NCBI RefSeq assembly: GCF_000332215.1
Contig: NZ_ALWB01000016.1
Span: 1-40,117 of the forward strand
Length of the DNA stretch: 40,117 nucleotides
Direction: 5' to 3'
Source: Pseudanabaena biceps PCC 7429
Lineage (GTDB): Bacteria; Cyanobacteriota; Cyanobacteriia; Pseudanabaenales; Pseudanabaenaceae
Shown: positions 1-40,117 of the stretch, piece after piece
Numbering within the stretch: position 1 is the stretch's first letter
Layout of the letters: every line of letters begins with the position of its first letter
Program-made: the position numbers and the translations under genes
The notes under the pieces: generated by a model
Databases searched by the model: none
What the model saw: the letters and a program-made list of their open reading frames with translations, nothing else
What the model was told of the DNA's origin: nothing

Positions 1-1329
1 AAAATTGAAACCTTCGTTCTGAAAATGCAGTCCGTAACCACGAATTGGTTTCCGTCCCCTTGCGGGGTAAAAAAATTGAAACCATTACACCAGAATCGGC
101 GCGTGAGATTGTTGAAGGTTTCCGTCCCCTTGCGGGGTAAAAAAATTGAAACTAGTGTACAAGTTGACACTACAAAAATTTCAATTGTTTCCGTCCCCTT
201 GCGGGGTAAAAAAATTGAAACACAAGAAGCCGCATAAAACCTTGTGCGTTTCATGACAGTTTCCGTCCCCTTGCGGGGTAAAAAAATTGAAACGAGTATT
301 TTGGGATTGCGGAAAATTTGGTTCAGGTTTCCGTCCCCTTGCGGGGTAAAAAAATTGAAACCTTCGTTCTGAAAATGCAGTCCGTAACCACGAATTGGTT
401 TCCGTCCCCTTGCGGGGTAAAAAAATTGAAACAAGATGCAAAAGGATCATTTTTGGTGATTAACGAAAGTTTCCGTCCCCTTGCGGGGTAAAAAAATTGA
501 AACTTTTTTTGTTGGACCTGCACACAGCGTACAACCTGTTTCCGTCCCCTTGCGGGGTAAAAAAATTGAAACCAAGCGACAAACCGTCTTTTGCTTCAAA
601 ACTCATGTTTCCGTCCCCTTGCGGGGTAAAAAAATTGAAACTTCTTAGAAAGGCGGTAATTTACCGCAGTAAGGTTTCCGTCCCCTTGCGGGGTAAAAAA
701 ATTGAAACCAATCTGTTAATGCCCAAACTGCTCCTATCACTGTTGTTTCCGTCCCCTTGCGGGGTAAAAAAATTGAAACAATTAGCTCTATCTAAATAGA
801 GTCTTCCGTTGTGTTTCCGTCCCCTTGCGGGGTAAAAAAATTGAAACTAGTGAAACTGGACTGGACCAAGTAGAATGCAAGTTTCCGTCCCCTTGCGGGG
901 TAAAAAAATTGAAACCTTGTAACGAAACTGATCCTGATCAGATTTGGTTGTTTCCGTCCCCTTGCGGGGTAAAAAAATTGAAACACTTTCCAAGTCAATG
1001 CTTCCCTCTGCGATCGCTTGTTTCCGTCCCCTTGCGGGGTAAAAAAATTGAAACAATTCAAAGATTTGGAGTACTTTTCAATAAAGATAGTTTCCGTCCC
1101 CTTGCGGGGTAAAAAAATTGAAACTATTGCTGTTGATAATGCATGTGTTAGTGTTGGGGTTTCCGTCCCCTTGCGGGGTAAAAAAATTGAAACATGGATT
1201 CATAGAGTAATTCGACTTGGTTCATTGTTTCCGTCCCCTTGCGGGGTAAAAAAATTGAAACCGATGAAGAAATGTGCGACTCTCAACGCATGTTGTTTCC
1301 GTCCCCTTGCGGGGTAAAAAAATTGAAAC
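1..1329 (-). CRISPR. CRISPR array 1 (left end outside window)
   Basis: There are nineteen complete 35-nt repeats plus the last 11 nt of another at the left edge, separated by 19 spacers of 32-37 nt (mean 34.4). On the minus strand the repeat reads GTTTCA, then ATTTTTTT, then the hairpin ACCCCGCAAGGGG, then ACGGAAAC. I assign transcription to the minus strand because the hairpin is then followed by exactly eight bases, as expected for a Cas6-type 5' tag, and because that tag is the same in all three arrays. The leader is then the right flank. The repeats in the window are identical to one another. Spacer 12-47 is repeated exactly at 362-397. The array continues past the left edge, so its total size is unknown. 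Confidence 0.98.
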
Positions 1330-1560
1330 CCTCGGCTTCTGGAGGGCTTGCCTAGAGCGCATTTGACAACACGAAAATTCTTGGGGGTAAGAAAATTGTC
1401 AAATTATTGAGAATAGCTTTCAATAAGGCTCTTTCAAAACAGGCTCAAACCCTTACTGGGAGAGCGAGTTCTTGGGGTTGACGAAGTTATGCGGTTTTCA
1501 AGGTACTGGCTGACCCCTAGAACTGGTCAGCGATGACGCTAGTGTAAATTATCTGAAACC
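1330..1560 (-). promoter_or_regulatory. Leader of CRISPR array 1
   Basis: This gene-free stretch abuts the last repeat and has the same layout as the leaders of arrays 2 and 3, although most of its sequence differs. A CCTC-8 nt-GAGG hairpin touches the repeat (1330-1345). The block AAACCCTTA(C)TGG..GAGAGCG lies at 1447-1466, and ATGCGGTTTTCAAGGT at 1489-1504, about 160 nt from the repeat as in the other leaders. Three copies of a TTCTTGGGGGT-like motif lie at about 1378, 1468 and, inverted, 1511-1524. These are the positions where arrays 2 and 3 carry CCTCCATAGG-type motifs. I did not identify a clear promoter. Confidence 0.75.
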
Positions 1561-1614
1561 ATCCGTCAATAGGTTGATATAGCTACAGCTAACTGCATTA
1601 GAACAAATCAAAAC

Positions 1615-1657
1615 CCAAGAGAGAGTTGGGGCGCGAAGCGCCCCAACTCTCTCTTGG
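1615..1657. repeat. Perfect 20-bp hairpin, loop GAA
   Basis: Two perfectly complementary 20-nt arms (1615-1634 and 1638-1657) flank a 3-nt loop, with the core GGGGCGC-GAA-GCGCCCC. It lies 10 bp beyond the stop codon of the small membrane-protein gene and could act as its terminator, but no T-run follows. It is one of a family of hairpins in this window that share a GCGC-NNN-GCGC core but have unrelated arms. Confidence 0.85.
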
Positions 1658-1667
1658 ATTTTATATC

Positions 1668-1898
1668 TTAACGCAAAGCCTCGACCGAAACCGCCACAAA
1701 CAACCAAGCCAATAAAAAAGCTGAAATCGGCAAAATTGACTGCTGGACGATCGCACCGATGAAGCCCGCAATATCCACACCACCCAAGCTCACCGAAAAC
1801 ATATAGGCAAACAGCAAACCCACCGCAAAAAAGAAAGCAAAAGCCATCACCTTGCAAGTGAAGCGGAAAAAATAGCCGTAGCGATTAGCGGGAAACAT
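1668..1898 (-). CDS. Small membrane protein, unrecognised
   Basis: The product is 76 residues with two likely membrane helices, roughly residues 16-38 (VMAFAFFFAVGLLFAYMFSV) and 54-73 (ILPISAFLLAWLFVAVSVEA). A short, Gly/Ile-rich stretch connects them. The N-terminus carries Arg and Lys (MFPANRYGYFFRFTCK), which suggests it faces the cytoplasm. The ATG at 1898 has TTTAGGTT just upstream, an acceptable ribosome-binding site. The gene lies about 50 bp downstream of the csx3-type gene on the same strand and upstream of the array 1 leader, so it may be co-transcribed with csx3. I recognise no family. Membrane proteins occur beside type III accessory genes, but a defence role here is only a guess from position. 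Confidence 0.6.
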   Translation of the reverse strand: MFPANRYGYFFRFTCKVMAFAFFFAVGLLFAYMFSVSLGGVDIAGFIGAIVQQSILPISAFLLAWLFVAVSVEALR

Positions 1899-1950
1899 AA
1901 CCTAAATTTCGATATGGAAATATCTATGGATCGCTAATAGCATAAACAGA

Positions 1951-3285
1951 TCAAGAAATACCCCCTTCCATCGATCGCACCAGCGCCACCAACCGCAGAG
2001 CCAGAGCCTTGACAATAGCGCGATCGGACAGATCAACCCCACGATTAATCCCGCAGATTTCACCCGTTAATAAACGATCCGTCTCCTCAAAGCGATCGCT
2101 ATCTCCCTCTAAAGTGCTGTGAAGCTCAGCAATGACTTCTAAATTGCGAGGTTTGAAAGACTGACAAAAGGCTCGCCATTGATCAATTTCTGCTTGGGTT
2201 TTAGACAAAATAATTGCATGGGTAGCTTCACTCATGATTAACTTGTTTTCAGGCGATATCTGTCCGCCCACATCCACCAAAGTTAGCGGCAAAGAAGCAT
2301 TGCGTACCCATCCTGCCACTAAATGCACAAACTCTGGCTTAAAACCCAGAGACTGAGACTTGAGAGTTTGCTTCAGCTCGGAGGCAAAGGTCGCATCATA
2401 GCGATAGGTTTCAAAGGTAAAGCAGCCATCCCCATCGGGTTGCGCCGTGATCACATAGGGATAAATATTTGATTTGAGATTCCATAGGGCTTGCTTTAAA
2501 CCTTCGCGCAAACAGGACTTACCCGAATTCGCCGCCCCACATAGCACCACCCGCACCCTCGCAGGATTAGTCAACTCATCAAAGAAAATCGTATCGCCCA
2601 GACGATATTGCGAATCATGGCTACTGGTCACCACATAGCGCGACATCTTCGGGTCAAACATGGCGATCGCTTTATAAAGATGCGATACCCGATGCGAAAC
2701 CACAAAACTCACAGGCAGGGAAATTGGTCCATTGACTTTCAGCAACTCACCGCCGCGCAATTCACCCGCAGCCACAAGGCGATCGAGTTCAGCGCTAGCA
2801 TCCTTAACCAAGTGATCGTTACTAACTTCCTGCAACCGATTAAAATCCACTAGCAAAACATTGCCTTCCAGCTTGACAAAGAAACTAGGGCTATTCTCTA
2901 CACCTTCTGAACCTTCTAAATCTTCTAAGCTCACTTTAGCTAAAGATTGGGTATTTTGTTCAGCCTCAGCATCAAGACGTAGCACATCACCAAGTTGATA
3001 GGTAGGGCTATGGGTAATCGCCACCACAAAGGTATCTTTGCCCAGCTTTGGATCGGACACAGCGATCGCGCCAAAGATATGCCCGACCTTAGCGGCGATC
3101 GCAAAGCCTACGGGCATGGAAGCGCGTCCATTAATACAGAGAATCTCCCCACCCGTCATTTCTCCATTGGCAATCAGGCGATCGATCTGATCCATTGCAT
3201 CACGTACAATGCGATCATTATCCGCAGGTTGACCAAAACCAACCTGAAGGATGTTGCCATTTAATTCGGTTAAGTAAGTACTCAT
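1951..3285 (-). CDS. csx3: Tandem Csx3-Csx3-P-loop NTPase fusion
   Basis: This 444-residue protein begins with two Csx3-like modules (about residues 1-108 and 134-236). Each has the pattern GGE-hydrophobic-NG, then LPV/MPV-F, then a His followed nine residues later by Asp-Pro-Lys (H69/D78 and H202/D211), and ends with Y-x-LGD. In characterised Csx3/Crn3 enzymes a His and Asp at this spacing belong to the ring-nuclease active site that degrades cyclic tetra-adenylate. A P-loop domain follows, with Walker A GAANSGKS at 250-257 and a switch-like segment LVDVGGQ at 336-342, resembling a small GTPase. Csx3 fused to an NTPase is known in cyanobacteria; the tandem Csx3 is the less usual feature. The likely job is to turn off type III second-messenger signalling. 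Both copies keep the His/Asp pair, so neither looks dead. It is transcribed divergently from the gene at 3417. Confidence 0.85.
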   Translation of the reverse strand: MSTYLTELNGNILQVGFGQPADNDRIVRDAMDQIDRLIANGEMTGGEILCINGRASMPVGFAIAAKVGHIFGAIAVSDPKLGKDTFVVAITHSPTYQLGDVLRLDAEAEQNTQSLAKVSLEDLEGSEGVENSPSFFVKLEGNVLLVDFNRLQEVSNDHLVKDASAELDRLVAAGELRGGELLKVNGPISLPVSFVVSHRVSHLYKAIAMFDPKMSRYVVTSSHDSQYRLGDTIFFDELTNPARVRVVLCGAANSGKSCLREGLKQALWNLKSNIYPYVITAQPDGDGCFTFETYRYDATFASELKQTLKSQSLGFKPEFVHLVAGWVRNASLPLTLVDVGGQISPENKLIMSEATHAIILSKTQAEIDQWRAFCQSFKPRNLEVIAELHSTLEGDSDRFEETDRLLTGEICGINRGVDLSDRAIVKALALRLVALVRSMEGGIS

Positions 3286-3314
3286 AGTTACAGCCTATTG
3301 ATATTTTGAGGAGT

Positions 3315-3367
3315 CCAGAGAAGTTTTTGAAAGCGTCGCTTCGCGACGCTTTCAAAAACTTCTCTGG
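3315..3367. repeat. Perfect 25-bp hairpin between divergent genes
   Basis: Two 25-nt perfectly complementary arms (3315-3339 and 3343-3367) flank the loop TTC, with the core GCGTCGC-TTC-GCGACGC. It sits between the starts of two divergently transcribed genes, where a terminator would serve neither. It is therefore better read as a dispersed palindromic element or a binding site. Confidence 0.85.
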
Positions 3368-3416
3368 GCTTTAAATCAGCGCAAAGCACCGTCAATTATA
3401 AACACAGATCGAGATT

Positions 3417-4874
3417 ATGAATGAAACTCTGTTTGATTACGCGCCCACAGTCAAGCTTTTACAAGAATTATTAGGTAACGGGTCTTATTTACATAATAGC
3501 TTTCAGAAGGCAGTGCGCCTTTGGGTAATCCTGCGATCGCTGTATGGGGATGTAGCTTCAGAACAGACGGTTAGCCTCGATCACAGCTTTTCCGTGAGAG
3601 CATGGAGCCAACAGTTTTTTACCAATACCCAAGACTATCATTGCGATCGCGACAAGGCGACACCCATTCATGATGATCCTCATTGTCCCTGTGCGAAAAC
3701 GGTTGCTGATTGGTTATTCGATCCTTACTATGGCATCGATCCGCAACAATGGAAGTCTGAATTTGCGAAGGAATGTGCGATCGCTGATCCTCTAAAAGTC
3801 GAACAAATATTACTCTATGGTTCTTCTTCTAAACAAAATCCTTTAACCGAAGGTCGTCTATTTGTGGTCACAGGCAAAAGCCTCGTGAATGATTTTGAGT
3901 CATTGCTCGAAAGTGGCTGGCTAGAGGAAGCCCCAAATCCAACGGGTAAAAAAGGCAAGGAATATCAAAAAGTAACTACTTTCCCTGAATTGCTAAGTGT
4001 AGAAGAACCAGAGGCAATCGCTCCTAGCAATTTTATTCCCATTGAGGAGATCGTCTCTTTAGCAGAAATCTTAGGACAGGAAATCAATGGCGTACAGCGC
4101 TTTTTCCTTGATGTGGAATATATCGTGCCGAGGCAACTTAGCGATCGCCTTGAAGAGTTGCAACAACAACTCAAAACCTGTTGGGAATCAGCCGATATTC
4201 CTCCGATTCAAATTAACTATACTAGCGCTCGTTTGTTTGATGCTCAACTAGATTTAATCGTTTATCCTGTCTGCATTCGTTATCACCAACGCGCTCCCTA
4301 TCTCTATGCCTATGGTCAAGCCCCCCATGAAGATCTCTCGCCTTCAGATATTACGCCCCTAGACTGGTATGACTATCGCTTAGATCGGATTGAGTCAATT
4401 ACAACGCTTTCATGGAGCGATCGCCAGATCCCGATCGCCCTCAAGCAAAAACGCGATCGGGGAACCTTGCCAAATATTGATGATGTGAATGCGGAGATGG
4501 GGAGAGCGCTGGGTTTTGACTTTTTCCGTCCCAAGCAAACGATGCTGCTCAGGTTTAATCAGTATTTCCATGGCAATTATATCGAACGGACTGAGCGCAC
4601 GGCTCTCTTTAAAACGATCTCCTATGACGATGCTGAGCGTTTACTCAAGAATACGAGTGCGAATACTCCCGAACAGACTGAAAAGCTTTTAGAAATTCTG
4701 CGATCGCGTCCCCATAAAGATGTCTATTGTCGGGTGGAATATCATGTTGGCGATCGGGCGGTAATTATGCGTTTACGGGCTTGGGGACAGCAGGTAGAAG
4801 TACTATCACCTTGGGATTTACGCCAACAGATGCGAGAAGATATCAGCGAACTTTGGAAGATGTACGAACAGTAG
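3417..4874 (+). CDS. CRISPR-associated WYL-type regulator (TIGR03985-like)
   Basis: This is a 485-residue protein. The N-terminal part (about 1-200) has a Cys/His cluster HCPC near residue 90 and ends in a segment that could be a winged helix (LESGWLEEAPNPTGKKGKEY). The middle part resembles a WYL ligand-binding domain (IRYHQRAPYLYAYGQ, then YDYRLDRIESI at about 325). The C-terminal segment with RAWGQQVEVLSPWDLR resembles a WCX extension. This arrangement fits the cyanobacterial CRISPR-associated family TIGR03985, from memory. WYL proteins are usually transcription regulators that sense nucleotides or nucleic acid. Its divergent placement opposite the csx3 fusion fits a local regulator, possibly of the type III accessory genes. 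That function is inferred; no operator was identified. Confidence 0.75.
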   Translation: MNETLFDYAPTVKLLQELLGNGSYLHNSFQKAVRLWVILRSLYGDVASEQTVSLDHSFSVRAWSQQFFTNTQDYHCDRDKATPIHDDPHCPCAKTVADWLFDPYYGIDPQQWKSEFAKECAIADPLKVEQILLYGSSSKQNPLTEGRLFVVTGKSLVNDFESLLESGWLEEAPNPTGKKGKEYQKVTTFPELLSVEEPEAIAPSNFIPIEEIVSLAEILGQEINGVQRFFLDVEYIVPRQLSDRLEELQQQLKTCWESADIPPIQINYTSARLFDAQLDLIVYPVCIRYHQRAPYLYAYGQAPHEDLSPSDITPLDWYDYRLDRIESITTLSWSDRQIPIALKQKRDRGTLPNIDDVNAEMGRALGFDFFRPKQTMLLRFNQYFHGNYIERTERTALFKTISYDDAERLLKNTSANTPEQTEKLLEILRSRPHKDVYCRVEYHVGDRAVIMRLRAWGQQVEVLSPWDLRQQMREDISELWKMYEQ

Positions 4875-4894
4875 TTCGGCATAATTAAAAACCA

Positions 4895-4931
4895 AAGAGC
4901 ATACCGCCCGCGTAGCGGGCGGTATGCTCTT
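4895..4931. terminator. 17-bp hairpin after the WYL gene
   Basis: The arms 4895-4911 and 4915-4931 pair perfectly around the loop GTA (core CCGCCCGC-GTA-GCGGGCGG), and short AAAACC/GGTTTT flanks extend the pairing. It lies 20 bp past the stop of the gene at 3417 and is followed by a T-rich stretch, so it could terminate transcription. It also belongs to the GCGC-core hairpin family. Confidence 0.6.
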
Positions 4932-4950
4932 CTAGGTTTTAAGTTTACTT

Positions 4951-5046
4951 ACTCCCTTCCCACCAAAGAAATAGACATCAAAAACCAATAATTAGACGTT
5001 GCGGCGCTTCGCGCCGCAACGTCTAATTATTCACTGGGAAGGGAGT
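4951..5046. repeat. Nested inverted repeats
   Basis: An outer 12-bp inverted repeat (ACTCCCTTCCCA at 4951-4962 and its complement at 5035-5046) encloses an inner hairpin with perfect 21-nt arms (4987-5007 and 5011-5031) and loop TTC. The inner core GGCGC-TTC-GCGCC matches the other hairpins. The outer arms look like a separate structure into which the hairpin was placed. Confidence 0.8.
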
Positions 5047-5097
5047 ATGCCTAGCTGCTTAGTTTCTCACAGAGGAAATAAAGAAAATAGAAAAAAT

Positions 5098-5132
5098 AGA
5101 GAAAAGGCGATGCAATGCATCGCCTTTTCTCT
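5098..5132. repeat. 16-bp hairpin, loop AAT
   Basis: The arms 5098-5113 and 5117-5132 pair perfectly around AAT (core GGCGATGC-AAT-GCATCGCC). It is the third hairpin in the 350-bp gene-free stretch between 4875 and 5224. Apart from the hairpins, that stretch holds only A-rich, non-coding sequence. Confidence 0.8.
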
Positions 5133-5224
5133 TTGGAAATAAATGGAAAGCCCCCTTCCCACCTCTATTGCAGAATCGCATTGTTCAAAAGATTAAACAA
5201 CTTCAAACACAAGTGAACAAAGCA

Positions 5225-5995
5225 ATGACGGTACTTACAAAGATCAAGCCTTCCTTCAAAAAAACCGCAGTTTCCGCGCTCCTTTCCTTAGCTGCCGCCG
5301 TTCCTACTAGCGTCACTCTTTCACAAATATTTGCTAGCCCTAGCGAAGCTGCTGACTATTGCCAATGTGTTGGTTATGTCAAGAATCGCTTTGGAATCAC
5401 TACTGCGGTTGGCAATGCCAAGGACATGATCTATAGCTTACCCAATCTGGGATTCACCCGTATCAGCAATCCTCAAGTTGGTGCAATTGTGATCATGCAA
5501 CCCAGCTTTCGTGGTGCTGACCCTACCTATGGACATGTGGGAATTGTCGAGAGAACTTCTGTCCGTAATGGCAATACTTATCTGACTGTACGGGGTGCAA
5601 ATCAAGGTGGCAACTTGTTCACAGAGTCTAACTGCTATAACGTAGCTCTTGTCGATTTTGGAACTCCTGTGAACGGACGTTCTGATGTCTCTTATTGGGT
5701 AAAAGGGAATACTCCCCAACCTCCAACCAATCCGATCCGCTACGTCAGCTTCTCTGGAACCAGTGCTTCTAGCGGCATCAATGTCCGCTCTGGACCTGGT
5801 TCAAACTTCGGGGTTGTCCGACGCATTGGCGGTAATCAAAGAGTGTACTTTGATGCTTGGCAGTACGGCACTACTGAGAGAGATTTGTGGTTGGGTACAC
5901 CAGATGCTCGTTGGTATCGCATCTCAGGTACTAATCAATGGATTTCCAGTGCTGTTGTCTATGGAAATGCTCCTGGCTCTCGCCCAATGCCTTAG
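5225..5995 (+). CDS. Secreted CHAP-SH3b cell-wall protein
   Basis: The N-terminus is a signal peptide: basic MTVLTKIKPSFKKTA, a hydrophobic stretch, and an Ala-rich cleavage region ending near ASPSEA. A CHAP-type amidase/peptidase domain follows, with the presumed catalytic Cys in YCQCVGYVKNRFG and His in YGHVGIVE. A bacterial SH3 domain (INVRSGPGSNFGVVRRI) lies in the C-terminal third and probably binds peptidoglycan. The likely role is peptidoglycan hydrolysis or remodelling in the periplasm. The open frame extends upstream to a TTG at 5168, and a GTG at 5213 is also possible. I chose the ATG at 5225 because it gives the best signal peptide. It could be mistaken for a phage endolysin, but the signal peptide and absence of phage neighbours argue against that. 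Confidence 0.85.
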   Translation: MTVLTKIKPSFKKTAVSALLSLAAAVPTSVTLSQIFASPSEAADYCQCVGYVKNRFGITTAVGNAKDMIYSLPNLGFTRISNPQVGAIVIMQPSFRGADPTYGHVGIVERTSVRNGNTYLTVRGANQGGNLFTESNCYNVALVDFGTPVNGRSDVSYWVKGNTPQPPTNPIRYVSFSGTSASSGINVRSGPGSNFGVVRRIGGNQRVYFDAWQYGTTERDLWLGTPDARWYRISGTNQWISSAVVYGNAPGSRPMP

Positions 5996-6005
5996 CTTCT
6001 AGCAG

Positions 6006-6038
6006 ATATAAGTGCGGCGCTAAGCGCCGCACTTATAT
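6006..6038. terminator. 15-bp hairpin after the CHAP gene
   Basis: The arms 6006-6020 and 6024-6038 pair perfectly around TAA (core GCGGCGC-TAA-GCGCCGC). It begins 11 bp after the CHAP stop codon, and a TTTAAAGTTTTTT tract follows, as expected for a factor-independent terminator. It shares the GCGC-NNN-GCGC core of the hairpin family. Confidence 0.7.
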
Positions 6039-6066
6039 TTAAAGTTTTTTTAATTTGTAGGTTTTT

Positions 6067-6420
6067 ATGGTTACACAACTTCCCAACAAAGTAGCGATCG
6101 CCTCGTTTATCTCGCTTCTATTCGCAAGTCCTAGCTTTGCTGAACCAATATTAACGCGGTTTCCCAATATTGATCCTGCTTCTCTCAATAGCAATCCGCC
6201 AATCTGCTTCGCGCAAATCTCTAGTAATCAAGCGATCGACCTCTCCTCCATTTGTGGATTTCGCAGTCCCGAAATTTGCAATATTGGATTAGGAGAAGCA
6301 TCTGAAAAATCGCAGTTACTCTCAGACTTTTGCAGAAAGAATCAACGATGTGAGCAAACGGGGACTTGCAACCAACAACCCGCAGGTTTACCTGATGCTA
6401 ACCCCGAATTTCAAGGTTAA
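6067..6420 (+). CDS. Small exported Cys-containing protein
   Basis: The product is 117 residues with a clear signal peptide (MVTQLPNKVAIASFISLLFASPSFA, cleavage after SFA). The mature part has seven cysteines (ICF, ICGF, ICNI, FCR, RCEQ, TCNQ among them), consistent with disulfide bonds in the periplasm. No family recognised. The ATG at 6067 has a TAGG a few bases upstream. The gene ends 14 bp before the PilB/GspE-like gene and is probably co-transcribed with it. A perfect 13-bp tandem duplication (ATTTCAAGGTTAA at 6408-6420 and 6421-6433) spans the junction. The first copy supplies this gene's stop, and the second supplies the AAGG upstream of the next start. Confidence 0.7.
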   Translation: MVTQLPNKVAIASFISLLFASPSFAEPILTRFPNIDPASLNSNPPICFAQISSNQAIDLSSICGFRSPEICNIGLGEASEKSQLLSDFCRKNQRCEQTGTCNQQPAGLPDANPEFQG

Positions 6421-6434
6421 ATTTCAAGGTTAAT

Positions 6435-8156
6435 ATGAATTCTCAAATTATTAATTCAACTAATTCAGCAATTCCCTTTGCCACACCGACAAGTCCTTGG
6501 CAATTGTTGAAATCTGGCAAAATCTCCTGTGAGGATGCGCTTGCCCAACTGGTATTTTCTGATGGTACGGTAGCGGTTAATCTGCTCGATCCTGAAGTCA
6601 GCGATCGCTTTTTTCAAAAGATTGGTAATCAAGTGGGACTACCTGCGATTATTCCTTTACTGCTATGGCAAGGACGATTTTTTCTGGGTTCTCCAGAGGA
6701 ATTATCTGTTCAAGATATTAAGAGTCTCAGTTCGCGATTAGGAATGAATGTGGAAATAATTGCGATTAGCAAAAAGAGTTATCGTGATTGGTTTCGCAAA
6801 CAAAATATCCGTATTGGTAGTGTTTCTGATATCTCTATTGGTGAGGGGAATTTACCCTTTGGTGACGATCTCGAACCGATGGCGATCGCGGAAACCGCAG
6901 AGTTAAAGTTAGCCAAGGCTACTGACCAAATCGGGCGAATCAAAGCGATTCTCGCCAGCGCTTTGCAATGTCGGGCTAGTGACATTCACTTAGAGCCTAC
7001 CGATAAAGGGTTGCGGATTCGGTTCCGTATCGATGGCATCCTCCGCGATATCAAAACTTTACCGCTAGAAGTGAGTCGCAAAGTAATCGTTGCGCTGAAG
7101 GTCATGGCAGAGATGGATATTGCTGATAGTCGTCGCCCTCAGGATGGTCGCATTGGTGAACAGTACACTGCTGAAGATAACATTGCGAAGGATTTAGATC
7201 TGCGGGTGAGTACTTTGCCCTGTGTCAATGGTGAGAAAATTGTCATTCGGCTACTGCCTCAAGAAAATCCCTTTACCAATATTGCGGATTTAGGCTTTAC
7301 GGAAAAGGCTCGCCATACCTATCAAAACTGGCTCAGTCAACCACAAGGGATGATTATTTTTACTGGCCCCACGGGTTCGGGTAAAACTAGTACTCTCTAT
7401 ACGAGCTTACAGGCGATCGCTACGGAAAATGTCAATGTCACAACCGTGGAAGATCCTGTGGAGTATGTCCTCTCCAACATTACGCAAACTCAAGTTAATG
7501 AGTTAGCGGGCATGACCTTTGCCTCTGGCTTACGGGCGATTCTTCGTCAAGACCCTGACATCATTATGGTCGGTGAAATCCGCGATGCAGAAACGGCGGA
7601 AACGGCGATTCGAGCTGCTCTAACTGGTCACTTAGTGCTGACAACAATGCACACGAATGATGCTCCTAGCGCTATTCCTCGGATTAAGGATATGGGACTC
7701 GATCCTAGTTTGGTAAGTGATGCTTTGCTTGGTGTGGTGGCTCAGCGCCTTGTCCGTCGTGTTTGTCCCCATTGCTCTAGTGCCTATGTGCCATCTGACC
7801 ATGAGCTTGAAGCGATCGGTTTGGTGCGTGGTGAGGTGAATCATCAAAACTTTCGGAAGGGTAAGGGCTGTCCCAAATGTTTTGATACTGGCTATTTAGG
7901 TCGGGAAGCAATTATCGAATTGCTGGAAGTTGATGATGCGATTCGGCAAATCATTTATGAGGGGTCGATGACGCAATTGACGCGCTATCTCCATAGCAAT
8001 GATTTCCAGTCTTTCCGCCAAGCAGCGATCGCGAAAGTATTATCTGGCATTACCACGATCGCTGAGGTTTTACGGGTGCTTCCTCGTTCTGCTCTTGCTA
8101 AGCGGAATGTACTTAAAGAACTTCCTAGTAATGTTACTTTGCTTAATGCGGGGTGA
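6435..8156 (+). CDS. PilB/GspE-type secretion ATPase
   Basis: This 573-residue protein belongs to the type II secretion/type IV pilus assembly ATPase family, a cytoplasmic hexamer that powers pilus extension or secretion. Visible motifs are an N-terminal N1/T2SSE-like region, CRASDIHLEPTDKGLRIRFRIDG (start of the ATPase core), Walker A FTGPTGSGKT near 311, the Asp box TTVEDPVEY, Walker B LRQDPDIIMVGEIRD, the His box LTGHLVLTTMHTND, and a zinc-binding tetracysteine (CPHC near 443, CPKC near 478). All catalytic boxes look intact. The length suits the family, although cyanobacterial PilB is often about 100 residues longer. No other pilus gene is nearby, so it may be a paralogue of the main PilB. 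The link to the defence genes appears to be only position. Confidence 0.9.
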   Translation: MNSQIINSTNSAIPFATPTSPWQLLKSGKISCEDALAQLVFSDGTVAVNLLDPEVSDRFFQKIGNQVGLPAIIPLLLWQGRFFLGSPEELSVQDIKSLSSRLGMNVEIIAISKKSYRDWFRKQNIRIGSVSDISIGEGNLPFGDDLEPMAIAETAELKLAKATDQIGRIKAILASALQCRASDIHLEPTDKGLRIRFRIDGILRDIKTLPLEVSRKVIVALKVMAEMDIADSRRPQDGRIGEQYTAEDNIAKDLDLRVSTLPCVNGEKIVIRLLPQENPFTNIADLGFTEKARHTYQNWLSQPQGMIIFTGPTGSGKTSTLYTSLQAIATENVNVTTVEDPVEYVLSNITQTQVNELAGMTFASGLRAILRQDPDIIMVGEIRDAETAETAIRAALTGHLVLTTMHTNDAPSAIPRIKDMGLDPSLVSDALLGVVAQRLVRRVCPHCSSAYVPSDHELEAIGLVRGEVNHQNFRKGKGCPKCFDTGYLGREAIIELLEVDDAIRQIIYEGSMTQLTRYLHSNDFQSFRQAAIAKVLSGITTIAEVLRVLPRSALAKRNVLKELPSNVTLLNAG

Positions 8157-8191
8157 GGGGGAAAGAGGGAAGAGCGAAGAATATAAAAACT

Positions 8192-8232
8192 AATAAACGA
8201 GTGGCGGCGCGATGCGCCGCTACTCGTTTATT
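8192..8232. terminator. 19-bp hairpin after the pilB-like gene
   Basis: The arms 8192-8210 and 8214-8232 pair with a single G-T mismatch around GAT (core GGCGGCGC-GAT-GCGCCGC). It starts 36 bp after the ATPase stop. A short GA-rich microrepeat lies between stop and hairpin (about 8157-8182). Confidence 0.6.
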
Positions 8233-8354
8233 GATGTGGAGGATTAGGAGTTAGTAAACTAAGGTTCATGCTTACAAGATTTTTTGACTTTGGTAAGGGG
8301 GCATTCCATTGAAGGATAAACTATCAATGTTATTTGCTAGGGAGCTTTTTGAAG

Positions 8355-9176
8355 ATGAATCCTTTTAAGCGTGCTCTTTTCGATCCTAGTCGTAATTTAT
8401 TCCTTTTTATTGCGATCGCCCTGATTGGTTTACCTTTTATTGCCAATGGGATATTTGATTTGGTGTGGAATACTGGTGCTGATTGGCTCAAGGACTTGCT
8501 GAAGATTAAGGACAAAAGCACGGTTCAGATCGCTGGTCTAGCAATTATCATCGCAATTATGCTTTTGATAATTTATGGTACTGATTTTGTTTCTAATGTT
8601 GGAAGGTATCTTAGTAGGTTTTTTAGTCCTCGAGGCAATGCGATCGCCAAGGTTAGTGCTGTTACAAGGGATTATGCAGGCTTAATCGCGTTCATGAGTG
8701 CGAGATCTGATTCTCCCGCAGAATGGGCGATTCGCTTTCATTGCGACGAAGGCAGAAATAAAACCTTTCAGTATTGTTGGCTAATCTGTACAGAAAAGTC
8801 TGTAGTTGAGGCTGAGAACTTGGTGGCGAGGTTAGCGCGGGAGAGATGTTTGATGACGACAAGTATTTTTTTTGGTGATTATGTCATTAAAAATGAAAAT
8901 GCTCCTGATATGAGTTTGCTTGTACCTGAGGAGTTTGTGGATGATCCTAACTATATCCAGAGGTTGATACAAGGTATTTACTTGGATGCTGAAAGCAGAG
9001 GGATTAGCGAGTCAAAAATCATTGCTGACTATACGGGTGGTACGAAATCGATGACGGCAGGAATGGTGATTGCTTGCGCTAGTCCAAATCGACATTTGGA
9101 ATATATTGTTCAGTCCGATTTGCGTCCAATTATGGAGGTGGATATTTCTTATAATATGCGCCCAGTAAGGGGGTGA
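8355..9176 (+). CDS. Membrane-anchored CARF-like protein (two helices)
   Basis: This is a 273-residue protein. Two hydrophobic segments (about 13-36 and 57-80) are separated by a short polar loop containing charged residues. A soluble domain of about 170 residues follows, with alternating strands and helices (FQYCWLICTEKSV, then TSIFFGDYV) and the signature ADYTGGTKSMTAG at 224-236. D-x-TGGTK with a following small-residue helix is characteristic of CARF-type domains that bind cyclic oligoadenylate. The layout suggests a type III effector acting at the membrane, comparable in principle to Cam1, which however has one membrane helix. I set the start at ATG 8355 because AGGGAG lies 11 nt upstream; the frame also opens at TTG 8334. 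There is no visible nuclease motif, so any toxicity would come from the membrane part. Function is inferred. Confidence 0.75.
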   Translation: MNPFKRALFDPSRNLFLFIAIALIGLPFIANGIFDLVWNTGADWLKDLLKIKDKSTVQIAGLAIIIAIMLLIIYGTDFVSNVGRYLSRFFSPRGNAIAKVSAVTRDYAGLIAFMSARSDSPAEWAIRFHCDEGRNKTFQYCWLICTEKSVVEAENLVARLARERCLMTTSIFFGDYVIKNENAPDMSLLVPEEFVDDPNYIQRLIQGIYLDAESRGISESKIIADYTGGTKSMTAGMVIACASPNRHLEYIVQSDLRPIMEVDISYNMRPVRG

Positions 9177-9298
9177 GGGAAGGTGGAAGACGGAAGATTG
9201 AAGAATGAAAATATTTGCAGCAAATGCAGATACGTCATTTTCATCTTTTTCTTTCTTCCTACTTCTACCTTCCTTCTTCCGTTTTCCTCCTTTCTCTT
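9177..9298. repeat. GA/CT-rich microrepeats between convergent genes
   Basis: This is low-complexity sequence built from GGAAGGTGGAAGACGGAAGA-type units on the plus strand at 9177-9210 and their complement (CTTCTTCCG, TTCCTTCTTCCG) at about 9253-9290. The opposite orientations can pair. It lies between the convergent CARF and VapC-like genes. It is the first of at least ten copies of this unit between here and 14930. Confidence 0.7.
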
Positions 9299-9299
9299 T

Positions 9300-9719
9300 C
9301 TACTCTTGAAATAGATTCTGAAATGGTTCGGTGTTTTTCCAACGGTAGGTATTGAAGTCCCGATAGTCAACTGAAAGGATACGACCATGCCCTAGTTCTT
9401 CGGCAAGAATGACTAGGGACGCATCGGCTAAATCCATTGGTAAGTCTCTATATTTCTGCATCAGTTCTTCGATACGCAGACAGTGGGATGGATTAAGGTC
9501 AAATATTCGTAGATATCCTAATGCAATTTTACGGATAAATAATTTGGGTGCATCTACACCGACTCGTTTTTGCATCAAATAGCAGGTTTCAGTAACTACG
9601 CACCATGTTGTAATAAATTCTTCGTTCTCTAAGCTCTGAAATAATTTTGTTGCTGCTTGGTGAGCGGTATCTTTGCTGTTAGCAAGAGAAAGCCAGAAGC
9701 CCGTATCAACGATTACCAT
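9300..9719 (-). CDS. PIN-domain toxin, VapC-like
   Basis: This 139-residue protein has the PIN ribonuclease signature: Asp5 in VIVDTGFWL, Glu44 in VVTETCYL, Asp96 and/or Asp99 in MDLADASLV, and Asp118 in ILSVDYRDF. In VapC toxins these acids hold Mg2+ for cutting tRNA or rRNA. Its first 14 bp overlap the end of the antitoxin gene at 9706, the usual antitoxin-toxin arrangement with translational coupling. All acidic residues are present, so it looks active. The pair is beside the CRISPR genes, but I see nothing that ties it to them functionally. Confidence 0.88.
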   Translation of the reverse strand: MVIVDTGFWLSLANSKDTAHQAATKLFQSLENEEFITTWCVVTETCYLMQKRVGVDAPKLFIRKIALGYLRIFDLNPSHCLRIEELMQKYRDLPMDLADASLVILAEELGHGRILSVDYRDFNTYRWKNTEPFQNLFQE

Positions 9720-9945
9720 ATTTTAGATCGAGTTCTTTGCTTAAGTAGGTTTTGTAATTTGTTGAGAGGTCTGGTTCGGCTTCCATGCAACCGATAAAGT
9801 CCGACCAATTTTGGATGTTACTTTTTACGGAGGTTGGTTGATTAGCATGATAGCGATTTTTGAGAACACTTACCAGATCAAAGATCACTTGTTGTGCTTC
9901 AGGTGGTAACGTTGCGATTTCTTGCTGAATGGTGTTTAGGTTCAT
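9706..9945 (-). CDS. Antitoxin, VapB/DUF2281-like
   Basis: This 79-residue protein begins MNLNTIQQEIATLPPEAQQVIFDLVSVLK, the helix typical of the DUF2281 antitoxin group (LPPEAQ, then a hydrophobic helix). The C-terminal part (SDFIGCMEAEPDL) would wrap and inhibit the partner toxin. It precedes and overlaps the PIN-domain gene, so the pair should be one transcript. Such antitoxins usually repress their own promoter together with the toxin; I did not identify an operator in the upstream GA-rich repeats. Assignment rests on the helix pattern and the position before a PIN toxin. Confidence 0.75.
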   Translation of the reverse strand: MNLNTIQQEIATLPPEAQQVIFDLVSVLKNRYHANQPTSVKSNIQNWSDFIGCMEAEPDLSTNYKTYLSKELDLKYGNR

Positions 9946-9955
9946 CGTTTTAAAG

Positions 9956-10132
9956 ATGGAAGGCGGAAGATCGAAGAGGGGAATTTAAAGATGGAAGGCG
10001 GAAGATCGAAGAATGAATTTTTTTACGATCAAGTCAATTTTAGCATTTCTATACTTTTCTTGCTCCTCATCTTTTCTTCACTCTTCCGCCTTTAAATTTC
10101 CGTCTTCCGCCTTCACTCTTCCGTCTTTACCT
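9956..10132. repeat. GA-rich microrepeat cluster
   Basis: Two direct copies of a unit containing GATGGAAGGCGGAAGATCGA lie at about 9956-10014, and inverted copies follow at about 10072-10132. The inverted copies extend into the 3' end of the four-helix-bundle gene and encode its C-terminal tail (GRVKAEDGNLKAEE). Confidence 0.75.
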
Positions 10133-10467
10133 TTTGCCTTTTTCACCAAAGTCACAAATATCGCGATCAGTTCTTCGGCTTCTTGAATGAGGTTAGTTAA
10201 GTTAGATGCTTTGATAATCTCAGCTTCAGCTAATAGCTCTAGCCAGTAAATACTTTCTTCTAGTTCCTGAAGTCCAACTTCAATTTTACTAATGTATTCG
10301 GCATTCGATCGCGCACGGGTTGCCTCTCGGTAATGCGCCCCAACTGATGTTCCGCTTCTCAGTACTTGTTTGCCTAATACTTGGGCTTCGGTAGTTTTGG
10401 GTAGAGATGTATATAATTTCACGATTCTTAGTGCAAAGCTTTTAGTGCGATCGCGTAGGTCAAACAT
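10078..10467 (-). CDS. Four-helix-bundle protein (IVP/bAvd-like), copy 1
   Basis: This 129-residue, mostly helical protein matches the four-helix-bundle family TIGR02436 (23S rRNA intervening-sequence protein), with the recognisable RIVKLYTSLPKTTEAQVLGK, RSGTSVGAHYREA, and LELLAEAEII segments. The same fold is used by bAvd, the partner of diversity-generating retroelement reverse transcriptases. The last 17 or so residues are encoded by the GA-rich microrepeat and probably are not part of the fold. It lies at the distal end of CRISPR array 2, in the transcription direction of the array and of cas2 and RT-cas1. Over the first 112 residues it differs from the copy at 14411 at only two positions (T/S and T/A). 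Its function here is unknown; a role with RT-Cas1 is a hypothesis from position and fold. Confidence 0.85.
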   Translation of the reverse strand: MFDLRDRTKSFALRIVKLYTSLPKTTEAQVLGKQVLRSGTSVGAHYREATRARSNAEYISKIEVGLQELEESIYWLELLAEAEIIKASNLTNLIQEAEELIAIFVTLVKKAKGKDGRVKAEDGNLKAEE

Positions 10468-10621
10468 AATTAGAAAGACGGAAGAGGGAAATTTAAAGGC
10501 GGAAGAGGGAAGATCGAAGAATGAAAAAATTAGGAATTTAGTTCTATATTATTGCAGAAAATCTTCGATTTTTTCTTTATTTCTTCATTCTTCGATCTTC
10601 TTTCTTCGACCTTTTTCTCCC
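10468..10621. repeat. Distal flank of array 2 with microrepeats
   Basis: This AT-rich stretch lies between the four-helix-bundle gene and the leader-distal end of array 2. It contains GA-rich units (about 10475-10522), the complementary form (about 10575-10613), and TTATTGCAGAAA, which recurs at the same place beside array 3. The whole segment resembles 14780-14933, so it belongs to the duplicated unit. Confidence 0.65.
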
Positions 10622-11630
10622 GTTTCCGTCCCCTTGCGGGGTAATGGGTGTGAAACTTTCTGTTGACCAGCTAATCGTTCGTCCCGTTGGCAATAGGTTT
10701 CCGTCCCCTTGCGGGGTAATGGGTGTGAAACCGGAGAGATTGAAGACTTGATCGAGATTCTCAAAGATCGAGGTTTCCGTCCCCTTGCGGGGTAATGGGT
10801 GTGAAACATGACGAGGTAACTAGGGAAAGCGAGGCTTTAGCAGTTTCCGTCCCCTTGCGGGGTAATGGGTGTGAAACAAAGGAAACTGAACCTTATGACT
10901 GAGGTTGGTGTACAAATTATTGTTTCCGTCCCCTTGCGGGGTAATGGGTGTGAAACCTATTTTGCTGACGAAAAAGACGATGCTGTTACAATTACAGTTT
11001 CCGTCCCCTTGCGGGGTAATGGGTGTGAAACAAAATGGATAACCCAATACAGCATTTACACTATCTCCTGAAGTTTCCGTCCCCTTGCGGGGTAATGGGT
11101 GTGAAACTAGGACAAGTTAAATTGACATACTTTATCGTTGAAAAGTTTCCGTCCCCTTGCGGGGTAATGGGTGTGAAACTGGCGCGAACACAAGTGCCAA
11201 TGCTAGTGCATTCAGTTCGTTTCCGTCCCCTTGCGGGGTAATGGGTGTGAAACGATTATTGGTGAAGCCGCCGCAGAAACGTTTGTTTTTTCGTTTCCGT
11301 CCCCTTGCGGGGTAATGGGTGTGAAACACTTGTTTATTGTACTGTCAATGTTTTGCAATTACTTATTGTTTCCGTCCCCTTGCGGGGTAATGGGTGTGAA
11401 ACTAGCTGGTTAATTATTGCATTGCTATTTATCACTCCAAATTTGTTTCCGTCCCCTTGCGGGGTAATGGGTGTGAAACACTGTACTTGGCTATGGATCA
11501 TTTAAACAAAGTAGGTGAAGTTTCCGTCCCCTTGCGGGGTAATGGGTGTGAAACTACACTGAAGAATGGACAGGACCAAAAAGTAGATGAGTTCTGTTTC
11601 CGTCCCCTTGCGGGGTAATGGGTGTGAAAC
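10622..11630 (-). CRISPR. CRISPR array 2
   Basis: Fourteen identical 35-nt repeats are separated by 13 spacers of 35-44 nt (mean 39.9). On the minus strand the repeat reads GTTTCA, CACCCATT, ACCCCGCAAGGGG, then ACGGAAAC. Only the eight bases after GTTTCA differ from arrays 1 and 3. The leader-proximal end is at the right, next to cas2, so cas genes, leader and array run in one direction. The newest spacer would be 11555-11595. The spread of spacer lengths is typical of type III adaptation. No spacer target was sought, since that needs a database search. Confidence 0.98.
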
Positions 11631-11892
11631 TCCTCGTATTTTTGAGGCTTACACAGTAAAGCTTTTAATAGGGTCGATCTCCATAGGTCATTTATATAGT
11701 CAAAAAGCTTGCCAAATTTGCAACAAGACGACAAATATAAAAGCAGAAACCCTTATGGAGAGCGCGACCTCCAGAGGTAAACGTAATAATGCGGTTTTCA
11801 AGGTTCTTGCCACCTATGGAGGTGACTGCGAAAACTATAACGGCTAAACCAAGGTTTTGTCTAGTTTTATAACATTAAATTATGTAAAAACT
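11631..11892 (-). promoter_or_regulatory. Leader of CRISPR array 2
   Basis: This 262-nt block follows the array directly and is matched, with the same length and roughly 90% identity by eye, by 17149-17410 beside array 3. It starts with a CCTC-8 nt-GAGG hairpin (11632-11647). Motif copies of the CCTCCATAGG type lie at about 11679-11688, 11767-11778 and, inverted, 11812-11823. Blocks AAACCCTTATGGAGAGCG (11747-11764) and TAATGCGGTTTTCAAGGT (about 11787-11804) are shared with array 1. A TATATAAA on the minus strand near 11691-11698 could be part of a promoter, but I found no convincing -35. The right end overlaps the last codons of cas2. Confidence 0.8.
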
Positions 11893-12150
11893 GGGTGGCG
11901 GTGCTGGCGGATTGCTGCCAACAGTCAGAGCTTTGGGCAACGCATCCGACGGTATCCAGTATAACCGCACATTATCCTCTTGGGGCTTAACTCGTTTTTC
12001 GATTTTTTTGTGGAGTTTTTTCATCTCCTCAAGACTCACAAAACACTCAAACACACTTTCTTGCACACGCCGCCCATGCCCCTCAAGAAAATTTGATAAC
12101 TTGAGGCGACGCTTATCATCAGCAATATCGTAAACCACCAAAACTAGCAT
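11875..12150 (-). CDS. cas2: CRISPR adaptation protein Cas2
   Basis: This 91-residue protein opens MLVLVVYDIADDKRRLKLSNFLEGHG, the ferredoxin-like first strand with the conserved Asp8, followed by RRVQESVFECFVS and DNVRLYWI, all characteristic of Cas2. Cas2 dimerises and bridges two Cas1 dimers to integrate spacers at the leader end. The ATG follows the RT-cas1 stop codon with no gap (TAA-ATG), so the two are translationally coupled. The proline-rich tail (PPAPPPSFYII) reaches into the leader. The last six codons are within the stretch duplicated beside array 3. Length and motifs are normal. Confidence 0.95.
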   Translation of the reverse strand: MLVLVVYDIADDKRRLKLSNFLEGHGRRVQESVFECFVSLEEMKKLHKKIEKRVKPQEDNVRLYWIPSDALPKALTVGSNPPAPPPSFYII

Positions 12151-14244
12151 TTAGTCATTCCTGCGAAACGACTCATAGGGTGCTTCACCAAGCAAAGCCG
12201 AGCGATACCGCCAGATCTGATGCTGGATCACCCGTCGATAAGAGATTTTTTCCTTGAGGTCAGCATAAACGATCTGTAAAGAGATGCGCTCCTCAAAATG
12301 CTTGAGAAATACTCGCCTTGCCGCATCAGCCAAGTAAATGCCACCATCCTTGTCTGGATAGGTAAAATCAGTCGGTCTCAGAATTTTTTTGTTAATCAGA
12401 TTCATTACCAAAGTATCAACCACAGGCGATCTAAACTCCTCCATCAGATCAAAAGCCAAATGCGTCTCCTTACGATCGCTACGATGCAAATTTCCTAGAT
12501 AAGGATTTAAACCCTCCGCCAAAATCAAACTCAAAACATTGTTATAAAGCAACGTATAACCAAAACTCAACAACGAATTAACAGGATCTTTAGGCGGGCG
12601 GCGCGTTCTCCCCGTCAAACTAAAACCCTCATTCGTAATCAATAGCCCCAACGCCACAAAATAACGATTTGCCGCAATCCCCTCATAACCTCGCAAGCTT
12701 TCCAAAGTTTCAGCAGTCTCCACAGACTCAAGATCGGACGTAATTCCCGCGATCGCTGTCGTCACATCCTCCAACTGCCGCTTGCGATTTAGCCGCAGCA
12801 ACAACTGCTTCGAGTTCATCAACTTCCCCCAAATGATCGCCCTAGCCGTCTCTAGTTGAAAAGCAACATCCAATCGCCTTTGCCACTGTGCCTCCTCCGA
12901 AGGCAGATCGCAAAACTCCGAATTCCATAGCTGTCCTTTATATTCGCCCATCTGCGTCAAAAAGATCACAGGGATCTTTGCATCCAAACAAGCAGCGATC
13001 GCAGAGGTGGTTAGCTGAATATTGCCAAATACTAGGACTAGCTCAACTTCTGCGATCGGAATCTCCAATGCCGACTCTTTGAGCGGTTGCACCAAAAATC
13101 GTCCCTGCTCCTTCCGTAGCGTTGCGCCCTGATGCACCAGATAAAGTGTTGACATTCCCGTTGTCCAGATAGCCTCATCGGACTCAATTTTGACAGGTTT
13201 GACCTCACGCAAACTGTATCCCAAAACAACAAATAGCGGCGGTGGAATCGGCTGAGCCGAACTTTTGAGAGCCTCCAACATCGCCTTCTGCATCTGCGTT
13301 GGCTTGATCTGCGGATCGCTATAAACCAATTGCCCATCTGGACAAGGATCAACCGCCCCCCGCATATCCTCTTCCCTCTTCTCTCTTCCGCCTTCCGTCT
13401 TAACAATCACCTTCCCTGCAAAAGCATGACCCAAAAACCGAAACCCGCGATCAAAATCCACAATTCGGGTTTTATCAGGATGTAATTGCAGCCCTATTCC
13501 ATTCATTAAGTCTGCAACTTCATCTTTCGCCTCAACAATCCGCTTCTGACTGCGCGACATCACTACAAAATCATCAGCATAGCGCACCAGCTTTAACCCA
13601 GTTGCCGTAACAATTTCATCAAAGTCATCCAGATAAACATTCGCCAATATCGGCGAGATTGCCGAACCTTGAGAAATTCCTTTTTGGGGAAACATTAGTC
13701 CTTCTTTGGATAGAACTCCCACTGATAGCCAAGCCGATATCAGAGATAGAACTTCAGGTGCGGCAAGTCGTTCCGCAACCTCATCAAGCAATCTCTGCCA
13801 TAGAATATTTTCAAAATAGCGCACAACATCAGCATCAAGTACCCATTCATAGCCGCGATCGCGCCACTGGGCGATCTGCCGCACGGCACTCAAATGCGAT
13901 CGCCCAGGACGATAGGCAAAACTACAAGCCTCAAACTGCGGCTCTAGCAATGGATGCAGAATATTTAATAGGGCATGTTGCACAATGCGATCGCGAACTG
14001 TTGGTACGCCTAACTCTCGCCATCCACCAGCTTTTTTAGGAATGAATAACTGCCGCAATGGCATCGGGTGATAATAACCAGAAGCTAGCGATCGCCTCAG
14101 TTGGCTTAAATAAGCTTCAGAATTTTTAGCAAAATGGACTACACTTTCGCGATCGACACCCGCACATCCATTTTTTGCTGCAACCTTTTCCCATGCAAGC
14201 TGAAAGTTTTCTGGACTGAGGAATTTATCACTAAAATTCTGCAT
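12151..14244 (-). CDS. cas1: Reverse transcriptase-Cas1 fusion
   Basis: This is a 697-residue fusion. Residues 1-275 form a group II intron-type reverse transcriptase, with the first catalytic Asp in LDADVVRYF (D137/D139), the PQKGISQGSAISP block, and YADD at 222-225. Residues 335-697 form Cas1, with the catalytic Glu in GYEGIAANRYF (E521), His in LGNLHRSD (H587) and the acidic DLMEEF segment (599-604). There is no N-terminal Cas6 domain, unlike the Marinomonas enzyme. RT-Cas1 proteins allow spacers to be acquired from RNA as well as DNA in type III systems. The linker has a charged stretch, KTEGGREKREED (282-293), whose DNA is a copy of the local GA-rich microrepeat, so the linker grew by an in-frame insertion. 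No Shine-Dalgarno precedes the ATG at 14244. All catalytic residues are present. Confidence 0.96.
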   Translation of the reverse strand: MQNFSDKFLSPENFQLAWEKVAAKNGCAGVDRESVVHFAKNSEAYLSQLRRSLASGYYHPMPLRQLFIPKKAGGWRELGVPTVRDRIVQHALLNILHPLLEPQFEACSFAYRPGRSHLSAVRQIAQWRDRGYEWVLDADVVRYFENILWQRLLDEVAERLAAPEVLSLISAWLSVGVLSKEGLMFPQKGISQGSAISPILANVYLDDFDEIVTATGLKLVRYADDFVVMSRSQKRIVEAKDEVADLMNGIGLQLHPDKTRIVDFDRGFRFLGHAFAGKVIVKTEGGREKREEDMRGAVDPCPDGQLVYSDPQIKPTQMQKAMLEALKSSAQPIPPPLFVVLGYSLREVKPVKIESDEAIWTTGMSTLYLVHQGATLRKEQGRFLVQPLKESALEIPIAEVELVLVFGNIQLTTSAIAACLDAKIPVIFLTQMGEYKGQLWNSEFCDLPSEEAQWQRRLDVAFQLETARAIIWGKLMNSKQLLLRLNRKRQLEDVTTAIAGITSDLESVETAETLESLRGYEGIAANRYFVALGLLITNEGFSLTGRTRRPPKDPVNSLLSFGYTLLYNNVLSLILAEGLNPYLGNLHRSDRKETHLAFDLMEEFRSPVVDTLVMNLINKKILRPTDFTYPDKDGGIYLADAARRVFLKHFEERISLQIVYADLKEKISYRRVIQHQIWRYRSALLGEAPYESFRRND

Positions 14245-14410
14245 CAGAGGAGGAGGATAAAGGCGGAAGACGGAAGGTCGAAGAGGGAAGGGGAGGGATA
14301 AAGGCGGAAGTCGGAAGGTCGAAGAGGGAAGGGGGGAAATTAAGAATTTAGTTTTAGGCTAACACGACAATCTTAGCATTTCTATATTTTCCCTGCTCTT
14401 CATCTTTTCT
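14245..14410. repeat. Upstream region of RT-cas1 with microrepeats
   Basis: Two direct copies of AAAGGCGGAAGACGGAAGG followed by TCGAAGAGGGAAGG lie at about 14262-14336, and inverted units follow near 14400. Any promoter for RT-cas1 would be in this segment or read through from array 3 and the four-helix gene upstream on the same strand. I cannot place a promoter. Confidence 0.7.
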
Positions 14411-14779
14411 TCACTCTTCCGCCTTCGCTCTTCCGACTTTATCTTTTGCTTTTTTCACCAAAGTCACAAAAATCGCAATCAGTTCTTCCGCTTCTTGAAT
14501 GAGATTAGCTAAGTTAGATGCTTTGATAATCTCAGCTTCAGCTAATAGCTCTAGCCAGTAAATACTTTCTTCTAGCTCTTGCAGTCCAACTTCAATTTTA
14601 CTGATGTATTCCGCATTGGATCGCGCACGGGTTGCTTCTCGATAATGCGCCCCAACTGATGTTCCACTTCTCAGTACTTGTTTTCCTAATACTTGGGCTT
14701 CGGTGCTTTTGGGCAGTGATGTATATAATTTCACAATTCTCAATGCAAAGCTTTTGGTGCGATCACGTAGGTCAAACAT
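14411..14779 (-). CDS. Four-helix-bundle protein (IVP/bAvd-like), copy 2
   Basis: This 122-residue protein is nearly identical to copy 1 at 10078-10467, with two substitutions in the first 112 residues and a shorter repeat-derived tail (KDKVGRAKAEE). It belongs to the TIGR02436-type four-helix bundles, which include the bAvd accessory protein of diversity-generating retroelements. The gene lies directly upstream of RT-cas1 on the same strand, with about 165 bp between, and directly downstream of array 3. The two copies therefore bracket RT-cas1, cas2 and array 2. There is no sign of decay in either copy. The function is not known; RNA binding is plausible for this fold. Confidence 0.85.
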   Translation of the reverse strand: MFDLRDRTKSFALRIVKLYTSLPKSTEAQVLGKQVLRSGTSVGAHYREATRARSNAEYISKIEVGLQELEESIYWLELLAEAEIIKASNLANLIQEAEELIAIFVTLVKKAKDKVGRAKAEE

Positions 14780-14933
14780 AATAAGAAAGGCGGAAGAAGG
14801 AAGATTGAAGAGGGAAGAATAAAGACGGAAAAATGAAGATTGAAAATCAAGAATTCAATTTTATATTATTGCAGAAATTTCATATTTCTTTCTTCTTCAT
14901 TCTTCGATCTTCATTCTTCTCTCTTTCCCTTAC
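14780..14933. repeat. Distal flank of array 3 with microrepeats
   Basis: This is the counterpart of 10468-10621, with GA-rich units at about 14787-14840, TATATTATTGCAGAAA near 14863-14878, and the complementary CT-rich form at about 14890-14930. It separates the four-helix-bundle gene from the leader-distal repeat of array 3. I see no open frame of note. Confidence 0.65.
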
Positions 14934-17148
14934 GTTTCCGTCCCCTTGCGGGGTGTTAGGCGTGAAACATTAGAATGCCAATGACTAAGGAGTTTCTTGG
15001 TAAGGAGTTTCCGTCCCCTTGCGGGGTGTTAGGCGTGAAACGTATGTACGCAACAAAGGATCAAATGCTGTTTTCTCTCATTTTGTTTCCGTCCCCTTGC
15101 GGGGTGTTAGGCGTGAAACATCCTATGAAAGGTAGGCGTAATTTAAAAACAGCTTACCTTTGAGTTTCCGTCCCCTTGCGGGGTGTTAGGCGTGAAACTT
15201 GCTATTCCTACTAATTACAAGGCTGGTGGACAGCCTATGTTTCCGTCCCCTTGCGGGGTGTTAGGCGTGAAACTGTCGTAGCTCAATACATTCCCGGATT
15301 TAGTTTTCTGAAGTTTCCGTCCCCTTGCGGGGTGTTAGGCGTGAAACTGTCAGTATTTCGAGAACATTAATTACACATGCCTATGAAGTTTCCGTCCCCT
15401 TGCGGGGTGTTAGGCGTGAAACAGTAGATCTATGCCACTTGTCCCTGTTCACCATCGCCAAGAGGTTTCCGTCCCCTTGCGGGGTGTTAGGCGTGAAACA
15501 ATTTATATAGTGTAAATATGCAAAAGAAGCAATTAGCCGTTTCCGTCCCCTTGCGGGGTGTTAGGCGTGAAACGAGAAATTTCAATGAAGAGTTCAATAG
15601 TAGCTGTACTTCTTGTTTCCGTCCCCTTGCGGGGTGTTAGGCGTGAAACAACCTTTCCGTCAGGGAAGGAAGTCTGTGATAATTCCCCGTTTCCGTTTCC
15701 TTGCGGGGTGTTAGGCGTGAAACAACACCAGAAGAGCTTCAAGCCGTCTGTAAAGCAGCAGGGTTTCCGTCCCCTTGCGGGGTGTTAGGCGTGAAACTCG
15801 TAGACCCGAAAAATATCAAGGAGAATGATACAACATTGTTTCCGTCCCCTTGCGGGGTGTTTGGCGTGAAACTTCAAGGTTTCCTTAGCTCTCACAATTC
15901 GATCGCAAAAAATGTTTCCGTCCCCTTGCGGGGTGTTAGGCGTGAAACAATTACGGAACGCAAATCTAAACTACACCGAGACTGGTTTCCGTCCCCTTGC
16001 GGGGTGTTTGGCGTGAAACATATGACTCAAGATGTCTGCAAGGATAATCTTAGGCTGGTGTTTCCGTCCCCTTGCGGGGTGTTAGGCGTGAAACGTGGTC
16101 GATTTTTTCCAAACAAGTCTGAGGGAGCTGAGCTGTTTCCGTCCCCTTGCGGGGTGTTAGGCGTGAAACACATTAGACAGATTATTGATGACGGTTTTAA
16201 ACTATATCACGAAGTTTCCGTCCCCTTGCGGGGTGTTAGGCGTGAAACTGAAATTTAGCTGGGGAGTTATATTAACAATATTCTTTCGTTTCCGTCCCCT
16301 TGCGGGGTGTTAGGCGTGAAACGGCCTAAAAATGCAGGCCATTGGAACTAGCAAACACAATAAAGTTTCCGTCCCCTTGCGGGGTGTTAGGCGTGAAACC
16401 CTTTGCACTAGTTTTTAACAGGCCTGATCTTAGTAAGTCTGTTTCCGTCCCCTTGCGGGGTGTTAGGCGTGAAACGGTGGCTCAGAAGCTACTATTTATT
16501 CACAAGAAACATCTTGTTTCCGTCCCCTTGCGGGGTGTTAGGCGTGAAACCAGCAACTGACTCGATCAGATACTAAAACTACTGCAGTTTCCGTCCCCTT
16601 GCGGGGTGTTAGGCGTGAAACAAAATTGCTATTGCTGCAACCGCTATTGCTGCATCTCTTGTGTTTCCGTCCCCTTGCGGGGTGTTAGGCGTGAAACTAG
16701 TGCCCAATTTCAAAGGTAAAAGTTCATGAAATTGTTTCCGTCCCCTTGCGGGGTGTTAGGCGTGAAACAAAGTGGAAAAATCAAGATGAGAATCTTGGAA
16801 CCACGTTTCCGTCCCCTTGCGGGGTGTTAGGCGTGAAACATATCGTTATTCAACAGGGCAAACAAGTAGATGTTATCAGTGTTTCCGTCCCCTTGCGGGG
16901 TGTTAGGCGTGAAACCTAAACGAAAACAATTTTGAGCAGACTGAAGTTCTTATTGAACGTTTCCGTCCCCTTGCGGGGTGTTAGGCGTGAAACTAATACT
17001 AATACTGACACTTCAACGTTTTTCGCATTATTTGGGTTTCCGTCCCCTTGCGGGGTGTTAGGCGTGAAACATCAGGCTGAGATCAGTGCCATAGAGACGG
17101 AGTCATATCAAAAGTTTCCGTCCCCTTGCGGGGTGTTAGGCGTGAAAC
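14934..17148 (-). CRISPR. CRISPR array 3
   Basis: Thirty 35-nt repeats are separated by 29 spacers of 36-44 nt (mean 40.2). On the minus strand the repeat reads GTTTCA, CGCCTAAC, ACCCCGCAAGGGG, then ACGGAAAC. Three repeats vary. The repeat at 15689 has CC changed to TT at plus-strand positions 15697-15698, which removes half of the hairpin stem. Those at 15838 and 15985 read GTTTGG instead of GTTAGG. All three are in the array interior. The leader is at the right. It is the longest array and shares spacer-length behaviour with array 2. Confidence 0.98.
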
Positions 17149-17410
17149 ACCTCACATTTTTGAGGCTTACACAGTAAAGCTTTTAATAGGGTCGATCTCC
17201 ATAGGTCATTTACATAGTCAATAAGAGTGCTAAATTCGCAACAAGAAGACAAATATAAAAGCAGAAACCCTTATGGAGAGAGCGACCTCCATAGGTCAAC
17301 GTAATAATGCGGTTTTCAAGGTACATGCCACCTATGGAGGTGACTGCCAAAACTATAACTGCCAAACCAAGTTTTTGTCTAGCTCGATAACATTAAATTA
17401 TGTAAAAACT
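17149..17410 (-). promoter_or_regulatory. Leader of CRISPR array 3
   Basis: This is a near-copy of the array 2 leader, also 262 nt. It has the CCTC-8 nt-GAGG hairpin at 17150-17165, a CTCCATAGGT motif at 17197-17206, a perfect 12-bp inverted repeat ACCTCCATAGGT (17285-17296) and ACCTATGGAGGT (17330-17341), and between them GCGGTTTTCAAGGT. The right end repeats the last six codons of cas2 (about 17393-17410, encoding SFYII then stop), although no cas2 is here. That relic shows the leader was copied from a cas2-adjacent locus. Confidence 0.8.
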
Positions 17411-17419
17411 TAGCAACAG

Positions 17420-18046
17420 TCAAGCCACCATGCCTAAATAACCAGCCAACTGGATCTCACATTGCAGAAAAATGTAATTAACCACAGCAAACAACCGATC
17501 CAACTCAAAAATACTATAAGTTGCAGGATGATGCGTAAAATTTCGTCTCTCCAACTTACCAAACTCCCAAGTAATACCATTAGAAACAACCCCAAAAATA
17601 GTCACAGCAGACTCACCATGCAAACGATCAGCCGCCGCCATTTCAGCCAAACATTGCCCCCATCCCCAATCAAAATTATCCTGCTTCGCCTCCACAATCA
17701 ACAAATAAGGTTGATCAAAAACCACCTTACCAAGCGGCGATCGCCTCGCCAAAATATACTCAGGAAATCCAGACAAAGACTCATCACAAGTTAGTAACTG
17801 ATGACTCCACAGCGTAAACTTACCACCATAGGACTTCCAAACCTCCTTCAGCACAGGGTAAATCAAATTCTCGCAAATCGCAAACTCCGAATTATTCACC
17901 ACACCCTCCCGCATTACATACTCCAGATCTTGCCGAAAGTAATCAGACACAGGAAACACTGACTCTAAAACAAAATTAGCCTCAGCATAAATTATTTGTA
18001 AATCTTTAACCGTCTGTCCAATACTTTTGAAATCCCTGAAAGCCAT
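17420..18046 (-). CDS. Possible PD-(D/E)XK-fold protein
   Basis: This is a 208-residue soluble protein of no family I can name. The layout suits a restriction-nuclease fold: an N-terminal Glu in a helix (SEFAICENLIYPVLKEVW, E60), a candidate acidic position in GFPEYILA (E96), then strand PYLLIVEAK with E119 and K121, and a following helix with Gln in GWGQCLAEM (Q131). Next come a strand (TIFGVVSNG) and an aromatic-rich helix. Proteins of this general type occur as lone nucleases or as inactive nuclease-fold subunits. It ends nine bases from the array 3 leader copy and is 30 bp downstream of the CARF-HEPN gene, so the two are probably one operon. The nuclease reading is an inference and the metal-binding Asp is not certain. 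Confidence 0.65.
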   Translation of the reverse strand: MAFRDFKSIGQTVKDLQIIYAEANFVLESVFPVSDYFRQDLEYVMREGVVNNSEFAICENLIYPVLKEVWKSYGGKFTLWSHQLLTCDESLSGFPEYILARRSPLGKVVFDQPYLLIVEAKQDNFDWGWGQCLAEMAAADRLHGESAVTIFGVVSNGITWEFGKLERRNFTHHPATYSIFELDRLFAVVNYIFLQCEIQLAGYLGMVA

Positions 18047-18076
18047 ACAAATACCAAGAATTGGGTTACAGCTAGT

Positions 18077-19327
18077 TTAATCTAATAAAGACTTTTCGAT
18101 ATCAATCAGCGATCGCCCAATCCCCATCGCACACTCACGCATCTTTGTCGCCAACATCGGCCGTTTATTCATCCCACAATGAGCAAGATCGTTCCGCAAA
18201 TTAGCCAACTCCTTCCACAAAGTTGCGATCGCCCTAGCATTAGGAAGATCTACTAACTCATCAAAATAGCCATTTCCCTTTGATACAAATTCTCGTCCTT
18301 TCGGATGAAACTTATGCCTAAGCCGATGTAGCGCATCCTCAATCGGTTCGCGACTTCCTCTATAGTCCAGAATATCCAAATCAAACCAATAGGCAACCAC
18401 CGAAACCAGCCACTCCCTCGCCAGTGTCAAAGCCTGCACAATATAATTGCGCTCAATGTACCACTCAATCGTCTCCCTCTGAATTTCCAGATTTTGACGA
18501 ATTACATCTTTTTGAATAGGACGCTCTAACGCAAACTGCCCATATTCCGCCACAACGCGATCGCTCAGCAACTGAAAAGGTCTTGCCCTCTGCCCAAAAG
18601 CATCCGCACTACGTTTTAGCGTTGCCTCCAACTTCGATGCCGAAGCCATTACTTCAATCGGTCTAGTAATACTCAACGCCAGAGAAATCGTTTCAATAGC
18701 ACTAGCTGTATTTTCTAAAGACCCACTCAAATCTGACCAATCAGGGCGATCTCGCAATTCTTCCGTAGTCGGCATCTCATTCCTCAACAGATCAACCAAA
18801 GCCTGACCATTCCCCATCTCCGTAAACCTTGTAGTCGCCGTAATCCAATCAATCATCGAAATAAATTCCGACAAATCAATCACAGGCGCAATCTCACCCG
18901 CTCTTAATTCCAACGCCCCATAGTAAATGGACTTAATCGTTACATTTTTCGCCGCCTTGAAATAAGCCGCAAATAGAAATACGAGAAAAGGTAGTGATCG
19001 CAATCCGTGAGTAATGTCAAAAATAACACTTTCCCCTTCAGGAATCTCCGCCGCAATAATCTCAAAAGTTTGCCACATCTCGCTCGTATCAATTCCTGTA
19101 GGAATATCCAGAGCCTGAATCCTTGGGTCGCTGTGAAGATTGACTAATTTTGACCATGTGTTTAGTTTTGCCTTCTCCGTCACACAAACAATCATGCGAT
19201 CGAATTCACAAAACTGCACCAGCGCCTCGGCAAATACGCCGCCTGTATAAGATTGAGCGTGATCGCCAAACCTATATTTTGTTTCTAATAAACCGCGATC
19301 GCCCAAAAAAGTAACAACAGTCGTCAT
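18077..19327 (-). CDS. CARF-HEPN ribonuclease (Csx1/TM1812, TIGR02221-like)
   Basis: This is a 416-residue protein. The N-terminal part (about 1-170) is a CARF domain: TVVTFLGDRG at the first strand, Y28-TGG, MIVCVTEKA, and the signature VIFDITHGLRSLPFL at 101-115. This matches the TM1812/TIGR02221 group. A linker and helical region follow. The C-terminus has the HEPN ribonuclease motif R-x4-H in LRNDLAHCG (R378, H383). Such proteins bind cyclic oligoadenylate made by Cas10 and then cut RNA non-specifically, slowing growth during infection. The His and Arg are present, so it looks active. The ATG is at 19327. It precedes the gene at 17420 and array 3 on the same strand. The Csx3-type protein at 1951 could quench its activator. 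Confidence 0.9.
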   Translation of the reverse strand: MTTVVTFLGDRGLLETKYRFGDHAQSYTGGVFAEALVQFCEFDRMIVCVTEKAKLNTWSKLVNLHSDPRIQALDIPTGIDTSEMWQTFEIIAAEIPEGESVIFDITHGLRSLPFLVFLFAAYFKAAKNVTIKSIYYGALELRAGEIAPVIDLSEFISMIDWITATTRFTEMGNGQALVDLLRNEMPTTEELRDRPDWSDLSGSLENTASAIETISLALSITRPIEVMASASKLEATLKRSADAFGQRARPFQLLSDRVVAEYGQFALERPIQKDVIRQNLEIQRETIEWYIERNYIVQALTLAREWLVSVVAYWFDLDILDYRGSREPIEDALHRLRHKFHPKGREFVSKGNGYFDELVDLPNARAIATLWKELANLRNDLAHCGMNKRPMLATKMRECAMGIGRSLIDIEKSLLD

Positions 19328-19438
19328 GAATTACCCACTTCCTCTTTTGATTACCTCACTGGCGGTAAAGCATAACCGATTTGACGCAGAGATTTGCGAA
19401 TTTGCCATCATGAATAGCTAAAACTACCAAAGCACGAC

Positions 19439-19467
19439 TAGCTAAAAGGTAGCAGTACTTTTAGCTA
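19439..19467 (-). repeat. 10-bp hairpin after the hydrolase remnant
   Basis: TAGCTAAAAG (19439-19448) pairs perfectly with CTTTTAGCTA (19458-19467) around a 9-nt loop. It begins just past the stop of the hydrolase gene. No T-run follows in that direction, so termination is uncertain. Confidence 0.55.
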
Positions 19468-19471
19468 ATCA

Positions 19472-19978
19472 TTAGCAATCAATCCCATCCAAAAACTCAC
19501 GCATCATTTGATTAACCAACTGCGGTTTCTCCTGCTGCACCCAATGACTGCAATTAGGAATATAGCGAATCCGCAAATCCTGCACATACTCCTCCGTACC
19601 ATAGATTACGATCAAACGACTTACTAATTCAGGATAGGCATAGGCAAATGACCATGCGATCGCCCCTCCCCAATCATGACCAACAAGAATACAACTCTCA
19701 TAGCCCAATCCATCGATCACTCCTCTAATATCTTCCACAAACTCTGACATCACATAAGCAGATTGGGCTTGAGGCTTATCACTATCGTTATAACCGCGCA
19801 GATCGACAGCAACGACTTTATAGTCTTTCGCAAATTCAGGGATTTGATGTCGCCAAGAGTACCAAAATTCTGGAAATCCATGCAGGAACAACATCAACGC
19901 ACCTTTACCCTCGGTAACGTAGTGCAATTCTATGCCATTCGTATCAATCCTATCGTGATGCCAAAGCTCTGCGGTCAT
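19472..19978 (-). pseudogene. Alpha/beta-hydrolase with internal deletion
   Basis: The frame encodes 168 residues, against roughly 285-290 for the epoxide-hydrolase-like family. The N-terminal two-thirds is well preserved: oxyanion motif HGFPEFWYSW, VDLRGYNDSD, and nucleophile Asp in VGHDWGGA. After SRLIVI the protein jumps to YGTEEYVQDLRIRYIPNCSHWVQQEKPQLV, the C-terminal segment with the catalytic His. The missing stretch of about 115-120 residues holds the lid domain and the third catalytic acid. The joint is in frame with no stop, so a protein may be made, but it should not be catalytic. The surrounding sequence shows no transposase. The original enzyme would be a cytoplasmic hydrolase unrelated to defence. 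Deletion size is an estimate from memory of homologues. Confidence 0.75.
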
Positions 19979-20045
19979 AATATTTTGAGTGTAACAATTA
20001 GTGCAAGTTGGCTCTAGAAAAAGTTAGAAGTATCAACTGCATTAT

Positions 20046-21590
20046 CTATCCCCGAATGACGATGATTTCTCGACCAGCAGGACTAATCACATTCTCAGTA
20101 GTCGTCCGATCGCTTAGCGGCGGCAAACCCTTACGGCGATCGAAAATCACCAACCATCCTGTATCCAAACTCAATCCCGATAAATATTTATCCAACTGCG
20201 ACAATCCTTCCTTGAGTGGATTAGATCTGCGATCGCGCCATACCTTTAACTCCATCCCCAAAGTCACTTTGCCATAGCGAAGACAAATATCCATCTTGCC
20301 CGAACCAATCGCATATTCCCTTTCCAGCGTCCCACCTCCATTAATGACTCGATGGAGAAAAGCCATCAGCACCAGATGTGGTGCAATTTCTGGATAGGGT
20401 GTACTTCCAAACAAAGGTTCCCCATGTTGCCGCCAGAATAATAAGAACGCTTCTAGCAAGCGATTGGGCAAAAATTCCCCTTGCTCGCTTAGCCAGATTG
20501 GTTGAACATATCCTATTGACGCAGTTGTTACATAGGCAAGCACTCTTGGTATGACTTCCTGATAAATAGGATTAGCAATAGTTAAACCATCTTGATTGGT
20601 ACAAAGTCCCAAATCTAAAACGTAGCGAATATCATCCTGTGGCACATTTGGCAGTTCCTGCCCAGCTAGAATAGGCTGAATCACTGCTCTGACTCTATCT
20701 TCTCTTAGCCTTTCTGCAAGGCTATCTAGATGCGTATCTTGTCTCCGAATTAAAATTTCTTTGGCTTGATTCACTAAATCAACTGTAACTGGAGTGGCTG
20801 GGTCTGTAGCAATGTATTCAACTATTTCCTTAGCGATCGCATTAACCAACCAAGGCTGCCCCTGTGTCAAATGAAAAGCTAAATCAACTGCTTCTGGGGT
20901 AAATATTTGTCCTGTAGCGTCTGTATGTTGCTGATAAAGATTCCTCACATCCTCAAGAGTAAAATTACTCAGCGTGAAAGAACGCACTTTGATATTAAAA
21001 GGACTAGAAGTATTAAGGCGATCGCTCCCCCCAGAAGCATATTTATAATCTCGAACATCGCGCATACCCACTAAGGTAACTGACTGCGGAAATCCCTTTG
21101 GACGGCGTGGAAATCCAGATCTAATTTGCCGAAGTACAGAAACTAGAGTCTCATCACTCAAAGCATCGATTTCATCGAGAAACACCACCAATGGTCGTGG
21201 CGATTCCTGTGACCACGCTGCCAAAAAAGCGCCGATGTGACGACCTGATTCTCCTAAAATGTTATGGCTGGGATGCAACTCTGGCGGTAAATAAAACTTA
21301 ATTGCATCCTGCCATTCATCCAAAATTGCCCGCCCCGCTAATTCTGGATCATGGGAAAATACAGCCCCCACTTCCAGAGACAACATCACTGCCGTATATT
21401 GACCGCTAGCCGTTAATTCTTGAGCAAGAGTAATCATAGCCGTAGTTTTACCCACCTGCCTTGGCGCATGAATGACAAAGTAATTTTCTTGAGCAATTAA
21501 TTGTTTGATTTCAGGCAAGCGCTCTGTAGCTGACAACATGTAGTGAATGTCAGGCTTACAAGGACCAGCAGTATTAAACCATTTTGGCAT
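20046..21590 (-). CDS. AAA-type ATPase with C-terminal PD-(D/E)XK domain
   Basis: This is a 513-residue protein. The N-terminal P-loop domain has Walker A HAPRQVGKTT (41-50) and Walker B PLVVFLDEID near 130-140, followed by a sensor-like segment (SVTLVGMRDVRDY). This is the AAA-like ATPase often found in cyanobacteria, related to the AAA-ATPase/DUF1703 group. The C-terminal 100 residues carry a nuclease-like core, with Asp in SGKMDICLRYG, then MELKVW (E-x-K), and a Gln in LSQLDKYL. The frame opens further upstream at a TTG (21656), but I chose the ATG at 21590 because MPKWFNTAGPCKPDIHYML matches the usual start of this group. It lies 250 bp from brxL on the same strand. Its function is unknown; a defence or mobile-element role is plausible. 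Confidence 0.75.
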   Translation of the reverse strand: MPKWFNTAGPCKPDIHYMLSATERLPEIKQLIAQENYFVIHAPRQVGKTTAMITLAQELTASGQYTAVMLSLEVGAVFSHDPELAGRAILDEWQDAIKFYLPPELHPSHNILGESGRHIGAFLAAWSQESPRPLVVFLDEIDALSDETLVSVLRQIRSGFPRRPKGFPQSVTLVGMRDVRDYKYASGGSDRLNTSSPFNIKVRSFTLSNFTLEDVRNLYQQHTDATGQIFTPEAVDLAFHLTQGQPWLVNAIAKEIVEYIATDPATPVTVDLVNQAKEILIRRQDTHLDSLAERLREDRVRAVIQPILAGQELPNVPQDDIRYVLDLGLCTNQDGLTIANPIYQEVIPRVLAYVTTASIGYVQPIWLSEQGEFLPNRLLEAFLLFWRQHGEPLFGSTPYPEIAPHLVLMAFLHRVINGGGTLEREYAIGSGKMDICLRYGKVTLGMELKVWRDRRSNPLKEGLSQLDKYLSGLSLDTGWLVIFDRRKGLPPLSDRTTTENVISPAGREIIVIRG

Positions 21591-21842
21591 AACGACAACT
21601 AACAAACGGGCAGATACCCCTTCAATATATCGTAACACGCCAAGCAAAATCCTCAAACTTAGAATTTACGTTGGCAGCAATGAGTATTTATACTTATTCG
21701 TTTTATTTTAATGGCAAATAAGTAATTATTATTTGCTCTAAGATAAATCTGTGACTAGTTGGGGGTTTGAGGCTTGAAAATGATCACTTTTTTACGTCAA
21801 TTAACACTAAATAGAGATTAAAGACGGTAAGTTGAATTAAAT

Positions 21843-23918
21843 TTATAGAGTTGGTGCGATCGCTCTAATGTAAGTTATCTCGAAAGCTTTGCAGTATCTA
21901 TACTGTTGAAGACGTGATGCAAAGCTAAAAGTATTACCCATGTCATATTGTTGAAAGATATCTAACCCACGATCTAAAAGAATTTTCCAGCCATGATCGG
22001 TTTGGATATGACGAGCATGAATAGTTCGACTTTCATCAAATTCCCAAGTAAATTCGATTCCTACATTGAGACAAGATTGCTTAATCGCTTCAAAATATTC
22101 TTGTTGCTGTGTGCCTTTAAAGTCATCTTCGGTGGTAACTAAATGAATATTGATCGAGCAATCATCAGGTTTATACCTGACAACAGTTTCTAAGAAATCC
22201 ATTAAGTTGCGGACTTGATAAAAGATCCGAATATAGGGATCGGTAATAGTTATTTGCTTTGCTTCTGCTAAATATGCACCAAAGAGAGCATCAAATGATA
22301 CGCCTTGTTGATTTTCTATAAATGTTAAATGTTGCTCTTTAAGACTTGAATTAAGGAGTTCTGGGGATTCTAAAAGTGATGTTATCGAAGATTCTCCGCT
22401 TTCATTATTGGTTGATTCACGATTAGTTTGGGAAATAGCAGTTTGATAATAGTAATCAGGATATTCTTCTTCTTCAAGACACTTGACTTGATTTGGTTGT
22501 TCTGTTTTGTCCAACTTGTCGAAATAAACGAATTGGACTGCGGAGTAAGTGGCATCAATCCGCATTAATTGATCTTTTACTCTTTTGCGACCTTCGATCG
22601 CAAATTTGAGGAGTTCTTCTATTTCTGTATTAGTTGCCTCTCGATGTGGGAAAATAAGTTTCATTAATCCTGAGAAAGTCTTATCGATCGCATCGCGATC
22701 GCGGGTTGAGATATCTGAAGATAAGGCAAAACTCTCTTTGTAATGTTGTGAGTAATCATAATTTCGCATTGACCTGAGAATTTCGGCGAGGTAATCGACT
22801 ACAAAGCCATATCCATTGGAAAACATCTCTCCACGAATTATGTCAGCTTCCCAGCCAGCAATATAAAAATGGAGGCGATCGAGAAAGGCTGAGTCATAAA
22901 ACTTGGGCGGTAACTCTTCAAATAAGTCTGAATGCTTCAGCATATGGGGAACAGTATTTTTAGTGTTTCCCACAAAAACCATTGATGCTTCTGCGCCGAG
23001 CGTCTCAATCCCCCTCGAAAAAGTTTTATTTGCCATATAGTTTTTCAGGATATCGACAAGGGATTTATCGATGCGCTTTTGCTTGCTTGCAAATTCATCA
23101 AAGGCAACTACATCCCAATATCCAACTAGACCAATTTTGCCAGATGAGTTATTGACAAACAGTTTAGGAACTGTCACTTCACCGCCAGAGAGGAGAATGC
23201 CATGGGGTGAAAACTCCGAATAGATATGGGATTTACCTGTTCCCTTGGGTCCTAACTCGATCAGATTATAGTTGCGTTCGCAAAAAGGAATTAAACGGAT
23301 CAATTGACTGAGTTTGTGACGATCGCTGAACATAGCAGGATTAAAGCCAATACTTTGAATTAGCAGATCGATCCACTCATTTGTGGAAAACTGTCGGCGG
23401 GCGGCGATGTAACTATCAAAATTAAAGTGGGATAACTGAATTGGTTTTAGTGATGCTAAAACCCAAGGACTGATATTTTTATCTTCTACGAATTGATATT
23501 CAATATCGGCAATGCTCCAAACACCACTTACTAAAAGTTTGGGATGAGTTTTAATTGTGCCTGAGTCAACTAATACTTTGTTGATGCCAAGATTAGCGAA
23601 TTCAGCTTCATAAATATCGGCTCTATCGTTGAGAGAGACGCTAATTTTATCAATAACTTTGTATCGTCCTTTTTCCTTGATGTTAGAACGGACTAATCCT
23701 GCTTCGTTGCGATGGACATAGTGTTTTCCTAAAATCTCCTTAACGGTTTCAATTCCAGTTGCAATCGTTGCTTCGTCACTGGTGGCACAGTATTGACCTA
23801 ACAAATATTCAAGGACATAGGAAGGTACGATCGCATTACCTTTGACTGTTTTTACTAGGTCTTTACGAACAACTAGTCCTGCGAAGTGGGTGTTTATTTT
23901 TTGGTCTAGAGCATTCAT
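21843..23918 (-). CDS. brxL: BREX protein BrxL with MIT_C-like C-terminus
   Basis: This 691-residue AAA+ protein has BrxL features: the N-terminal MNALDQKINTHFAGLVVRKD, LVKTVKGNAIVPSYVLEYLL, Walker A GPKGTGKS at 223-230, Walker B DVVAFDEF at 269-276, and the conserved LDRLHFYIAGWE block near 345. BrxL forms ring assemblies on DNA and is needed for defence in type 1 BREX. The last 150 residues (from about 541) do not look like the Lon protease domain some BrxL proteins carry. ITITDPYIRIFYQ and RTIHARHI..GWKILLDRGLDIFQ resemble the MIT_C domain, a phospholipase-D-like fold. It is the last gene of the BREX operon, 78 bp after pglZ. An acidic, Ser/Asn-rich linker (LEEEEYPDYYY... SNNESGESS) joins the two parts. 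Confidence 0.9.
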   Translation of the reverse strand: MNALDQKINTHFAGLVVRKDLVKTVKGNAIVPSYVLEYLLGQYCATSDEATIATGIETVKEILGKHYVHRNEAGLVRSNIKEKGRYKVIDKISVSLNDRADIYEAEFANLGINKVLVDSGTIKTHPKLLVSGVWSIADIEYQFVEDKNISPWVLASLKPIQLSHFNFDSYIAARRQFSTNEWIDLLIQSIGFNPAMFSDRHKLSQLIRLIPFCERNYNLIELGPKGTGKSHIYSEFSPHGILLSGGEVTVPKLFVNNSSGKIGLVGYWDVVAFDEFASKQKRIDKSLVDILKNYMANKTFSRGIETLGAEASMVFVGNTKNTVPHMLKHSDLFEELPPKFYDSAFLDRLHFYIAGWEADIIRGEMFSNGYGFVVDYLAEILRSMRNYDYSQHYKESFALSSDISTRDRDAIDKTFSGLMKLIFPHREATNTEIEELLKFAIEGRKRVKDQLMRIDATYSAVQFVYFDKLDKTEQPNQVKCLEEEEYPDYYYQTAISQTNRESTNNESGESSITSLLESPELLNSSLKEQHLTFIENQQGVSFDALFGAYLAEAKQITITDPYIRIFYQVRNLMDFLETVVRYKPDDCSINIHLVTTEDDFKGTQQQEYFEAIKQSCLNVGIEFTWEFDESRTIHARHIQTDHGWKILLDRGLDIFQQYDMGNTFSFASRLQQYRYCKAFEITYIRAIAPTL

Positions 23919-23952
23919 AGGTTCACAGGTACATTTTTGTAATTTTATGATG

Positions 23953-23983
23953 AAGAGGTGAAACGCTTCGCGCCGCGCCTCTT
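23953..23983. repeat. Degraded hairpin between pglZ and brxL
   Basis: AAGAGG and CCTCTT pair around a core with CGC-TTC-GCG, but the middle of the arms is mismatched. It appears to be a decayed member of the GCGC-core hairpin family, inside the operon. Confidence 0.45.
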
Positions 23984-23996
23984 AATAGTACTTGGC

Positions 23997-26510
23997 TTAA
24001 AAATCAAAATCACTGGTGAACGATCGCCTAATTAAATAGCGGATTGATTTATATTCTTGATAGTGGGTGGTTCCCGATAGTTTTTCTTCTAGGCGCAAAA
24101 TCACTTCCTGATTATTGGATTCATCGGCTTTTTTGGTAAGCAGAAATCTGATCTGTAGTTCACGTTCTCTAGGGTTTTCTGAGGCTATATCAAAATTGAG
24201 ATCGTGGGAATCAGAAATTAGATCCCCTGATTGTGTATAAATACCTGCACGGAGATGGCGCGATCGCACTTTATCAGTAGTGGGTTGCACTTGATAAAAA
24301 GTCACTGCTAACTGTCCTGATGTAATCGTTGAGCTACTACCGCGCAGGATCTCTACTTCTACGGAAGATATATCGCTCTGACGCTTTTTATTAATTCTGA
24401 TGATCGGAATAGTTATTTCTTGGAGTGTGGCTCCACCATGCACAAATCGACTACCTGAACCTTTGAGGCGTAATCGGTTGATGGATTTGGGAATACAAAC
24501 TTCAATATCACCTGCTAGACCGAGGCTATTTGAGTCGAAGAATTTGACGCTATCGGTGCGATTGAGGTTTTTACCTAATACAAATCGGCGATCGCGGTAG
24601 AGAACAGTTTGACCTGTGACATCTTGGCTCAGAAAATCACTTTGTTCGAGGTCTTGATTTTGGTAGATAAATCCATGATCGGCGGTAATCAGGATATTAT
24701 TTGCATTTGCCGCAGTTAGCTTTTTCACTAATTGAATTAACTCTTTGAGGGTGCTTTCGGCAGCTTCAAAGGCTTGTCCTTCAGATTGCAATTTGTCGCC
24801 AGTGTGGTCGATGCGGTTGTGATAGATATAGATCGCATCATTTGCTTTCAGGAGTTCGCGGGATTCGTCACGATTGAGGGCGATTAAATCTTCAGCCGCG
24901 ATCGCCCTAGCCCGATCGCCTGCTTGTTTGAGGATTTTGTCACGATTAGCAGTACCGTTGGAGGGCTGTCCATCGACAAGGACATGACCAGTTTCATTGT
25001 CGGCAATAGCTAAGCTAGTATTTGGTAATAGGGCTGCCATACCTAACTGGGTATAGCTGGGCAGCATCGATAGGGCTGGCTCTATGGTCGCTTCATAGCG
25101 ATCTTCTTGGCGGATTAGGCTCAAAAATTCATCGCCAATTTCGTATCGCATGGCATCGGAGATGATCACACAAATTTTGTTATCACGGTTGAGAAATGGA
25201 CGCACCCAACGCTCATAAAAGTTTTTTTGGGAAGGGATCGGTATTGCTTCCCATTTTGGCGCGGCATCGATGAAGGTTTGCCAGCGATCGCTAAGTTTTA
25301 AAAGATAGTTATTGGTGTATAGATTTTCAATCTGATCTTTTAGATCTGAAATCGCTTTACTATTGCTTGAGCGACTGTGATAAATGACTTTGCGATAGTA
25401 CTGGTCTAAACGGAACCAAGTTTGGCTATATTTTTGAATGCCATCGGCGATCGAGTCCATGCTCAAGTTAGCTTCAGCAAGGGTATAGATAAACTGAGCC
25501 GCAAAGTTAATACACTCATAAGCATCACGAAAGCGAGCGTACCAATGGCAGGTGCGGCGTTGATAAATTGTGGAGGTGATATCACTTAGAGAAATTGTCC
25601 TTGCAGTTAGCTGAATTGCTAGGTCGCTGAGAATTTTTTGATCGATTATTAAAAAATAATCTAGCTCGATCAGTTGATGCAAATCGCGTTTATATAAATC
25701 CTGCTCAATATTGAGAATCTCAGCACAGTTATCAGAGAGCTTTTCAAAGGATTCCGCAAATTGACGGCTATCTTTCCATCGTTTTAAGAAGACGATCGCA
25801 TCGGTAGATAGTGAGGAATGGGAAGTGGGAAGTGGGGAGTTATTGGCGAAATTTTGGAAATAGCAATATTTGAAGAGTTGAATTGCGAAGTCTTTGATGC
25901 TTGTTTCTGCGGATATATATCCATAGGTTCTTTGCATTTGTTCCCATAGGAAACCATCTAATCCACAGCGATTAATTAATTTGATTTTGGTATCTTGATC
26001 GTTGGCGTGTTCTGCCAATAGCTGCTCGACGATCGCATCAAGGCGTGGGTCAGCAGATGCACAGACAGCCAACATTTTTAAACGGATCATTCCTTGAGTA
26101 TCATTAGCAGCAAGCAAACGCTTTAAGGAGTCTTTGCGTTTAATAGCCTGAAAAAATTCTGTATGTGCCTGTATGACTTCGGCAAATTCTAGCCCTAACT
26201 CTAAGTCAGCTAATAGCAGAGCTACTTGGTCGGTGCGAAACTGTCCATAGGCTAACTGCACATCGAGTAACCAGTTATCAATATCCGCAGGTTGAGCGCC
26301 TTCGTGGTAGATCAAAAACTTTTGTTTGGGCTGCTCTCGCAAAATCCGATATTTGATTGCAAATTCATTATTTTTTAATTCAATTTTGATGACGCGATCG
26401 AGTTCTAAGCTTTCAAAGTCATCTCGTAATTCTTGTTTGCTGTCATACCAAAAGATAATCCGATCGCGATCGAATTGTTTGATTAAGGCTTGAGCAATGC
26501 GTTCGTTCAT
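23997..26510 (-). CDS. pglZ: BREX phosphatase-domain protein PglZ
   Basis: This 837-residue protein has the alkaline-phosphatase-superfamily core of PglZ. Metal-binding Asp occurs in KICVIISDAMRYEIGDEF near 448-465, a second block in YIYHNRIDHTGDKL, and ITADHGFIYQ near 607-615. The N-terminal half has the type A PglZ start (MNERIAQALIKQFDRDRIIFWYDSKQELRD). PglZ is one of the two proteins found in all BREX systems. It is thought to be a metal-dependent phosphodiesterase and to work with the methyltransferase. A short GA-rich microrepeat lies in the coding sequence (about 25808-25841) and encodes NSPLPTSHSSLSTD, probably a surface loop. It lies 33 bp after the BrxU-like gene, all on one strand. 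All visible metal ligands are kept. Confidence 0.93.
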   Translation of the reverse strand: MNERIAQALIKQFDRDRIIFWYDSKQELRDDFESLELDRVIKIELKNNEFAIKYRILREQPKQKFLIYHEGAQPADIDNWLLDVQLAYGQFRTDQVALLLADLELGLEFAEVIQAHTEFFQAIKRKDSLKRLLAANDTQGMIRLKMLAVCASADPRLDAIVEQLLAEHANDQDTKIKLINRCGLDGFLWEQMQRTYGYISAETSIKDFAIQLFKYCYFQNFANNSPLPTSHSSLSTDAIVFLKRWKDSRQFAESFEKLSDNCAEILNIEQDLYKRDLHQLIELDYFLIIDQKILSDLAIQLTARTISLSDITSTIYQRRTCHWYARFRDAYECINFAAQFIYTLAEANLSMDSIADGIQKYSQTWFRLDQYYRKVIYHSRSSNSKAISDLKDQIENLYTNNYLLKLSDRWQTFIDAAPKWEAIPIPSQKNFYERWVRPFLNRDNKICVIISDAMRYEIGDEFLSLIRQEDRYEATIEPALSMLPSYTQLGMAALLPNTSLAIADNETGHVLVDGQPSNGTANRDKILKQAGDRARAIAAEDLIALNRDESRELLKANDAIYIYHNRIDHTGDKLQSEGQAFEAAESTLKELIQLVKKLTAANANNILITADHGFIYQNQDLEQSDFLSQDVTGQTVLYRDRRFVLGKNLNRTDSVKFFDSNSLGLAGDIEVCIPKSINRLRLKGSGSRFVHGGATLQEITIPIIRINKKRQSDISSVEVEILRGSSSTITSGQLAVTFYQVQPTTDKVRSRHLRAGIYTQSGDLISDSHDLNFDIASENPRERELQIRFLLTKKADESNNQEVILRLEEKLSGTTHYQEYKSIRYLIRRSFTSDFDF

Positions 26511-26543
26511 TTTGAGATATGTTTTGAGATGTATTTTGAAATC

Positions 26544-28256
26544 TTAATTTGCCTTGAGCATATCAACTTTCCAGATAGCTGTGGCGATTTTGGCTAGTTG
26601 GGCTTGTCTGGTTGTAATTGCTTTCTCTGTCCAGCTTTCGCTATTTTTAGGAATATCCGATGTGATTTTAAAGCAGCTTTCTTGGAATATCGCGATTTTT
26701 TCAGCATAGCCCTGATTGCCGATCGCCCGATTTGGCTTTTTCTCTAGTGGGGTCATATTGCCGAGGCGATAGACAAACTTGTCTTGATTTTGTTCATCGA
26801 TATGTGACCATGCTTCGGCAGGATTTTCAGGGAGGATATGTTCTAGATTATAGGCTGCACTTTCAAAGTCAAACTCTTGTCCTGAGACTTGTTTTTCTAG
26901 TTGAAAGAGAATGTAGCGCACGACTTTTTTATTGCGGGAATTAGTGGTTTTTAGCTCTTTGTCGGTAAAGGCAGCTTTGAAAACGGCATCATCGGGATAG
27001 ACGGATTGGAGTTCATCAAGGATTGATCGCAAGTTTGTCAGCGCCCCAGAATCGATCTTGTAGGCAACATTGTTATAAACCTGCTCTTGGTCTTGGGTTT
27101 GCAGATTGCAAATGACGTTGTAACGAAATGAGATAACGGCGATCGCCTGTAATAGTTGGGTAAAAATCTGGCGTTGGGTTTCGGCAAATTGGCGATGGGC
27201 TGACATCAGCATTGGCATCGGTTGACGCACATTAAACATTAACAATTGTTCGAGCAATCGCCTTTCTTCTGGTTTCCAGATCGACTCATGGGGATTACGC
27301 AGGGCGGCATAAATTGAGGCGGATCGATCTAGCTCGCGCATGAGGGCAAAGGATTGTTCTTTGGTGGTGACATGGCGGCGAATGGTTTTGAAGAGATCGG
27401 CTTTTCGCACCAGTTTGTGACTGCTATTCCAATAGACGCGCAAAAAGTCAGGGAAGCTCTCGCTGCCTAATTCATCGACGATCCTTTCCCATTTTTCTTC
27501 GAGGGCTTTGAGTTCGGTTTCGTGGGTGTTGCCTGATGCAATTACTGAGAAGAGATAATTTTTGAGCAAGTCAGTGGCAGATAGGCGCACACCGCGAGAG
27601 TTGAGGGTTTCAAATACTTTAAAGGCGTTTAGTTCATCGGTAACGGAGATCGCTGTAAAAAATAGTTTATCGACAATCGTATCGACAAAGATGGCGACGG
27701 CTTCACCGCTTTGTTGCGATCGCGCCGCAATTTTGTCGCGAAACCAGTTAAAGGCTTTGCGGAGTTGATGTTCTGAGGCATTTAAGCCCCGCACGGGAAT
27801 TGGTTCGAGGGGGACAAGATAGGTTTGATAAAAGCGGTTGTTATGGCGATTTAGTTCTAGTTTGGAGCGTGGGATTAGGGAAACGGGGTCAACGTAGCCG
27901 ATGTAACTATTTTGGAGGTTGTCTTTGCGCCTTTGGTTTTTGTCGGGATCGATCGCTTTGTTGACTAGATTTTGCAGATGGGCGAGGGCGGCGAGGATGA
28001 GGATGCTGATTGTGGTAAGGCGTTGTTGACCATCGATGATGTCAAATTGTTTGTTGTTAGAGGATTGCAGGACGAGGTAGCCCATGTAATGCGCCTGTTC
28101 ACCATCTTCGGCAAATAGTCCGAGGATGTCTTGCCAGAGGTCGTCCCATTCTTCTTCTGTCCAAGAGTAGTCTCGCTGAAATGGTGGGACGCGGTAAAGC
28201 AAGCCGTTGCCGAGGAGTTGGCGAAAGGTTTGATTGGCAGTATTAAAGTTCATCAT
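26544..28256 (-). CDS. GmrSD/BrxU-like protein (DUF262-DUF1524)
   Basis: This 570-residue protein has both halves of the GmrSD family. The N-terminal DUF262 shows VPPFQRDYSWTEEEWDDLW, FDIIDGQQRLTTISI near residue 70, and FKVFETLNSRGVRLSATDLL. The C-terminal DUF1524 has the His-containing nuclease motif NLEHILPENP near 470, then RLGNMTPLEKKPN. GmrSD enzymes cut DNA carrying modified cytosines. BrxU, from the E. fergusonii BREX locus, is of this type and complements BREX against phages with modified DNA. Both motifs are intact. I start at ATG 28256, with AGGA seven bases upstream; a longer frame begins at 28313. It sits between pglX and pglZ, so it is part of the operon rather than beside it. 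Confidence 0.88.
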   Translation of the reverse strand: MMNFNTANQTFRQLLGNGLLYRVPPFQRDYSWTEEEWDDLWQDILGLFAEDGEQAHYMGYLVLQSSNNKQFDIIDGQQRLTTISILILAALAHLQNLVNKAIDPDKNQRRKDNLQNSYIGYVDPVSLIPRSKLELNRHNNRFYQTYLVPLEPIPVRGLNASEHQLRKAFNWFRDKIAARSQQSGEAVAIFVDTIVDKLFFTAISVTDELNAFKVFETLNSRGVRLSATDLLKNYLFSVIASGNTHETELKALEEKWERIVDELGSESFPDFLRVYWNSSHKLVRKADLFKTIRRHVTTKEQSFALMRELDRSASIYAALRNPHESIWKPEERRLLEQLLMFNVRQPMPMLMSAHRQFAETQRQIFTQLLQAIAVISFRYNVICNLQTQDQEQVYNNVAYKIDSGALTNLRSILDELQSVYPDDAVFKAAFTDKELKTTNSRNKKVVRYILFQLEKQVSGQEFDFESAAYNLEHILPENPAEAWSHIDEQNQDKFVYRLGNMTPLEKKPNRAIGNQGYAEKIAIFQESCFKITSDIPKNSESWTEKAITTRQAQLAKIATAIWKVDMLKAN

Positions 28257-28289
28257 CCATTCCTGCAAGTGCATACCTATAAACAATGA

Positions 28290-28399
28290 CAAAAGTGGGG
28301 ACGCTGTACCCACTTTTGCAAGAGATCCCCCTCAATCCCCCTTAAAAAGGGGGAAGAAGAAAATTCTCCCCCCTTTTTAAGGGGGGCTGGGGGGGATCT
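28290..28399. repeat. Two inverted repeats between pglX and the BrxU-like gene
   Basis: A 10-bp hairpin (28290-28299 with 28309-28318) is followed by a large imperfect inverted repeat. The left arm GATCCCCCTCAATCCCCCTT is at 28324-28343, and the right arm ending GGGGGGATC reaches 28398. GATCCCCCTCAATCCCCC is a dispersed sequence I remember from many cyanobacterial genomes. The repeat may be a small mobile palindrome or attenuate transcription within the operon. Confidence 0.75.
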
Positions 28400-28415
28400 A
28401 GACAATTCTGATAGT

Positions 28416-31400
28416 TTAATCATCCGTAGCTTCTAGTCCTGCGATCTTTTTCAGGGCTGCGCCAAATTTACCATAGTTGACTTTTACGCCGTCGTCGAGG
28501 TCGATCGCTAGTTGTTGGCTGGCGAGGGGATAGAGAATATCGCGTTCGTATTTTTCGAGTTCGTCGATGATTTTGCGTAGGTTTTCGATGGTTTTGAGGG
28601 CTTTAGTTTTTTCGGATTGGGTGGCGTTTTGGTCGATGCTGACGGCTTCGAGGTGTTTTTTGTGGGCGGTGAGTTTGGCGCGATATTCGCGGAGGTAGTC
28701 GTTGAGGACGATGCTGGCGGTGTCGGGGCGGTAGCGATGGAGGTAGATGAGGACGTTAAAGCTTCCTTTGGGGCTACTGAATAGCCAATAAATCGGGCGT
28801 TTTTTGTAGCGTTTTACGTGGTCGTTGTAGAAGTCTTTGAGGAAGTATTTTTGTATTGGTTTGTCTAGGGCTTTTTCGATGAAGGTTAGGTTGGTTTGAT
28901 AGTTTTCTTCACCGAAGGTGAGGCGTAAAAATTTGCGAAATTGTTCGCTGATGTCATCGGTAAACCAGTCGCCTTCGAGGATGGGGATGACGTTATCGCG
29001 ATCGGGCATGAAACTGGGATTAGGAATTTTTTGAAGATAATCTTCTATGGTTTCTCCTTGGTTGGCTAAAATGAGTCCTTCTTTATCAATAGAATATCTG
29101 CCAAACATACAGCCTACTGCATAAGAGATGAATTCGCGCATGGTGTCGGCTAGTAGAAGTGTTTCTAGTTCGGCTTCGCTTTTGTTGCTATCATAGCGGT
29201 AGTGAGGGTTACAGGTTAAAGTGATTTCTTTTAATGGAACTTCTGGAGTGAGTTCGTCTTGGAGTCCGTAGGCTTCAATGAAGATACGGTTGTTTTCTTC
29301 TTCGAGGCGTTGCATTTCTAGGGTTGTTTGTTGCCAGTGGTAGCGGAGTTGGGCGTATTTAGTGGAGAGTAGAGAGTTTGAAGTGTGGAGTTTGTTGTTT
29401 TGATTGCTTTCTACTTCGTACTTATCACTTTCTACTTTTAGAAGTGGCAGAGTTGTAAAATCCCATGAAGTTTCGTAAGAATTCCAATCTGAACAACTAA
29501 TATTAATAATATTATCGATTGATTTTATTCTATCTTGGTTAGGATTAATTATTTCTTGATTAATTGGGAATGCTTTAATTTGTCCCACCTCAAAATTAAG
29601 AGTTGGAGATATTGCTGCAACTGTATTAGACATTATTGGAGAATTCATTACTCCAAGTATCGATTTTAAAACTTCTTGACTTAGATTAAAAATGGACATT
29701 CCAGCGTCAGCGAAAATAAAACCTCTTGGAAAAAATCTTAACGAAAAAATACTGCTTGAAACTTTAGACCAGCTTACACTTTCTTGAAAGTAAAAATCTG
29801 TATTTTGAGGGCGCGATTTAGATTTACCACCATTTTCAGTGCCAAAGTTTCTGATCTCATATCCATCATTTTTCCAATTAACGATATATTCTTGATTTCC
29901 ATACCATTTCCTAAATTCACCACCCTTGTTATAAGGAAACCATTTTCTCTTAGAATCTTGAGCTTCTTTTCTATTCTGCAATCCAAATCCGATACTGTTA
30001 TGTTTTACTTCAAACCATAACTTAATAAATCGATCATTGTCAGCCGTTGCTAATCCTTGTCTTGGAGAAGCAAGACTCTCTAATTTTTCTGATGTAGCAA
30101 AAATATCTAGGACTCTCTTACTTACCCAATAAGCGATCGCACTACTAGGAATCTTCTTAAAGTCATCGACAGAAGCCCGATAAATAAGATTGTTTTTCTT
30201 CTTTTCAATGAAAACAAGTTCTTTATCCGCAGACTGTGGCGCATCATTGAGATTAATGTAAGCCCCTAAATTTTTGTGAGGAGAATTTACCAAAACAAAA
30301 GCACAAGCTTGCACAACCTTAGAATTTAAGTCTGGAAAACTATTGTAGCCAATCTGAATTAATGTTGCTATATCTTGTTTTGCAATTAATTTCTCTCGCA
30401 ACTTCTCAAACGAAGACAAAAACATCCAACTTTGCATTGTAACCATAGCCACTAACCCATTCTTGACAGCAAGCTCAAGATTACGCTCCATAAACATTGC
30501 AAACAAATCAGACTTACTATCTGGATAATTATCCTTCACCCAAGCCGACATTCGATTATTCATCCCCTTCCCACCCATATAAGGCGGATTCGCAATCACC
30601 ACATGATACTTAGAACTCAGAAAATCAGCCTGCCTCAACACCCGCAAAACCTTCTCATGAGTCCTGTAAAAAAACAGACTACCTTCCACATTCTTCGACC
30701 GCAAAATCTCAACCATCCCCGCCACATCCGTCACCGTCGGACGGATTAACGAACCAAAATTATTCGACTCCTCAAACTCATGCAAAGTCCGTAACAAAGG
30801 CGCAGTAAAGAGATCTCGCCCCACGAAATCCATATAGCCCTGCACATCATCATCCGCAAAACTCACATTCTCCAACACACAAATATTCGGCTTAATTCCC
30901 TTATTAAAAAACCGCCGATGCTTAGTAGCCTTCATCGTCAACGCAAGCGCCGCCAACTCACCCGCCCGTTCGTCAATCTCAATCCCAAACAAATTCAACG
31001 TCAAAATCTTTTCAGGAATCTCCGCAGGCTCATACCCTTCTTCTTCATAAATTGCATACAACAAATCAAACGCATACACCAACATATGCCCCGACCCACA
31101 AGCAGGATCGCAGATTTTGATATCCTCTGGCTTCGCAATTCGCAGAAAATTTGTTTCCGTCTGTTCGGGAGCAATATAGTATTCCATCTGCTCGATCAGC
31201 CGCGAATTAGGATGATTTAACATCCATAAACGACCCAAAGAATTCTCTACCAAATAACGCACAATCCATTTAGGCGTAAACAACTGAGTCGCCGCAGGAA
31301 TACTTTCGGGCGTAATCTTGCGATTTTTCTTCAACGCATCAAACACCTCATCCTTCTTCTCCGAAATATAAAACTGATAGAGCCAACCGATCGCCTCCAC

Positions 31401-31982
31401 ATCCTTACAAACATCGGGAGTCAACGTCTCGCGGGTATAAGCCAAAATCGAATTGCCCGACAACAAATCATCAGGCATCAAAAGCTCCGTATAGTTGGCA
31501 ATGCGATCAAATAAATAGGGCATCGCCTTATAAAAATGATTACATACCGACACAATCAGCGATCGATAAGCCTCAGTTTGCGGATCGGGACTAGGGCTAG
31601 TGCCATTTAATAAAGCAAAAATGCGATCGCGCACCACCGCATCCGCCACCAAATCCTCATCAATATGCCCCATCTTCGCCTCAGCCAAAATCTCAGGCTG
31701 AAACTGTCCCTCCGCAGGCGACAACACCCCAATCTTCGTATAGCGATTTACATCCATAAACCGCAGCGCACAAAATCGATTAAACCAAACATAAGCCACG
31801 CGATCGATCACCTGTTCCTTAGAACTAGCCTTAATCTCCTTTTCGAGATCGGCGATCGCCTCCCCATATTCCCGCCGCGCCATACTCTCAGGCTGCAAAA
31901 CCAGATTCAAGCGACTAGTGACCTGCTCGATCAAACTACGTCGGGCAAATTGTGCAAATCTTTTGAGTCTTGAGGTGTCCAT
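28416..31982 (-). CDS. pglX: BREX adenine-specific DNA methyltransferase PglX
   Basis: This is a 1188-residue N6-adenine methyltransferase. The AdoMet-binding motif CDPACGSGHMLVYAFDLLY lies near 290, and the catalytic NPPY (VVIANPPYMGGKGMN) near 463, spaced as in large type I/BREX enzymes. The C-terminal half would contain target recognition and a coiled-coil-like tail (KKHLEAVSIDQNATQSEKTKALKTIENLRK). PglX marks host DNA at a BREX-specific site so that unmodified phage DNA is excluded. The N-terminus MDTSRLKRFAQFARRSLIEQV is typical for the family. Coding sequence at about 29361-29440 contains a GA-rich microrepeat giving LKVESDKYEVESNQNNKLHTSN, a probable insertion within the C-terminal part. 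The ATG at 31982 is about 50 bp after the preceding nuclease gene. Confidence 0.94.
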   Translation of the reverse strand: MDTSRLKRFAQFARRSLIEQVTSRLNLVLQPESMARREYGEAIADLEKEIKASSKEQVIDRVAYVWFNRFCALRFMDVNRYTKIGVLSPAEGQFQPEILAEAKMGHIDEDLVADAVVRDRIFALLNGTSPSPDPQTEAYRSLIVSVCNHFYKAMPYLFDRIANYTELLMPDDLLSGNSILAYTRETLTPDVCKDVEAIGWLYQFYISEKKDEVFDALKKNRKITPESIPAATQLFTPKWIVRYLVENSLGRLWMLNHPNSRLIEQMEYYIAPEQTETNFLRIAKPEDIKICDPACGSGHMLVYAFDLLYAIYEEEGYEPAEIPEKILTLNLFGIEIDERAGELAALALTMKATKHRRFFNKGIKPNICVLENVSFADDDVQGYMDFVGRDLFTAPLLRTLHEFEESNNFGSLIRPTVTDVAGMVEILRSKNVEGSLFFYRTHEKVLRVLRQADFLSSKYHVVIANPPYMGGKGMNNRMSAWVKDNYPDSKSDLFAMFMERNLELAVKNGLVAMVTMQSWMFLSSFEKLREKLIAKQDIATLIQIGYNSFPDLNSKVVQACAFVLVNSPHKNLGAYINLNDAPQSADKELVFIEKKKNNLIYRASVDDFKKIPSSAIAYWVSKRVLDIFATSEKLESLASPRQGLATADNDRFIKLWFEVKHNSIGFGLQNRKEAQDSKRKWFPYNKGGEFRKWYGNQEYIVNWKNDGYEIRNFGTENGGKSKSRPQNTDFYFQESVSWSKVSSSIFSLRFFPRGFIFADAGMSIFNLSQEVLKSILGVMNSPIMSNTVAAISPTLNFEVGQIKAFPINQEIINPNQDRIKSIDNIINISCSDWNSYETSWDFTTLPLLKVESDKYEVESNQNNKLHTSNSLLSTKYAQLRYHWQQTTLEMQRLEEENNRIFIEAYGLQDELTPEVPLKEITLTCNPHYRYDSNKSEAELETLLLADTMREFISYAVGCMFGRYSIDKEGLILANQGETIEDYLQKIPNPSFMPDRDNVIPILEGDWFTDDISEQFRKFLRLTFGEENYQTNLTFIEKALDKPIQKYFLKDFYNDHVKRYKKRPIYWLFSSPKGSFNVLIYLHRYRPDTASIVLNDYLREYRAKLTAHKKHLEAVSIDQNATQSEKTKALKTIENLRKIIDELEKYERDILYPLASQQLAIDLDDGVKVNYGKFGAALKKIAGLEATDD

Positions 31983-32045
31983 GTTTTTAGTTGGGAGTGG
32001 GAAGTAGAGAATTAGGAGTTAGGGATTAGGGGCTAGGGGTTAGGG
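31983..32045. repeat. GGGGTTAGGG-type microrepeat
   Basis: The stretch runs TTAGGAGTTAGGGATTAGGGG then CTAGGGGTTAGGG on the plus strand. The right-hand part codes for the last residues of the neighbouring nuclease gene (SNPNP then stop), so the repeat has redefined that gene's end. Confidence 0.7.
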
Positions 32046-32566
32046 TTTGATAAGCGTTGAATTGTCCAATCTTTAAATGTGCGATTCCAACCATCAACGG
32101 ACAACACAATACAATCTTTGACATAATCTCTTTTCCAAGGCTGCTCGCATTCATTGCGAATATTGCGGAGCAGACGATCCTTAAAGTTACTGAGAACACC
32201 TTTTTGAAGCACATCATCAAACGCATCTAAGCCCAACAAAACAATATAAATAATTGGCTTGGTATCTCTTTCCATAAGATGCATATATGTATAAGAATCT
32301 CGTATTTTAGGCGTTAATTCCTCGGTTATAAGCTCATTATTACTTAGCCTAGCTAGATATTTTTGTCTTTCTTTGTCTGGAGTCAAAAAATTTGAGGGGT
32401 CTTTAATTTCTATCAACAGCAAATCTTTCTCTCGCTCGATGATCAAATCCACAAAAGACATTCCTTGTGGTAATCTAACACCCTGTCGATCCAACTCTTC
32501 CCACTTAAGTTCATCTGGAAAGCTAAATTCAAGATCGGCTCTAGTCTCAGCTTTATATAACTTCAT
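32033..32566 (-). CDS. Putative PD-(D/E)XK nuclease in the BREX operon
   Basis: This 177-residue protein carries the core of a PD-(D/E)XK nuclease: Asp40 in MSFVDLIIE, then a strand with E53 and K55 in DLLLIEIKD. A helical region with conserved charged residues follows. No other family is recognised. Its ATG directly follows the stop of the ATPase gene (TAG-ATG), so the two are translationally coupled and likely act as a pair. ATPase plus small nuclease pairs are a recurrent defence design (for example Septu-type or Gabija-type logic), but this nuclease is not an HNH or UvrD-linked protein, and I cannot assign it to either. The C-terminal few residues come from a microrepeat. Active-site assignment is by pattern only. 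Confidence 0.7.
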   Translation of the reverse strand: MKLYKAETRADLEFSFPDELKWEELDRQGVRLPQGMSFVDLIIEREKDLLLIEIKDPSNFLTPDKERQKYLARLSNNELITEELTPKIRDSYTYMHLMERDTKPIIYIVLLGLDAFDDVLQKGVLSNFKDRLLRNIRNECEQPWKRDYVKDCIVLSVDGWNRTFKDWTIQRLSNPNP

Positions 32567-33640
32567 CTACACTCCTAACGCCCTTGATACATCTCTATCG
32601 TAGATTTCGGCAAAAGCGTCAGAGATAGAATTTTGATTAATGTCTTGATAGCGATCATAACTCTCCACAACAATTTCTTTGGAGTCAGTATTTCGATAAA
32701 GACTGTGATAAATCACCTCATCACCTTTACCTTTATCCATCAACAAATCAAGCCATTTCAGCAAAACATAATCATGGGTTGCCAAAATAATTTGCTGACC
32801 ATTACGCGATAGCTCTAGCAAAATCTCGACAAGAATCTGCAATAACTTGGGATTGAGATTAACTTCAGGCTCATCCCACAAGAGTGTCCCGCTACTCCCT
32901 GGTTGAATCGCCCCCGTCTCTAGCAATCTTGCTAAAATGCCAACCTTCCGAAAACCCTCAGCGATCGCATTTGCCGAATATTCAACATTACCCGCCTTAA
33001 AAGTGACATTACCACCACCATAAAAAATAAACCGCCCGCCACAAATTTTTTCGATTTCGGCGATCGCCCATTTAGACTTTTCGTGTAATAACTCTGGACG
33101 TTGAGAAGGCAGATCGAGTAATACACAGATATCATTATAAGTTTCATCAAAAGACAATTCATACCTCTGATAAAGACTGACAAATCCCTTCATAAAATAA
33201 AGAACTTCCTTAGTCGGAATAAAGACAGGCTCTTGACGATATTGTTGATAGTTATGATCTTTTTGAATGGCGATCGTTTGAGAATTATTATGCAAACTAA
33301 TTTTGATGGAGCGATCAAGCGAAAAGTCAGCTTTGAGTTCTGCCTTTTCGCTCGCACCTGTATTGTGCATTTTGCCCACCTTATTCTCTAGAGGCAAGAA
33401 AACTCTTAGAAATCTCTTTGTAAGAAATTCACTTAAATCTTCCTCACTCACCTCTGCGTTATTGTGATCTAGTTTCTTATTAAATAATTGACTACCAGAC
33501 GCTAATCCATACACCGCTTTAAGCAAATGCGTTTTGCCCGTACCATTCTCACCAATAATTACATTAATTTTGGGTGAGAAACCAACAGCTAAGTTGCTGC
33601 GAAAAACCATAAAGTTCTTCATCTCAAGCCTAGTAATCAT
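32567..33640 (-). CDS. ABC-like AAA ATPase (AAA_15/AAA_21 type)
   Basis: This is a 357-residue ATPase with a Rad50/SMC-like head. It opens MITRLEMKNFMVFRSNL, then Walker A INVIIGENGTGKTHLLKAVYG (G30-T37). A middle insertion is followed by Walker B TLLWDEPEVNLNPKL near 250 and the His-switch ILATHDYVLLKWLD near 285. No TOPRIM domain follows, which separates it from OLD nucleases. The ATG overlaps the brxC stop by four bases (ATGA), and its own stop abuts the nuclease start. The ATPase and nuclease are therefore wired into the BREX operon rather than sitting beside it. A role as an ATP-gated partner of the nuclease at 32033 is likely by analogy with other ATPase-nuclease pairs. Key catalytic motifs are intact. 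Confidence 0.85.
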   Translation of the reverse strand: MITRLEMKNFMVFRSNLAVGFSPKINVIIGENGTGKTHLLKAVYGLASGSQLFNKKLDHNNAEVSEEDLSEFLTKRFLRVFLPLENKVGKMHNTGASEKAELKADFSLDRSIKISLHNNSQTIAIQKDHNYQQYRQEPVFIPTKEVLYFMKGFVSLYQRYELSFDETYNDICVLLDLPSQRPELLHEKSKWAIAEIEKICGGRFIFYGGGNVTFKAGNVEYSANAIAEGFRKVGILARLLETGAIQPGSSGTLLWDEPEVNLNPKLLQILVEILLELSRNGQQIILATHDYVLLKWLDLLMDKGKGDEVIYHSLYRNTDSKEIVVESYDRYQDINQNSISDAFAEIYDRDVSRALGV

Positions 33641-36600
33641 ATCGAAATCCTCTTGTTCTGTTGAATCTCAGCCATAAAAGCCTCACGCATCGCTGCCAAA
33701 TAGCGATCCACATCTGCCTCATTTTCTAGCCATACCCGATCAAACTTAACCTGAATTGACTGCTTCGCCACATAAGCGATCGCCTGATTGTCCTTAACCG
33801 ATACTTTGTAAGTACCACCGACTAAACTCTTTGCCGTTGAGTCAGGCTGAACCCGATTAGTCGCCGTCGCCCACTCACTTACCCGCACCATCAAGCCAGC
33901 ATAAGTCTCTTCCTCAAACCGCCGCCGCATATCACGAATTACCGCAATTAGACTTTGGTTAGCGATCGCCGTTAAAAAATTGCTAAAGGGTTGCACAATC
34001 TGAGTCTGTTGTTCAGCACTCAAACCAGTAAACTCAGACATCGCACAAAGTCGAGTTTGTAGCTCCGTTACAGATGTTTTGGCGATCGCGATCTCCTCTT
34101 TCACCTTTTCGGCAACTGCTGCCGAAGCGCGATCGCTCAACACCTTGACCTGCTGCATCCGATTACCCTTAAAGCATTGGCGATCGGCTAAGATCGCCCG
34201 CATCTGCTCGACATCAGTACCAGCAATATAAGCAAAGTTAGACTCCTGAGCCTGCACAAATTTTTGCGCCTGCTCATAAATCTCCCTCTGATTACCATTC
34301 ATAAAGCCCCGAATTGGCGCAATTACCTGCTCTTTCAAGTCCAGCAGATCGTCCTGTTTTTTAGATAACTCCGTTAAATACCAAGCATAGGACTTGCCCT
34401 TCACATCAGAAATCATTGCGATCGCAGGATCGAGGGCTTGCAAAAATGGATATTGCGACACCTGCGAGGCGATCGGCATGAGTAGATTCAATAACTTCTG
34501 AAAAGCCTCTCCCGTCTCCTTACCTAAAGCCTTAGCTTCGCTCATTGTCGGCGACGCATCAAAAAACTCTTGATAAAACTCTTTTAAGTTGCGTACCTGT
34601 GAAGTCGTAAAGTCTATTTGCGGCTCCAAAATCACATTGCCATAGCCACTTGCAGAACGCAAAGCCTTTTCTAGCGCATCCCCTTCCACAATATTGCTAT
34701 CAATCTTAGTGTCTAGCTTGCCCCGCACCGATAACTTGGCGATCTGACAAAGAGTTGCCGCCTCATACCAGCCATAGGGTTTCTTGCGAAAGCGATCGAT
34801 CACCAATTTTAAAGTTGTCCTGATCCCCGTCCGATTATTGCCCTGTATAAAAGCAAGCACCTCCTGCTCCGACTCATCCAACGTAGTCACATCATTTCCA
34901 AATAATCCCTCTTGAGAATTATTCAGCACATTTCCCAAATCATTTTCACTGTAAGAAATTCCCCGCAACATTTTCAAATTGGGATAAGTTCGCTCAATCA
35001 AAGTCTGAAATCCCTTAATAATCCGACTCTGAGCATCTTCACCTCCAACTTCAAACTTTGTCCCTGCCACATACAACTTAGACTGACCGAGCAGAGCCTT
35101 GATCGATTCCTTCAGTTGTGCTTCTCTAGTCCTATTACTAGAAGCCTTGTATTCCAAGATCCGCTTAATCCCCTCCTGCTTAGCGATCGTCACATTCTGG
35201 CGAATATACTTTTCCGTGCGTTTGTACATCATCAGATCGCTCATCAACCGAGATTCCACAGGCATAATCACCAACAACTCATCAAACCCCATACTCTGCA
35301 TCGCCAAAGCAGCTTCATTATCAGCATTTTCATGAAACGGCGTGATCACATTAATTGTTAACTCATGTTCCCTCCCTTGCAGCCGCCCATCTAACTTACG
35401 AGAATACTCATAGTCATAGTTATTTTCAGCATTACGGATCTTCCGATTTTTAATCACATAATCAAAAATGAGCTTTTCTAGATCGTCAGCCAAATCGCGA
35501 AACTCAACCTCTGTATTTTTAATTTCCTGCTCAATATCCTGTTCTTCATCAGTCAAATAAACATACTGTTCCCCATCGCGCTGAATATAGTTTTGCTGCT
35601 CTAAGAGATCTAACGCTTCTTCGATGTCTTTACTCAATTGTGGTAAGTCTTGATTAAACTCATCCAGCATCAACACACATAAATTTCGTAAAGTTGATTT
35701 AAACTCATTAATATACTTGACTAAAAACAGCGTTCTCAGAATACGAATGGCAAGTTGATTATCTAAATTCTGTTCCGCAGTGCGAATCGACTTATAAGCA
35801 CTTGACTTCAGCGCTGTGCGAATTCCTTCAAACATCAAATCAAAGGTAGCCAGCTTTCCAATCGGGCGATCGCAAATCTGAATAGCAACTAATTGAAATA
35901 CCGCCAGCATTGAGCGCTCACCCACAGAGCTATGCTTACCAGTAAAAGCATTATGCTTTGACAAATTTTGGATCGCCGCCTGAAAGAGCGTAAATTGATA
36001 GGGAATAAACGGATAGCAATTAGTAAAATGCTCACAATCTTGAAAATTGCGATAGGTTTGCGAACCATCCGTAAAGTCAAACAAAGTCTTAAAGTTATTA
36101 GCCTGCTCTTGATAAATAGTTGCCAATAGTGGCTTAACCGCCTCGGTCTTAGTGAGAAGACGCTTTTGGATCACCTCAGCAACATCTTGACTGGTCAGCA
36201 CCATCCGATTGTGAAACCGCGCTTGAATCTTGCTAAAGTCATTACTCTGTTGGCGGTTCATTTCTCCCACCACTGAGTCCATATCCTCCTGAGCCGTCAC
36301 AATAATCCAAGCTCTACCCTGACATTTAGTGGTAAGACTCTCCGCGATCGTCTGCAAGTTAGTCATTAACTTTACATTTTCCGCTATGTACTGCCCCACC
36401 TCATCGACAAAGAAATTTAAACGAAAATCAAGACTTTGTTTGTCCAGATAAGCTTTCACCTGATCTGCAAAATCTTCAATCGAAACCCGATACTGACTGC
36501 GATACTTATCTAAAATAGCGATCGCGGACTCAGAATCATTCCCCGTCACCGCCGCATAAGCCCTAGCAATATTTTGCCCTTCCAACAAAGCCTGCTCTCG

Positions 36601-37173
36601 CCCCTTTTGCCAAGTTCTTCCCGCAATCTCCTCATACTTATCTTGAAAACTGGCATAAAACCCACGACTATCAAGATCGCGCTCAAATTGAGCAATATGA
36701 CCTTGCTTGCCATAATAGCCACTCATTTCATCAAATACTTTCACAAATACAGCTAAGAGTGCATCAATCTGAGTCTTACTAATTACGTCAGCCTTTTGGT
36801 CAATATTAAATAAAATGCTTTTCGAGGGAATCGCCACCGCTTTTCTAAGTTCACCGCGCAAGATCTCGTTATCTCGACACTTCCACAAAAACGCTTCTAA
36901 AATTTTCTCCCCATCAACCTCGCGATTTTCCAAAAGCAAAGCCAACATCTTGAGCATATGAGACTTACCAGATCCAAAAAATCCTGATACCCAAACCCCA
37001 TTTGCCCCCTGATAGCCATTGTATGCTTCTAAAAATGACTCAAGCCGCTTTTCCACCTCGTTAGTCAATACATATTCCCGAATTTCTACCCCCAATCGCG
37101 CCTCATCATCAGCCTTAATCACCCCTTCAATAGGACGCTTAATATCTTGTGCAAAAATCGTTTGTAAAAGCAT
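33637..37173 (-). CDS. brxC: BREX P-loop ATPase BrxC
   Basis: This 1178-residue ATPase is the BrxC/PglY family. It begins MLLQTIFAQDIKRPIEGVIKADDEARLGVEIREYV, typical of the family, and has Walker A GVWVSGFFGSGKSHMLKMLA at about 60-75 and a Walker B-like segment FFVDEVGQYIAENV near 250. A long helical region with coiled-coil-like stretches fills the C-terminal part. BrxC is required for BREX defence and for methylation in tested systems; how it acts is not settled. The downstream ATPase gene overlaps it by four bases. It is transcribed about 95 bp after brxB, and that gap has a CT-rich microrepeat (37229-37262). Length is as expected. Confidence 0.94.
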   Translation of the reverse strand: MLLQTIFAQDIKRPIEGVIKADDEARLGVEIREYVLTNEVEKRLESFLEAYNGYQGANGVWVSGFFGSGKSHMLKMLALLLENREVDGEKILEAFLWKCRDNEILRGELRKAVAIPSKSILFNIDQKADVISKTQIDALLAVFVKVFDEMSGYYGKQGHIAQFERDLDSRGFYASFQDKYEEIAGRTWQKGREQALLEGQNIARAYAAVTGNDSESAIAILDKYRSQYRVSIEDFADQVKAYLDKQSLDFRLNFFVDEVGQYIAENVKLMTNLQTIAESLTTKCQGRAWIIVTAQEDMDSVVGEMNRQQSNDFSKIQARFHNRMVLTSQDVAEVIQKRLLTKTEAVKPLLATIYQEQANNFKTLFDFTDGSQTYRNFQDCEHFTNCYPFIPYQFTLFQAAIQNLSKHNAFTGKHSSVGERSMLAVFQLVAIQICDRPIGKLATFDLMFEGIRTALKSSAYKSIRTAEQNLDNQLAIRILRTLFLVKYINEFKSTLRNLCVLMLDEFNQDLPQLSKDIEEALDLLEQQNYIQRDGEQYVYLTDEEQDIEQEIKNTEVEFRDLADDLEKLIFDYVIKNRKIRNAENNYDYEYSRKLDGRLQGREHELTINVITPFHENADNEAALAMQSMGFDELLVIMPVESRLMSDLMMYKRTEKYIRQNVTIAKQEGIKRILEYKASSNRTREAQLKESIKALLGQSKLYVAGTKFEVGGEDAQSRIIKGFQTLIERTYPNLKMLRGISYSENDLGNVLNNSQEGLFGNDVTTLDESEQEVLAFIQGNNRTGIRTTLKLVIDRFRKKPYGWYEAATLCQIAKLSVRGKLDTKIDSNIVEGDALEKALRSASGYGNVILEPQIDFTTSQVRNLKEFYQEFFDASPTMSEAKALGKETGEAFQKLLNLLMPIASQVSQYPFLQALDPAIAMISDVKGKSYAWYLTELSKKQDDLLDLKEQVIAPIRGFMNGNQREIYEQAQKFVQAQESNFAYIAGTDVEQMRAILADRQCFKGNRMQQVKVLSDRASAAVAEKVKEEIAIAKTSVTELQTRLCAMSEFTGLSAEQQTQIVQPFSNFLTAIANQSLIAVIRDMRRRFEEETYAGLMVRVSEWATATNRVQPDSTAKSLVGGTYKVSVKDNQAIAYVAKQSIQVKFDRVWLENEADVDRYLAAMREAFMAEIQQNKRISI

Positions 37174-37267
37174 AATTTTTCAGACTAAAAATAAAAGAAC
37201 TACACCCTAATCCTTAAACCGCTAATTCCTTCTTACTCCTCACTTTCCACTGCCCACTTCCTCCCAC

Positions 37268-37876
37268 TCAAACCTCATAATCAGCAATATTAAAAGCCCG
37301 ATAATAGCGATCGTCCCGCAGCCTACCAAAAAGCTCAAGAGACGCACCAGACTCTAGCGAGTGGGTGTATTCTCCCGGGAAAAAGATGAGAGTCGGAATT
37401 TGGGTTGCTGTACTTTGGAGATTGTTCAAAATACTATGAGTACGAATATAGGGAAAAACTTCACCAACACCATTCAAGAATATCACGTCAAAATCAGCAT
37501 CTTGCATTTTTTGGGCGATCGCAGGCACAAGATGCGTATCAGGATCGAGTACTCCCTGCAATAACTCCTTCAGTTGTTCCTTAGATACTGAAGTTTCAAT
37601 ATCCATAATTTGCTGCCAAATCCCCCTTTCCTGTAAAAGTGCGATCGCCAAGTCATAAATATTAATCTGTAAAACTCTTACTCCAGACTGCTCAAGACGA
37701 CTCACTAACTGAGATTGTAATTGTTCGATTTCAACCGCATCTTCAGGCTGATATGCACAAATGAAAAAAGGGACTTCATTATTTAGTCCTTGCATTTTTA
37801 AAAATCGCTGACTAGAAATCACTTTATATAAATGCTCCAATCTTTCTGCTACCGACTTGAAATTCTGTTTCACCAC
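37268..37876 (-). CDS. brxB: BREX protein BrxB (DUF1788)
   Basis: This 202-residue protein fits DUF1788/BrxB. The N-terminal helix (SVAERLEHLYKVISSQRFLKMQGLNNEVPFFICAY) is typical, as are DVIFLNGVGEVFPYIRTHSILNNLQ and the C-terminal LIFFPGEYTHSLESGASLELFGRLRDDRYYRAFNI, which closes most BrxB proteins. BrxB is a small core component of unknown biochemical activity, and it always precedes brxC. Here it is the second BREX gene after the HTH-BrxA fusion, with 75 bp between them containing a hairpin (37911-37935). Confidence 0.92.
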   Translation of the reverse strand: MVKQNFKSVAERLEHLYKVISSQRFLKMQGLNNEVPFFICAYQPEDAVEIEQLQSQLVSRLEQSGVRVLQINIYDLAIALLQERGIWQQIMDIETSVSKEQLKELLQGVLDPDTHLVPAIAQKMQDADFDVIFLNGVGEVFPYIRTHSILNNLQSTATQIPTLIFFPGEYTHSLESGASLELFGRLRDDRYYRAFNIADYEV

Positions 37877-37910
37877 AATTAATTTTCTCCTTTAAATACA
37901 AAATGCAGTA

Positions 37911-37935
37911 ATTGGTAGCGCTTCGCGCTGCCAAT
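37911..37935. repeat. 11-bp hairpin between brxA and brxB
   Basis: The arms 37911-37921 and 37925-37935 pair with one G-T around TTC (core AGCGC-TTC-GCGCT). This is a member of the GCGC-core hairpin family, lying inside the operon. Confidence 0.7.
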
Positions 37936-37951
37936 ACAAACCTCTAGATCG

Positions 37952-38743
37952 CTAACCAACTTCAAAATATGGAAACACAAAAATATCTGGATGCGAATTC
38001 TCAGCAAGCTCATTTAGAAGTCTAGGACTTAGTAGAGCAACATTAATTTCGTTTTCAGTCGTTAACAACCCAGCTTGCCGCATCATTCTGAATAAAACTT
38101 GACGAGACTTATCGATTGTTCTTTGACTGACTTTAGCTAACTCTTGATGACATTCTATTTTTTTAGAAAAGAAAAAATTGAAATCTTCATAATTAAGACT
38201 ATTCTTGAGACTCAGATATCTTTCCCTTAAAACCTCTACTGCAAACTCAGCAACAAATTTATAACGGCGACAGATTGCTAACCACAATAAATAACCTTGC
38301 TCCTGAATAGTTGTCTCGGTAAGTAACTCTAACTCGTTTTGACTAAGCATTTTTAATCTAGAACAAACTTCTCCACAGATACGTTTAGTCGTACTTAACG
38401 TCTTAGCTTGCAATAAATTATTCGCAACAACTTTTTCTCGAACCAAATTCCAGTCTCGAATATCAAGGAATAAACTTGCGACAACCAAAGATTCACGAAA
38501 CAGCAAATCTCCAGCAGTAAATGACAAACTATATGTCTTTTTTTTTGCTGTTTGCTTTCCTTGTTGAAGAGATAAGGGTCTATTTAGCTCTATCCATAAA
38601 TCCAACTCATCTTTTTGAAATTTCCAAAAGCGCCCTATACGATGTGCAGGCATTCCATGTTTAGAAATCCATCTATATACTGTGTTACGTCTAATTCTAA
38701 GTTTTTTGCAAATATCATTGGTAGATAGCCAAAAATTTTCCAT
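37952..38743 (-). CDS. brxA: HTH-BrxA fusion
   Basis: This is a 263-residue protein. Residues 1-55 form an excisionase/MerR-type helix-turn-helix (WLSTNDICKKLRIRRNTVYRWISKHG, then AHRIGRFWKFQKDELDLWI). A short Lys/Gln linker leads to a domain of about 195 residues. This starts YSLSFTAGDLLFRESLVVASLF and ends QVLFRMMRQAGLLTTENEINVALLSPRLLNEL, both typical of BrxA (DUF1819). Standard BrxA is about 200 residues, so the HTH is an N-terminal addition. BrxA itself binds DNA. The HTH could regulate the operon or direct the complex; no separate BrxR-type WYL regulator is seen in the operon. It is the first core gene of the BREX operon. Confidence 0.85.
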   Translation of the reverse strand: MENFWLSTNDICKKLRIRRNTVYRWISKHGMPAHRIGRFWKFQKDELDLWIELNRPLSLQQGKQTAKKKTYSLSFTAGDLLFRESLVVASLFLDIRDWNLVREKVVANNLLQAKTLSTTKRICGEVCSRLKMLSQNELELLTETTIQEQGYLLWLAICRRYKFVAEFAVEVLRERYLSLKNSLNYEDFNFFFSKKIECHQELAKVSQRTIDKSRQVLFRMMRQAGLLTTENEINVALLSPRLLNELAENSHPDIFVFPYFEVG

Positions 38744-38819
38744 ATTCTTTTGTACCGTGTAACCTAATCTGTTAAAGACGGATTCGTTACGTCAACAATA
38801 ACGCATCCTACAAATATAC

Positions 38820-39947
38820 TTAACATCTCTGACAAGAATAAGAACTAGACTGTGAGGAATTGCCACAACTTCCACAATTAGAACAAATATAGAACTGTAA
38901 ACTATTATCTGCAAAACAAGGCACAGCTAGTACATCACGTCCAAATACGCGATCGCTCCAGCCAACTGACCGATCGCTAATTTCAAGATTAGCCCCACCA
39001 AGTTTGATGTACGGATAGTTAGTTTGGCATTGCCCACATCTTTGTAAACCCCAAGTGGTATTACATGATTGACAATGAGCTTCAAAACAATCATTGCCGA
39101 TATTTTCTATATTAATATCAAAGCTATTTGCCGAATAGTTTGCTGGGCAAGTGGGACAGGTTAAGAAAGATTCAAATTCTTGATCAACACTTTCGGGCAA
39201 ATTTTCTAGTTGCCGTAGTCTAACAACCTCTCCCCTAGCCGAATTACCTTTAGCCTCTTCTCTCTTAATCATGCTATGCAAGTTACTGGTGAATACTTTG
39301 CGATTGCTAAGAGAAAGAGGACGTATGAACAGAAGTTGATTGTTTTGGGGACTTTGACGTATTGCGCCAGTCTGCTGAATCGGTTTAAGTAGTTCATCAG
39401 GCAATCGAGATTCTAATACTTTTTTGATGGGATAAGCGCTGTACTTTTGGGAATAAATCCACCACTGAACAGCTCTAGCAACTCTCTCTGTACTCAAAAT
39501 ATCAAAAGGACTCACTGGCAACAAAGCTAACTTGCGATCGCTTTTAAAATTAGAATTGAAATCAGAATTCAGTAAATCATTACCAATAGTATTAAAATAT
39601 CGTCGCAACTTAGGCGATATTTTGGACACATCCTGAGCAGTCCCAAAATAAAGAATAATTGTCCGATACGGCTGTGAATTGGCTTGATCGATTACACTCT
39701 CAAGTAATTTCAATATCTGTTCGCTTGTTTGTTCATCGGGAGATTCTGCTAATTGTGCGACTACCGGAATAAATTTTAAAATTCCTAATTTCTCAGATTC
39801 CAGTTGAATTGAGCCATCCTCTAGCCATTGGAAATTTAGAGATTCAGATTCTTTAGCCGAATCTTGCTGCAAAGAATACGATTGACCGCATTCAGGTAAA
39901 GCTGAATCTGATGAGTAGCCAAATCCGCGATCTCGATCGGTTTTCAT
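38820..39947 (-). CDS. Multi-zinc-ribbon protein of unknown function
   Basis: This is a protein of about 375 residues from the ATG at 39947, chosen because CCAGGTG lies just upstream. Earlier ATG (39968) and TTG (40049) starts exist, but the latter overlaps the IS. The N-terminal half is unrecognised, with an alpha/beta look (RTIILYFGTAQDVSKISPKLRRYF) and no obvious active site. The C-terminal 110 residues hold several CxxC knuckles: CPTC, HCQSC, RCGQC, ICSNC and SCQRC, enough for about two to three zinc ribbons. It is on the same strand as brxA with 76 bp between, so it may be co-transcribed. Nothing links it to known BREX genes. A promoter could lie in the adjacent IS. Confidence 0.6.
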   Translation of the reverse strand: MKTDRDRGFGYSSDSALPECGQSYSLQQDSAKESESLNFQWLEDGSIQLESEKLGILKFIPVVAQLAESPDEQTSEQILKLLESVIDQANSQPYRTIILYFGTAQDVSKISPKLRRYFNTIGNDLLNSDFNSNFKSDRKLALLPVSPFDILSTERVARAVQWWIYSQKYSAYPIKKVLESRLPDELLKPIQQTGAIRQSPQNNQLLFIRPLSLSNRKVFTSNLHSMIKREEAKGNSARGEVVRLRQLENLPESVDQEFESFLTCPTCPANYSANSFDINIENIGNDCFEAHCQSCNTTWGLQRCGQCQTNYPYIKLGGANLEISDRSVGWSDRVFGRDVLAVPCFADNSLQFYICSNCGSCGNSSQSSSYSCQRC

Positions 39948-40023
39948 CAACACCTGGCGTTGTTGCATAAAAAGGGGGTTAGAAGGTAAATTAAGTATTA
40001 AGCAGGAGATGAGACCCCGAAAG

Positions 40024-40117
40024 ATGACAGAGAAATATGAGATCCGCAACTGGTCAGAGTATAACGCAGGGCTGAAACAAAGAGGAAGCCTGACCTTTTG
40101 GATTAGCGAAGAAGTAA
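40024..40117 (+). mobile_element. Start of an IS5-like transposase (cut by window edge)
   Basis: Thirty-one codons from ATG 40024 read MTEKYEIRNWSEYNAGLKQ and continue RGSLTFWISEEV. The pattern R-N-W-x-E-Y-N...RGSLTFW is the usual opening of IS5-family DDE transposases. The catalytic region is outside the window. The inverted-repeat end of the element should lie between about 39970 and 40023, but I could not fix it without the other end. Confidence 0.75.

Follow-up and report, generated by a model that had tools for sequence, protein, structure and literature searches.

A HEC-02 ATPase-nuclease pair between brxC and pglX of BREX-1: one ATPase lineage with exchanged nucleases

An OLD-type ABC ATPase gene and a PD-(D/E)XK-like nuclease gene lie between brxC and pglX of a type 1 BREX operon, a slot that such pairs share across distant bacteria. 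Gene layout and nuclease active site are conserved, the ATPases of the slot form one clade, the nucleases have been exchanged, and the C-terminal tail of the ATPase segregates with the nuclease. We read the pair as a BREX-1-resident HEC-02 module, in which the ATPase would be a sensor with a C-terminal dock for exchangeable nucleases, the whole serving as a backup effector. The probability of this reading is put at about 0.5.

Gene layout and active site of the pair

The window is an entire 40-kb contig, and carries a complete BREX operon on its minus strand. With brxA, brxB, brxC, pglX, a type A pglZ and brxL all present in order, the operon is of BREX type 1. The pair is embedded between brxC and pglX, and a second module between pglX and pglZ. 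The features, from the 5′ end of the operon, are as follows.

37952-38743, minus: brxA with an N-terminal HTH_17 domain (Pfam BrxA E 1e-48, HTH_17 E 4e-15)
37268-37876, minus: brxB (Pfam BrxB E 3e-40)
33637-37173, minus: brxC (PADLOC BrxC PDLC02479, 1748 bits)
32567-33640, minus: ATPase, HEC-02A, an OLD-type ABC ATPase of 357 aa (PADLOC HEC-02A E 6e-114); its body, residues 1 to about 310, is the proposed sensor or regulator
32567-32695, minus: ATPase tail codons, residues about 316-357, the proposed nuclease dock (partial rank correlation scan, secondary structure and exchange boundary between loci L057 and L058)
32033-32566, minus: nuclease, HEC-02B, PD-(D/E)XK-like, 177 aa (PADLOC HEC-02B E 1e-71)
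28416-31982, minus: pglX, methyltransferase (PADLOC PglX PDLC02521, 1477 bits)
26544-28313, minus: GmrSD-family type IV enzyme, BrxU-like, the second embedded module (GmrSD_N E 3e-39, GmrSD_C E 7e-30, HEC-06 E 3e-241)
23997-26510, minus: pglZ, BREX-1 type A (NCBIfam TIGR02687, 960 bits)
21843-23918, minus: brxL with a C-terminal phospholipase-D-like (HKD) domain (BrxL_ATPase E 1e-128, MIT_C E 5e-44 at 539-685)

Besides PglZ, three accessory nuclease candidates are found in this operon: the pair nuclease, the GmrSD/BrxU-like enzyme and the phospholipase-D-like domain of BrxL. For a 409-aa ORF 5′ of brxA (38820-40049), Pfam, NCBIfam and PADLOC gave no family match at the cut-offs applied. Farther along the contig, an RT-Cas1 fusion and Cas2 are flanked by a pair of CRISPR arrays whose repeats are closely related (10595-11650, 11875-14244 and 14904-17150), and the array flanks are duplicated over about 300 nt (10098/14410 and 11596/17114, 92% and 91% identity). 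No CRISPR effector complex was recognised among the window ORFs scanned. The same contig encodes a Csx1-like CARF-HEPN protein (18077-19327) and a Csx3-containing protein (1951-3285), both being parts of cyclic-oligoadenylate signalling, and GCGATCGC-type words occur in the window sequence.

The sequence-only reading had placed the ATPase start over the last four bases of brxC and the nuclease start directly against the ATPase stop, and the ORF coordinates bear out both. At the brxC/ATPase junction, GATATGATTAC, the ATPase ATG shares four bases with the brxC TGA (ATGA overlap), and AAGAGGA lies upstream. At the ATPase/nuclease junction, TTAGGAGTGTAGATGAAG, the nuclease ATG comes next to the ATPase TAG, 0 bp apart and both on the minus strand, with AGGAG just 5′ of the ATG. 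AAGAGGA and AGGAG are Shine-Dalgarno-like sequences ahead of the ATPase and nuclease starts, respectively. The claimed coupling to the BREX transcript is also conserved, as 10 of the 15 slot loci described below have an ATPase-brxC overlap of 1-4 bases. Imperfect TTAGGGATTAGGGGCTAGGGG-type repeats at 31983-32050 extend over the nuclease stop and the spacer ahead of pglX, which makes the last nuclease codons look repeat-derived.

The E-x-K core ascribed to the nuclease is real, and E53 (43/44) and K55 (42/44) are nearly invariant among 44 homologues, as are D26 (44/44), D40 (43/44) and K87 (43/44). HEC-02B (PADLOC model PDLC04220, matching the nuclease that adjoins the ATPase on the same strand) is its sole family match, with no TOPRIM match in PADLOC or Pfam. 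No Pfam model matches the nuclease at all, and no match was found among PDB sequences. Its AlphaFold2 model (pLDDT 91) gave no significant Foldseek match; several PD-(D/E)XK enzymes are among the weak matches, which include EcoO109I, PspGI, Hjc and FokI, none below E 0.05.

The ATPase is covered from residue 1 to 355 by the PADLOC HEC-02A model PDLC04213, and the 44 homologues keep Walker A, a signature-like AEGxRK, Walker B WDEPE, the D-loop NLNP and the H-switch TH. It had been described as having Rad50-like motifs without TOPRIM. The fold and the lack of TOPRIM stand, since Foldseek (E down to 3e-14) shows its AlphaFold2 model (pLDDT 92) to be an SMC/Rad50/PtuA-like ABC head and the Pfam scan found no TOPRIM domain in it. 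By family, however, the protein is nearer to OLD/AAA_21, as its signature departs from LSGGQ; Pfam gives AAA_21 (E 3e-19) and AAA_15. The tail is modelled as one strand and a C-terminal helix at 338-354.

Occupied and empty slots

Most homologues were collected with a single nuclease model, by which slot nucleases of other types may be missed. Genomes positive in this search, with the query genome counted in each sample, were 5 of 386 in the phylum of the window, 17 of 398 in the phylum of an Alteromonadaceae hit and 11 of 395 in that of a Candidatus Adiutrix hit. A class-level protein search gave two further, closer relatives, and a plasmid search gave two nuclease and seven ATPase matches. 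Cyanobacteria are among the nearest plasmid homologues and also among the relatives sharing the conserved slot; with the GCGATCGC-type words, this makes the window probably cyanobacterial. Neither viral contigs nor phages gave a match.

From these, 44 ATPase-nuclease pairs were assembled. The nuclease is directly downstream of the ATPase on the same strand in all 44, with a 4-bp overlap in 29. The brxC-pglX slot of BREX-1 holds 15 pairs across three phyla, including two loci, L027 and L029, at which the pair proteins are identical. The layout is not due to chance, because the same two genes keep the same order at every locus and 15 loci share the slot. Six of the 44 pairs are in other BREX types. 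On a BREX-2 plasmid the pair is between pglX and the next core gene, and pairs are also found in the divergent BREX systems L062, L071, L094, L095 and L099. At L092 (1647-18709) the pair is within an operon of DUF6079, methyltransferase, SNF2 helicase and MTES_1575 nuclease, which is not BREX-1. Near the remaining pairs, no BREX protein was recognised.

The 44 loci rule out a pair unique to its source genome. The proposed check, a search for the pair both within brxC-pglX gaps and as an independent locus, found both, and the suggestion of a candidate two-gene defence module gains support, the pair being a catalogued HEC-02 pair that recurs in the slot and independently of it.

Many BREX-1 operons have no pair. 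Three of them from the cyanobacterial phylum have brxC-pglX gaps of about 8, 10 and 50 bp. In plasmid operons of Sinorhizobium and Mesorhizobium, pglX directly follows brxC, the brxC DNA being 82% and 79% identical to that of L058, where the insertion is seamless and no mobile-element remnant was seen at the junctions. These operons were used as empty-site controls because no matching BrxC was found in three same-genus relatives. In one cyanobacterial sample, the pair occurs in 4 of the 8 genomes that have a BREX-1-type BrxC, compared with 1 of 378 without such a BrxC (Fisher p 4e-7), when the BrxC and pair counts are taken as referring to the same 386 genomes, as judged from genome identifiers. 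The related BREX-1 operons without the pair are counted against the resident-module reading.

Other modules were seen around the slot. On its brxC side, L097 has a Schlafen-like protein (7061-8734) and L029 has a toxin-antitoxin-like DUF433-DUF5615 pair (13202-13974). Incidentally, two loci (L111 2167-6692 and L107 8616-15495) show a disrupted pglX: the gene is split in two in genome G051, with an intact copy in its close relative G233, and a 1096-aa ORF is present between two PglX-like pieces in G018.

Inheritance of the ATPase and exchange of the nuclease

In a tree of ATPase bodies, built on residues up to about 303, the 15 slot ATPases and L060 form one clade with support of 100/99. Repeated independent arrivals of the ATPase in the slot are unsupported, since the slot ATPases are one clade. 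The nucleases of the slot-clade loci, on the other hand, fall in at least four places of the nuclease tree, and for them repeated independent arrivals are required. A single clade of slot-locus nucleases was rejected in the AU test (p 0.002) for the 15-locus group set by gene context; the nuclease sets {L057, L058, L051} and {L097, L027, L029, L060}, which were picked after the trees and L057/L058 had been viewed, gave p 2e-4 and p 2e-9.

Co-inheritance was assessed by distance correlations because the BrxC tree is mostly unresolved. Over 14 slot loci, ATPase-body distances track those of BrxC (rho 0.59) and PglX (0.60), with 0 of 1000 permutations reaching either value under tests that assume exchangeable loci, an assumption that related loci violate; the value for BrxB is 0.50. 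Nuclease distances over the same loci track none of them (BrxC −0.09, BrxB −0.05, PglX −0.07). That the ATPase is inherited along with BrxC and PglX suggests that it is connected with BREX, although part of the signal, and perhaps all of the correlation with BrxC, may merely reflect linkage.

These results bear on another explanation, that HEC-02 is a self-sufficient, WonAB-like abortive-infection pair for which the BREX operon offers only a safe place with good expression, the two being functionally unconnected. Such a passenger would not be expected to show one ATPase clade over three phyla instead of repeated arrivals, or ATPase bodies that track BrxC and PglX when the nucleases do not. It would fit the related plasmid and chromosomal pairs that lack recognised BREX neighbours (L052, L054, L055 and many of L059-L074), and the other effectors that occupy BREX gaps (Schlafen in L097, GmrSD in L100). 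It would fit L060 as well, which belongs to the slot clade but stands alone beside CheW/chemoreceptor-like genes, so that the ATPase is not strictly dependent on BREX. We consider this explanation rather unlikely, but a serious one.

The exchange itself is seen most directly between L057 and L058. Their BrxC, PglZ and BrxL are 93%, 94% and 95% identical, whereas identity between the nucleases is 31%. The two DNAs cease to be similar at about base 4965, close to codon 342 of the 390 in the ATPase gene, and stay dissimilar up to about base 5645 at the nuclease end, after which similarity resumes in pglX; the exchanged DNA is thus the last ~50 ATPase codons and the nuclease gene. The nuclease of L057 shares 70% identity with its counterpart in L100, an operon found in the class of the window. 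The L057 ATPase is split accordingly, with a body closest to L058 (86%) and a tail closest to L100 (68% vs 42%). A second divergent stretch further down PglX is probably its target-recognition part. Likewise, the L097 ATPase has its closest body in L029 (72%), but its tail and nuclease are closest to L095 (60% and 65%), which is of another BREX type.

The same is seen across loci. When the body is accounted for, the tail tracks the nuclease with a partial rank correlation of 0.39 over 15 loci and 0.54 over 34 loci (0 of 2000 permutations each), a relation that was picked for analysis after the trees and L057/L058 had been viewed. Within the slot clade, only residues about 316-357 of the ATPase clearly do so. 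Best tail and best nuclease match coincide at 9 of 15 loci, best body and best tail match at 1 of 15. The tail, as a DNA neighbour of the nuclease, could merely hitchhike if recombination starts in the conserved H-switch region.

Proposed role and comparison with known systems

As a resident module, the pair would have an ATPase that is made with BREX and co-inherited with BrxC and PglX, and that probably responds to some state of the infected, BREX-bearing cell as a sensor. Its C-terminal tail would hold the PD-(D/E)XK nuclease as effector, and tail and nuclease would form one exchange cassette, by which different nucleases plug into the same ATPase. By analogy with WonAB and other OLD-ABC modules in BREX, the ATPase most likely senses infection or BREX failure and switches on the docked nuclease. 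When BREX is inhibited or failing, RNA or DNA would then be cut and the infection ended, so that the pair would probably act as a backup layer. This docking, sensing, target and backup role are what we infer.

We hold more tentatively that BREX-1 has a dedicated ATPase ‘socket’, where a slot-fixed OLD-type lineage would read the state of BREX and take interchangeable nucleases via its C-terminal tail. If so, the effector would be swapped as a cassette, as methyltransferase specificity domains are.

A role as a DNA-cutting arm of BREX, with the nuclease cutting unmethylated phage DNA under BrxC/PglX control, is possible but less likely than that of a backup effector, and we regard it as improbable. 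Translational coupling between brxC and pglX and the conserved PD-(D/E)XK-type active site agree with such an arm, but the pair is optional, close relatives having empty slots, the nuclease shows no co-variation with either PglX or BrxC, and the related WonB stops translation and leaves host DNA undegraded (PMC12137116). The premise behind this proposal, that BREX lacks an identified nuclease, is outdated, as a metal-dependent nuclease activity has been reported for PglZ (PMC12205998). A toxin-antitoxin-like stabiliser, whose nuclease is toxic unless restrained by the ATPase so that loss of the BREX operon is punished, is very unlikely: WonB overproduction is toxic (PMC12137116) and the nuclease follows its own ATPase in 44/44 pairs, but WonB is harmless without WonA, which argues against simple sequestration, and the empty slots of near relatives mean that absence is tolerated.

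OLD-ABC nuclease modules are often embedded in BREX, and evolution here separates their two parts. An ATPase kept with BREX while tail and nuclease are exchanged names the likely contact and predicts working chimeras, making it directly testable whether embedded modules talk to BREX or ride along.

Among known systems, PARIS and BrxU/GmrSD are accessory effectors complementing BREX, like the role proposed for the pair. The ATPase is distantly related to AriA of PARIS (E 3e-20), but the PARIS nuclease AriB is a TOPRIM protein, unlike the pair nuclease. BrxU consists of one type IV enzyme, and the window operon carries such an enzyme separately at 26544-28313. Septu and Gabija have an HNH partner or an ATPase-TOPRIM fusion with a helicase, whereas the partner here is HEC-02B only and the ATPase has no TOPRIM. 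WonAB of Vibrio cholerae WASA-1 has, as here, an OLD-ABC ATPase upstream of its nuclease, which is of the PD-(D/E)xK type (PMC12137116), although it is prophage-borne and standalone rather than BREX-embedded. It aborts infection via translation arrest, for which both genes are needed, and WonB is predicted to bind the C-terminal extensions of WonA (PMC12137116). The H-loop residue is H289 in the pair ATPase, as against H333 for the one mutated in WonA.

HEC-02 itself is the same system, as both proteins are near full-length matches in the same order. It was catalogued from Hma embedding (‘Hma-embedded candidates’, PMC12988326), whereas the present pair is embedded in BREX-1; our literature search found no paper testing it. 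OLD-type ABC ATPases with PD-(D/E)XK nucleases inside BREX were reported in 2026 and proposed as backup effectors (Rakesh and Krishnan, PMC12839542). As in those modules, the ATPase has an ABC head with OLD-type departures and no fused TOPRIM, which a separate nuclease replaces. Given this report and the HEC-02 matches, the pair is not a new kind. The available text of the report describes no slot-specific ATPase lineage, nuclease exchange or tail-nuclease cassette, and it is the evolution of the pair, with a resident ATPase and an exchanged nuclease and tail, that looks new.
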